A program made the position numbers and the translations under genes. Shown one piece after another: positions 1 through 46,520 of a stretch of DNA of 46,520 bases (positions within the stretch are counted from its first letter, which is position 1; every line of letters starts with the position of its first letter). The stretch is from Bacillota bacterium (GTDB lineage Bacteria; Bacillota; SHA-98; Ch115; JABLXJ01): contig JABLXJ010000020.1 of assembly GCA_013178125.1 (NCBI GenBank), forward strand, positions 1-46,520, given 5' to 3'. The notes under the pieces are model-generated. The model was not told the DNA's origin. It saw only the letters and a program-made list of their open reading frames with translations, and made no database searches.

Positions 1-1
1 G

Positions 2-49
2 AAACTATTTGATGAGCTTGGTCTTAAGGGTCTTGCGATGATTGGGTAA
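2..49 (+). pseudogene. C-terminal tail of a gene cut by the window edge
   Basis: An open frame enters from the left edge, reads about 15 residues (KLFDELGLKGLAMIG) and stops at TAA. The composition is protein-like, but the piece is too short to name. It may be the end of an ordinary gene or a transposon relic; I see nothing that decides this. Confidence 0.25.
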
Positions 50-248
50 TACAAATCCGAGCGCTCAAAGCCAGATCAGACGGGCATTTGAGGACTATTC
101 ACATTGATAAATGAGAAACTTCCGCTAAATGATATATAAAGGCGTTTCTGATGGCTTTTCCCTAAACTTCCGGGTTATGCCACCGAAGGGATTCTATCAC
201 ACCTTGACACCCCGCGCCAAGCGGAAATCCATTCCAGGGCGGAACCCT

Positions 249-461
249 CTAAGCCCCAATTCTACTGGGCTTTTTCGTAAGTCCGGTTTCTCGGTCGATG
301 TAATCCTTGACCCGCCTTACGAAATCATCAAGCTCCTTCTCATCGTTTGGGATAGAATCTAAGAATTTCATCGATTTTTCCTGCTGTCCGGGCGAAAGAC
401 CATCTGCAAAGTCCGTTATGGTCTTTATGAACTTCTGCTTGATATCTGTGCTTTTGGACAT
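249..461 (-). CDS. small hypothetical protein, 70 aa
   Basis: Unrecognised, highly charged, soluble 70-residue protein with no signal peptide or membrane segment. A GGAGG ribosome site lies seven bases before the ATG at 461, which makes it a convincing gene despite its size. Residues 1-55 look helical (alternating acidic and basic stretches). It lies downstream of the Rpn-type nuclease on the same strand, separated by a strong terminator hairpin, so it probably has its own promoter. I would not assign a function. Confidence 0.6.
   Translation of the reverse strand: MSKSTDIKQKFIKTITDFADGLSPGQQEKSMKFLDSIPNDEKELDDFVRRVKDYIDRETGLTKKPSRIGA
251..275 (+). terminator. rho-independent terminator (plus strand)
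   Basis: AAGCCC and GGGCTT form a stem around a 10-base loop, followed by a T run on the plus strand. It overlaps the 3' end of the small minus-strand gene 249-461 and could stop transcripts entering from the left edge. Confidence 0.5.
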
Positions 462-501
462 AAAAGTACCTCCGATCCTTGTATGAATTCGCTATTGAAG
501 C

Positions 502-524
502 AAAAACCCCGGGTTACCCCGGGG
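502..524 (-). terminator. rho-independent terminator after the Rpn-type gene
   Basis: CCCGGGG arms around a short TAA loop are followed by a TTTTTG run on the minus strand, about 30 bases after the stop codon of the minus-strand gene 554-1462. Confidence 0.75.
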
Positions 525-553
525 CATGCACTACCCTCGTTTATGGTGTAGCA

Positions 554-1462
554 TCAAGCTAGATACTGGTCGAGGTCTTCCAGCTTCTCGATCTCGAATA
601 TGTTTTCGGCAATTGTCTCAAGGGTAAGCACATCCTGTGATTTGATCTTCTCAAGGTATTCGGTTGGGAGCTTTTTGAATTTTTTACGAAGCTGCCGCAA
701 GGTGATCTCAGAAAGGGCTTCCCTTTTGCCTTTCTCTATGCCTTTTTCTATGCCTTCTTGAATGCCTTCTTCTTTGATTAACTGATATCCGGCGGACTGT
801 CTGATATCAAACATATCCATAACCCCCTTGAAAATCCTCTCGATAATCACCTTGCCAAATGCCAACCCAGCGAAAATCTCCGTCATAACCAGGGTCTTCT
901 GTTTTTCCTCAAGCTCCATAGGGCTATCTATAATGTCATCCACACATTCCCTCAAAAACCTGTCAGGTTCTTTTTTGCGATTTTCCCTTTCGGCGAGAGG
1001 CAAAAGCGCGTATAACTCGGGTATCTTTGATGCCTTGAGGGAATCTCGCGTCAATGAACCGATATCCACTAATCTGTACTGGTAATCGAGCCTGCCGAGT
1101 TCACCCCTGTGATACGATAAGCTGTTCTTCATGTGGGGCGGGGAAGCCCCAAGGTAGAGTAAGACCTGATACGGGAAGTCCCCATATAAGTCGCATACTT
1201 CGATCGAATAACGGAGCATCCTTAAATGCATTTTTGAGTCGCTCGTTGTCTGGAACTCTAGGTGGCAAATGGCCGGCCCTTGTGCCGTTAGTCCCCTCAC
1301 CACCAGGTCAGATGACCTTTTCTCAAGGAGTTTGAATTCTATGTTAAGAGTCTCGGCATCCTCCAGGGTTATGCCGCTGAAGTATTCAACCAGGGCCTCC
1401 TCGTTACCCGCGAATAAATGCTTGATGGTTGTATCGTATTTCTGCCCCGTCTGTTCCGGCAA
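554..1462 (-). CDS. Rpn family recombination-promoting nuclease / PD-(D/E)XK transposase-like protein
   Basis: 302 residues, the usual length for the Rpn/YhgA-like family, whose members are DNA endonucleases of the PD-(D/E)XK fold. The N-terminal half carries the expected core: Asp52 in SSDLVV, then Glu69 and Gln71 in HLEFQ. The C-terminal part has a run of short GI-x-x-G repeats (about residues 230-247) followed by a basic, helical tail, also typical of this family. The start is TTG at 1462, chosen because a GGGAGGGG site precedes it by three to four bases and no ATG lies nearby. A terminator follows. Such genes are often multicopy and transferred horizontally. The family call is firm; whether the protein promotes recombination here is not known. 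Confidence 0.85.
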   Translation of the reverse strand: MPEQTGQKYDTTIKHLFAGNEEALVEYFSGITLEDAETLNIEFKLLEKRSSDLVVRGLTAQGPAICHLEFQTTSDSKMHLRMLRYSIEVCDLYGDFPYQVLLYLGASPPHMKNSLSYHRGELGRLDYQYRLVDIGSLTRDSLKASKIPELYALLPLAERENRKKEPDRFLRECVDDIIDSPMELEEKQKTLVMTEIFAGLAFGKVIIERIFKGVMDMFDIRQSAGYQLIKEEGIQEGIEKGIEKGKREALSEITLRQLRKKFKKLPTEYLEKIKSQDVLTLETIAENIFEIEKLEDLDQYLA

Positions 1463-1531
1463 ATTAACCCCTCCCGACCTGGTTCTAACTTTAGTCTACC
1501 ACATTTATGCAAAGGTCACAATTGGCCTTGA

Positions 1532-1561
1532 GTAGCTATATTAGTCGTAGCTATATTAGTC
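1532..1561. repeat. perfect tandem duplication of 15 bp
   Basis: The unit GTAGCTATATTAGTC occurs twice in direct succession. The stop codon (TAG) of the short minus-strand reading frame 1551-1652 lies inside the right copy, so the duplication touches the end of that frame. Confidence 0.8.
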
Positions 1562-1652
1562 CCATCTTCTTCAATGCCTCATTAGCTTTATCTATCGTTT
1601 TCGGGGCATCCTCGGGAAGATAGATCATGGCTCCTCCTTCAGCTGGTTTCAT
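1551..1652 (-). CDS. small ORF, 33 aa, possibly a relic
   Basis: ATG at 1652 reads 33 residues ending KKMGLI. An inner ATG at 1628 has GGAGGAG just in front of it and would give 25 residues. The first ATG overlaps (ATGA) the stop of another open stretch on the same strand that runs back to about 1760 (LTKRLADEGNVV at its end). The two pieces look like a short operon whose upstream part was destroyed where it meets the phosphatase gene. Function unknown; may not be expressed. Confidence 0.35.
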   Translation of the reverse strand: MKPAEGGAMIYLPEDAPKTIDKANEALKKMGLI

Positions 1653-1765
1653 ACGACATTGCCTTCATCAGCGAGCCTCTTGGTCAACTTTGATAGGATC
1701 GGTATTATAAATTGGCCATGAAATCGTCCAAGGAAACTCTCGCCTGACGCAAAATCCCCCGTAAC

Positions 1766-2851
1766 GTGCCGGCTGCTGAGCCTGTCAAGAATGCCGTTCT
1801 TATCTCATGGGATGGGGTTCAAAGAGATCATCTACGTGAGCTGCTGGACGCAGGGCAGCTGCCTAACCTCAAAGCCCTCATAGCAGAGGGCACAATAGTG
1901 GGAATAGACGTAACCCACAAAGCCGATACCAAAGCTGGCCACGCGCAGATGCTCACAGGTTATGGTCCAGAAGTCACAGGCGTATACAGCAACTCTGTCT
2001 ACCAGCCAATCCCTAAAGGATATACAATTTTCGAGCGGCTTGAAGATGCATTCGGGAAGGATAATATTGCAACGATCATGATTACTGGCAAGGGAGGAAA
2101 CCTCGGTTCGAAAGGACCCACTTCAGAAGAACCCTTAATCGCGGAGCTTTTGTGGAAGCAGTTAGAGAAGAAGGGCGTGTCTCGGGATCAGGTATTGGAG
2201 AGACTTAAAAAGGTGTTCGGGGACGACAAGGTAAGGCGTGCCATAATCTCTATTATCACAGAAGCCCCTTCCAAAGTTCTGAAAAGGTTACCTTCAGGAT
2301 TTCAAGGATCGCTCGAAGGCGTCAAGGCGAAGCGCGGTTTCGCTATGCAATCCAATCGAGGTGAGTCTTTCTACAACGTAAAACCAGCTATCGATCTCTT
2401 CCAGGGCGACAAGGCAAGGCTCGCTGATGAGGTAGGGAAACTTGCTCTGGATAGCCTGGATCAATATGGCAAAGGACGATTCTTTGCCTTCTTCCATTTC
2501 TCCGATCCAGATCATGCCGGCCACAAATATGGGGAGAATTCTCGCGAATGCTCAGATGCCATTATAGCAGCAGACAAATGGCTGGGACGGATAGTGGAAA
2601 AGCTGAAAGGACTGGGGATGTATGAGGAGACGCGCATTTACGTTACCTCAGATCACGGTTTTGATGAGGGGAAGACCACTCATTCTATGGCTCTCTATGT
2701 GTTCCTTGCGACGAATGACCCGGCGATTGAACGGAGGGGTGACCAGAGGGATATAGCGCCTACGATCCTCACCTGTATGGGAGTCGACATTTCCGAGGTT
2801 AATCTGCCACTTCCCGGGAGACTCCTGACAGATCCAGAAAAGCCCTGGTAG
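1766..2851 (+). CDS. alkaline phosphatase-superfamily phosphodiesterase/nucleotide pyrophosphatase, probably 5'-truncated
   Basis: 361 residues of the type I phosphodiesterase / nucleotide pyrophosphatase branch of the alkaline phosphatase superfamily. Visible metal and catalytic elements in order: SWDG (residues 14-17), the KAGHAQMLTGY segment where the nucleophilic Thr/Ser is expected, SDPDHAGH near the middle, SDHGFDEG and the THS histidine near the C-terminus. Family members are normally exported, but this ORF begins at GTG 1766 with no signal peptide and no ribosome site, and an in-frame stop lies at 1745. The upstream DNA reads as a broken minus-strand ORF, so the 5' end was probably lost in a rearrangement. 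The hydrolase fold looks intact; expression is doubtful. Substrate unknown. Confidence 0.75.
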   Translation: MPAAEPVKNAVLISWDGVQRDHLRELLDAGQLPNLKALIAEGTIVGIDVTHKADTKAGHAQMLTGYGPEVTGVYSNSVYQPIPKGYTIFERLEDAFGKDNIATIMITGKGGNLGSKGPTSEEPLIAELLWKQLEKKGVSRDQVLERLKKVFGDDKVRRAIISIITEAPSKVLKRLPSGFQGSLEGVKAKRGFAMQSNRGESFYNVKPAIDLFQGDKARLADEVGKLALDSLDQYGKGRFFAFFHFSDPDHAGHKYGENSRECSDAIIAADKWLGRIVEKLKGLGMYEETRIYVTSDHGFDEGKTTHSMALYVFLATNDPAIERRGDQRDIAPTILTCMGVDISEVNLPLPGRLLTDPEKPW

Positions 2852-2901
2852 TTGGTGAACCTTACGCGGCAAATCCTTGATTTCTAAAGCTTCATTCAAG
2901 A

Positions 2902-2929
2902 GGGGCAGCCCATACGGTCGGGCTGCCCC
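2902..2929. terminator. GC-rich hairpin after the phosphatase gene
   Basis: GGGGCAGCCC and GGGCTGCCCC form a perfect 10-bp stem with an 8-base loop, about 50 bases after the phosphatase stop. No T run follows, so it may be a weak terminator or an mRNA-stabilising hairpin. Confidence 0.5.
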
Positions 2930-3217
2930 AAATACTATCCAGCCAAAGATGTATCTGACCTGTCAGGTAATGGTCAGCCCCATTTATTGGCGGTAAGGAC
3001 CATCTGCACAAGACTCATTACCTAAAAGCACAAGGTAGGGCGTTGCCATCATGTTTCTTCCATGAGCATCCCCGCCCTACCTATATGGCTATGGCATCCA
3101 TCTGGACTATTATCTCAACAGAGTACTCGTTCATGCCGCCTTAGCGGTACCATCAGAAGGATGAAAATGCCTTTGGCGAGCACACCTGTTTTCAGTATAG
3201 TCCAGTGAAGATAGCCA
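2930..3217. other. non-coding stretch with a long-loop inverted repeat
   Basis: No gene is convincing here. The arms GGTAGGGCG (3034-3042) and CGCCCTACC (3073-3081) form an inverted repeat around a 30-base spacer. Meaning unknown. Confidence 0.4.
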
Positions 3218-3547
3218 TTATGGGTCTACCTGTACCGCGCCAAATTCGACGCTACAGACTCTGTTGAGCGGGATGACAATTGCCCGGACAACTTCCTTTT
3301 CTACTAATTCTCCGCCGCTTATTGTCTTCACCAAGATGCATCCCTTATTAAAGCCTACTAAGATCAGAAACCCATCAACTATCGTCAAGATCTTTGCGTT
3401 CAGGGCTTTCTTGCAGCAATCATCACATTCGAATTCGACGGCAATGCACTGCTTAAAGGGATCACCGAAGTCCTCAATTGCCTCGAGTTCTTTGAGTGCC
3501 CTGAGTAACGGTTCGGTGAAGATTCCCGTGTTTGCTACTTCTTCCAT
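3218..3547 (-). CDS. hypothetical protein with Cys-x-x-Cys-Cys motif, 109 aa
   Basis: I start the gene at ATG 3547 because GGAGGG sits nine to ten bases upstream; a longer frame to 3601 exists but lacks a ribosome site. The protein has an acidic N-terminal half, then CDDCC, then a beta-rich, hydrophobic C-terminal half (LTIVDGFLILVGF and following). The cysteine motif and overall look recall small Firmicutes proteins of the spore-coat/exosporium kind, but I cannot place it in a named family. It ends with no clear terminator. Function not assigned. Confidence 0.65.
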   Translation of the reverse strand: MEEVANTGIFTEPLLRALKELEAIEDFGDPFKQCIAVEFECDDCCKKALNAKILTIVDGFLILVGFNKGCILVKTISGGELVEKEVVRAIVIPLNRVCSVEFGAVQVDP

Positions 3548-3656
3548 TATATGAATTCCCTCCATTCTCGACCGCACCATTGGGATTGGTCGACATGACA
3601 ATTACAGAGCGAGTAAGTCTCTGCGTTAATAGAATATGTTCAGTGCCTGAGATAGG

Positions 3657-3940
3657 TTACTTGGACAAGATCTGCTGCATCTCCTCGAACTCCTCATCAT
3701 CCATCTCTATGGGCAAGTCCTTCACATATATCTTTTCCCCTTCTTCACCTATCCGGCACTCGAAGACGCTAATGTCATCGTCCATCTCGTCAAACTCCCA
3801 TCTTTCCGCCTCGGATATAGCCTCATTTGGATCAGCTCATCGGCTGTCTTGAACCTCTCGACCAGGGGTTTTTGCCCTTCTCGGACAAGGAAATCCAGAA
3901 GCTTTTCAATTCCCGCTTCCTCAAGATTCGGGTATAACAC
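3657..3940 (-). pseudogene. small acidic protein gene broken by a one-base frameshift
   Basis: GTG 3940 (AAGGAAGGAG upstream) opens a frame reading MLYPNLEEAG and on to TADE near 3836. Going on in that frame gives a basic, unlikely tail, whereas stepping back one base at 3836 gives ADPNEAISEAERW and a long acidic stretch ending EEMQQILSK at TAA 3657. Losing one G from an original GAGGCT would explain it. The joined product would be about 94 residues, rich in Asp/Glu at the C-terminus. Unknown family. It could be a true pseudogene or an assembly error. Confidence 0.55.
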
Positions 3941-3965
3941 TCTGACTACTCCTTCCTTGGAAAGT

Positions 3966-3990
3966 AAAAAGCCCGGGATTTTTCCCGGGC
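3966..3990 (-). terminator. rho-independent terminator (minus strand)
   Basis: GCCCGGG and CCCGGGC around a 6-base loop, followed by TTTTT on the minus strand. It separates the small gene ending at 4043 from the broken gene 3657-3940. Confidence 0.75.
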
Positions 3991-4020
3991 GGCGTAACAT
4001 GGGGGTTATATGGACTCACC

Positions 4021-4043
4021 AACCGGAGGAAAATCCTCCGGTT
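4021..4043. terminator. perfect 10-bp hairpin at a gene end
   Basis: AACCGGAGGA and TCCTCCGGTT pair around a 3-base loop, touching the stop codon of the minus-strand gene ending at 4043. Together with the hairpin at 3966-3990 it forms a double stop signal. Confidence 0.55.
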
Positions 4044-4337
4044 TAGGCTATCCTTACGAAACACTCCCATATTGCTGGATGATGCCACCTGTCAAGGGTG
4101 TATTCTAAATGTTCTTTTGCCTCATCTTCTGTGGGGAACCACCTATCTCGGAGATCATGGGTATCCCCATCTACAAGGATCGGAATTAGGATCATGCTCT
4201 TCGAGCCAGGCTTCATAGTCGAGGTCAATGCCTTCCTCGTCGAAAAGCCACTGTTCTAATTCACTAAAATTCAGTACTCCCGTGGTAATTCGAGAAGGAT
4301 ACTCAGTAGCCTTTACGTATGGGTTGTAGTTCAACAT
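4043..4337 (-). pseudogene. small gene in two overlapping frames, probably frameshifted
   Basis: ATG 4337 has AGGGAGAG eight bases upstream and encodes MLNYNPYVKATEYPSR and so on, ending at 4155 after DPCRWGYP. A second frame overlaps it and continues with HDLRDRWFPTEDEAKEHLEY to FVRIA, ending at TAA 4043. The second frame is strongly protein-like but has no ribosome site. A one-base change near 4165 would fuse the two into a roughly 97-residue protein rich in Trp, Asp and Glu. Alternatively they are two overlapping genes. Unknown family. Confidence 0.5.
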
Positions 4338-4403
4338 GTGAAAATCTCTCCCTTCGAAATTTTCCTGGTATCTTGGGCCGCCGGCTAATAGGGCACTGAA
4401 ATG

Positions 4404-4423
4404 AGAAACCCGCCCTTGCGGGT
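4404..4423 (-). terminator. hairpin terminator (minus strand)
   Basis: ACCCGC and GCGGGT form a short stem with a 4-base loop followed by TTTCTC on the minus strand, just after the stop of the gene 4430-4642. Confidence 0.5.
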
Positions 4424-4429
4424 GGGCAA

Positions 4430-4642
4430 TTACCTCCTCACATGTCCCGGCCATTCAAATTCTGCATCCCATATTCCCACATAGTTACTCTGCCAAATCT
4501 CTATACTCCTGGGGAGTCTTTTTAGTCCCCATACTTTACGGATCTTCTGACGGGCTTCTCTTCCGTTATTTGCATATACATCGTATGGATAGAATGTATC
4601 GGCAAACCTGTAGTAAAAATGCTTTGCTTGACCACTATTCAT
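4430..4642 (-). CDS. small hypothetical protein, 70 aa
   Basis: Aromatic- and Arg-rich 70-residue protein (HFYYRFADTFYPYDVYANN near the start), starting at ATG 4642 behind AGGTGG. It overlaps the end of the upstream gene 4635-4952 by eight bases, so the two are likely translated as a coupled pair. It is followed by its own hairpin terminator. I do not recognise the family; the arrangement of short ORFs suggests accessory DNA of phage or integrative-element origin. Confidence 0.6.
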   Translation of the reverse strand: MNSGQAKHFYYRFADTFYPYDVYANNGREARQKIRKVWGLKRLPRSIEIWQSNYVGIWDAEFEWPGHVRR

Positions 4643-4952
4643 GGGTAACCACCTTCTCTATAAATGGATTCTTGAATCTGGCTTTCTCCAATTCCTCTTC
4701 CTTCGCACCACCCATCTTCGCCAAAATCCAGGCATCTTTACTGCCCTGTTTTAGCCCTCGAAACATGGCCGAATAATAATCTCCCCATTGTACCTCTCTT
4801 GCGGTGCTGCCAATCTTGTTCACCACCCGGTTCATGGCCCTCTCATATTCTTCGGGGTCGTCCAAACTGAGGCTTTCTTCTCGAGCCTTACGGAGAAGGT
4901 CACGAGCATTGTTGCCTACCCATTCGCCGATAGGAACGAGAACCCCTCCCAC
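4635..4952 (-). CDS. small hypothetical protein, 105 aa
   Basis: Starts at GTG 4952, closely behind a G-rich purine tract, so the start is uncertain. The sequence is amphipathic and charged: about residues 17-45 and 84-98 look helical with many Glu and Lys. No signal peptide, membrane segment or known motif. It is the first gene of a two-gene unit with 4430-4642 (8-base overlap). Function unknown. Confidence 0.55.
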   Translation of the reverse strand: MGGVLVPIGEWVGNNARDLLRKAREESLSLDDPEEYERAMNRVVNKIGSTAREVQWGDYYSAMFRGLKQGSKDAWILAKMGGAKEEELEKARFKNPFIEKVVTHE

Positions 4953-5409
4953 ACCCCCTTTTATATCTCAACCCTCTTTTAAACCCTTTTTCTCTCCTTC
5001 CGAGCCTAAAGATTTCTTCCATAATAAACCATGGGAAATTGCATTTTCTAAGGACGAGAGAACTGTTCTAACCAGATTTCATGCAGGTTTGCGCCGATAT
5101 TTTTGTTCAACGAAAAGGTACTGGGGCTTCAAATACAGTAATGACGCGGGTTTGCGAGAACATAGAAAATGAGTGTAAGCGTCAAAAATGAAATAGTCCG
5201 CAACTTGCCCAAAGTACCTTAAAGCCAGTAATGACGAGAATTTGAGGCGATTTCTGGATATCCGTTTGAGAACACTTCTTTTTGTTAGGATGCTAGTTTT
5301 TGAAAAAGAATTTCCAGTTCGGGGTAACGCCAGTAACATAGAAGGGGAGGGATCTATGATTTATCTTGTCTAAACAACAGGAGTGCAGGATTAATAGCTT
5401 CGGCAAAAC
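4953..5409. other. A+T-rich non-coding stretch with a short dispersed repeat
   Basis: No convincing gene. CAGTAATGACG occurs at 5136-5146 and 5226-5236, each followed by a related TTTG-containing stretch, and a partial CAGTAA copy lies near 5330. The minus-strand frame 5079-5339 runs through these repeats and looks like chance. Confidence 0.35.
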
Positions 5410-5646
5410 TCAATAACCTATCTGTGAATTCCTATCATGCCTCCGGGGGACATTCATAATATCCTTCTTTTTCGTTCCTTGAACCGGGCTAATAGGCCTT
5501 CTCGAAAGGGTGACACTCACTTTCTTCGGATGGTGCGCGCTGGCATAGCTACCGCTATGCCTGAACTGCCACAAGCCCATTGCCGTAATAAGGCGTAGGC
5601 CAATACCGGCGAGAAACACCGCTATGAGGAGTACCCACCTGAACAT
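5410..5646 (-). CDS. small membrane-anchored or secreted protein, 78 aa
   Basis: ATG 5646 follows AGGAGG at a spacing of eight bases. Residues 3-28 form one hydrophobic segment (WVLLIAVFLAGIGL), then a basic, His/Ser/Arg-rich tail follows with no further hydrophobic region. This fits a single-pass membrane protein with its tail outside, or an export signal. No family recognised. It is divergent from the neighbouring plus-strand gene at 5855. Confidence 0.55.
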   Translation of the reverse strand: MFRWVLLIAVFLAGIGLRLITAMGLWQFRHSGSYASAHHPKKVSVTLSRRPISPVQGTKKKDIMNVPRRHDRNSQIGY

Positions 5647-5702
5647 GCCTATCGCCTCCTGAAGGAAATATCATATCACAACCCGTTCACCCGCCCGTCA
5701 TA

Positions 5703-5718
5703 GGATATACAAATATCC
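5703..5718. promoter_or_regulatory. short palindrome between divergent genes
   Basis: GGATAT and ATATCC flank ACAA in the divergent interval between 5646 and 5855. It could be an operator; nothing else supports this. Confidence 0.25.
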
Positions 5719-5854
5719 GAAGTAAAGCCAATCAACTCTTTTCTGATTTTATTATACACCCCAGACATAATCTTACAAGAGCCTTCTGTTTGAAATGGAA
5801 ATTCTCGATAAGGGATGGCGGTTTATGCCATAATTAAGGAAGGGAGATGATACT

Positions 5855-6748
5855 ATGGGGAAAGAGATACGTATCTTGGGTCTTGGTCAGTTTCCGGAGG
5901 TATCGGTTGGCGACGATCTGGCTTCTCTAATAGTTGACGCTGTCGCCCGGGAGGGAATTTACCTCCAGGACCGGGACGTGGTGGTTATTGCTTCGAAAAT
6001 AGTATCGAAGGCTGAAGGCAGAGTTATTCCTCGGGACAGTGTTAAGCTGGGGATGGTTGCGAGAAGAATCGGCAGAGTAACCCGAAAGGATCCAAGAGAG
6101 GTTCAGGTAATACTGGATTCTTGCCAGGGGATAGTTGGGGTCATCCCGCTCGGGCTTGCACTTAAGTATCTCGGGGTGACGCCGTTTTGGGGAGACCCTG
6201 AAAGGGTAAAAAGGGCAATTGAGAAGGAAAGCACGCTGCTTATGACGCTTATGCTTGGAGGCGGGCTGGCGACTGATGCTGGCATAGATTGCTCTAATGT
6301 TCCGGAGGGGTTCTGCCCGCTTCCCCCTAATCCCGATGCATCGGCGAGAAGGATTCGCGAGGATCTGCGACATCTGACGGGGAAAGAGGTAGCTGTCATA
6401 TTGACGGACACCGAGTTTCGCATTCTAAGACAGGGAACAACGGATATAGCCATAGGAGTAGCTGGCATGGATCCAATAAGAAGGCAATTTGGAAACCTTG
6501 ATCGTTTCGGCAGACCAAAAGTGGGGGGTATGGATGCAATAGCGGATTTGATCGCTGGAGCCTGCGCCCTGGTAATGGGACAGACGGCGGAGGGCGTGCC
6601 TGTAGTCATTGTACGGGGCGTGGATTATGCCGCCGATACAAATAAGGCTACGAATCTGGCAATGCCGGCCCGATGGTTGCAGGCTGGTATGCTGTACTTT
6701 TTCTGGTCCAGATTCAGGTTATGGCTTGCGCGCTACACAGGGATTTAA
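5855..6748 (+). CDS. cofE: coenzyme F420-0:L-glutamate ligase (CofE/FbiB-type) homologue
   Basis: 297 residues. In F420-producing organisms this family adds gamma-linked glutamates to F420-0 using GTP. Family signatures are visible: DVVVIASKIVSKAEGR (residues 41-56), the LTDTEFR..RQGTTDIAIGVAG segment (about 183-205), and the later GQTAEGVP. The length is near that of single-domain CofE, with an extra hydrophobic/basic C-terminal stretch. ATG 5855 follows AAGGGAG at a good spacing. No other F420 genes (cofC/D/G/H) are in the window, so it is an orphan here; it may act on another substrate, as orphan homologues occur in Firmicutes. Confidence 0.8.
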   Translation: MGKEIRILGLGQFPEVSVGDDLASLIVDAVAREGIYLQDRDVVVIASKIVSKAEGRVIPRDSVKLGMVARRIGRVTRKDPREVQVILDSCQGIVGVIPLGLALKYLGVTPFWGDPERVKRAIEKESTLLMTLMLGGGLATDAGIDCSNVPEGFCPLPPNPDASARRIREDLRHLTGKEVAVILTDTEFRILRQGTTDIAIGVAGMDPIRRQFGNLDRFGRPKVGGMDAIADLIAGACALVMGQTAEGVPVVIVRGVDYAADTNKATNLAMPARWLQAGMLYFFWSRFRLWLARYTGI

Positions 6749-6990
6749 TACTGTATCGTCATGAGGAAACAGCAATCTCAAGAGACGCTTCCATGGGCCA
6801 TCCCTGGACAAAAGAGTAGGGTCTTTGGCTTCTTCCCCGCGGCCACGAGAATCGACATTAACCAATTGCCGCAAAACCCGATCAAACTTGTAAGAATACG
6901 ATTCTGATTTGAGCGCCCGCGGGAAATCGTAGAGAGATCCCTGCCTATGAACATCCGGGATGACATCGTTCATCGTCCTGGCCGAGGATT

Positions 6991-7182
6991 TCGGAAAACC
7001 AGGAGAAAAAGAAGCTGGCGGTGGATAGGCTCAAAGATGAACTTGCCAAGCTTGGTTTCCCACTGCCTGAGTAGGTGCAGAAGTATCAGGACTTCATCCT
7101 GGGAACGGTGGTGGATGTAGTAGTGGCGATCTTGAACCGTATAGGTTTTTTCGAGCATACAGGGACTCAAGAGCCCGACTAG
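6991..7182 (+). pseudogene. relic ORF with an in-frame amber, phage-holin-like
   Basis: Reads NQEKKKLAVDRLKDELAK, then LGFPLPE, an amber TAG at 7072-7074, then VQKYQDFILGTVVDVVVAIL and NRIGFF before stopping at 7180. The charged helix followed by a hydrophobic helix recalls the C-terminal half of LLH-type phage holins, but that is a weak likeness. No start codon or ribosome site is left. Confidence 0.35.
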
Positions 7183-7343
7183 AAGCCAGCGTGAAGCTGA
7201 ACCCGTTTTCCGTAAGGGTTGGATATCATGTACCGGCTGGCAGGCTCCCCGGAGAGAATCCGGAGGAACTAAATGATTCGGCAAGAGAACAAGCGTTGAA
7301 AGATGTTATTGACCATATCCCACAGGTGCGATTTGAACATTGA
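7071..7343 (+). pseudogene. 3' part of a second relic ORF, ending at a terminator
   Basis: A second frame, overlapping the previous relic, is open from 7071 and becomes protein-like from about 7185 (SVKLNPFSVRVGYHVPAG, then PGENPEELNDSAREQALKD), stopping at TGA 7341. A textbook terminator follows ten bases later, so this was once the last gene of a plus-strand unit. The proper start is missing. Family unknown. Confidence 0.4.
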
Positions 7344-7352
7344 TTTTTTATA

Positions 7353-7381
7353 GCCCGGCCCTTCGAGGCCGGGGTTTTTTT
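7353..7381 (+). terminator. rho-independent terminator
   Basis: CCCGGCC and GGCCGGG around a 6-base loop followed by seven T residues. It lies just after the relic gene ending at 7343. Confidence 0.85.
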
Positions 7382-7385
7382 GTTT

Positions 7386-7600
7386 AATTTTAAGTATCGG
7401 AGCAGGAATACGACCGTGACATAGACTTTCTGGTGACGGGGCAGCAGAAGTTAACAAGGATGAGTTGGTCAAAAGATGGTGCTAATGCCTTCTGTGCACT
7501 TACGGCCCTGGGGTATAAAACGGCGAATGGTGTATAGGTATTGGTGCGGTCAGGTGGCGATTTAACTGACAAACCCATCCCTGGGGTTATGCGCGGTAAG
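7386..7600 (+). mobile_element. relic of a transposon right end (UPF0236/ISLre2-like), copy 1
   Basis: About 215 bp that match, inverted, the stretch 24886-25099 (roughly 85-90 percent identical by eye, with a few 1-3 base indels). The plus frame reads EQEYDRDIDFLVTGQQKLTR then MSWSKDGANAFCAL, which looks like the C-terminus of a UPF0236/ISLre2-type transposase, followed by non-coding terminal sequence. It breaks off at 7600 exactly where IS110-like sequence begins. Confidence 0.6.
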
Positions 7601-7652
7601 CAATTTTTTCTTTGGATACATCCAGACCGACGTATTTTGTGGTATTATTCAT
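7587..7652 (-). pseudogene. N-terminus of an IS110 family transposase (truncated)
   Basis: ATG 7652 reads MNNTTKYVGLDVSKEKIA, the characteristic opening of IS110-family DEDD transposases; the Asp in GLDVSK is the first catalytic acid of the RuvC-like domain. Similarity ends at about 7602 where the transposon relic 7386-7600 starts, and a stop follows at 7587. Only about 18 of some 400 residues remain, so the element is dead. Confidence 0.65.
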
Positions 7653-7655
7653 TGT

Positions 7656-7743
7656 ACCGGCTCCCTTTCGTATGTAGCTCTGCACTAAGTGCATGTACAT
7701 TTAGTGTAACCTACGGCTTACAAGTTACAAGAATGGGAGCCGG
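7656..7743 (-). ncRNA. candidate IS110 non-coding-end (bridge-type) RNA relic
   Basis: Directly upstream of the IS110 transposase start, the arms CCGGCTCCC and GGGAGCCGG (7657-7665, 7735-7743) enclose inner stems (CACTAA 7683-7688 with TTAGTG 7701-7706, or GCAC/GTGC). In IS110 elements the non-coding end before the transposase encodes a structured guide (bridge) RNA, and this region is where it should be. Assignment rests on position and folding only. Confidence 0.35.
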
Positions 7744-7897
7744 CTTCGTTCATTATGACTTGTATAGACCTTGCGTCTGTCTTTCTTGTTCAAACTGGAG
7801 CATACGCCATCTATGTTTTAAATCTTCTTATACAGTTACAGTCTATTTCACGCTACCATTGGGTTTGGATTATGCTCTCCTACCAATTCAATTTGGT
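7744..7897. other. short non-coding interval
   Basis: Probably the remainder of the IS110 flank and the trailer of the operon. ACCAA and TTGGT near 7881-7896 could form a small hairpin after the stop at 7898, without a T run. Confidence 0.3.
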
Positions 7898-8968
7898 TCA
7901 ACACCCCATAAGATGTTCACTTATATAAAGATCGAGTTCCTCATAATCCCTCGCAGCTATCAATTGCTGCTCAAGATCTCGATCCGAGGTTCTAACTTTC
8001 TCAAGAAGATCTTTGAAGAGCCTTATGCTGTTGGCAAGGTGCTTGGTGGACAAATCCCGAGGTTGCGTCCTTATCACCTTCACATCGAGGCCTACGAACT
8101 CACCGTTTCTACCGTACCCGTTTTCATCCAGGACGCGAACCTGGTTAAACGCAACCCTCAAATTGTCACTGCCAAAGGACTTATCCTGATCAAACTTCAA
8201 CCCGTTCTGCCCATTCAAGTGAACACTCCAGAGCTTACCGTGGGCTAGGGCATACCCCATCTCGTCGGAGGGATCAAGACCCGCAAGGATGGCATGAGCG
8301 CTTTCAATCAGGCCCCCGACCCTGGCTGGGTCGGCACTCATGTACGCCAGAGCCAAAGCATGACCTATAGTAGGAATATATGCATGATCCATGGGTTCAT
8401 TTGGCTTAGGTTCGATAAGAATCCTGATTCCTTTATCATATTCAAGCATTCTATTTATGGCGTCAAGGATGTACTCTACTGATTTTCTGGATGCCTTGGA
8501 TTCTCTAATATAGGTACCTTCCCGCGCAAGCCAGAGGACAATATTCCTCGTCCCGAGTTCCCTAGCTATATCTATTGCCAAAAGGGAACGACCTATAGCC
8601 TGCTCCCTCAACTTGAGATCATTCGCAGTATAGGCACCATCTACGAATTCCCTCGCCTCCCAAAGCCTTGGAGCCACAAACTCAGCTACCAGACCGGCAT
8701 CATCCAATAGCTTCTTAATCTGGCGAGCACGTGCCAAGATCTCAGGAGTAGACATATCAGTGAGCCCGGGAACTACGTCGTCATCATGGAACTGGACACC
8801 ATCAAAACCTAAATTCTTTAGGAACCTTATCTTTTCCTCAAATGTAAAAGGCTCTCTAACCGCGGGGCCGAAGGGGTCCGCACCCTCATGAATATTCCAT
8901 GGGCCTGCGGAGAATCTGTACACACCCCCTAATACTGGATTTTCTCCTAATACTTTCTCTTCCGCCAT
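7898..8968 (-). CDS. xylose-isomerase-like TIM-barrel sugar isomerase
   Basis: 356 residues of the class I (Streptomyces-type) xylose isomerase fold. Matching motifs: WNIHEGADPFG (residues 24-34), FHDDD (60-64, with the catalytic His61 and Asp64), EPKPNEP (186-192, metal Glu186 and Lys188), ESAH (222-225), FDQD (259-262) and Asp295. One expected metal ligand differs: where xylose isomerase has the Asp of DLNGQ, this protein has His250 in HLNGQ. The WGGREG of true enzymes is WLAREG here. It may isomerise another sugar. It is the last gene of the long minus-strand operon. Start ATG 8968; the purine tract AAGGGAG upstream fits. Confidence 0.75.
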   Translation of the reverse strand: MAEEKVLGENPVLGGVYRFSAGPWNIHEGADPFGPAVREPFTFEEKIRFLKNLGFDGVQFHDDDVVPGLTDMSTPEILARARQIKKLLDDAGLVAEFVAPRLWEAREFVDGAYTANDLKLREQAIGRSLLAIDIARELGTRNIVLWLAREGTYIRESKASRKSVEYILDAINRMLEYDKGIRILIEPKPNEPMDHAYIPTIGHALALAYMSADPARVGGLIESAHAILAGLDPSDEMGYALAHGKLWSVHLNGQNGLKFDQDKSFGSDNLRVAFNQVRVLDENGYGRNGEFVGLDVKVIRTQPRDLSTKHLANSIRLFKDLLEKVRTSDRDLEQQLIAARDYEELDLYISEHLMGC

Positions 8969-9333
8969 CTTATCATTACTCCTTCCCTAAGGTTTTGCTT
9001 GGGTAAATTAATACTACTCTGTCAGATCTGCAGTCATTGCCAATTCAACAGGCCCAGCTGTAGTATTCTACTAAAAACAGTGTCTTCGACGGCACTTAGG
9101 CTATTACGTTGCTAGAGGGTTCCTACATAACAGGGCACTACTGAGAGCGTCGATTTTCTCCAATCTGTGGCAAGATGGTACAGCCCGATGCTATTGGACT
9201 GTAGTAATTCTACATTGCGTAGGCGCCTATTACTAACTACCTGGGGAAAACCGACGCCCTCAGTACTAGCAATCCACTAAGAAACCCCGTCAGGAAGCCG
9301 ATTTCCATTATCCCTCTATTATGAAAATCCACG
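8969..9333. other. 365-base intergenic stretch within the operon
   Basis: No gene seen. A weak imperfect inverted repeat (TAGTAAT ... ATTACTA, about 9200-9237) is present. The size of this gap leaves room for a separate promoter for the isomerase-like gene, but none is clear. Confidence 0.3.
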
Positions 9334-10578
9334 CTAGCCCTTGAGAGATGCCAGCACCAGCGCCGCAAGCTCGACCGCTATCGCCGGCGCCCAGAGGGAG
9401 TTCTGTACCTTTGCGAAGCTGGCCTTGAAATAATCCACGGTGAGCACCAGGCACAAGTGAGCCGGCGATAACATCGTCCCCACAAACCCGCTCACAAAGG
9501 CGAAAGTCACGTAAGAAAGATTCACGCTACCTGCAGTGATCAATATCCCCATAATAAGTGGAAAGGCGATGCTTGGCACTGTGACCCCGAGACCGGTTGA
9601 GAATGCTACCAAAAACGGCAGGATAAATAGGAGAAACATAGGTGGAATTCCTGTTACACTCAGGAACGTCGATATTTGATTCAACGCACCGCTAGCTACG
9701 AGAATGTCCCTAAACAACATCACGCCGAGCACAAGGGCTACTACATTCCGGGAAAAGGCCTCTCTCACAAGGCTCCACGCGTCTCTTAACGAATATCTCC
9801 CCACGATCATCATAACGATGAGGACGGCCGCAACAGCAGCTGATATATTCAGCTTCAGGATCGTGACGCCCACTACGACCGCGATGACAGGGCTGAGGGC
9901 AGCCAGCGCATCAAACACACAGGATACCTTCCCTGCCGCCATATCCGGTGTTCCCGCCGCAGTCCCCTCCGACGATATCGTCCCTTTACGCGTCATTCCC
10001 TTAAATGCAGGAATGATCCCCGCCGCAATTGTAATCGGCACCATGGGGACCATCCCTATGATAAGCCGGTCCAGACGCAAATCCAGCACCTGGCCCGCCA
10101 CGATAATGGAGGGATAAATCGGCATGACACACTCCCAGATATGCCTGTACCAGTAATTGATAAATGCCTTGCGCTCGGGCGGGATCTCGAGGTTGGCCGT
10201 AACCTGATGAACCAGAGGCGCTGAGAATCGCGCCCCACCCGCCGATGGTAAAAGCCCGAGGAAGGCCGGTAAGGCGGCCATGATGATGCGCCGGTCCGAA
10301 ATCAGGGCATGGAGGGCGCCTACCATCCTCTGCATCAGTCCTGCGCGCCTCATTGCGTGCTCTAGAAACGCGATTAAAACCAGGGCCGAAATAAGATCCA
10401 GAGTATCGGGGGATGTGGCTGACTTCACAGCGATTGCGCCCAACGCGGCGGCTCCCATTCCGAAGCTGACACCGAGGATCACCGCAGCTACGAGTATTAC
10501 AAGCCCGAGGTTAAGGTTACGACGCAAGAGAACTATCATAAGCAGGCAAACTGCAATAAGGCATAAAAACTCTAACAT
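9334..10578 (-). CDS. DUF401 family integral membrane transporter
   Basis: 414 residues, almost entirely hydrophobic, with about ten to twelve membrane segments; it matches the DUF401 family of the ion-transporter superfamily (GntP/CitMHS-like organisation). Landmarks include the LLPSAGGARFSAPL segment (about 108-121), the INYWYRHIWE stretch (139-148) and a C-terminal half with GTMLSPAHLCLVLT. ATG 10578 follows AGGAGA. Substrate is unknown, but members are thought to move organic acids or amino acids. Its place after a peptidase suggests export or uptake of a small product of peptide breakdown (inference). Confidence 0.8.
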   Translation of the reverse strand: MLEFLCLIAVCLLMIVLLRRNLNLGLVILVAAVILGVSFGMGAAALGAIAVKSATSPDTLDLISALVLIAFLEHAMRRAGLMQRMVGALHALISDRRIIMAALPAFLGLLPSAGGARFSAPLVHQVTANLEIPPERKAFINYWYRHIWECVMPIYPSIIVAGQVLDLRLDRLIIGMVPMVPITIAAGIIPAFKGMTRKGTISSEGTAAGTPDMAAGKVSCVFDALAALSPVIAVVVGVTILKLNISAAVAAVLIVMMIVGRYSLRDAWSLVREAFSRNVVALVLGVMLFRDILVASGALNQISTFLSVTGIPPMFLLFILPFLVAFSTGLGVTVPSIAFPLIMGILITAGSVNLSYVTFAFVSGFVGTMLSPAHLCLVLTVDYFKASFAKVQNSLWAPAIAVELAALVLASLKG

Positions 10579-10765
10579 AACATTCTCCTATTCAACTATT
10601 GGTTCACTTCTTACTTACTTGTTGCTTGAATTTTTTCGATAGGCTACCGTGAAAATGACCCAGCTATTCCTGGTGAACTCGCGAGTCAACAACCGTTTCC
10701 CGAGATTGAATCTACGTTGCCTGGCGGCATTTTCATTGCCTATGGAACCCATAGCGGCATGAGGG

Positions 10766-11839
10766 TTACGGCATATTCATAAGCATATCTACCAAGATAT
10801 CAGAAGCCATCTCAGCATTTCTGACATCAACCACCTCAATCGGCGAATGAGAGTATCGGCGAGGGATCATTAGTGTTGAACAACGAAGTGCCGGGTTAAC
10901 CTCTGAAGCAATGGTAGTATCCGTAAAGGTCCGAGCATATATGTCCGGATTCAACTTCACCCCCAACCGTTCGGCCGCAGCGACAAGCATTTCGTCAAGT
11001 TCCTTGTTAGAATACAGTACTTTGGCAGGATAAAGGCTTCCAACTGGCTGACTCATTTGGAATTTACGAAGAACTGGACCTTCGCTGAGGCCTACGATCT
11101 TATGGCGGTCGAAGGCGGCATCATTGGCAAAAGCGGTATCCAATGCTATCATGAAGTCCGCTTTCAATCTGGATGATATATATGCAGCCCCTTGAGAGCC
11201 CACTTCCTCACGTACCGATCCTACAAAATAAACGTTGCAATTCAAATCTTGTCCCATCAATCGTTTCGCAACATCTAATAAAATGGCACAACCAACCCTG
11301 TCGTCAACAGACTTACTTGCCAAGAAACGCTTTTCTTCGTCTAACCAGCGAGCATTCGGAGCGAACGTTATAGGATCGCCTATAGCAACGGATTCCTGCC
11401 TGTTTCCCACATCTATCCAAAGCTCACCACTGCCAGTTTCTTCGAAATGAGCCGAAGCTGAGCATATCACCCCGGTCACGTCACCATCGCGGCCTATTAT
11501 ATTAACAGCGGTCCCCATGAGCACCTTTTCGTTTATCCAGCCAACCCTCTCAAACCACACATATTCATCCACATCCCGAACAACTAAGCTCACCTCATCC
11601 ATATGGGCCATGAGGATGAGACTTACGTTTCCACGTCCTCGCCTATAAGCTATAACGTTGCCTATAGCATCAATCTCAATTTCGTCGACGTATTGTCTTA
11701 AGTTCTTGGAAAGATATGTGGCCACCCTATCTTCATGACCAGATGGTGCGCACAGCTGTACGAGTTCGAAAAGAGATTCACGTAACACCTTCTTCATTCT
11801 CCCCTCGTCAAGACGTTTGGGCCAATTCATTGGCAGCAA
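10766..11839 (-). CDS. M42 family metallopeptidase (glutamyl-aminopeptidase/FrvX type)
   Basis: 357 residues counted from TTG 11839. Dinuclear-zinc ligands of M42 are all visible: His79 and Asp81 in AHMDE, Asp179-Asp180 in SVDDR, the catalytic Glu pair 211-212 in REEVGSQG, Asp234 in ALDTAF and the late His in YSHSPIE. These enzymes are cytosolic, often tetrahedral, aminopeptidases acting on short peptides. The start is uncertain: ATG 11797 (MKKVLRE) is also possible, with a G-rich tract very close before it. In the operon it would cut peptides delivered by the Opp-type importer. Confidence 0.88.
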   Translation of the reverse strand: MLPMNWPKRLDEGRMKKVLRESLFELVQLCAPSGHEDRVATYLSKNLRQYVDEIEIDAIGNVIAYRRGRGNVSLILMAHMDEVSLVVRDVDEYVWFERVGWINEKVLMGTAVNIIGRDGDVTGVICSASAHFEETGSGELWIDVGNRQESVAIGDPITFAPNARWLDEEKRFLASKSVDDRVGCAILLDVAKRLMGQDLNCNVYFVGSVREEVGSQGAAYISSRLKADFMIALDTAFANDAAFDRHKIVGLSEGPVLRKFQMSQPVGSLYPAKVLYSNKELDEMLVAAAERLGVKLNPDIYARTFTDTTIASEVNPALRCSTLMIPRRYSHSPIEVVDVRNAEMASDILVDMLMNMP

Positions 11840-11875
11840 ACAGATTCTTTCGAATCCAGCTGTCCAGCTCTGTAC

Positions 11876-12889
11876 TCACACCTTAATGACCCGTCGGCCT
11901 TCTGACGCACGGTAGGCAGCGAAAACTATCTCCTGATTACGAGTGCCCTCGCAAGCGTTTAAGAACGGTTCCCTGTCTTCCCTTATACACTGATTTAGAT
12001 ATCCAACCTCCGCTGAATACATATTGATAATCGGAAACTCCAATTTTGTTTCTTCTCCGTCGAGGTTAGCAAACAATCGGCCCTCTGGAAGCTGGCCAAT
12101 GGTCTCTTCACCGCGAAGGCACCCCTTGGTCCCATACACCTCGAAAACATGTCTCGCTCCCTTGACATTGAAACAGGAATCCACTATCCCATGCGCTCCA
12201 CTCTTAAACTTGAGCAGGACTGTTGCTGTATCTTCAACGTTATAGTCAGCGTCCAAAGTATCCACGAAAGCCGAAACTTCAACCACTTCTCCCAGCCAGT
12301 ACCTCAATAAGTCGATACAGTGGATCCCCATATCCATTAGCGAGCCACCACCGGCAAGCTCTTTACTTTGTCTCCAGGTTCGTTCACCATTTGGGCCCCA
12401 TTCCACCTTATAGTGTGAAAGTTGTGCTCTCGCCATAATCGGTTTTCCAATGATTCCGGAATCGATCATTTCTTTTACTTTCCTATGGGCACCATGAAAT
12501 CGCATCATGAACCCGATCATAAACTTAACGCCTTGCTTCCGGCACAAAGAGTCTATCTCTTTGCATTGATCAATGGTCAAGGCCATAGGCTTCTCACATA
12601 GAATGTGCTTCTTGGCTTTAGCTGCTTTTACCACATTCTCATAGTGCAGAAATACTGGGCTGGCAATGTATACGGCATCCAACTCAGGCAATGCGAGGAG
12701 ATCATCGGTACGATCGAAATAGTAGGGACACCCGTACTTTTTCGCTATTTCCTCCGCTTCCCCCAACCGCTGGCTAGTAACCCCTATTACTTTCGTATCG
12801 GGTAATTTGATCATCGCCGGGATCGTTCGTTTATTAGCGATACCATATGCCGAAATCACGCCCCATCGAATGGTTCTATCGGAAAACAC
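11876..12889 (-). CDS. Gfo/Idh/MocA family oxidoreductase
   Basis: 337 residues. N-terminal NAD(P)-binding Rossmann domain (opening IRWGVISAYGIANKR, where the usual G-x-G-x-x-G is relaxed), catalytic EKP motif (CEKPMAL, about residues 98-104), and C-terminal alpha/beta domain with GGGSLMDMGIHCIDLLR (179-195) carrying the conserved D and H. These enzymes oxidise or reduce sugars, inositols or related polyols. GTG 12889 behind AAGGTGAAGGAAA. First of four such paralogues in the window; substrate unknown. Confidence 0.88.
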   Translation of the reverse strand: MFSDRTIRWGVISAYGIANKRTIPAMIKLPDTKVIGVTSQRLGEAEEIAKKYGCPYYFDRTDDLLALPELDAVYIASPVFLHYENVVKAAKAKKHILCEKPMALTIDQCKEIDSLCRKQGVKFMIGFMMRFHGAHRKVKEMIDSGIIGKPIMARAQLSHYKVEWGPNGERTWRQSKELAGGGSLMDMGIHCIDLLRYWLGEVVEVSAFVDTLDADYNVEDTATVLLKFKSGAHGIVDSCFNVKGARHVFEVYGTKGCLRGEETIGQLPEGRLFANLDGEETKLEFPIINMYSAEVGYLNQCIREDREPFLNACEGTRNQEIVFAAYRASEGRRVIKV

Positions 12890-12962
12890 TTTCCTTCACC
12901 TTCCTGTACAAATGTTCAGTCCCTTTTAGCTCGTAATGCTGTGAAATCCATGGAGTTCGGGC

Positions 12963-13235
12963 TTACCCCTCCTCACACTTTTCCCGCGTTAGCCGGAATA
13001 CCACAGTGTTATACGGGTCCGGGCAACCTACGTATGTGACGTTGGGGTCCTTTTCCCAAGGAAAGTCCGCTCCATATTGAAATGCCTGGACAAAGGGAAA
13101 CATCGCAGCATAGGCCCAGGAGCAAAAGGCGTTCCTGTCTTCTGACAACTCAAAGACATCACCGACCTTAAGCCCCTTGTCACACCCTCTACCTCTTGTC
13201 TCGATAACCTCAGCCTTCACCCGATATTGAACCAT
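12963..13235 (-). CDS. TIGR04076 family protein
   Basis: 90 residues, matching the small TIGR04076 family: MVQYRVKAEVIETRG start, a Cys19 in GRGCDKGLKVGD, FCSWAYAAMFPFVQAF (37-52) and a late Cys in YVGCPDP, with a final Cys near the end. The three or four conserved cysteines suggest metal or thiol chemistry, but the family has no known function. GGGGGG tract a short way before ATG 13235. It lies directly downstream (58 bases) of the URO-D-like gene, so the two are probably partners or act in one step. Confidence 0.8.
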   Translation of the reverse strand: MVQYRVKAEVIETRGRGCDKGLKVGDVFELSEDRNAFCSWAYAAMFPFVQAFQYGADFPWEKDPNVTYVGCPDPYNTVVFRLTREKCEEG

Positions 13236-13293
13236 ATGATAACCCCCCTTGAATTGTTTTTTTGAAGCAGTATTTGGTCAATAGCTTCCACGA

Positions 13294-14421
13294 TTAGGCA
13301 TATGCACCATATCGCTTTCCAGCCTCGGCAAGAGCAAAAATATTTTCATACGGGGTACCTTCGTGGAGATAATCTGTTGTCGCTAAGATGAACTTTCCTC
13401 GATATCTTACTGAATCCATTACTCGCTTGACCTCCTTCTCAATCTCGTGTGGTGAAGCCTGGCGCAGAAAATAAACCTGATCGATGTTGCCGGAAAGAAT
13501 CATTTCACCACCCAAGCGTTTTAAAGCTTCCTCCAAAACAGTGTCACCCACTGGAGGAGGCGAAAGTGATTCATAGGCTCGCATTCCTAGCCCGGGATAT
13601 ATATCGAGAAGTACTCTAGCCGGTCCACAATTATGATAGAGAACTGGTATACCTTCCGACTGAATGGCTTCAATAACCGCCTTCTCATATTTGAACACAT
13701 GTTGCCTAAAAAAACCGGGACTCACAACTTTGCCATTGGCTATGTTGGCATTATACGCGACGATGTCAGCACCACTTGTGGCCACCTGTAATGCTAAATC
13801 GCGACATCTTGCAGTAAAGTATTCCAACATTTCGTGGTAAAAGGATGACTCGAGCATTGCATCCATGAGTAGATCCTCAAGTTTTCGATAATAAACGACA
13901 AATCCAAATGCACCCGATACCCATGGGGCAACAATGCCATACTCGCCCGTCACCTTTTTGGCAAGAGTAACATTCTTGGTATCCAATTTCGGAACAGGGG
14001 GTTGGTATTTTAAGAAAAGCTCGAAATCCTCTCTAGTCTTAATGAAAGCCTCGGTTATAGCCTCAATGGTTTCGTACGGGGAAACCTTTCTCCTTTGGAG
14101 TACTTGCCTTAGTTCCCCTTCAGGGGTTTCGATCGTGGTAATTACCACCTGCTCTTTTTCACATTCGGACTCACTCACCCTGACCTGCCAATCTGGACCA
14201 GAATTCATCGATTCCCCAAAGGACGGAGTACAGTTTCTGTGTATAACATCGAACCCAAAATGTTTATACACTTCAACTGTCCCTTCGATCAAGTCCACGT
14301 CAGGATCTTTGAAAAACTCCTTAACAAAATTTGTATGAATAAAAGGAGACGCTGGTAGCCGATCTACGTCCTTCCCGTCAAACAGCCTCAATAATCTTTC
14401 CCGAGGAGATAACTCCTTCAT
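13294..14421 (-). CDS. URO-D superfamily protein (corrinoid methyltransferase MtaA/CmuA-like)
   Basis: 375 residues from ATG 14421, chosen because GAAGGGGG lies eight bases upstream; a GTG at 14442 would add seven. The fold is that of uroporphyrinogen decarboxylase, but neighbours and divergence point to the methyltransferase branch rather than haem synthesis. The opening LSPRERLLRLFDGKDVDR is typical. Of the zinc site H-x-C...C known from MtaA/MtbA, YHNCG is present (about residues 270-274) but the distal Cys is replaced in the ILATTDYLHEGTP region. No corrinoid protein is encoded nearby. Function in the operon is unclear. Confidence 0.75.
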   Translation of the reverse strand: MKELSPRERLLRLFDGKDVDRLPASPFIHTNFVKEFFKDPDVDLIEGTVEVYKHFGFDVIHRNCTPSFGESMNSGPDWQVRVSESECEKEQVVITTIETPEGELRQVLQRRKVSPYETIEAITEAFIKTREDFELFLKYQPPVPKLDTKNVTLAKKVTGEYGIVAPWVSGAFGFVVYYRKLEDLLMDAMLESSFYHEMLEYFTARCRDLALQVATSGADIVAYNANIANGKVVSPGFFRQHVFKYEKAVIEAIQSEGIPVLYHNCGPARVLLDIYPGLGMRAYESLSPPPVGDTVLEEALKRLGGEMILSGNIDQVYFLRQASPHEIEKEVKRVMDSVRYRGKFILATTDYLHEGTPYENIFALAEAGKRYGAYA

Positions 14422-14495
14422 GGGACCAGCCCCCTTCTTCACTCCAGTTTTCCTTCGTTAAGAAATGCCCGAAGAGTATTGAAAAGGCCTAGCCA

Positions 14496-15554
14496 CTATC
14501 TACCGAACACCTTCCGAAATACCCGAAGCAGGTTACCCCCTAAAACCTTTATGATATCCTCCTCAGAGAAACCCCGCTGTAGCATTCTACCTGTGAGGGC
14601 CGGAAACTTACTGTAATCCTCGAGTCCTTCTACCCAACTCAAATCGAAGTCATTATTTTGGTAGGCATCTTCGTAAAAATGCATGGTATTTCTCCGAAAG
14701 TCCTCGTTATAATCGAAATAGTCCGGGCCTAGGCCTACATGGTCAATACCAACAAGATCGGCTATGTAAGCAACCTGATCTAGCAAATCGTCAATGGAGG
14801 CTCGCCGAGCCCCAGTTTTTATGAGGTGAGCACAAAAATGCACACCGACGACTCCGCCATTTTCGGCTAACTGTTTAAGCGCTGCGTCACTCAGATTGGC
14901 GGTAGACTCAGCCAAGACCCTCGAGCCTGCATGGGAATTTATCACCGGGTCCTCGGTAATCTCGTATACATCTTGCATTGCTTTGCGCGACAGATGCGAG
15001 AGATCGATGACCATACCCAACCGATTCATCTCGCGAACCACTTGATGCCCGAATGGAGTCAGGCCCGTGTTCTCGGGATCATCCTGAGTACCAGCGATTT
15101 GATTATTAAAAGCCCACGTGAGCTGCATATGTCTTACGCCTAACTGATAAAGGCAACGCAGTACCTCCAGGCTACCCTCTAAAGGCTTTCCTCCCTCAAA
15201 TCCCATGAGTACAGCGGCCTTACCCTCGACCTTTGCTTCACGAATATCCTCAACCGTCAGAGCAAGACAGGCGACATCTGGGGAATTCGCTACAAGACTA
15301 CGAACCTGATCGATCGCCACTAAGGCTCGTTTCGTCCAGCCCTCGAACTCTGAGATCGAATACTGATATTCCTCTTTCGTTTTAGCCCAGGGCAACGCAT
15401 CAACAAGCATATGCAGAATCTTGGCCGTCACCCCGCCTTCGCGCATCTGCTTAAACGAATCAAGATTCATCATATGATCGTGTGAAACCACAACGGTTGC
15501 CCTACTATGTACGGCCTTAGCTTGTTCGAACTGAACCTCATCGAACCTATGCAT
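14496..15554 (-). CDS. M19 family membrane-dipeptidase-type peptidase
   Basis: 352 residues, soluble (no signal or anchor). Peptidase M19 cleaves dipeptides, including D-amino-acid-containing and beta-lactam-like ones, with two zinc ions. Visible ligands: Glu120 in GFEGG, His187 in DLSHLS, His208 in NSHAG, and a GLGPDYFD motif later. The first motif, normally H-x-D, reads H-D-H here (residues 25-27), an odd variation. AAGGAGGAAGGTGG precedes ATG 15554. With the M42 peptidase and peptide importer it makes a complete route from imported peptide to amino acids. Confidence 0.85.
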   Translation of the reverse strand: MHRFDEVQFEQAKAVHSRATVVVSHDHMMNLDSFKQMREGGVTAKILHMLVDALPWAKTKEEYQYSISEFEGWTKRALVAIDQVRSLVANSPDVACLALTVEDIREAKVEGKAAVLMGFEGGKPLEGSLEVLRCLYQLGVRHMQLTWAFNNQIAGTQDDPENTGLTPFGHQVVREMNRLGMVIDLSHLSRKAMQDVYEITEDPVINSHAGSRVLAESTANLSDAALKQLAENGGVVGVHFCAHLIKTGARRASIDDLLDQVAYIADLVGIDHVGLGPDYFDYNEDFRRNTMHFYEDAYQNNDFDLSWVEGLEDYSKFPALTGRMLQRGFSEEDIIKVLGGNLLRVFRKVFGR

Positions 15555-15676
15555 ACCACCTTCCTCCTTTTCATCGCCTCTACCTTTGGTTCAACTACCT
15601 AACCTACATAGCGGCACCATACTTTTCTCAAGAAAAGAGCCACAAGCGAACGATCGCTCTATTCTCCTTATCGATC

Positions 15677-16375
15677 TTATTCGGCGTTGCCTCGATCTAT
15701 GGAAGCTAAAATTGCATCCCTGGCATATATAAGGTATTGTTCCATCACCTGCGCTACTTGTTGGGCATCGCGTTTCTTTAGGCTCTCCAGGATCTTAATG
15801 TGCCCTTCCAAGGACCTTTTCGCCTCATCCAGATCCATTAGGGTCCTTTTACGGTATCTCAGGATGTGCTCCTTAAGATTACTTATCATATTCGCCAACT
15901 TGCGGTTACCGCAGGCTCTGGCAATCACATCGTGAAATTCAGTATTGAGGCTTACCATTCTATCCAAGTCTCTATGTTCCAAACTAGCCCGGGTATAAGC
16001 AATGATCTGCTCCAAGCGACGTAGATCCTTTTCCTGTATCCTTTCAGCTGCTAAGCGCCCCATATACGTTTCAAGGGCAATTCGAACTTCAAAAAGTTCT
16101 TCTGCGTCCGTCCGAGAGTTTTCCGCTACGACCAAGCCCCCACTCCTAAGCCTTATCAATAAACCTTCTGTTTCTAACTTCTGAAGCGCTTCTCTCACAG
16201 GCGTTCGGCTGATCCCTATTCTTCGGGCAATCTTAGCCTCGAGCACACGTTCACCAGGAGCTAGTTTTCCGTTCAGTATCTGCTGCCGCAAAGCAGCATA
16301 GACCCGCTCATGCAACACCTTTCGATCTTCGATTCCTATAGATATCTCATCTGCATAGCCTCTCACTTTGAACAT
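15677..16375 (-). CDS. GntR family transcriptional regulator, FadR subfamily (FCD domain)
   Basis: 232 residues. An N-terminal winged helix-turn-helix (about 20-85; ISRTPVREALQKLETEGLL is the recognition region) is joined to an all-helical FCD ligand domain (about 95-220) with the metal-binding Asp/His pattern (LNTEFHD, EGHIK). It overlaps the upstream aminotransferase gene by 13 bases, so it is translationally coupled within the operon. The likely target is the palindrome cluster at 24779-24814 ahead of the first gene, and the likely inducer is a substrate or intermediate of this pathway (inference). Confidence 0.88.
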   Translation of the reverse strand: MFKVRGYADEISIGIEDRKVLHERVYAALRQQILNGKLAPGERVLEAKIARRIGISRTPVREALQKLETEGLLIRLRSGGLVVAENSRTDAEELFEVRIALETYMGRLAAERIQEKDLRRLEQIIAYTRASLEHRDLDRMVSLNTEFHDVIARACGNRKLANMISNLKEHILRYRKRTLMDLDEAKRSLEGHIKILESLKKRDAQQVAQVMEQYLIYARDAILASIDRGNAE

Positions 16376-17607
16376 CTACCCTCCAGAAAGTTAAATGCTT
16401 CCTCTAGACGGTCGACAGCTTTCATTATGGTTTCCCGCGTCCCGCCGAAAGGTAGCCGAATGTGATTTGAAGAGAAATGGCAAGAACCTGGGGTTGATAC
16501 TAGACCAAAACGTTCTAATAAGCTTTGACTCACCTCTTCACAACTCAGCGGTAATTGGGAGATATCGATGAACAGGAATGGACCGCCCTTGGGTGGAACA
16601 ACACTAATGGACTCAGTCCCTTCAATCACCCTTAAGAACATGTCTCGGTTGTATTGAAATTCCTCGGCCACTCCGGCTAGCCATTCTTGTGGCCCACTCA
16701 TGGCAGCCGCCGCCACCTTCTGCGCCACGAAGCTGCAATACAAGTTATTCCATTCTAAGGTCTTCACAAAACTCTCCGTTAGTAGTCGATCCGCGACCAC
16801 GTAACCAACTCGCCAACTTGGCAGAGCATAGCTTTTCGTAAAGCTTTTGACTAAGATTGTCCTTTCCTTTGCCCCCGGTACTTCCAGAAAGCTTGTATGA
16901 CGTTCTCCATCATAAACGAGTCTGTCATACGATTCATCGGATATGATCACCCTACCATATTTGCCAGCCAGTTCAGCGATTACTGTCAGATCTCTTTGGC
17001 TCGCTACATAACCAGTAGGGTTGACCGGGCTATTGATAAGAATAGCCTTGGTTCTTCCGGTAAGCCTCCTTTCCAGAAGCTCTATATTGAACCGGTAACC
17101 GTCTGCCTTTTGAAGAGGCACATGCACCGGATGACCGCCCGCCATTCTAATAATCCCGTCAAAGAAATACGACGGAGTATATAGCACCACCTCGTCGCCC
17201 GGATCTAAGATAGACTGCATCACCACATTAAGCGCGTGCATGGCACCATAAGTCACAAGCACTTCGCTTGCGGGATCTACCATAACCCCTGTTAACTTCA
17301 AAATATTCTTTGAGATAGCCTCACGTAGCTCTAAAAGGCCCCGGGATGGAGTGTTCTGTGAATGGATTACTGCTTCCTTCGCCACATCGACTACATGTTG
17401 AGGTAGTTGACGTACTGGATACGCCGTTAATGGTAATACGTCGACTCCTTCCCCACGCACCCGAGCAGCTTCCTCATCAGTAACCCTTGAACCCACACGG
17501 GGCAGACTCAACAACCTTTGAGATATAACTTGACTGATCTTACTAGAACACAACACTCTCACTTCCTCAAACTCAGTCTTACCAATATCTGGCTTTGCTA
17601 CCCACAT
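16363..17607 (-). CDS. PLP-dependent aminotransferase, class I/II
   Basis: 414 residues of fold-type I. NSPVNPTG (192-199), SDESYDRL (223-230), the PLP lysine Lys258 in SFTKSYALPSWR and Arg266 in the same motif are all in place, and the C-terminal R-x-x-F pattern (IRLPFGG) is present. The first 40 residues form an unusual extension. ATG 17607 behind AAGGT, four bases after the permease stop, so coupled to it. Likely deaminates an amino acid or amino sugar released by the pathway; specificity cannot be read. Confidence 0.87.
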   Translation of the reverse strand: MWVAKPDIGKTEFEEVRVLCSSKISQVISQRLLSLPRVGSRVTDEEAARVRGEGVDVLPLTAYPVRQLPQHVVDVAKEAVIHSQNTPSRGLLELREAISKNILKLTGVMVDPASEVLVTYGAMHALNVVMQSILDPGDEVVLYTPSYFFDGIIRMAGGHPVHVPLQKADGYRFNIELLERRLTGRTKAILINSPVNPTGYVASQRDLTVIAELAGKYGRVIISDESYDRLVYDGERHTSFLEVPGAKERTILVKSFTKSYALPSWRVGYVVADRLLTESFVKTLEWNNLYCSFVAQKVAAAAMSGPQEWLAGVAEEFQYNRDMFLRVIEGTESISVVPPKGGPFLFIDISQLPLSCEEVSQSLLERFGLVSTPGSCHFSSNHIRLPFGGTRETIMKAVDRLEEAFNFLEGRCSK

Positions 17608-17611
17608 AGCA

Positions 17612-18580
17612 TTACCTTTCGTAGGTGATCTTGGGGTTTATCACGGAGTAGGAAATATCGACCAGAAGATTTACAAATACGTATGTCGCCGCTATGATGA
17701 TAGTTCCACCTTCAATGAGGGGGTAGTCCCTCTTGAGTACGGCCCCAACCATCATACTACCCAGCCCAGGCCAGGCAAAGACCGCCTCGACTAGTACGCC
17801 ATTGGATAATAAGCTACCGAACATAATTCCGGTATTCGTTACCAGGGGAATCAAGGCGTTACGAAACGCATGCCTGAACATCACCGCTGCATCCGATAGT
17901 CCCTTCGCATAGGCGGTACGTATATAATCCTCTCGAATTACCTCCAAGACAGAGGTCCGAACTATAGTTGCTGTGGCCCCGGCAGAGGCAGCTCCCATAG
18001 TTACTGCCGGAAGCACTAGATGACGAAGAAGATCCCATATCCCGCCACCAGTTATTGAGACCATCCCTACCGGCGGAAATATGGGGATCTTGACGGCAAA
18101 TAAGATCATCAGAAAAAGCCCCAGGGAAAATGGTGGGACGGTCAAAAAGAACAGCGGCCCCAACCCCAGAAATCTATCTAGGAAAACATTACCCCTCTTA
18201 GTAGTCACAAAGGCACTCAGAGTACCAACAATTGCCCCGGAGACCACCGCCACCAGCATCGCGGAGAAAGCGAGAATCAAAGTCGCCTTAAAACGGGAGA
18301 TAAGAATGCTAAGAACGGGTCTACCATCAAGGATTGATTGTCCCATATCTCCCTGGATGAGCCGCAAAAGCCATCGGAAATATTGAATATATATCGGTTG
18401 ATCCAGGCCATACCGCTGCCGATATTCTGCTACTACTTCTGGGTTTGCTACCTGAGCCGAACCAAGCATTGTCGAAATGGGATCTCCTGGTATCACGCGC
18501 GCCAGAAAAAAGACTAAAACGGTAGCACCAAGTAAAACCAGAGACATGATCACCAAGCGTTTAAGCAAATACCCCTTCAT
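17612..18580 (-). CDS. ABC transporter permease, DppB/OppB type
   Basis: 322 residues with six membrane segments. The N-terminal helix (residues 8-28) is followed by the periplasmic loop DPISTMLGSA; the EAA coupling motif is seen as VIREDYIRTAYAKGLSD with downstream RNALIPLVT. It pairs with the DppC-type permease 22761-23645, although four genes lie between the two in the operon. It is preceded by a 14-bp perfect hairpin that separates it from the binding-protein gene. Confidence 0.9.
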   Translation of the reverse strand: MKGYLLKRLVIMSLVLLGATVLVFFLARVIPGDPISTMLGSAQVANPEVVAEYRQRYGLDQPIYIQYFRWLLRLIQGDMGQSILDGRPVLSILISRFKATLILAFSAMLVAVVSGAIVGTLSAFVTTKRGNVFLDRFLGLGPLFFLTVPPFSLGLFLMILFAVKIPIFPPVGMVSITGGGIWDLLRHLVLPAVTMGAASAGATATIVRTSVLEVIREDYIRTAYAKGLSDAAVMFRHAFRNALIPLVTNTGIMFGSLLSNGVLVEAVFAWPGLGSMMVGAVLKRDYPLIEGGTIIIAATYVFVNLLVDISYSVINPKITYER

Positions 18581-18788
18581 AGAAAGATCCCCCTATAGGC
18601 AGATACACTACGTAGCGCTGAGGCTATCCCTTTACAGGAAGGCCGACAAAGGACAGGATATCGATTATATCTCAAATCAAAATGCACGATCCCTCGCCCG
18701 CGACCGTGGGCCTCATAGTCTGGGGGATATGGCCCCCCACACCACTAGTAGTTTTGCCATAAGTACCAATACCTCAAGACTGGCACCA

Positions 18789-18819
18789 GGGCAGGCCTGG
18801 GTGGCACCCAGGCCTGCCC
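18789..18819. promoter_or_regulatory. perfect 14-bp hairpin between binding-protein and permease genes
   Basis: GGGCAGGCCTGGGT and its exact complement around a 3-base loop, 20 bases after the stop of the binding-protein gene. No T run. Such intercistronic hairpins commonly protect the 3' end of binding-protein mRNA so that more of it is made than of the permease. Confidence 0.65.
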
Positions 18820-18837
18820 ACCATCCTCTCTTTTAGC

Positions 18838-20430
18838 TTACTTCTTTCTAACCTGTGTAAGATCAACAGTGACGTTACCACGTACCCTTATTCCTTCAAT
18901 ATTATCTCGATATGCCAGAGGGAGGGTTACCACTGAATGGTATAGTATGGGTACTTGCTCTGCAACTATCCTTTGGATCTCCTTAAACATCTCTGCTCGC
19001 TTATCCAGATCCATCTCGCTAACCGCTTTCTTCCACAGCTCCTCAACCCGTGGATCAGTATAGAAAGAGATGTTAAATCCATTGGGTGGAATCGCTACGG
19101 AAGTGAATCGATCGAAGAAGAAGGAGGGATCGGGCAAGAAAGCGATCATACCGAAGACCACGACATCAGCTGTTTCAGGGTTGAAGACCCCCACCTTGGG
19201 ATCGAAAAACACTCCCGGGTCTATGCGGACGATCTTTACATTGATCCCGACATCACGCATGTTGCTTTGGAAGAGCTCAGGAATAGCCGCCTCCGGACCA
19301 TAGAGAGCTCCCGCCTGCACTAACCGGATCTCCAGGGCTTTGCCTTTCTTTTCCCGTATCGTCCTTCCCTTCGGGAGAGTCCAACCGGCCTCTTCCAAAA
19401 GCTTCCTCGCCTTATCTGGATTATACGTATATTGCTTTACATTCGGTTCAAAGCCATACGCCCCCTTGAACCATGGATAGTAGCAAGCTAGAGAAGTACC
19501 CTTGTTGATCTCTTCGAGAGCCTTGCGGTCAAAAGCATATGAAAGGGCTTGCCTGACTCTGACATCGTCTAGCGGTGGACGGGTAACATTAATGGCCAAA
19601 TAACCCAGCCATCTCAGAGGAAATATATCCACCTTAATTCCCGGTGTCGCCCGTAGGATGGGAATCTGGTCTGCCGGCGGCCGGGTGATTACATCCACGT
19701 TCCCCGCCAGCAAGTCAGCAACCTTTGATTGATCATCCGGGTTGATCTTAAACACTAGCCTCTTAATAGAAGGCTTAGGCCCCCAATAATCCTCAAAACG
19801 CTCAAGAACGATCTTTACGTCCTTGTCGAACTCAACCAGTTTATATGGACCCGTTCCAACAGCGTGGTTGGTGTAATCCTTACCCCACTTCTTGATAGCC
19901 GTCGGACTCTGAATGTAGGTGGGTTCCATAGTCATACGCCAGAGAAGGATTGGGTCGGGTCTAGTGGCAGTAACCTTTACCGTGTATTCGTCGATTTTTT
20001 CTACCTTTTCAATAGGAACGTACGAGGCGTAGGTGAAAGTTCCAGTATTGTGATACGGATGGTTCTTATCATAGATCCGCATGATCGAGAACACAACTGC
20101 GTCAGCGTTGAACGGGGTTCCATCATGGAACTTGACACCCTTGCGAAGCTTGAAGGTAATTGACTTACCATCAGGCGATACCTGCCAGCTCACAGCGAGT
20201 TTCGGAACTACGATATTCTTTTCCTCATCAAATTCTACTAAAGTTTCACTAATATGGAAAGCAGCTTTTTTCCCTGTGCTTTCCATAGTTTGGGATGCAT
20301 CCATCCCACCCACTATGACCCGGTCGAGGTTAAATATAAGGGTATCCTTATCCGAGGCAGCGAAGACATTTGCTATCAACATTGCCATGGCAAGCAGCAG
20401 GATGACTATTCCCATCGCCCATCTTTTCAT
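18838..20430 (-). CDS. ABC transporter substrate-binding protein, family 5 (peptide/nickel type)
   Basis: 530 residues from ATG 20430, which follows AAAGGAG and opens a clear signal peptide (MKRWAMGIVILLLAMAML then a VFAAS cleavage region). A longer frame from 20538 has no signal at its start and is rejected. There is no lipobox Cys, so anchoring is not evident. The SBP_bac_5 fold is clear: VSPDGKSITFKLRKGVKFHD (about 65-85), WLGYLAINVTRPPLDDVRVR and RQALSYAFDR. Binds oligopeptides or similar solutes outside the membrane. Confidence 0.9.
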   Translation of the reverse strand: MKRWAMGIVILLLAMAMLIANVFAASDKDTLIFNLDRVIVGGMDASQTMESTGKKAAFHISETLVEFDEEKNIVVPKLAVSWQVSPDGKSITFKLRKGVKFHDGTPFNADAVVFSIMRIYDKNHPYHNTGTFTYASYVPIEKVEKIDEYTVKVTATRPDPILLWRMTMEPTYIQSPTAIKKWGKDYTNHAVGTGPYKLVEFDKDVKIVLERFEDYWGPKPSIKRLVFKINPDDQSKVADLLAGNVDVITRPPADQIPILRATPGIKVDIFPLRWLGYLAINVTRPPLDDVRVRQALSYAFDRKALEEINKGTSLACYYPWFKGAYGFEPNVKQYTYNPDKARKLLEEAGWTLPKGRTIREKKGKALEIRLVQAGALYGPEAAIPELFQSNMRDVGINVKIVRIDPGVFFDPKVGVFNPETADVVVFGMIAFLPDPSFFFDRFTSVAIPPNGFNISFYTDPRVEELWKKAVSEMDLDKRAEMFKEIQRIVAEQVPILYHSVVTLPLAYRDNIEGIRVRGNVTVDLTQVRKK

Positions 20431-20708
20431 TTTAATCTCTCCTTTACATATCGTTCGTTTAGTAGTCAAGAAACACACACGAGCCTGCCGACATCTTTCG
20501 GCCATCTCCACTTCACCGGGGCGAGGCCACTCCATCATAGCGCATCACTGGGCACCTTTACAATCCCTACGCTCACTTAACGGTCATGTCTCGACAATTC
20601 CTTAGACTACATCTCGTACATCTTAAATTCCTCTCTTCTCTCTCACCCCCCTCCCACTTCCCCTCCGGGCGGACCACACAACAGCTAACGCGAAAGGTAC
20701 TACAGAAA

Positions 20709-21701
20709 CTAGTATCCCGTTATCCTATGACAGGCAACCCAATGTCCTGTATCAACCTCCTCTAATTGTGGTGGATTCCCCGTACAGAGGTCCCTGAGGG
20801 CAACAGGGCATCGGGCATGAAACGGGCACCCTCTAGGCAAATTCATGGGACTTGGGACATCTCCCTCAAGTACGATTCGCTGTCTGGTCGCCTCAATCTT
20901 TGGGTTAGGGACCGGAACGGAGGAAAGCAAAGCTTTCGTGTAAGGGTGCAAAGGATTGGCGTAGAGTTCATCCCTTCCAGCCAACTCTACCAAACACCCC
21001 AGGTACATAACAGCTACTCTATGCGATATGTACCTCACTATAGAAAGGTCATGCGAGATGAACAACATACTCAGCTGGTAATCACGCTGCATCCTTTTAA
21101 GTAAATTAATCAATTGCGCCTGAATTGATACATCCAAGGCCGATAACGGTTCATCCGCTACTAGTAATTGAGGTTTAAGGGACAGGGCGCGGGCGATAGC
21201 TACACGCTGTAGCTGCCCACCAGACAGCTGAGGAGGGTATCGAGAGCTCATCTCTCCTGAAAGCCCGACCTGCTCAAGAAGCTGAACCACTTGACGGCGT
21301 ATTTCAGATCCAGATGTGATCTTGTGAACTCGTAACGGTGTAGCCAGAATGGTCTCAATAGACTTGCGAGGGTTTAGCGAACCGTAAGGATCCTGAAATA
21401 CCATTTGAATTTCTCGGCAAAGTTGTTGGGAATAAGAGCCCTCCGCTTTAAAGATATCTCTTCCCTTATACAATATCTGACCCTGTGTAGGTGCTATCAA
21501 TCTACACACTAATCTACCGAGCGTCGTCTTGCCACAGCCACTCTCTCCAACAAGGCCGAGAGTCTCATTTGGAAAAATCTCGAGAGATATGTTATTCACC
21601 GCTTTGACCTGAGCTCTCTTGGCGACTCCTAGGCGTTTAATCGTGAATATCTTCGAAACTTGCCTTATTTGGAGAAGTGACATCGCCTTTTCTTGTATCA
21701 T
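20709..21701 (-). CDS. oligopeptide ABC transporter ATP-binding protein, OppF/DppF type
   Basis: 330 residues. Walker A GESGCGKT, Q-loop MVFQDPYGSLNPR, signature LSGGQLQRV, Walker B LLVADEP and the H-loop SHD are intact. The C-terminal oligo/dipeptide domain ends with GCPFHARCP and further cysteines, a feature of this family that can hold an iron-sulphur cluster. ATG 21701 follows GGGAGGT nine bases upstream. Pairs with the OppD-type ATPase upstream. Confidence 0.92.
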   Translation of the reverse strand: MIQEKAMSLLQIRQVSKIFTIKRLGVAKRAQVKAVNNISLEIFPNETLGLVGESGCGKTTLGRLVCRLIAPTQGQILYKGRDIFKAEGSYSQQLCREIQMVFQDPYGSLNPRKSIETILATPLRVHKITSGSEIRRQVVQLLEQVGLSGEMSSRYPPQLSGGQLQRVAIARALSLKPQLLVADEPLSALDVSIQAQLINLLKRMQRDYQLSMLFISHDLSIVRYISHRVAVMYLGCLVELAGRDELYANPLHPYTKALLSSVPVPNPKIEATRQRIVLEGDVPSPMNLPRGCPFHARCPVALRDLCTGNPPQLEEVDTGHWVACHRITGY

Positions 21702-21770
21702 TCGAATGCAACCTCCCGAACAAATGCCATGCCTGCCAGTAGACGCGGTAAAAACACAAATCTTATTATA

Positions 21771-22745
21771 TTATTCTGCCCACCGCCAGCAGGCAGAAAG
21801 GTTTCCAGGTATATCTGTGCTCATTAGGGGAGGGGCCTCTTTCGTGCATTTCGTCTCAGCGAGACTACACCGTGACGAATATGGGCATCCCCTTGGCGGA
21901 TTGATCAAGTCAGGTGGCTGGCCTTCTATGGTATTTAGTACATCTTTTACTTCACCGACTAAGGATGGGATACACGAAAGTAACCCTTGTGTGTACGGGT
22001 GCCGGGGATGATCATACAAGTATGAAGCCGGTCCCCATTCCACTATGTGTCCTGCGTACATAACAAGAACATGGTCGGCTAGGCTTGCAATAGTAGCGAG
22101 GTCATGACTGACCCATATAACTGTCATACCAAGCGCTTCTTTTAGGCCCTTAACTAGTTCGACGATCTGAGCCTGTATGGTAACATCAAGGGCAGTGGTT
22201 GGCTCATCCGCGAGAAGGACCCTGGGCTCACAGGACAAAGCCATAGCAATCATGATTCTCTGGCACATCCCTCCGCTGAATTCATGAGGAAATTGTCGTA
22301 AACGTTGAGCGGGCTCAGGGATCCTCACCCGTTCTAACATCTCAATGGCGCGGCTCCGCGCCTCAACATATGAACAATGCCTATGAACCATAATAGCTTC
22401 TGTCATCTGTTTCCCAATGGTAAGTACAGGATTAAGCGACGACATGGGGTTTTGGAAAATCATAGCGATTTCTTGACCGCGAATCTTCCTCATCATAGGC
22501 TTTTCAAGTCGACACAAGTCGGTGTCCTTATACAGAACTTTTCCTTCAACGATTCGTGCCGTGGGGGGTAGGAGATTCATAATTGAAAGCGCTGTCATAG
22601 TTTTACCACATCCCGATTCTCCTACCACCCCAAGACTCTCTCCCTCATTGACGGTGAAGCTTATACCATCGACGGCTTTTACGATCCCGCGCTTTGTGAA
22701 AAGATACGTCCTGAGCGTTTTAACCTCGAGAACTGGTATACTCAT
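21771..22745 (-). CDS. oligopeptide ABC transporter ATP-binding protein, OppD/DppD type
   Basis: 324 residues from ATG 22745; a GTG at 22760, directly after the permease stop, would add five residues, but GAGGG sits better for the ATG. Walker A GESGCGKT, Q-loop MIFQNPMSSLNP, signature FSGGMCQRI, Walker B VLLADEP and SHD are present. C-terminal GCPYSSRCSLAETKC is the OppD cysteine cluster. Energises import together with OppF and the two permeases. Confidence 0.92.
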   Translation of the reverse strand: MSIPVLEVKTLRTYLFTKRGIVKAVDGISFTVNEGESLGVVGESGCGKTMTALSIMNLLPPTARIVEGKVLYKDTDLCRLEKPMMRKIRGQEIAMIFQNPMSSLNPVLTIGKQMTEAIMVHRHCSYVEARSRAIEMLERVRIPEPAQRLRQFPHEFSGGMCQRIMIAMALSCEPRVLLADEPTTALDVTIQAQIVELVKGLKEALGMTVIWVSHDLATIASLADHVLVMYAGHIVEWGPASYLYDHPRHPYTQGLLSCIPSLVGEVKDVLNTIEGQPPDLINPPRGCPYSSRCSLAETKCTKEAPPLMSTDIPGNLSACWRWAE

Positions 22746-22760
22746 ATCGAACACCCTCAC

Positions 22761-23645
22761 TTACTCATCCCGGGCCTTTGGGTTGAAAATGACCCGGACC
22801 GCATCGCCGATAATAGCAAAGCAAAGAGTAACGATAAGAAGTACAGCACTTGGGACCAGGGTAACATGGGGAGCGATCATGATGAAGTTCTTACCGTCGG
22901 AGACCATTGTTCCCCAGTCAGCCTGCGGGGGTTGTACACCTAACCCTAAAAAGCTCAGACCTGCTGTTGCGGAAATCATCAGAGGAATATCCATACTCAT
23001 GGCCGTCATAGCTATTGCCATTACATTAGGCAAGATTTCGGAAAAGATTATCCTAAGATCACCGTATCCGAGCACTCTAGCGGCATCTATAAACGATGCC
23101 TCCTTAATAGACAATGTCTCTCCTCTGATGAGTCGGATCCTAGCAGGAACTGTCGCCACAATAACCGCAATCATCGCATTCTGTAGCGATGGCCCAAGAG
23201 CGGCGACCAGGGCTATGGCCAGTAGCATGAAGGGGAAGGATAGCATAATATCAACCACTGCCATAACTATCCGATCAAACCAGCCACCCCAATATCCAGA
23301 GAGCAAACCTAGTAATACCCCAAAGGACATGGCAATAAAGGCGGGAACTACACCGGCCAAAAGGGACGTCCGGCCAGCCCAAATAACCCGGCTCAAGATA
23401 TCTCTTCCATAACTATCTGTTCCAAGAGGGAAACCCGGCGTTCCGATGGGTTTGAGCCGGCTCCTAATCTCCATCTGGTACGGATCTTTCGGTGCCACCC
23501 AGAGAGCAAATATAGCTGACATAGCGATCAAAAGAAGGATTAAGCATGCAACGGTTACAAGGGGTTTCTCTCTAAAATAAGAGAGTATTTTCCTATAAGA
23601 GTCAATTCCACAGGTACCTTTAGCTCGAGTTAATTCAATGCTCAT
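22761..23645 (-). CDS. ABC transporter permease, DppC/OppC type
   Basis: 294 residues. The N-terminal segment ahead of membrane helix 1 (about 32-52) is followed by the DPYQMEIRSRLKPIGTPG loop and GTDSYGRDILSRV typical of OppC proteins. EAA motif ASFIDAARVLGYGDLRI. Five further membrane helices. ATG 23645 behind GGGTGG. The stop is immediately followed by the OppD-type gene. Confidence 0.92.
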   Translation of the reverse strand: MSIELTRAKGTCGIDSYRKILSYFREKPLVTVACLILLLIAMSAIFALWVAPKDPYQMEIRSRLKPIGTPGFPLGTDSYGRDILSRVIWAGRTSLLAGVVPAFIAMSFGVLLGLLSGYWGGWFDRIVMAVVDIMLSFPFMLLAIALVAALGPSLQNAMIAVIVATVPARIRLIRGETLSIKEASFIDAARVLGYGDLRIIFSEILPNVMAIAMTAMSMDIPLMISATAGLSFLGLGVQPPQADWGTMVSDGKNFIMIAPHVTLVPSAVLLIVTLCFAIIGDAVRVIFNPKARDE

Positions 23646-23661
23646 GAAATTACCACCCTAA

Positions 23662-24657
23662 TCAGGTCATTTTTTTGAGAAAGCGTAAAGCATTTTCTCC
23701 CAGGATCAATTCTTTCTGTCGATCGGTAAGGAAATATGCGAAATAACGGATCATGTTTACGGTTTGTTTGTAAGTGCAAATCCCCTCGTTATAAGGCCAA
23801 TCCGTACCAAAGATCACCTTTTCCGCCCCTGCCCCTTTAACTAGGTACTCAAGAAGCTTTAGCGCGAGCGTAAACGGATATTCGTGATCCAGTACTAACG
23901 GATCGAAACCGATTCGGTTACCCGGATTCATATCTGGCAGGAACGTCAGGGCAGCGGTATCGACGTAAACATTGTCAAATCGCCGGAGGGTATCTATCAT
24001 TGGGTCTAGCCTATGGTATTCATATACTTGGGCATACCCGGTCCGATCAGTCCAAATGCAAGTACCGAAGTGCGCAAGCTGGAAATTAACTTCCGGAAAA
24101 GCCTGTAAAACTCGACAAAACCGCTTTATATACTGATCAAAATCTCTCACATCTTCACTTAGACGTAGGGAACCACCCACGAGGCACCAATAGCTAAAAT
24201 CAATGATTACTGGAACATTCTTCTGTCGACAAAGTTCATAGAGCTCCATTAGACAGGGGTCGTCAGGGAAAACCCTCATAATACTCGGCATCAGCTTTAG
24301 ACCGGTGGCCCCAGCTTCGAGGTCCTCTTTCGCCCGTTCAAGCAAACCGCCATTTTCCGCGCGACTTACGGTTGAAAACCAGATGAACCTATCCGGGTAA
24401 TTCCGCAAGGCTTTGAGAGAGTATTCTTTATTTATGAACGATGCCGCCTTTTCAACGGATTCATTCTTAGCCTCTAGAATTGGAGCGATATCTTGAGCAT
24501 CATAACTAATCAAGAACACCTTGTCTACGCCAGCCAAATCCATTTCAGCCACTAATAAGTCTCCGGAGAACTCATGGCAATGAAAGATGGACGGCGGCTT
24601 CGGTCTTTCTTCTTCACTTATCGGCCCAAATACATGCGTATGTGCATCAATTATCAT
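23662..24657 (-). CDS. amidohydrolase family protein (PF04909 type)
   Basis: 331 residues from ATG 24657, nine bases after GGAGGAG; an ATG at 24666 is too close to that site. The metal-dependent TIM barrel is shown by HTH near the start (residues 6-8), a GLKLMPS lysine segment, LAHFG and FGTDWPYNEG near the end. Family members act as decarboxylases, lactonases or amide hydrolases. It is the first gene of the long operon, 16 bases before the permease, so its substrate is probably the imported compound or a close derivative. Confidence 0.85.
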   Translation of the reverse strand: MIIDAHTHVFGPISEEERPKPPSIFHCHEFSGDLLVAEMDLAGVDKVFLISYDAQDIAPILEAKNESVEKAASFINKEYSLKALRNYPDRFIWFSTVSRAENGGLLERAKEDLEAGATGLKLMPSIMRVFPDDPCLMELYELCRQKNVPVIIDFSYWCLVGGSLRLSEDVRDFDQYIKRFCRVLQAFPEVNFQLAHFGTCIWTDRTGYAQVYEYHRLDPMIDTLRRFDNVYVDTAALTFLPDMNPGNRIGFDPLVLDHEYPFTLALKLLEYLVKGAGAEKVIFGTDWPYNEGICTYKQTVNMIRYFAYFLTDRQKELILGENALRFLKKMT

Positions 24658-24778
24658 CAGACCCATCTCCTCCCGGTCAAAAATTACATTCGGAATTATA
24701 TATCTTTACCTAGCTCTGATAATATCTACCCACCACAGCAGGTCTGCAACCCTTGCTTCCCCTCACTTAGAAGAACTC

Positions 24779-24814
24779 TGTATACATCTACTTTTGTATG
24801 ATTGTATACCGTAT
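24779..24814 (-). promoter_or_regulatory. candidate GntR operator cluster ahead of the long operon
   Basis: TGTATACA (24779-24786, a perfect palindrome) and GTATAC (24804-24809), with extra GTAT elements at 24796 and 24811, lie about 120 bases before the amidohydrolase start. FadR-subfamily regulators favour GTATAC-centred palindromes. The element TATACA inside the second site, read on the minus strand, could serve as a -10 box. Binding by the operon's own regulator is inferred. Confidence 0.5.
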
Positions 24815-24885
24815 GTTTGTTTCGGATAATTCGACATCCCTTAGAATATTCCTTCTCACTCCTCATAGAAATCCTTAAATTTTTT

Positions 24886-25099
24886 CTTACCACGCATAAC
24901 TCCAAGGACGGGTTTGTCAGTGTTAAGCCGCTACCTGACCGCACCAATACCTGTCCTATTCGCCGTTATACCACAGGGTAGTAAGTACACAGAAGGCATT
25001 AGCACCATCTTTTAATCAACTCATCCTTGTTAACTTCTGCTGCCCTATCACCAAAAGGTCTATGTCACGGTCGTATTCCTGCTCCCGATACTCAAAATT
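24886..25099 (-). mobile_element. relic of a transposon right end (UPF0236/ISLre2-like), copy 2
   Basis: Inverted counterpart of 7386-7600. The minus frame reads FEYREQEYDRDIDLLVIGQQ then KLTRMS before a stop; upstream coding sequence continues in degenerate form to about 25231. The two copies differ at scattered positions and small indels, so they are old. Confidence 0.6.
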
Positions 25100-25233
25100 A
25101 TCGTAGCGCGCATAAGGTGCGGGATGAGACAGAGGAATAAGTGAAGTTGATCTGCTCCAACATTTGGCATAATACAGTGTAGCTGGTCCTGTGCTACCAT
25201 CAATGTATCTACAGCATAGATGGAGGCGCAAAC

Positions 25234-25859
25234 ATGACCAGCTACGAAGTAATTATACGCCCAAAGAGACCGGAAATAAAGTCCCAGGATGAAATCAGAT
25301 TTACTATCGAAGCGCCATCGTTACCAGACGGAAATGAGAGCGATCTTGTAGATGCATTGGAGAACGCGGCCATGGAAATCGGCGTTCAAATAGAGCGCGG
25401 CTTATTCACTAACCATCTAAAACGTATCGAGATGAAGCTATGTAATAGCTTAACCCATCTGGATGATAACTGCGAGGTAGTTCGTAATGGATATCGTAAG
25501 CTTAAGATAAGCGCCAGGTTTGGCATTATTGACATAGAACGTCAGGTCGCCTTCTGCAAGACTTGCGGGAAGGACTTTATCCCCATAAACAGTGTCCTTC
25601 CCGAGCATAACGGGATGGTCATAACCAAGGGGTTACAGGAGTTGGCCTGTTTTCTTTCCATGTTTTCATCCTACAGGATTGCACAGCGGCTTTTGGGAGG
25701 TTCTGCCATGATCCCGATGTTCTATGTTCGCGCGAGATAGAGGATTTAGTAGGGCATCATGGAGCGATGATACGAAAGCGAGAACTTGAGGAATCTAGGG
25801 CTATCGAGGAAAGCAATGATACAGACGTGGTGGTTTCACGGTTGAAGGAATCAAATTAG
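25234..25859 (+). pseudogene. broken transposase gene, N-terminal part
   Basis: ATG 25234 behind GGAGG opens 168 residues. RNGYRKLKISARFGIIDIER, then CKTCGKDFIP and ITKGLQELACFLSMFSSYRI are typical of the N-terminal zinc-ribbon and following helices of ISKra4/UPF0236-like transposases. The frame stops at 25738; another frame carries on with FCHDPDVLCSREIEDLVGHH to a stop at 25857, so a frameshift lies near 25700. No catalytic domain follows. Dead relic, divergent from transposon copy 2. Confidence 0.6.
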
Positions 25860-25938
25860 CCTCAGAAAGCCTCCTGTTTTTGATGTAGATAGGCTCTCAC
25901 GAAAGATACTCTGGATGCATAGAGCCGGCAACACCCAT

Positions 25939-25970
25939 GCCGGGCGCATAAAAGTGCTTTACGCCCTGGC
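25939..25970. terminator. hairpin at the end of the uronate operon
   Basis: GGGCG (25942-25946) and CGCCC (25962-25966), extended by pairing within the ATAAAG...CTTTA loop region, lie just past the GH88 stop codon. Terminator-like but without a clean T run. Confidence 0.45.
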
Positions 25971-25974
25971 GGCT

Positions 25975-27099
25975 TCAGTCCAGTATTCCGAACATATAGT
26001 AACGTAGCAAAGCTTCCACCAAGTAATAGTCTCCGAAACCCAACTCAGAGTCGACCCCTCTGTCCTTCGACAGGAAATAGCACCCGTGCGGAAGCAATCC
26101 TCCTTCAACGGTTGAGTCGAGGTGGTCAGAGCTGTTTTTGACAAGTGCCGTAAGAAGTTCTTCCGCTTGTACAAACCATTTATAGCGCTCTAATCCTTTT
26201 CCGGAGGAAGCGAGGATGAGCAATCCGGCAACCGCAATAGACGAGGCGGAAGAATCTCGCTCCACATTTGGAATCCGTGGATCCAAAAGATCATAGTAGG
26301 CTATCTTATCTTCGGGCAAATGACGCAAGAAGAAGTTGGCCAGGCGAACCGCTGCTTCTTTAAACCGCTCATCGCCCGTCTGCCGGTATAACCAGGAAAA
26401 ACCGTATATTCCCCACGCCTGTCCACGGGACCAACAGGAGTCCGCATTATAACCCTGATGAACTCCGGGTCCCTCTATCTTACCTGAATCGGGATCAAAC
26501 CAGATGACCTGATAGGTTGAACCGTCATTTCGCACGTTTGCGTGCAGAATCGTTTCTGCTGTTTTCAATCCAACATCATAAAAACACTGTTCTCCCGTCA
26601 TCCTGTGGGCCCAGAAAAGCAGGCGCAGGTTCATAATTGTGTCGATAATGGTGTAGCCACGCCTGTCCCCATGCTCGACATCACCATGAGCCGGTATGAA
26701 GTTACCTCTGGGATTGAAACGGCGACTAAGCCTATCCGCAGCTTTAATGGCTACCTCCTTGAACTCGCTACTGCCAGTCAAAGTGTACCCCAGAACACAC
26801 GAACAGTTGAAGAGGAAACCCAGGTCGTGATCCTTAAGGTCTATTTTCTCGGCGGCAATTCTCTTAGACATGTATTCCGCTGTATCCCGCAAGAACGGAT
26901 CGCGGCTATACAGATAAAGCCACCACATGATCCCCGGCCAGAAAGCCTCTGTCCAATAGCCGTTCATATACCACTTTTTCTGCCTGCGGTCGTAGTAGTC
27001 GGGAAAGCTGCCATCCCAGATTCCGATATTATGCTTACTTCTCAGTACCATTTTGTCCAGTAGCTCTGTCACCTTGGGCTTCAACTCAGGATTAATCAT
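25975..27099 (-). CDS. GH88 family glycoside hydrolase (unsaturated glucuronyl hydrolase)
   Basis: 374 residues forming an alpha/alpha barrel. Family 88 enzymes hydrate the double bond of unsaturated uronic acids at the ends of lyase products, freeing 4-deoxy-5-keto-uronate. The two key acids align as Asp92 in DHDLGF and Asp153 in IIDTIMN, and HQGYNADSCWSRGQAW (about 221-236) is the conserved central motif. No signal peptide, so it works inside the cell on imported oligosaccharides. GGGGGAA precedes ATG 27099. Last gene of the operon. Confidence 0.9.
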   Translation of the reverse strand: MINPELKPKVTELLDKMVLRSKHNIGIWDGSFPDYYDRRQKKWYMNGYWTEAFWPGIMWWLYLYSRDPFLRDTAEYMSKRIAAEKIDLKDHDLGFLFNCSCVLGYTLTGSSEFKEVAIKAADRLSRRFNPRGNFIPAHGDVEHGDRRGYTIIDTIMNLRLLFWAHRMTGEQCFYDVGLKTAETILHANVRNDGSTYQVIWFDPDSGKIEGPGVHQGYNADSCWSRGQAWGIYGFSWLYRQTGDERFKEAAVRLANFFLRHLPEDKIAYYDLLDPRIPNVERDSSASSIAVAGLLILASSGKGLERYKWFVQAEELLTALVKNSSDHLDSTVEGGLLPHGCYFLSKDRGVDSELGFGDYYLVEALLRYYMFGILD

Positions 27100-27159
27100 G
27101 GTTGCCGTTCCCCCATGCTATATTTGTTACGACCTAAGAAACTACTACAGACCGTAAAT

Positions 27160-28128
27160 CTACTGACGCCGAGCCAAAGCCACGATTCTAAGGGACTTGA
27201 TTCCCTCTCCCACCGGAATGCTGACGGGTAGGTCCTCTACAACCGCAGTCAGAAAGTCCCTGTCTTCATTGCGGAACATGTCATCTCTTTCGGTAGGCAG
27301 AGTTTCCCTTGTCCAGACCCCATTCTCAGCCGTGAAAGTTGATACTGTACATTGATTCCAACCGGCAAATTCCACTTCAATTACTCCCTCTGTGCCGATT
27401 AACTCCGTAAGACGTCGGCGGGGTCTTTGGAAAAAGTCAAGGTGAACACTGGCATAGCAGTTATTGTCAAATTCTATGAGAACCTCGGCCACATCAGTAA
27501 CTTGGATGTCAAGGTCGCTGATTTTCCCATGAATTGACTTGACGGTTTTGGTTTCCCCGCCCGAAAACCAGACTGCAAGATCGATCTCATGCACAAGGTC
27601 AAACACGCCTAAGTGCTGAGAGGCCGTCAGTGTTCGGTAATCGGGTCTTACTGTAGGTAGGTGTTCACCCATCACTGACCGGATGCTGACCAGCCTGCCT
27701 ATCCGCCCGCTATCCAAATACTGTTTCGCGCGCCGTAAACCTTCATGGTATCGGAAACAAAAACCAACCATGAACTTTTTCCCGCTCTGTTCTATGGTTT
27801 CAACGAGCGTTTGAATATTGTTCATATCATCTGCCAGGGGCTTTTCACAGAAAACGTGGCAGCCGGCACGCAATGCTTTGACTGACATTTGCACATGAAG
27901 GGGCGGCGGGGTAAGAACGAACACTATATCTGGGCCGGATTTAAGAGCTTCGTGGTAGTCTGAGTAGATCTCTTCAACCGGAGTCTCACGCGAAAGAGCT
28001 TCACGTTGGGCAGCAATAGGATCACAGATCTTGAGGTGAGAGACTCCTAAGCTGCTTAGGATTCGTGCGTGCCTTCGACCAACGGAACCACAACCCGCCA
28101 GCAACACTTTCAAATCAGCCCAACTCAT
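27160..28128 (-). CDS. Gfo/Idh/MocA family oxidoreductase
   Basis: 322 residues. Nucleotide motif GCGSVGRRHARIL (11-23), catalytic EKP in CEKPLAD (about 94-100) and a C-terminal domain with DLVHEIDLAVWFSG. Second dehydrogenase of the uronate operon, 60 bases ahead of the GH88 gene. It may act on a uronate, a keto-sugar or an inositol-like compound. Confidence 0.86.
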   Translation of the reverse strand: MSWADLKVLLAGCGSVGRRHARILSSLGVSHLKICDPIAAQREALSRETPVEEIYSDYHEALKSGPDIVFVLTPPPLHVQMSVKALRAGCHVFCEKPLADDMNNIQTLVETIEQSGKKFMVGFCFRYHEGLRRAKQYLDSGRIGRLVSIRSVMGEHLPTVRPDYRTLTASQHLGVFDLVHEIDLAVWFSGGETKTVKSIHGKISDLDIQVTDVAEVLIEFDNNCYASVHLDFFQRPRRRLTELIGTEGVIEVEFAGWNQCTVSTFTAENGVWTRETLPTERDDMFRNEDRDFLTAVVEDLPVSIPVGEGIKSLRIVALARRQ

Positions 28129-28181
28129 GGACTACACCCCCAAGTCCTAGAGGCAACTACTGTCTGCTGCGGTCGTAATCT

Positions 28182-29006
28182 TTACCAGGCTGTCAATCCC
28201 CCGTCAACAGGGAGATTTACTCCGGTGATAAAAGAAGCAGCTTCCGAAGCCAGAAAGACCACGGCACCCTTGATTTCTTTGCCATCCATGCCCATCCGGC
28301 CCATAGGAATTGTCTCGCTGTACGCCTTTACAAATGCCTCCGGCTGACCGCGCCAGAAACCGGCAGGGCTGATACAGTTGACCCTGATTCCGTCCGGTGC
28401 CAGGTGGCAAGCCATATCCCGTGTCATATTGATTACGCCAGCCTTGGCGGCTTCGTAGTCTATCGTGACTCCGCCCATGTTCGTACCCCTATAGACTCGA
28501 CGGTCCTTTCCTATCATGCCGGCTGTTGAACCCAGGTTGATAATGACCCCCCGTTTTGCAGGCTTCATTGCCCGGGCGACAACATGTTTAGAGCAGAGGA
28601 AAACCCCAGTCAGATTGACATCTATCGTGTTTTGCCATTCCTCAAGGGGCCGTCGTTCCAAGCCGTTATTTTCAGGAGTACTCACAACGTTACCGGCGTT
28701 ATTCACCAGGATGTCTATCCTGCCAAAGTCCGCCAGTACTTGATCAACTACTCTGATTACTTGGTCTTCATACCTTACGTCAAGTTGATAGGGTACTACC
28801 TTTCTCCCCGTAAGTTCGGCAATTTTCCGGCTTGATTCCGCAGCCCTATCTAAAGACCTGCTCGTAATGGCAACATCGGCGCCAGCCTCAGCTAGGGCTA
28901 AGGCCATATCAAAACCCAGGTTTCTCGCCCCTCCTGTTACAAGTGCAACCTGATTGTTGAGCCGCAACATTTGCATTACGTTGTACTCATTCACCTTGTC
29001 TTGCAT
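28182..29006 (-). CDS. SDR family oxidoreductase (KduD-like)
   Basis: 274 residues from ATG 29006 (AGGAG ten bases upstream; a TTG 29045 frame is longer but unlikely). Classical short-chain dehydrogenase: TGGARNLGF cofactor loop, NNAGN, catalytic Ser in NLGSTAG, then the Tyr-x-x-x-Lys as YEAAK, and a proline/glycine-rich ISPAGFWRG. It resembles 2-deoxy-D-gluconate 3-dehydrogenase (KduD), which follows the GH88 step in unsaturated uronate breakdown, fitting the context. Exact substrate not certain. Confidence 0.85.
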   Translation of the reverse strand: MQDKVNEYNVMQMLRLNNQVALVTGGARNLGFDMALALAEAGADVAITSRSLDRAAESSRKIAELTGRKVVPYQLDVRYEDQVIRVVDQVLADFGRIDILVNNAGNVVSTPENNGLERRPLEEWQNTIDVNLTGVFLCSKHVVARAMKPAKRGVIINLGSTAGMIGKDRRVYRGTNMGGVTIDYEAAKAGVINMTRDMACHLAPDGIRVNCISPAGFWRGQPEAFVKAYSETIPMGRMGMDGKEIKGAVVFLASEAASFITGVNLPVDGGLTAW

Positions 29007-29057
29007 TCCGGGCACGCTCCTCTCCACAGTAAACCGGTAGGACAATCTACACGTGTA

Positions 29058-29795
29058 TTAGGACGGAAAGTGCTCCACTACCAAGCACGCGGTTGTCTTG
29101 GACCTATTAGAACCGTATATGTGCTCTTGGGTAAAGCGAAAGTGATCTCGTAGTAGCATATACGCTTTCTTACTATCCCGGTTGGCTACTGCATTATATA
29201 TTTTTCTGTGCCGGTCGTAGGATTGCTCCAAGTCGGGATCCGCCAGCTCGGCAAAATCGTGAGCGTTCTGCAATAGCTTCCAAAAAATGTCCAGCAGTTT
29301 TAGTAGAAGATTATTGCCGACAGGTTCATAAAGGACCCTATGGAACTCCCCATCCGCTTTAACATATGCCCTCATATCGGCATCTTTGACCGCCTGTTCC
29401 ATGTCTGAAAGTAATGAACCGAGCTGCTTGAGGTCCTTCTCTGTGATCTGCTCCACCGCTTTGGCGATGTATCCTAGCTCGAGGGTCACGCGAATATCCA
29501 TTACCTCATCCAGGTCGTCCCGGTCGAACATCATGTTGTACGGAAGGTGTTCAATTATCGGGTCATAACTGAATGACCTGACAAACATCCCATCCCCCGC
29601 TTTAATTTCAATTACGCCTAGGACCTCCAAACTCTTGAGCGCCTCACGCACAGATGGGCGGCTCACCTGCAGTGCTGTAGAAAGTTCCATCTCTGTTGGT
29701 AGCCGATCACCCGGCTGTAGTTCCTTCTCAATAATAAAGTCCTGAATAGCTTGCATAACAAGCCGAAATCGTTTTGCACTTGGTATCGGCTTCAT
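29058..29795 (-). CDS. FadR/GntR family transcriptional regulator (FCD domain)
   Basis: 245 residues from ATG 29795 (GGGTGAAGAAG upstream); a start at 29828 would add eleven. Winged helix-turn-helix (about residues 8-75: LPTEMELSTALQVSRPSVRE) and FCD domain with the usual ligands (DGEFHRVLYEP). Likely local regulator of the uronate operon; the palindrome at 34744-34759 is a possible target. Related regulators sense uronates or aldonates. Confidence 0.87.
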   Translation of the reverse strand: MKPIPSAKRFRLVMQAIQDFIIEKELQPGDRLPTEMELSTALQVSRPSVREALKSLEVLGVIEIKAGDGMFVRSFSYDPIIEHLPYNMMFDRDDLDEVMDIRVTLELGYIAKAVEQITEKDLKQLGSLLSDMEQAVKDADMRAYVKADGEFHRVLYEPVGNNLLLKLLDIFWKLLQNAHDFAELADPDLEQSYDRHRKIYNAVANRDSKKAYMLLRDHFRFTQEHIYGSNRSKTTACLVVEHFPS

Positions 29796-29868
29796 CTTCT
29801 TCACCCTACCTGTCTTCGTGAGTATCACTGATTCGGAAGTAATCTGGTCTTGAACTTCAAGCTGCCTC

Positions 29869-30876
29869 CTACCGGGGGGCGTTCAACACTTCGTGAATAC
29901 TCACTAGTCGCCCTTCCCTTGCCGATAGTTCCGCCGCAGCTACCAAAGCAACGGCCCTAAGGCCATCCTGCACGGTGACTTCCGGTTGTCGTCTTTGGGA
30001 AATGCAGTCCGCAAACTCATCTATTTCTTCAAGAAGAGAAGCGGCCACACTCTGCTTCGGAACGCTGATTTTAATTCTTTCAGCACCTCCGCTAACGTCG
30101 ACCTTAAAGAATCCTAAAGAGTCATCGTAAAACAGCTGCCCACGAGTACCATAGACAACGATTCTATATGTAGCGGCTGTTGCGTAACTAGAACCAATAT
30201 AGCCCAGACAACCGCTTTCGAATTCAAAAACAGTTACAGTGGTATCATCTATATCCGCCGCACTATGAAGCCTTTTTTGCATCCCGAATACGCTGCGAAC
30301 CGGACCAAACAGGTAATGAAGGGTGTCGGCGTGATGGATCCCTAACTGGATAAGCGGCCCTGTAGGACATTCCTCCCGCGCCCAACGCCACTCTCCGGCC
30401 CGGAGCCTCAAACCGCGGTCATGAGAGAAAGTCCCCTCTACCATGACCGACTCCCCGATCCGTCCTTCTGTAATTAACTGTTTCAGCATCCTTGATTCCG
30501 GTCTACGACGGCTGTTATGTCCGACAGCAATAACAATCGAATTTTCCGCCGCAATCTCAGATATTCTCTTTGCCTGCTCAATTGACGCCGAAATGGGTTT
30601 TTCCACCAAAACACTCTTTCCAAATTCCGCCGCCAGCCGAATTTGTTCTTCGTGAACTGAATTAGGGGTTGCCAGTATTACACCCTGTACTTCGGGGTCT
30701 TGCAGTAGCTCCTCGTAACTTCCGGCAGCTTTGCAGCCGTACATACGGGCAAAATCCGCCCTTCTTTGCTCACGCCGGGCAAACACGCTGATGAGTCGTA
30801 CACGGCTACTTCTCGCAATCTGTTGCGCCAGCACTTCGCTCCAATCCCCTAGTCCAACGAGAGCTACACCAATCAC
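29869..30876 (-). CDS. Gfo/Idh/MocA family oxidoreductase
   Basis: 335 residues. GLGDWSEVLAQQ nucleotide loop (8-19), VEKPISA catalytic motif (about 91-97), HNSRRRPE (118-125) and QLGIHHADTLHYLFG with the paired His residues. Lies between the importer ATPase and the FadR gene. Third member of this family in the window. Confidence 0.86.
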   Translation of the reverse strand: MIGVALVGLGDWSEVLAQQIARSSRVRLISVFARREQRRADFARMYGCKAAGSYEELLQDPEVQGVILATPNSVHEEQIRLAAEFGKSVLVEKPISASIEQAKRISEIAAENSIVIAVGHNSRRRPESRMLKQLITEGRIGESVMVEGTFSHDRGLRLRAGEWRWAREECPTGPLIQLGIHHADTLHYLFGPVRSVFGMQKRLHSAADIDDTTVTVFEFESGCLGYIGSSYATAATYRIVVYGTRGQLFYDDSLGFFKVDVSGGAERIKISVPKQSVAASLLEEIDEFADCISQRRQPEVTVQDGLRAVALVAAAELSAREGRLVSIHEVLNAPR

Positions 30877-30899
30877 AACAACATTCCTCCCCCAGCGTT

Positions 30900-31691
30900 C
30901 TAGGACATTGTACTGGCCTTGAGAAAGCCCTTCGAGCGGAATATCCCGAAGATTCTGTTGTACAGTTCGTTGAAAGGTTCACTAAATTGCATATCCCCCC
31001 TGGGACGGGGAAGGTCGACTTCAATAATTTCTTCAATTCTACCCGGCCTTGGAGTCATAACCACAATTCTGTCCGACAGTTTGATTGCTTCCGAGATACT
31101 GTGGGTAACGAATAAGACAGTCTTTTTCGAGGCAAGCCATAGCTTCTCCAGGTCAATACCTATTTCATCGCGGGTCAAGGCATCCAGGGCGCCGAAAGGT
31201 TCATCCATGAACAGTAAAGGAGGATCATGTACCAAGGCCCGACAAACTGACACTCGCTGCCGCATTCCGCCGGACAATTCGTATGGGTACTTGGTTTCAA
31301 ACCCGTCTAGCCCCACGCGCTTCAGCAGCCACAAAGCCTGCTCTTTGTAGTCCGTCCGGTTAAGGTTCCGCATTTCAATTTGCAGAAGTACGTTCCGGAG
31401 AACATCATACCAGTCCAAGAGCAAGTGCTCCTGGAACACAATACCCACGTTAGTAATAGGGCGTCTAACCTCTTTCCCGTCGACTATCACTGTACCCTTA
31501 GAACTCGGGATTAAACCGGCCACTATCTGTAATAGAGTGCTTTTCCCACACCCGCTAGGGCCGACAAGGGACACAAACTCCCCATACTTGATGGTGAGAT
31601 TTATGTTGTTAAGAGCTTCGACCCAACCGTCTCTGGTTTTGTATGTTTTGCTAAGGTCCCTGATTTCTATGTGGTTATCCAAAGCGTACAC
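30900..31691 (-). CDS. ABC transporter ATP-binding protein, SsuB/TauB type
   Basis: 263 residues. Walker A GPSGCGKST (41-49), signature LSGGMRQRV, Walker B LLFMDEPFGALD and H-loop VTHS are intact. It belongs to the nitrate/sulphonate/taurine/thiamine-precursor subgroup. GTG 31691 has its purine tract very close; TTG 31682 is better spaced. Partner of the permease 32895-33731 and binding protein 31760-32761. Confidence 0.9.
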   Translation of the reverse strand: MYALDNHIEIRDLSKTYKTRDGWVEALNNINLTIKYGEFVSLVGPSGCGKSTLLQIVAGLIPSSKGTVIVDGKEVRRPITNVGIVFQEHLLLDWYDVLRNVLLQIEMRNLNRTDYKEQALWLLKRVGLDGFETKYPYELSGGMRQRVSVCRALVHDPPLLFMDEPFGALDALTRDEIGIDLEKLWLASKKTVLFVTHSISEAIKLSDRIVVMTPRPGRIEEIIEVDLPRPRGDMQFSEPFNELYNRIFGIFRSKGFLKASTMS

Positions 31692-31759
31692 CCCTTTGAG
31701 TCTTTCACGGAGATGGAAGGGCGCCAGGCCCTCCCATCTCAGGAATGAATCCCACCAAA

Positions 31760-32761
31760 TTACTTGCCAGGTAGAACGTTAGGCAGAAATTCGTTGGTGT
31801 AATACGCCGTTGCTGGTTTGCCGGCGGGAAGACCACGATACTCGGATAAAAGCTTGATAGTATTCTCCCAGTCCTTGGCCGTGGCTTTTCCAAGGGTATT
31901 AGAAGTGGGTGAGAATAGGAATGTGAACGCAGCCATCAACTGGTTCTTCATGACCTCCGGGTTGCCTTCCGGGATGTGCTTCAAGATGGCTGCAATTGCT
32001 GCATCGGGATTCTTGCGGGCTGCGTCCCACCCCTTAATGACGGCATCCAGGAAGCCACGTACCACCTGGGGACGCTGCCGGAGGGTATCCTCATGGGCGA
32101 TGATTGACATCCCTATGGTGTTGGTACCGAAATCAGCAAACCTCAACACACGAACAGGAAATCCTTTGGCCGCCAGGGTAAGGGGTTGGTCGTCGGCCCC
32201 TCCAAGGATCGCATCGACCCTATTCTCCATCAACGCCCCAACCTTTGCAGGGGCGTCGACGTGGGTCAGCTGAACCTTGTTAATGTCGATGTTGTTTGCC
32301 TTTGCAAAAGCGGGGAAAAGCTGGCTGAGAGCGTCACCCGAAGTCATTGCAACACGTTTCCCCTCAAGATCCTTTGGCTGCGTAATGCCGCTGTCTTTTC
32401 CGGTAATTACTGCAAAAGAACTAGACTGGAAAAGCGCCGAGATGGTTTTAATAGGTACCCCACGGGCTGCGGCAAGTATCGTAGTGCCTGCGTCAGCCCA
32501 CCCAAAATCGTTGGATTTGTTGCCGATTAGCTTCACCGTTGTTGCCGAACCACTACCCTCGAGAATCTCCACTTTCAGCCCGTTTTGCGCAAAATACCCA
32601 TTTTCAAGTGCGAGAAAGAACGGTGCGTGTGATCCCTGCCCGACCCAATTAAGCCGAAATGACACTTTTTCGGCGGCGAGAGTGCCGGCTGTCATTGTTG
32701 CCAAAACCAGTAGCAAAACCGAGGTAACAAGAATTCCTCTTTTGAATCTGAGCTCAAACAT
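31760..32761 (-). CDS. ABC transporter substrate-binding protein, SsuA/NMT1-THI5 type
   Basis: 333 residues. ATG 32761 behind GAGGAGGT. Signal peptide with basic FKRG and hydrophobic ILVTSVLLLVLATM, cleaved near AGTLAAE. Mature fold: FRLNWVGQGSHAPFFLALEN, then YFAQNGLKVEI, typical of NMT1/SsuA-like proteins, which bind sulphonates, taurine, pyrimidines or aromatic acids rather than sugars. This is an unusual importer to find in a uronate operon. Confidence 0.9.
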   Translation of the reverse strand: MFELRFKRGILVTSVLLLVLATMTAGTLAAEKVSFRLNWVGQGSHAPFFLALENGYFAQNGLKVEILEGSGSATTVKLIGNKSNDFGWADAGTTILAAARGVPIKTISALFQSSSFAVITGKDSGITQPKDLEGKRVAMTSGDALSQLFPAFAKANNIDINKVQLTHVDAPAKVGALMENRVDAILGGADDQPLTLAAKGFPVRVLRFADFGTNTIGMSIIAHEDTLRQRPQVVRGFLDAVIKGWDAARKNPDAAIAAILKHIPEGNPEVMKNQLMAAFTFLFSPTSNTLGKATAKDWENTIKLLSEYRGLPAGKPATAYYTNEFLPNVLPGK

Positions 32762-32894
32762 TTCTGTACCTCCTCAATCCGATTTGTTCGTCAATTAAAG
32801 CAATCCAGAAGACAACCAACCATACGACATCCTATCTCAAAACGCGTTTCTCAGATTTCTTACGTACCCCCCTCCCGCGCAAGGCTACATACAG

Positions 32895-33731
32895 TCATTG
32901 CCCGGCCGCTTCACCCCGCTTAGATACATGCCAGGGAATGGTGGCCCTTTCAACTAGTTCCACCAAGGCGTAGAGAGCATAACCAAACGCCGTCAAGAAG
33001 AACAATATAGCGAATAGGAGTTCCGTATCAAAGTCCCCGTTAGCCCGAAGGAGAAGATACCCGAGCCCTGAATCCGAACCGACGAACTCGGCAACCACAG
33101 CCCCACTAGTGGCAAAGGCACCTGAAACCTTGAGTCCGCCGAAGATATTGGGAAGCGCATTGGGAAACTGGATCCGGCGAAAAATCTGAAGAGGGCTTGC
33201 CCCCATTGATTTAGCCAGGTATTCCATTTCGGGCCGCAGGGACTTAAAGCCTATGACGGAGTCGACCAGCAGTGGGAAGAACGACATCAGGAACGTCAAC
33301 ATCACTTTTGGCATAACGCCAAAGCCGAACCAGATTATAAACAAAGGAGCAATCGCCGTTTTCGGAACGAACTGTGATGAGACAAGCAGTGGGTAGACCG
33401 TTTTCTCAACAAAGCGCGAACGCGATATGGCTACCGCAGTCGGTATGGCAATCAATATGGACGTACCATATCCCAACATGACTTCAAAGATGGTGACCCT
33501 TGCGTGGTTCCATATCATGCCGAATCTGGCAAAAAACTGTCCTATGATCAAGGTGGGTGGGGGGAGTATGTAAACGGGAATATGGAAAACGCGGCTTACA
33601 ACCTCCCATGCAATAAGCGCAAAGAGGAAGGTTAAACCTGTCCCAAAGTCTGCTAGTTTTAATCGTTCTTTAAGTGAAGAGGGCTTGGATTTGGCAACTG
33701 TTTTTCCCGTCCTATGCTGAAGCTTCTCCAC
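32895..33731 (-). CDS. ABC transporter permease, SsuC/TauC type
   Basis: 278 residues with six membrane segments and the EAA motif EYLAKSMGASPLQIFRRIQF. GTG 33731 follows GGGGGG seven bases upstream, and the gene overlaps the end of the aldolase gene by 20 bases, so translation is coupled. Third component of the Ssu-type importer. Confidence 0.9.
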   Translation of the reverse strand: MEKLQHRTGKTVAKSKPSSLKERLKLADFGTGLTFLFALIAWEVVSRVFHIPVYILPPPTLIIGQFFARFGMIWNHARVTIFEVMLGYGTSILIAIPTAVAISRSRFVEKTVYPLLVSSQFVPKTAIAPLFIIWFGFGVMPKVMLTFLMSFFPLLVDSVIGFKSLRPEMEYLAKSMGASPLQIFRRIQFPNALPNIFGGLKVSGAFATSGAVVAEFVGSDSGLGYLLLRANGDFDTELLFAILFFLTAFGYALYALVELVERATIPWHVSKRGEAAGQ

Positions 33732-34644
33732 TATATATCCCCCCAGGAAAAAGTTCGCACTCCTCGAGTATTCTCTTTATTTCGGCGGTATGGTGTTTAA
33801 CTTCGAAAATCGGGGCGCTGACACGCCCTCCACATATTCCCAAAATCTCCAAAGACGTTTTTAGTCCACTTAACCAGGAACCAAACAGATGAATTTTGAA
33901 AAGGTGATTCAGTTTCTCCTGCAATCTGAAGACCTCGCCAATGTTGCCACTCTTGGCTGCCAGGTAGAGATCTACAACCAGTCTCGGGGCAACATTAGAC
34001 AGCCCGGCTACAACGCCGTCCGCTCCATAAAGCACACTTATTCCACTAAGGCGTTCGGCGCCCTGAAACACGCGGAATGACTGTTCCTTGCGGAAACGCA
34101 TCAAGAGTTCCTGAAAATGAGTAAAGTCCCCTGAACTATCCTTGACTCCGACAATGTTGTCAATCCTGGACAGAACTTCGACCGTTTCCGCCTCAATTGA
34201 TGTCTTCGTAGTTTGGGGAATGTTATAGATCATAACAGGAAGCTCAATAGACCCGGCCACCGCAGCAAAATGATCGATCAATTCGGACTGGGAGTTGCTC
34301 TGGAAGTAATAAGGGGGACAGACAACCAGACCTTGGACTCCGATTTTACTCAGGGTTCGCGCCAGCTCAATGGATCTCTTGGTTCCCGCTTCCCCGGCTC
34401 CTGCCAGAACCGGTACCCGACCTCGTACCTCGTCAACGACAACTTCAACCGCCTTTAACCTGACGCGGTCAGTAAGCGTTGGGAGTTCCCCGCTTGTTCC
34501 CAAAACAAAAACGCCGTTTACTCCCCCTCTGAGTAGATGGTTGACCAGGCGACGAAGACCCTTCTCGTCCAACGACTCGTCCTCTTTGAGCGGTGTCACA
34601 ATCGGGCAGATAACGCCGGTCATTTTTTCCACGAATGATTGCAC
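33712..34644 (-). CDS. DapA/NanA family aldolase (dihydrodipicolinate synthase-like)
   Basis: 310 residues. Class I aldolase barrel: GTSGE (49-53), Tyr140 in YNIP and the Schiff-base Lys168 in GVKDSSGD. In this operon a 2-keto-3-deoxy-sugar-acid aldolase or a dehydratase role is more plausible than lysine synthesis. GTG 34644 follows GAGGGG. First gene of the uronate operon. The C-terminal 20 residues overlap the permease start. Confidence 0.87.
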   Translation of the reverse strand: MQSFVEKMTGVICPIVTPLKEDESLDEKGLRRLVNHLLRGGVNGVFVLGTSGELPTLTDRVRLKAVEVVVDEVRGRVPVLAGAGEAGTKRSIELARTLSKIGVQGLVVCPPYYFQSNSQSELIDHFAAVAGSIELPVMIYNIPQTTKTSIEAETVEVLSRIDNIVGVKDSSGDFTHFQELLMRFRKEQSFRVFQGAERLSGISVLYGADGVVAGLSNVAPRLVVDLYLAAKSGNIGEVFRLQEKLNHLFKIHLFGSWLSGLKTSLEILGICGGRVSAPIFEVKHHTAEIKRILEECELFPGGIYSGEASA

Positions 34645-34743
34645 ATTTGTTCCCCTCTTCCGCAGTTCTCATGATTTGTAGTGGGCTGGATAGAATCTAC
34701 TTCATCCATGTTCCGAAGCTGCGGTCTTACAACTTGACATCTT

Positions 34744-34781
34744 ACAATATAGATATTGTTCAATAAACCTTAATCGGTCAA
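34744..34781 (-). promoter_or_regulatory. candidate promoter and operator of the uronate operon
   Basis: ACAATAT-AG-ATATTGT (34744-34759) is a perfect palindrome about 100 bases before the aldolase start. On the minus strand TTGACC (34781-34776) stands 17 bases ahead of CAATAT inside the palindrome, so a repressor there would cover the -10 region. The -10 match is poor (3 of 6), so this is tentative. Confidence 0.4.
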
Positions 34782-35130
34782 GTCCGGATTGCAGTGTAAA
34801 ATTTCCTCTGGAAGATGATGTTGCCTTATTTTAAGCTCCTTGCGAATGCGTGTTTACTGTTGCGGCTTTTGTCAGGCTGACCTCCCAAATAAGATTTAGA
34901 TGAGGACAATATGAGCCTCAGATAAGAACAACATAAGAAGGAGAAAAGTCTTAGGGATAAGTAGGGGATAAGGGATTGTATGATTACTTGCGAAGAAGGT
35001 TTTCTTTCTTTCTTTCTGATTGGTTCTATGGAAAAACCGAGTCAGGGAGATACTTTCTTTTAGACTGAGTTTATCAGTTGACCCTGTCTAAACCCGCATC
35101 AAACCCGAAAAGTTCTTTTTGAAAGTGTAC
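34782..35130. other. non-coding upstream stretch
   Basis: No gene seen. It holds a short TTTC tetranucleotide run (35001-35016) and purine-rich DNA without coding signs. Likely decayed sequence between the operon and the transposase relic. Confidence 0.35.
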
Positions 35131-35139
35131 ATTTTGCCA

Positions 35140-35646
35140 CTACAAACCCAGGTTCTGGAATTCTCTGGCTGGTAAAACATTTACCGGTGGCTTGATGCGG
35201 AGCAACCTCAGTATCTTGTTGCTCAAATCAGTCCCCTTGGTTTTAATAAGATACTCCCTCTCGTCGATCTCTACCTTGGCAAAGTTCATAGAATTTATGG
35301 CTTCCCTAATCATTTCCGCTGAAGCCTCTACCCCGGCCTTCCAAAGTTTGAACTCCAAGGTGCGGGCGAGTAGAAAGGCTAAAAAGCAAACCACAAAGTG
35401 CCCCTTGATACGTGGCTCAGTCCAATGGAAGACCGGCTGCACTTCCAGAGTCGTCTTCATAATCCGGAAGGATTCTTCAATCTTCCATAGGTCATGGTAT
35501 GCTGCCAGCACACCCTTCACACTCATCTCCCTTTCATTGGTCTGGATACCGTAATACCCGTCGAATTTCTCATCTTTTCTAATCCGCTCCTCATCTAAAA
35601 CCCAGTCCACATAACCCGGCTCCGCTTCCTTTATTAGTAGGTTCAT
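35140..35646 (-). pseudogene. C-terminal part of an IS1634 (IS4-group) transposase
   Basis: 168 residues remain of a protein usually over 500. FDGYYGIQTNE and YHDLWKIEESFRIMKTTLEV carry the late Glu of the DDE triad; FVVCFLAFLLARTLE follows. The N-terminal two thirds, with both Asp residues, are gone. The 14-bp sequence ATTTTGCCACTACA occurs as a direct repeat at 35131-35144 and 35676-35689, framing the relic, consistent with an internal deletion. Confidence 0.8.
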
Positions 35647-35759
35647 TCAATATCTAGCAACATATTCCGTTAAATATTTTGCCACTACATTTTTGAGGCT
35701 TCCCTCAGTGGCATGGCCAAAAATGCCGATATCAAGCCATTTTTTGATTCCGAAATGGG

Positions 35760-35939
35760 TCAAAATCGAGTCCAACTGATAAACTCAGGTGGCAAAGGAG
35801 GAGATCCCAGGGCTACTTTTTTATCACATCCTGGGCACTTGATAGTATCGCCGCGTTTCCATAGTCTGCTAGCCTTCCATGATAATTCGGCGCTACAATT
35901 GTCGCATCGAAAACTGTATTCGATATCCTCCCATCCCAT
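35760..35939 (-). CDS. small zinc-ribbon protein, 59 aa
   Basis: ATG 35939 follows GGAGGT at the ideal spacing of eight bases. The protein reads MGWEDIEYSFRCDNC near its start and carries two Cys-x-x-Cys knuckles, CDNC (12-15) and CPGC (35-38), about 20 residues apart, the layout of a zinc ribbon. The middle is basic and Trp-rich (WKASRLWKRGD), the end is Pro-rich (LPPEF). It is strongly gene-like despite its size. Small zinc ribbons of this kind bind nucleic acid or act as accessory proteins in mobile DNA; no family assigned. Confidence 0.65.
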   Translation of the reverse strand: MGWEDIEYSFRCDNCSAELSWKASRLWKRGDTIKCPGCDKKVALGSPPLPPEFISWTRF

Positions 35940-36016
35940 TTCAAATGACCTCCGGATAAATATCCTTCACATACATTGAAGCGAGCCCCCGCCATATCCG
36001 GCGCCCAACCAGAATG

Positions 36017-36226
36017 TCATAGACTGATGCCCCTAATATCACCTATGTTCTCAATCTGTTGTCTAGTTTCCCACATTATCTTGATAAGAGGCATCGGCAC
36101 GCCCAAATCAGGTCTCATAATCTTTTCAATATCGTCCTAGCTATATTGGTTCGGGGGTACCTTGAATGTCCTATCTTTGGGAGGTAACCTAAGCATCTTA
36201 TTAATTCTGTCTTCTATGACCTTCAT
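36017..36226 (-). pseudogene. small gene interrupted by one amber codon
   Basis: ATG 36226 opens MKVIEDRINKMLRLPPKDR and reaches NQYS, then TAG at codon 30, and continues in frame with DDIEKIMRPDLGVPMPLIKI to the stop at 36017 (70 codons in all). Both halves look coding and are equally charged. Point mutation, read-through or sequencing error are all possible. A 17-codon frame overlaps its stop (ATGA) on the way to the zinc-ribbon gene. Confidence 0.45.
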
Positions 36227-36246
36227 TTGCCCTATCCTACCCTGGC

Positions 36247-36720
36247 AAGCAGGAGGCATACATCCCCGGTACCAGCACCCGTAAAGTGGACGAGCTGGTA
36301 CGGGCTCTGGGCATGAGTGGGGTCAGCAAGAACGAAGTATCGCGGCTTTGCGCCGAGCTCGATGAGAAAATCTCAGCCTTCCTTAACCGGCCGCTTGAGG
36401 GTGAGTACCCCTATGTGTGAGAAGATGACATCCTTGCTTACATGGCGTTTCCGTGCGGGCACTGGTGCCAGATATACTCCACTAATACCCTGGAGCCGCT
36501 GAATCGAGAGATCGGCCGCCGAACGGACGTGGTGGGTATCTTCCCCAATCGCCAGTCTTTAATACGACTGGCAGGGGCTGTCCTGCAAGAGCAGAGTGAT
36601 GAGTGGGCGGAAGCGCCGCGACGCTACTTCAGCCAGGCATCGATGGCCAAGCTCGATGCAATGTGTGTGAGCGAAAAATCATGCGGGGAGGTGGCACTTC
36701 TAGACGGATACGCGCCGTAG
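36247..36720 (+). pseudogene. IS256 family transposase relic with internal deletion
   Basis: Fragment 1 (36247-36420) reads PGTSTRKVDELVRALGMSG and SKNEVSRLCAELDEK, the early part of Mutator/IS256 transposases. Fragment 2 (from about 36460 to 36720) reads YSTNTLEPLNREIGRRTDVV and GIFPNRQSLIRLAGAVLQEQ, the C-terminal part with the last catalytic Glu. About half of the protein between them is missing. Terminal-repeat-like sequence follows near 36747. Dead. Confidence 0.8.
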
Positions 36721-37126
36721 ATCCTTACCAGAACGCGGAAATCCTAATTTACACCACTTAACGGGACGTGACTTACGGACGCTCCTGAGGGACCCGGCCG
36801 CCACCCTTCTCTTAAAGCAGACGGCGGTTCCCTGTAGCAAGTAGACTTGCGCTCTGACTCCCGCGATGTTGGAGAATTTTTTTCATCCCCAGGCTCACCG
36901 TCGGAAGGAATCGAGAGGCGAACGTAGAATAATTTGTTTGTCTAGTGGTCTAACTAAGTCTCCTGGTCATTGCCTCCGGGGTGCTACTGAGTAGCCGGGG
37001 GCGGCAATTAACACTATGAGGCGAGAACCGGCGGAAGGCGCGACGACATCGTCGTTGCTCTCCGGGGGTATGGTATTCATGGAGCTGGTTCCCCACCGTT
37101 ATGCAGGGGGGGGCGGAATTTTTACG
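36721..37126. other. leader region of the URO-D/ROK pair, with hairpin
   Basis: It begins with the IS256 end and then non-coding DNA. An imperfect hairpin with arms ATTGCC (36969-36974) and GGCAAT (37003-37008), extended by CCGG pairs, lies about 120 bases before the start at 37127. It might be a terminator for the relic or part of the leader. Confidence 0.35.
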
Positions 37127-38227
37127 ATGAAAGCTATGAGTTCCAGGGAGAGGGTACTTTGCGCCCTCAGACGCGAGCGGCATGACCGGGTCCCGGTCAC
37201 CCCTCTTGTGGGTCACTATGCCGCACGTATTTTCGGAATATCGATCGGGGCATACAGTCGCAGTGCATCTCTCCTCGCCAAAAGCATTGTCGCGGCACAG
37301 CGTCAGTTCGGTTACGACGCTGTCTATGTCGCGGCTGATACGTGGGTCAATGCCGAGGCCATGGGATGCGTTCTCACATATCCGGAGGACAGCCCTCCGT
37401 TCGGGCGGCCGATCATCAGCTCTTCTGATGAGCTTAAGAACTTGAGACTTCCGGACCCCCAACGGGACGGTCGGTGGCCCCTTATGCTCCGGGCGGTTGA
37501 ACTGGTGGCGAAGGAACTTGGGAATTCGTGCTGCGTTATCGGTAACTTTGATCAGTCCCCGTTCTCGTTTGCGTGTCAACTCCGCGGGGTCGCCGAGTTC
37601 ATGTATGACCTCATCGACTCACCCCAGTTTGCCTTCGACCTTCTTGAGATCTGCGCGAAGGCAGTCATCAGGTATGCGAAAGCGATGGCTTCGGCAGGAG
37701 CGGATGTCCTCAATACCGGCGACGCTGCTGCAAGCGGGAGTCTCATCGGCGCAGAATTCTACGAGAGGTTCGCGCTTCCGTTCGAGCAAATGGTATTTCG
37801 TGCGCTTGCCGACACAGGCTGCCCGTGTGTGCTTCATATTTGTGGCGATAGCTCGAGAATTCTCGAAGCGATGGCGACCTCCGGGGCGCAGGGGATTGAA
37901 GTAGATTACCAGGTGGACGTCGCAGAGGCGACGAAGCGTGTTGGCGACAAGGTCTGCATTATCGGGAATCTGAATCCTGCCCACATCATGTCGGAGACAC
38001 CAGACCGAGTCTACGAGGAGAGCAAGAGCATCATTGAAGCGTGCAAAGCTGTCTCGGGTTTCGTATTCGCGTCTGGTTGTACCATTGCCCCGGCCACCCC
38101 CCCGGAAAACGTACATGCCATGGTCAGGGCCGCCAGAGATTGGGGGAGCCTGAGTCAACCTGAAACTGGTATCTCCGGGTGTGCTTTGGGCTTGACCCGC
38201 GAAACCCGATCCAAGGAGAGAGGTTGA
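37127..38227 (+). CDS. URO-D superfamily methyltransferase (MtaA/CmuA-like)
   Basis: 366 residues from ATG 37127; the upstream in-frame extension to 37016 has no ribosome site and odd composition. Opening MSSRERVLCALRRERHDRVP is typical. Unlike the other two copies, it retains the full zinc site of methylcobamide:CoM methyltransferases: LHICG (His and Cys) and a distal Cys in ASGCTIAPATPPEN. It probably moves a methyl group between a corrinoid protein and an acceptor, but no corrinoid protein lies in the window. The stop lies six bases before the ROK start at 38233, so they form an operon. Confidence 0.8.
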   Translation: MKAMSSRERVLCALRRERHDRVPVTPLVGHYAARIFGISIGAYSRSASLLAKSIVAAQRQFGYDAVYVAADTWVNAEAMGCVLTYPEDSPPFGRPIISSSDELKNLRLPDPQRDGRWPLMLRAVELVAKELGNSCCVIGNFDQSPFSFACQLRGVAEFMYDLIDSPQFAFDLLEICAKAVIRYAKAMASAGADVLNTGDAAASGSLIGAEFYERFALPFEQMVFRALADTGCPCVLHICGDSSRILEAMATSGAQGIEVDYQVDVAEATKRVGDKVCIIGNLNPAHIMSETPDRVYEESKSIIEACKAVSGFVFASGCTIAPATPPENVHAMVRAARDWGSLSQPETGISGCALGLTRETRSKERG

Positions 38228-38232
38228 GTGAC

Positions 38233-39468
38233 GTGACTCTCTTCCACCAAGCGTTGATGAAAGAATACAATAAGCACGCTATCCTTAGGCTTGTGAAGGA
38301 GAAAGGGCCGGTTTCCTGCACTGAGATCAGCCGGGCGCTCAATATAAGCCGCACAACAGCAACAGTGCTCGCAAACGAACTGTGCAGTAGCGGCCTTCTG
38401 AAGGAAATCGGGTACGGCGAATCACGCGGAGGTCGTAAGCCTATACTTTTCGTGTTCAACCCCGATTATGCATCGGTTGGTTCGATTGAGCTGGGCGCTA
38501 CCAGGATGGCGTTGGCACTTACGGATCTGAACGCTAGGGTTTTTGCATATGACGAGGGGACCATCGGAGAGCCGGATCCCGGTAGCCTCGTCGAGGTGTT
38601 GGTCACCCGAATGCGGTCGCTGCTGAAGCAGGCAAACATCCCTGAGGACCAGCTTCTGGGCCTCGGGGTGAGCGTTCCGGGTCTGGTAGACAGCGAGACG
38701 GGGAAGCTACTCAAGGCTGTAAACCTCGGTTGGGAGAACGTTCCGCTTCGGTCGCTCCTCGGGCAACGGCTACAGGTGCCCATTTACATCCTCGATAAGG
38801 GCGACGCAGGTGCCCTGGGTGAGAAGTGGTTTGGCGCTGCGCGCCAGTGCGACGATTTCATCTACGTTACAGTTGGAACCGGAGTCGGCTCTGGAATCAT
38901 CTCTGGGGGGCAGCTCTATAGAGGGGCGCGCCATGCTGCTGGCGAGCTCGGGCATATTACTGTCGTTCCAAACGGGCCACGGTGTAGATGTGGGAACGTG
39001 GGCTGCGTTGAGCTTTACTGCTCGGCCAGCGCGATAGCGAGAGGCGCCGCAGCGAAGAGCGAGCCTGGCTCCACTCTTGCCACGAAGCCCGATCTTACGT
39101 GTAGAGACGTTTACGAGGCTGCACTTGGCGGAGATAAGTGTGCTATAGAGGCGTTTAGGGAAGCAGGTACATTCCTCGGGGTCGCGTGTGTAACACTCGT
39201 GCATTTGTTCAACCCCGCGATGCTGGTATTCGGAGGAGGCGTAGCTCAGGCCGGGGAGCTCATTTTGGAACCGGTACGTGCAGTTCTCAAGGACCGGCTC
39301 ATGAGAACCCCGCTTTATGATGTTGAGGTGGCGAAGGCCGGTCTCGGAGTGAACTCCGGCCTCATCGGCGCGGCAGCCTACGTGATTCAGGAGTCTCTCG
39401 CACCGAGGCGAGTGGTTGCCGGCGAGACTCAGATAATGGGGAACTCTCTCGGATTAATTGGTAGATAA
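38233..39468 (+). CDS. ROK family transcriptional regulator (NagC/XylR type)
   Basis: 411 residues from GTG 38233, about ten bases after AAGGAGAG; a longer frame runs into the URO-D gene. The N-terminal helix-turn-helix (about residues 15-65: CTEISRALNISRTTATVLAN) is followed by a sugar-kinase-like ROK domain with VTVGTGVGSGIISGG and the zinc motif GHI...CRCGNVGCVE. It lacks nothing obvious. Likely represses the sugar importer genes that follow at 39962 and responds to a sugar. Codon use is G+C-rich, as in its partner gene. Confidence 0.9.
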   Translation: MTLFHQALMKEYNKHAILRLVKEKGPVSCTEISRALNISRTTATVLANELCSSGLLKEIGYGESRGGRKPILFVFNPDYASVGSIELGATRMALALTDLNARVFAYDEGTIGEPDPGSLVEVLVTRMRSLLKQANIPEDQLLGLGVSVPGLVDSETGKLLKAVNLGWENVPLRSLLGQRLQVPIYILDKGDAGALGEKWFGAARQCDDFIYVTVGTGVGSGIISGGQLYRGARHAAGELGHITVVPNGPRCRCGNVGCVELYCSASAIARGAAAKSEPGSTLATKPDLTCRDVYEAALGGDKCAIEAFREAGTFLGVACVTLVHLFNPAMLVFGGGVAQAGELILEPVRAVLKDRLMRTPLYDVEVAKAGLGVNSGLIGAAAYVIQESLAPRRVVAGETQIMGNSLGLIGR

Positions 39469-39961
39469 CTGGGAAACAGGGTTCTCTGCCAATTCTAAGG
39501 AAAAGAGTTGATATTGTTTGGTCTAGACTCCCTTGTACATTGATAATCGAATAGAGTACGCCCTTCTCATGGCTCTCTCTCATAGCTCTATAGAAAATAA
39601 AATAGACATGGTACGTATAGCCCGTTATGATCTATTCTAATCAACCTAAATCTAGTGTTATGAGGCCTTTAGCGTAGAAGATTGCCTCTCTCGTTGCCAT
39701 GACTGTATTAGATCTTTGAAATTCTTTGAAATCGATGTTTGATTCTACAAGCCATGCATCTATGGGACGGTGGAGTTTCTCTTCAGGGCGGGCGTAAATA
39801 TCAGGCCCATGCGGAGGTGGGGAACCCAGTTGGAGTTTACCACGTCGATGGAAAGGGGGGAGGTAGGTAGTTGGGATGTAGGTATTCTTGGGCATTACTT
39901 GGCGACGGACTAAGCGATGTAAATAAAGTGCTTATATAGCTTTATATGAGGAGGAAGAAAA
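39469..39961. promoter_or_regulatory. intergenic region ahead of the sugar importer
   Basis: About 490 bases. A minus-strand frame 39641-39895 (84 residues, without a ribosome site) may be a relic: its last part (KLHRPIDAWLVESNIDF) is protein-like, but it is not recognised. Just before the binding-protein gene, ATAAAG (39923-39928) and CTTTAT (39940-39945) form a palindrome over a TATATAG box, a possible ROK operator and -10 site. Confidence 0.35.
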
Positions 39962-40981
39962 ATGAAAAGAATCAGTAAGACTCTGCTCATGGTGATGATC
40001 ATCGGGTTGATCTTCACAATCAGCATTCCGGCGGTGTCTTCGAAACAGTTAACAATTGGCGTAGTGATTCCCTATGAGATTGGCTGGTTTGGGGCGTTCA
40101 AACAAGGCTTTGAGCTTGTGGCGAAACAAGAAGGAGTTAAGCTGGTTTGGCAATATCATGGTTACAAACCGGATCAAGAAACAACCGCTATTCAAAACCT
40201 TATTACCATGGCTGTTGACGCCATCAATCTTACAGCTGCTACTCCCGACAGCGCTCAATACTCCTGCAGCCTAGCCAATGATGCCAAAATCCCCATTCAA
40301 ATTACTGAAAGTGGTCTGGCCCCGGGCAAAGGAAAACCGATTGCCGATATCGATTTCAACTGGGAGCAGATTTATCGCTATATTATTGACAATCTCCGGA
40401 AGGATGAAGAGGGCCCGTTATCCCTGGTATATATTTCAGGGTTTGCCGGCAGTCCGCCAGTCCTTCAATATATTAAGGGCTTGACTGATGAGCTCAAAAA
40501 AGTAAAAGATGTCAAACTAGCAACTGATATTCAATACGGAGACTATGCTACTGCTAAATCCTTGGGAATTATGAAAACAATTATTCAGTCCGGTGTCAAG
40601 TTCAACGTAGCGCTGGGTGCTTGCCAGGAGATCACTGAAGGAATCATCCAAGCCCTGAAAGAAGAGAACATCCCTCGCGATAAGGTGGTGGTCGTCTCCG
40701 TCAACGGTGGCCCGATGGATGTTGAGAACTTCAAGACGGGTGATCTGGATTACGCAATAAGTCAATCCCCATCACTGCATGGAATGATCTGCGCTGAGAA
40801 CCTGATTTCATACCTGAAGGGCCGGACATATCAAAAGAAGGCTTATTCCCCGTTCATTTGGGTCAGCGCCAAAACTTGGCAGGAAAAGCTGATCCCTTGG
40901 GATATGGATGTTAGTTGGCTTCCGGTCGTTAAAGAATTTGTGAAGACGGGAGTCTACAAACCCCAATTGCGGAAAAAGTAG
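39962..40981 (+). CDS. sugar ABC transporter substrate-binding protein (RbsB-like, type 1 fold)
   Basis: 339 residues. ATG 39962 behind GAGGAGG. Signal peptide MKRISKTLLMVMIIGLIFTI with cleavage near VSSKQ. The type 1 periplasmic binding fold shows as LTIGVVIPYEIGWFGAFKQG (about 30-49) and the alternation of beta strands and helices up to YGDYATAKSLGIMKTIIQSG. Binds a sugar or sugar-like solute outside the cell for the RbsA/RbsC pair downstream. Specificity unknown. Confidence 0.9.
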   Translation: MKRISKTLLMVMIIGLIFTISIPAVSSKQLTIGVVIPYEIGWFGAFKQGFELVAKQEGVKLVWQYHGYKPDQETTAIQNLITMAVDAINLTAATPDSAQYSCSLANDAKIPIQITESGLAPGKGKPIADIDFNWEQIYRYIIDNLRKDEEGPLSLVYISGFAGSPPVLQYIKGLTDELKKVKDVKLATDIQYGDYATAKSLGIMKTIIQSGVKFNVALGACQEITEGIIQALKEENIPRDKVVVVSVNGGPMDVENFKTGDLDYAISQSPSLHGMICAENLISYLKGRTYQKKAYSPFIWVSAKTWQEKLIPWDMDVSWLPVVKEFVKTGVYKPQLRKK

Positions 40982-40999
40982 GATGTCCTAGTAAGTGTG

Positions 41000-41060
41000 A
41001 ATAATGCCCCTAATCAGGGGCTTGAAAGAATCTCTTCAGCCCCTGATTAGGGGCATTATT
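41000..41060. promoter_or_regulatory. perfect 23-bp intercistronic hairpin
   Basis: The arm at 41000-41022 (starts AATAATGCCCC) is exactly complementary to 41038-41060 around a 15-base loop, 19 bases after the binding-protein stop and 38 bases before the ATPase. It should protect binding-protein mRNA or partly end transcription, giving excess binding protein over transporter. Confidence 0.8.
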
Positions 41061-41097
41061 CTAGTGATATATAAGGTTTGGAACCGAGGGATATCAA

Positions 41098-42615
41098 ATG
41101 GAACAAGGTAATATCCTGGAAACCGTAAAGATCTGTAAGCGATATCCGGGAGTTCAAGCTCTTGACGAGGTTGATTTCGAGCTAAAATGCGGGGAGGTCC
41201 ACGCTCTCGTTGGCCAAAACGGTGCTGGTAAATCCACCCTAGTTGAAATCATCGCGGGAACAGTAAAACCCGACTCCGGGAAGATTATCATTAGCGGCAA
41301 AGCATTCAACTACCTTGAACCATCCAAATCCATTGAACTTGGTATTCAAACTGTTCATCAAGAAAATCAGTTGGTCGAAGAGCTTTCGGTGGCCGATAAT
41401 ATTTTTTTACACGATCTCCCAAGCAATAAGTTTGGATTCGTCAACGAATCAGCCTCTGTGAACGCCGCGACTAACTTACTAAAAGAACTTAATATCGCAA
41501 TATCTCCAGATCGAAAACTAAGTGATTTAACCTTTATCGAAAGGAAACTTGTTAGTTTAGCGAAGGCAACCTCGCGTAATGCTCAAATTTTGATCCTTGA
41601 TGAACCAACCGCTTCCCTTGATGAAAAAGGCAAAAACATCCTGTTCAAGTTAATCAGAAAGTATACGGAAAAGGGCCGGAGCGTGATTTATATCTCCCAT
41701 CATCTCGGAGAGATTTTTGAAATCTGTGATCGTGTAACGGTATTAAAAGATGGCCGGAAAGTCGGTACCCACCAGGTGAAAAAGATTAGAATGAACGATA
41801 TTATTCATCAGATGATCGGCCAATCCACTACGTCGCTATACAACCGAAAACGAAGTGAAGCGCCCGGGGGAAAAGGTGAACATCTTGAGGTGATCGATTA
41901 CCACCGCCAAGGGGTGGTTGACCATATTTCGTTCACTGTTCAAAAGGGCGAGATTTTCGGTATCGGAGGCCTCGTTGGATCTGGGCGAACGGAGCTTGCG
42001 CGGATGATATTCGGGCTAGATAAAAAAGATTCAGGGCGGCTCGTTTATTGTGGCAAAGACATCACCCCCAAAAATCCCTCTGATGCAATTCAAAAAGGAA
42101 TTGGTTTTCTGACTGAGGATCGAAAATCGACAGGATTGATTATGAAACGGCCTATTTTTGAAAACATCAGCCTGGTACAGCTCGCTAAGAGCTCTTCCTT
42201 CTTCCTTAACTTGATAAAAGAGTATGTTGAGACGAATGTGATATCTCAAAAGCTGATGGTGAAGACTCCATCCAACTCCCAACTCGTTGGAAACCTGAGT
42301 GGTGGAAACCAACAGAAAGTTGTACTCGCCAAATGGCTTTTCGCCGGGTCAAATATTTTAATTATTGATGAGCCTACAGCTGGAATCGATGTTGGAGCCA
42401 AAAGCGAAATTTACAAGCTAATGGATGAACTAGCAGACAAGGGTAAAATAATTATCATGATCTCTTCCGATAATCCAGAGCTGGTCTCTATCTGCGATCG
42501 TGTCGGCGTGATGCGGGATGGACGGCTGGTTAAAATTCTTACCGGTGAAGAAATCACTGAAGAAAACATTCTCCACTATTCAATGGGAGTTGATGAAAAG
42601 GGGGGGTTGCCTTGA
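41098..42615 (+). CDS. sugar ABC transporter ATP-binding protein (RbsA/MglA-like, two ATPase domains)
   Basis: 505 residues, the normal length for the duplicated form. Domain 1: Walker A GQNGAGKST (39-47), Walker B LILDEPTASLD and a relaxed signature (LTFIERKLV). Domain 2: degenerate Walker A GLVGSGRTEL, as is usual, strong signature LSGGNQQKV and LIIDEPTAGID. ATG 41098 behind GAGGGAT. The stop overlaps the permease start by four bases. Confidence 0.92.
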   Translation: MEQGNILETVKICKRYPGVQALDEVDFELKCGEVHALVGQNGAGKSTLVEIIAGTVKPDSGKIIISGKAFNYLEPSKSIELGIQTVHQENQLVEELSVADNIFLHDLPSNKFGFVNESASVNAATNLLKELNIAISPDRKLSDLTFIERKLVSLAKATSRNAQILILDEPTASLDEKGKNILFKLIRKYTEKGRSVIYISHHLGEIFEICDRVTVLKDGRKVGTHQVKKIRMNDIIHQMIGQSTTSLYNRKRSEAPGGKGEHLEVIDYHRQGVVDHISFTVQKGEIFGIGGLVGSGRTELARMIFGLDKKDSGRLVYCGKDITPKNPSDAIQKGIGFLTEDRKSTGLIMKRPIFENISLVQLAKSSSFFLNLIKEYVETNVISQKLMVKTPSNSQLVGNLSGGNQQKVVLAKWLFAGSNILIIDEPTAGIDVGAKSEIYKLMDELADKGKIIIMISSDNPELVSICDRVGVMRDGRLVKILTGEEITEENILHYSMGVDEKGGLP

Positions 42616-43619
42616 AAGCGCTCGTGATAGCTAATGAAAGGCGAAGAGAAATTTTGAACAATCAGTCGCTGGTACGGATTGCCTTAATAATTATTATCTG
42701 TACCGTATCTACTATCGTCAATCCTCGGTTTGCCAATGTGAATAACATCATTAATATTTTTCAACAAATCTCCGTACTCGGAATCATTGCCAGCGGAGTT
42801 GGAATGCTATTGGTCGCCGGTGAAATCGACATCTCGGTTGGGGCCCAAGTCTCACTGATAGGTGTGATTCTGGCGATGATCATCCAAAAAGTAGGGGGCT
42901 TGCCGAATGGTAATCCTTTGATCCCCATGCTTGTGCCTTTCGCCATTCCAATAGCAGTCATTCTTGCGTTTCTTATTGGGGCAATTATGGGCATGATTAA
43001 CGGCATCACTGTAGTCAAGACCAAGGCTCCTTCGTTCATTATTACTCTTGGTTTTAGTTCAATGTATAGCGCTATTGCGTTATTGGTGACCGGTGGTGGT
43101 TCCTATATGTTGTTTGGCCGATTTCAGACTTTAGGGCGGGGGAAAATATTTAATTTTATCCCCGTCTCAATCCTTTTCTTCCTCGGCACAATGACTGCCG
43201 CTTTTATAGTCCTTAAATACACCAAGTACGGGCGTTTTTTGTATGCAATCGGGGGAAATAAGAAAGCAGCCTACGTTTCCGGCATTAATACCCGGAGAAT
43301 TATCTTAACCGCATATGTAGTTGTCGGTATCGTAAATGCGTTGGCTGCCTTAATCCTCATCTCACGTGTCGGATCGGCCCTCGCCAACACCGGAGATTCC
43401 TATTCTCTCGACGCGCTTGCTTCGGTAATTGTCGGAGGTATTTCCCTCCACGGTGGTAAAGGTGATGCCATCAGTAGTTTTCTTGGAGTTGTATTGATTG
43501 GATTAATCAGTAATTCCCTGGTAATCATGAATGTAACTCCTTTCTTGCGAGGACTTGTTATTGGCCTTGTAACCATCGCGGCGGTGACGGGGGGTTCTCT
43601 CTCTGATAGTCGGGAATAG
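42612..43619 (+). CDS. sugar ABC transporter permease (RbsC-like)
   Basis: 335 residues with about eight to ten membrane helices. The TTG start at 42612 overlaps the ATPase stop (TTGA) and follows GGGGGG five bases upstream. LVAGEIDISVGAQVSLIGVI is the family's conserved early loop, and ALASVIVGGISLHGGKGDAI the late coupling segment. Works as a pair with the two-domain ATPase. Confidence 0.92.
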   Translation: MKALVIANERRREILNNQSLVRIALIIIICTVSTIVNPRFANVNNIINIFQQISVLGIIASGVGMLLVAGEIDISVGAQVSLIGVILAMIIQKVGGLPNGNPLIPMLVPFAIPIAVILAFLIGAIMGMINGITVVKTKAPSFIITLGFSSMYSAIALLVTGGGSYMLFGRFQTLGRGKIFNFIPVSILFFLGTMTAAFIVLKYTKYGRFLYAIGGNKKAAYVSGINTRRIILTAYVVVGIVNALAALILISRVGSALANTGDSYSLDALASVIVGGISLHGGKGDAISSFLGVVLIGLISNSLVIMNVTPFLRGLVIGLVTIAAVTGGSLSDSRE

Positions 43620-43666
43620 ATCTAACCGCGGTATGCACTAAAATAAATATCTGGGGGGAAATCCGT

Positions 43667-44929
43667 ATGAAGAAGGTAACACTTGCTCTCCTGGGAGCAG
43701 GGGACAGGGGAATGAACGCCTATGGAAGTTATGCGCTTACAAACCCGGATGAGGCTGAGTTTGTAGCAGTGGCAACCCGAAATAAAGACCGAAGAAAAAA
43801 GTTTCAACAATTGCATGGCCTAAAAGATGAAATGTGCTTTGCGAGTTGGGAAGAATTGCTGGATCGACCTAAGCTGGCTGATGCGATCTTAATCTGCACT
43901 CCTGATCGGATGCATTTCCACCCGGCGGTGAAAGCTATTGAAAAAGGTTACCACATTTTACTTGAGAAGCCAATCTCGACCGACCCAGGTGAGTGTTTAA
44001 AAATCGGTGAGTATGCTCAAGAGTATGATCGGGTATTTATGCTATGTTATGTTTTACGCTATACCCCATTTTTCCAAGCCCTGAAGAAAATTCTAGATAA
44101 TGGTAAAATTGGAAGGCTTATATCCATCCATTACTCGGAAAATGTAGGTATTATGCATTATGCCCATAGCTTTGTAAGAGGAAATTGGCGGAATTCGGAA
44201 GAGTCATGCCCGATGATTCTGTCAAAATCCTGCCATGATATGGATATATTTATTTGGCTAGTGGGCGCTAAATGTGTCAAGGTATCATCGTTTGGTAAAT
44301 TGAGTTACTTTGTGGAGGCAAATGCGCCGAAGGGCGCTTTGTCAAGGTGTCTTGATGGTTGCCCGGCAAAATATGATTGCATATTCTATGCACCGGATGT
44401 CTATCTGAGGGAAAATTCCGGATTTTCATCTACGGTGATTAGTGTAGACACCTCTGAGCAAGGACGCATCAATGCCTTGAAGGACGGCCCTTACGGTAGA
44501 TGTGTTTATAAATGTGATAATGATGTGGTGGACCATCAACTGGTAAACCTTGAATTTGAAAATGATGTGACCATAAGTTTCTCTATGTGTGCCTTTACCA
44601 ATGAGTGTACCCGAACCATGAAATTAATGGGGACTAAAGGAGAAATCAGAGCCGCCCTTGATAAAAACGAATTAGAGATTACTGATTTTATGTCGGGTAC
44701 CCGAGAGGTGATCCACCTAAATCCATACCAAGACAGGCATAGCGGCGGCGATTATGGCATCATGCAGGACTTCATCAGGTCAATCAATGGGGTGGGTAAA
44801 GAATTAACCAGGGTGACAAGCGCAGTAGAAAGCCATATCATCGCCTTCGCCGCTGAAAAATCGAGAAGGGAAAATCGTGTGATAATGATTGAGGAGTATA
44901 TCGAAGAATTAAAAAAGCAGATGAAGTAA
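43667..44929 (+). CDS. Gfo/Idh/MocA family oxidoreductase with Cys-rich insertion
   Basis: 420 residues, longer than the other three paralogues. Nucleotide loop LGAGDRGMNAYG (9-20), LEKPIS catalytic motif, and a C-terminal domain with KSCHDMDIFIWLVG. The extra length lies at about 225-290: SRCLDGCPAKYDCIFYAPDV then GRCVYKCDNDVVDHQLVNLE, giving six cysteines in two groups. That suggests a bound metal or disulphides in a known subfamily of this type. ATG 43667 behind GGGGGG. Likely the first step on the imported sugar. Confidence 0.86.
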   Translation: MKKVTLALLGAGDRGMNAYGSYALTNPDEAEFVAVATRNKDRRKKFQQLHGLKDEMCFASWEELLDRPKLADAILICTPDRMHFHPAVKAIEKGYHILLEKPISTDPGECLKIGEYAQEYDRVFMLCYVLRYTPFFQALKKILDNGKIGRLISIHYSENVGIMHYAHSFVRGNWRNSEESCPMILSKSCHDMDIFIWLVGAKCVKVSSFGKLSYFVEANAPKGALSRCLDGCPAKYDCIFYAPDVYLRENSGFSSTVISVDTSEQGRINALKDGPYGRCVYKCDNDVVDHQLVNLEFENDVTISFSMCAFTNECTRTMKLMGTKGEIRAALDKNELEITDFMSGTREVIHLNPYQDRHSGGDYGIMQDFIRSINGVGKELTRVTSAVESHIIAFAAEKSRRENRVIMIEEYIEELKKQMK

Positions 44930-45001
44930 CGCTCCACGAGGTTCGTAATGGGCATACGACGACATAGCTTATGCTGATACGACATAGGTGGTGTGCATTT
45001 T

Positions 45002-46057
45002 ATGAAGCCTAGAGAGCGAGTTCTTACTACTCTAAACCGGTCTCTCCCCGACAGAATACCGAAATATTTCGAGTTTACGCCCCCTGTTTTAGAGACTTTT
45101 AGGAAGATGACAGGGGCGGAGGATCCAGCAGAGTACTTCGACCTAGAGGTCAGGAAGGTAGAGTTTGCTCCGAGCCGGAAAGTAATAGACTTCTCGCGAT
45201 ATCTTGGTAATCTTCCACCCGGAAGCACCGTAAATGAATGGGGCATTGGTTTTATAAAGGGGTCTGGTTATGCCCATTTCGAGGATATGGTCCACCCTCT
45301 TGCACGGGCGAAGAGTATTGAGGAGATAGAAGAATACCCATTTCCTGACCTTACCGAAGAATATCGCTGGAGGGACGTTATAAAAGAGGTAGAGGAATGG
45401 CACCGCCGCGGGTATGCTGTCATGGGCCTTCCACCCTTTTTTGATGGCACCATATTCGAGACAGCGTGGGGACTTCGAGGGCTTGAGAACCTTCTGATGG
45501 ATTTTGTACAGAACGAAGCCTTTGCTGCTGCTCTTCTCGACAAGGTTACTTCCCTTTCTGAGGAGACGGCAGCCATAATGGCGAAGGTAGATGTAGACAT
45601 CCTTGTCACTGGCGATGACGTTGGGATGCAGAGCCGAATGATGATGAGCCCTTCCATGTGGCGCAAGTGGCTAAAGCCTCGACTCGCCCGCGTGATTAAG
45701 GCAGCAAGGAATGTAAAGCGGGATATTCTGATTTTTTATCACAGCTGCGGGTATGTCGAGCCGATCATACCGGAGCTGATCGAGATCGGCGTGGATGTGC
45801 TGAACCCCGTTCAACCCGAGTCGATGGACCCAGTTAAGCTGAAGGAGCTCTATGGGGAGAGGCTCGCCTTCTGGGGGACCATTGGGACTCAGAGCGTCTT
45901 GCCATTTGGCACTCCGGAAGATGTAAAACGACAGGTGAAGTATATGATTGAAACGGTAGGGAGGGGTGGGGGATTGGTTTTGGCCCCCACCCATGTGATA
46001 GAGCCGGAGGTCCCCTGGGAGAACATCATGGCGTTTATCGAGGCGGTGAATAGCTAA
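45002..46057 (+). CDS. URO-D superfamily protein (methyltransferase-like)
   Basis: 351 residues from ATG 45002 (AGGTGGTG eight bases upstream; a GTG 44993 frame is less good). MKPRERVLTTLNRSLPDRIP opens as in the other members. Zinc motif: YHSCG is present, but the distal Cys is absent; that stretch reads LAPTHVIEPEVPWENI and offers a His instead. Last gene of the sugar-importer island. Paralogue of the genes at 13294 and 37127, clearly diverged from both. Confidence 0.78.
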   Translation: MKPRERVLTTLNRSLPDRIPKYFEFTPPVLETFRKMTGAEDPAEYFDLEVRKVEFAPSRKVIDFSRYLGNLPPGSTVNEWGIGFIKGSGYAHFEDMVHPLARAKSIEEIEEYPFPDLTEEYRWRDVIKEVEEWHRRGYAVMGLPPFFDGTIFETAWGLRGLENLLMDFVQNEAFAAALLDKVTSLSEETAAIMAKVDVDILVTGDDVGMQSRMMMSPSMWRKWLKPRLARVIKAARNVKRDILIFYHSCGYVEPIIPELIEIGVDVLNPVQPESMDPVKLKELYGERLAFWGTIGTQSVLPFGTPEDVKRQVKYMIETVGRGGGLVLAPTHVIEPEVPWENIMAFIEAVNS

Positions 46058-46520
46058 CCCAACTTCCGCACTCTGAACGCTGGAACCCTTGCGGTACCTA
46101 TGTTCATTGTCAAATTACGTCACTATCTTGCGACCATGTCTTCACCGGTTTGATCATCCGTGGTGATACGCCTAGCGCCTTGATGGTTGGTCAGCGATTC
46201 CCGCATGGTTGCCCAACTCGTGTAAAACCCTCTGTCTTGCAGCGTCTTCTCTATGGAGACGAGCAGGTGATATGCAAGCACGCACAAGAATATGTGGGTC
46301 TCTACCCGGTTTTTCAACTGATGAAAGATTGGTCTCTCAGCAAGGGGACTCTTCATGGCCCGAAATGCCGACTTTGCCAATCTGGTTTTGAACAGTCGGT
46401 AGTCACACAAATCGGCTCAAATGGGCATAATGACGCCATCTGTGGCACCAAAGCCTAAAACAGGCGTGTTACTACACCTTCAAGATTTTGGAACAGGGAT
46501 CTTGTAATACTTGGGTGGCA
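46058..46520 (-). pseudogene. transposase relic at the right edge (IS1634/IS4-like C-terminus)
   Basis: The minus frame 46123-46410 reads MKSPLAERPIFHQLKNRVET and HIFLCVLAYHLLVSIEKTL, the C-terminal region of IS1634-type transposases, and has stop codons just upstream. Residual coding-like pieces go on to the window edge in another frame. Not functional as seen here. Confidence 0.65.

Follow-up and report, generated by a model that had tools for sequence, protein, structure and literature searches.

The 46,520-nucleotide stretch of Bacillota DNA analysed here (the window) carries a nine-gene operon in which a GH88 hydrolase gene is paired with an importer of the NMT1 type, a pairing that is real and rare. 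An NMT1 protein occurs within about 10 kb of GH88 at one of 90 loci, where it lies in a separate directon, and at none of the 90 within the GH88 directon itself. It is plausible, at a little short of an even chance, that the nine genes form a single GntR-regulated operon for an acidic sugar in which the NMT1-type importer feeds a predicted uronide pathway. Our best reading of the sequence is a uronide or sugar-acid operon whose importer comes from an NMT1 clade and has a predicted ligand of this kind.

The operon and its enzymes

Gene order, protein families and catalytic residues can be read directly, as can the NMT1 class of the importer. All nine genes lie in one minus-strand directon (25975-34644) with spacings of -20 to 133 bp; from the aldolase gene to the GH88 gene, the intergenic gaps are -20, 133, 68, 23, 40, 12, 53 and 60 bp. 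The original prediction had the ORF coordinates right, with every ORF on the minus strand, and its Pfam families also stand, whereas its KduD-like and Ssu/taurine labels are loose. It was silent on two Gfo/Idh/MocA genes and a GntR/FCD regulator within the same run. A near-identity search of the entire operon among plasmids gave no match.

The GH88 protein (25975-27099) scores 30.6 bits against PF07470 (Glyco_hydro_88), narrowly above the cut-off of 26.6. This match is not due to chance, because a phmmer search of solved structures aligns residues 9-369 with the unsaturated glucuronyl hydrolase (UGL) of Streptococcus agalactiae (2zzr/3anj, E 1.4e-58). Catalytic residues Asp92 and Asp153 (HDxGF and IID motifs) are invariant across 14 aligned sequences, and each of the two is altered in a variant among the solved entries (IID to IIN in 3ani, HHD to HHN in 2ahf). 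No signal sequence is apparent by eye, and the enzyme is putatively cytoplasmic. By sequence it is a sound unsaturated-glucuronyl hydrolase homologue, which bears out the original assignment.

The short-chain dehydrogenase (SDR; 28182-29045; PF13561, adh_short_C2, 181 bits) has NNAG at 115 and YxxxK at 197. Its best NCBIfam model is gluconate 5-dehydrogenase (NF006070, 222.1 bits, short of the cut-off of 279), and gluconate 5-dehydrogenase 1vl8 is among its solved relatives (E 1.6e-37). Two KduD models score 155.1 and 144.8, far from their cut-offs of 369 and 338.85, so the gluconate 5-dehydrogenase model is the nearer one and the KduD-like label is not borne out as it stands. This protein is a candidate 5-keto sugar-acid reductase.

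The first gene encodes an aldolase (33712-34644) that belongs to the DapA/DHDPS superfamily of class I aldolases and lyases, as originally proposed, with 227 bits to PF00701, Schiff-base Lys168 in VKDSSG and Tyr140. It falls outside the lysine-pathway DHDPS enzymes in that it scores 198.1 against TIGR00674 dapA (cut-off 206.15) and its YNIPQTTKT string has Thr at the place after YNxP, where Arg is what we take to be a feature of true DHDPS. Both remaining enzymes are Gfo/Idh/MocA oxidoreductases. GfoB (29869-30876; PF01408, PF22725, PF02894) is closest to solved relative 3db2 (E 1e-61), and the inositol-dehydrogenase-like GfoA (27160-28128; PF01408, PF22725) to 3cea (E 4e-30), a myo-inositol 2-dehydrogenase.

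The regulator (29058-29828; PF00392 and PF07729) is of the GntR/FadR (FCD) type, and its top NCBIfam model is NanR (123.8 bits, below the cut-off of 260). A perfect palindrome, ACAATAT-2-ATATTGT (34744-34759), 100 bp upstream of the aldolase gene, is a candidate operator for this regulator; no second perfect copy occurs in the window. A FadR-like operator consensus (TNGTNNNACNA) was rejected, with 11 matches in the window versus 7.9 expected. Promoter and terminator scans returned counts equal to those in shuffles.

The importer and other GH88 loci

The importer consists of a permease (32895-33731; PF00528, BPD_transp_1, 102 bits) from the SsuC/TauC-like superfamily whose gene shares 20 bp with the aldolase gene, an NMT1/THI5-type periplasmic binding protein (31760-32761; PF09084, 177.4 bits versus a Pfam cut-off of 20.5), and an ATPase (30900-31691; PF00005, ABC_tran, 113 bits). 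By eye, the binding protein has a signal sequence without a lipobox Cys. NMT1-type binding proteins are usually annotated as carriers of vitamin precursors, sulphonates, nitrate or aromatic acids. Among the models displayed, every named subfamily falls short of its cut-off: the binding protein scores 89.6 with SsuA_fam (163.5) and 34.5 with TauA (304.25), the permease 92 with TauC (342) and 82 with SsuC (347), and the ATPase is closest to SaoA (222) and a taurine ATPase (216, cut-off 357), both under cut-off. A model of NMT1-partner permeases, built partly from the same sequence, gives the permease 402 bits, and one of sugar-type permeases gives it 18 bits. By these profiles the importer is a member of the broad NMT1/Ssu/Tau/Thi superfamily that belongs to no named sulphonate subfamily. 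The "Ssu/taurine type" of the original prediction is too narrow as it stands, since none of the Ssu, Tau or thiamine cut-offs displayed is reached. ThiXYZ, SsuABC and TauABC have the same composition of one binding protein, one permease and one ATPase, but the window operon, unlike them, contains no thiamine or sulphonate gene.

This importer is the operon's only one, and SBP_bac_1 with CUT1 permeases, PTS and SusCD are all absent from the run. Elsewhere, an SBP_bac_1 protein and sugar-type permeases occur near GH88 at at least 35 of the 90 loci, a lower bound from iterative profiles with few seeds that leaves PTS and SusCD uncounted. The 90 loci (76 of them longer than 15 kb) combine 80 from an alignment scan with 10 of 27 other GH88 places, which come from 15 of the 398 genomes (the host among them); two of the 90 (L071 and L156), on contigs of matching length, are apparently one locus. 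The alignment scan found at least 80 loci, and the best among the matches listed is 41% identical. A single-sequence GH88 scan of genome contigs gave no match. No orthologous operon appears among the GH88 matches listed, so a single instance carries the case for co-function. The enzyme-importer mismatch claimed earlier is both real and unusual.

Relatives and possible ligands

In a tree of binding proteins, the window protein groups with alphaproteobacterial proteins, those of Chelatococcus among them, in a clade of 10 rows (support 96/95). In two Chelatococcus records (L188, L210) and in Azospirillum (L193), Gfo/Idh genes directly adjoin NMT1 relatives. The order in both genera is ATPase, "enolase", Gfo/Idh, DUF993 and AP_endonuc_2, and in Chelatococcus a DHDPS-family gene, the permease and the binding protein come ahead. 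The Chelatococcus cassette therefore shares with the window operon an importer of the same clade, a DHDPS-family gene and a Gfo/Idh gene. However, these cassettes lack GH88, and their enzymes are just 21-25% identical to those of the window; across the other Gfo/NMT1 cassettes as a whole, the DapA (25% identical) and Gfo proteins (21-30%) are not orthologous to the window proteins. A Bacillota run (G291) reads MR_MLE, binding protein, ATPase, Gfo, creatininase, Gfo, Gfo and adjoins a pectate lyase; its binding protein lies outside the 10-row clade. Overall, a Gfo/Idh gene is in the importer's run at three of 21 plasmid loci (six near-duplicates of the 27 records being left out) and one of 10 Bacillota NMT1 loci. 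Five of the plasmid records are unannotated; ORFs were read in L193-L195, and L215 and L218 are counted as misses unread. Genes at GC-rich loci were called by a simple script, which gives rough results. Other NMT1 loci neighbour purine, pyrimidine, aromatic-acid, amino-acid or F420 genes, and after the host's own NMT1 paralogue (contig C39) come same-strand genes for M20, Fe-ADH and an FGGY sugar kinase.

Orthologous operons with a carbohydrate importer in this place would have counted against the original prediction. Bacillota genome G275 goes part of the way, with an operon (L202) in which a DapA 40% identical to that of the window, with the same active-site string YN(I/V)PQTTKT, is followed by two Gfo/Idh genes and importer permeases. 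These permeases are two of the sugar (CUT1) type, however, the Gfo genes and other enzymes are not orthologous, and the G275 genome has no GH88. A search of open PMC text, which perhaps left slashed phrases unmatched, gave nothing relevant that ties NMT1 to sugar acids, uronate, Gfo/Idh/MocA or glucuronyl hydrolase.

It is unlikely that the importer carries a nucleobase or vitamin precursor (purine, pyrimidine, thiamine or riboflavin precursor), was placed here by rearrangement and has no relation to uronides. The solved relatives of the binding protein, 4nmy (best, E 2.7e-29), THI5 and ThiY, point this way, as do Bacillota NMT1 relatives next to adenosine deaminase, nucleoside phosphorylase, AtzD/TrzD or molybdopterin hydroxylase genes. 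However, the DWxPNTNHTG motif of 4nmy and of relatives L048 and L051, which is presumably linked to thiamine precursors, is missing from the window protein, which reads NWVGQGSHAP. In addition, the tree places L048 and L051 (both DWVPNTNHTG) outside its clade, and the operon has no nucleobase or vitamin gene. The importer thus belongs to NMT1 without being of the SsuA/TauA kind or having the thiamine-precursor motif. The uronide could instead enter through another importer, such as the SBP_bac_5 system of the Opp type (17612-23645) or the one of the ribose type (39962-43619), while the NMT1 importer takes a co-regulated aglycone, keto acid or aromatic acid; we regard this as fairly improbable. 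NMT1 relatives do occur in clusters with an FAH-family hydrolase and 2-keto-4-pentenoate hydratase, with FAH and CoA-transferases, with UbiD/UbiX and with muconolactone isomerase, so that an acidic aglycone, and with it part of the original suggestion of aromatic conjugates, is still conceivable. The Opp-type run, led by an amidohydrolase gene, also starts 1.3 kb past GH88 on the same strand, but an opposite-strand transposase-like fragment intervenes. Against a second acid, the operon has no aromatic-ring gene and the 20-bp overlap locks the importer to the aldolase gene.

A role in sulphated uronides from glycosaminoglycans (GAGs) or algae, with an Ssu-like importer recognising sulphate or sulphonate, is disfavoured by the sequences and appears very improbable. 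Among solved GH88 enzymes, the nearest is the streptococcal UGL, which is reportedly active on sulphated disaccharides, and the host genome has five sulphatase-family matches above cut-off. We take the sulphate-binding residues of that UGL to be Arg236, Ser365, Ser368 and Lys370. They are not kept in the window GH88, where the phmmer alignment gives His214, Phe342, Lys345 and Arg347, although Lys345 and Arg347 leave the site basic enough that an anion might still be bound there. The Bacillus GL1 enzyme likewise has His at the Arg position. The operon itself has no sulphatase, and the three strong ones in the host share another contig (C16) with a radical SAM/SPASM protein and SBP_bac_1 importers, whose binding proteins number two. 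In a known ABC importer for sulphated GAGs, the binding protein carries an aldouronate-type annotation (PMC5430744). A sulphoquinovose-type pathway was also dropped; the nine genes include no dehydratase, lactonase or sulphoquinovosidase. Of the earlier interpretation, then, the mismatch survives and sulphated uronides are not supported. A changed specificity of the binding protein is its best-supported part, given the separate NMT1 clade and the Gfo/Idh and keto-acid neighbours of relatives. A single-sequence structure model of this protein was discarded (mean pLDDT 38).

Proposed uronide route

Under the uronide or sugar-acid reading, we infer what each enzyme acts on, in which order the steps run, how the operon is regulated and that the importer serves the pathway. 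A small unsaturated uronide, or a sugar acid derived from one, would enter through the NMT1-type importer. Cytoplasmic GH88 would hydrate its C4=C5 double bond and release 4-deoxy-5-keto-uronate (DHU), which an enzyme encoded outside the operon would isomerise. KduI is absent from the host genome, and three RpiB/LacAB-family genes located outside the operon are possible DhuI-type stand-ins. After isomerisation, the SDR could reduce the 5-keto group to give 2-keto-3-deoxygluconate. Cleavage of this product by the DapA-family aldolase would yield pyruvate and glyceraldehyde, and the pair of Gfo/Idh/MocA enzymes may interconvert oxidation states of the freed sugar or aglycone.

The tight co-directional run and its aldolase/permease overlap speak for a uronide operon. 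Against it, the host lacks KduI, and no heparinase II/III was found in its genome as a source of unsaturated uronides (a Lyase_8 search, in which no control was detected, is uninformative). GH88 is paired with other importers in other genomes, and the enzymes of other Gfo/NMT1 cassettes are not orthologous. The GAG clusters of Streptococcus agalactiae and Streptobacillus moniliformis combine UGL, DhuI, DhuD, KdgK and KdgA with a PTS or ABC importer (PMC6837340, PMC5430744). They resemble the window operon in uniting a GH88 hydrolase, an SDR reductase, a pyruvate-releasing aldolase and an importer at one locus. The window operon differs in its NMT1-type importer, DapA-family aldolase and two Gfo/Idh genes, and in having no isomerase, KdgK or polysaccharide lyase.

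A broader proposal, which we hold only tentatively and consider rather doubtful, is that this NMT1-type clade has turned into a sugar-acid or uronide uptake family across unrelated phyla with differing enzymes (GH88, SDR and a DapA-type aldolase in the window; "enolase", Gfo/Idh and DUF993 in other genomes), and that it feeds the operon as a full non-phosphorylating route for uronides. If the importer is unrelated, then this is an ordinary uronide operon plus a neighbour. If one NMT1 group does import uronides or sugar acids, then the annotation of many NMT1 loci would be wrong and operons with no apparent sugar importer may have one after all, and the operon supplies a concrete candidate protein for such uptake.

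Operon architecture and setting

The nine genes at 25975-34644 all lie on the minus strand, in the order DapA-family aldolase, permease, NMT1 (PF09084) binding protein, ATPase, Gfo/Idh/MocA oxidoreductase, GntR regulator, SDR, a second Gfo/Idh/MocA oxidoreductase and GH88, with intergenic distances of -20, 133, 68, 23, 40, 12, 53 and 60 bp. A perfect palindrome (ACAATAT-2-ATATTGT, 34744-34759) is found 100 bp upstream of the aldolase gene, the first in the operon, and is a candidate binding site for the operon's GntR protein. The arrangement of plausible uronide or sugar-acid enzymes with an importer in one operon is real, and an NMT1 importer is unusual in this company. From the enzymes we infer that a uronide pathway is encoded.

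The window is the entire contig C20 of a 3.48-Mb host genome that is 98.4% complete. Transposase-like fragments, different in kind, flank the operon on both sides. The one at 25234-25740 (plus strand) shares 49% identity with a UPF0236 protein of 484 aa encoded on host contig C16, and the one at 35140-35646 (minus strand) lacks a Pfam match and resembles a transposase C-terminus by eye. GH88 is absent from the one other genus genome and the two other order genomes searched. These fragments and the lack of GH88 in the genus mate suggest that the operon may have been acquired.

Elsewhere on the contig are three UroD-like genes (13294-14442, 37016-38227 and 44993-46057; two confirmed by Pfam, the third by eye), which may be corrinoid-dependent methyltransferases. 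By eye, the three binding proteins at 18838-20538, 31760-32761 and 39962-40981 all have a signal sequence without a lipobox Cys, which would suit a two-membrane member of Bacillota.

Predicted enzyme functions

The GH88 protein narrowly passes the Pfam model (30.6 bits, cut-off 26.6) and matches the solved Streptococcus agalactiae unsaturated glucuronyl hydrolase (UGL) over nearly its full length (E = 1.4e-58). Asp92 and Asp153, the positions mutated in deposited variants 2ahf and 3ani, are unchanged across an alignment of 14 GH88 sequences. No signal sequence was seen by eye at its N-terminus, so its substrate must come in by import. The SDR falls below the cut-off of every NCBIfam model displayed; the nearest is gluconate 5-dehydrogenase (222 bits, cut-off 279), and KduD scores 145 bits against a cut-off of 339. 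Because both groups oxidise or reduce the 5-keto group of a sugar acid, the role proposed for a KduD-like dehydrogenase survives and the name does not. The aldolase retains Lys168 and Tyr140, scores just under the NCBIfam dapA cut-off, and by sequence motif has Thr at the position where DHDPS has Arg.

These enzymes plausibly make up a uronide or sugar-acid set. Together, GH88, the SDR and the aldolase would provide a short, kinase-free route from an unsaturated uronide to pyruvate and glyceraldehyde. For the isomerase step that this route would need, a search with positive controls found no KduI in the host genome, which has three RpiB/LacAB genes, all outside the operon.

The NMT1 importer and its company

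The importer's binding protein matches NMT1 with 177 bits. Its top solved relatives are 4nmy, THI5 and ThiY, and taurine- and sulphonate-binding proteins are far weaker. In a 29-row tree it joins a 10-row group (support 96/95) that includes plasmid proteins of Agrobacterium, Caballeronia, Chelatococcus, Rhizobium, Phyllobacterium and Bradyrhizobium and one protein from genome G021. The proteins of loci L048 and L051 are placed apart, and the DWxPNTNHTG motif that they contain was not found in the window protein. The binding protein of the G291 run described below (L039) falls outside it, in an adjoining 6-row group. The tree has long branches, and the row closest to the window protein shares 36% identity with it, so the 10-row grouping hints at a subfamily without defining one.

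At E <= 1e-20, 15 of the 398 Bacillota genomes, the host counted, carry GH88. Among the matches listed, SBP_bac_1 binding proteins and sugar-type permeases are both present in 35 of 90 GH88 loci with flanks, and an NMT1 protein is near GH88 in one, in Rhizobium aethiopicum, where the two are ~9 kb apart with opposite-strand genes between them. At the host's own NMT1 density, chance would place an NMT1 protein in ~1.3 of the 76 long GH88 loci, so the two families are not associated elsewhere; the case for a link in the window depends on its operon structure.

NMT1 importers do accompany sugar-acid genes in a minority of loci. A Gfo/Idh gene lies within the importer run in 3 of 21 plasmid loci, which were drawn from 27 records at E <= 1e-30, and in 1 of 10 Bacillota regions (L057-L066). 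Two of the three plasmid cases are from Chelatococcus and the third is from Azospirillum. In the Bacillota case, from G291 (L057, 6690-15953), the importer has two permeases and is accompanied by an MR_MLE protein, a creatininase and three Gfo/Idh genes; a pectate lyase (PF06917) and a GH95-type protein lie alongside. A conserved alphaproteobacterial cassette (L188 7068-14437, L210 and L193) combines an NMT1 importer with an 'enolase' that lacks a Pfam match, Gfo/Idh, DUF993 and an AP_endonuc_2 TIM barrel; we know of no function assigned to it. None of the other Gfo/NMT1 cassettes has orthologues of the window enzymes. Identified neighbours at other NMT1 loci include adenosine deaminase, nucleoside phosphorylase, AtzD, molybdopterin enzymes, CoA ligases and FAH-family, UbiD, muconolactone, amino-acid or F420 genes. 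Three host proteins match NMT1 at E <= 1e-5. On contig C39 (1772-9799, L055) the importer run leads into co-directional M20, Fe-ADH and FGGY sugar kinase genes, another NMT1/sugar-enzyme pairing in this genome; the C6 protein has a nitroreductase, an ATC-hydrolase-like protein and an M20 protein as neighbours.

Candidate substrates

Sulphated uronides, which had been suggested as the substrate, fare poorly. The sulphate contacts of the streptococcal UGL, which we take to be Arg236, Ser365, Ser368 and Lys370 (numbering that agrees with the aligned chain), align with His, Phe, Lys and Arg in the window GH88; the Bacillus GL1 UGL likewise has His at the first position. The three strong host sulphatases are all on C16, away from the operon, in a likely sulphated-glycan locus (20020-49202; L053, L054). 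This locus also encodes a radical SAM/SPASM protein, which is a candidate sulphatase maturase, along with two SBP_bac_1 proteins, regulators of GntR-LacI type and a pair of DUF3604 proteins. Smon0123, which is known to act in the import of GAG disaccharides, carries an annotation as an aldouronate-type binding protein (PMC5430744). Lys345 and Arg347 in the window GH88 keep the sulphate reading alive, at low probability.

Genome G275 (87% complete) presents nearly the opposite arrangement. Its aldolase is 40% identical to the window's and shares the string YNxPQTTKT. After the aldolase gene come two Gfo/Idh genes and two permease genes; the permeases reach 168 and 197 bits against the sugar-type model and 1-5 bits against the NMT1-partner one. 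No GH88 was found in this genome. The aldolase/Gfo set thus resembles that of the window, whereas the importer is of the sugar type. This suits a sugar-type substrate for the window operon and weakens the need for an NMT1 importer in the chemistry. Our leading guess, tentatively held and with the balance of probability still against it, is that the NMT1 importer may carry the uronide or its acid product.
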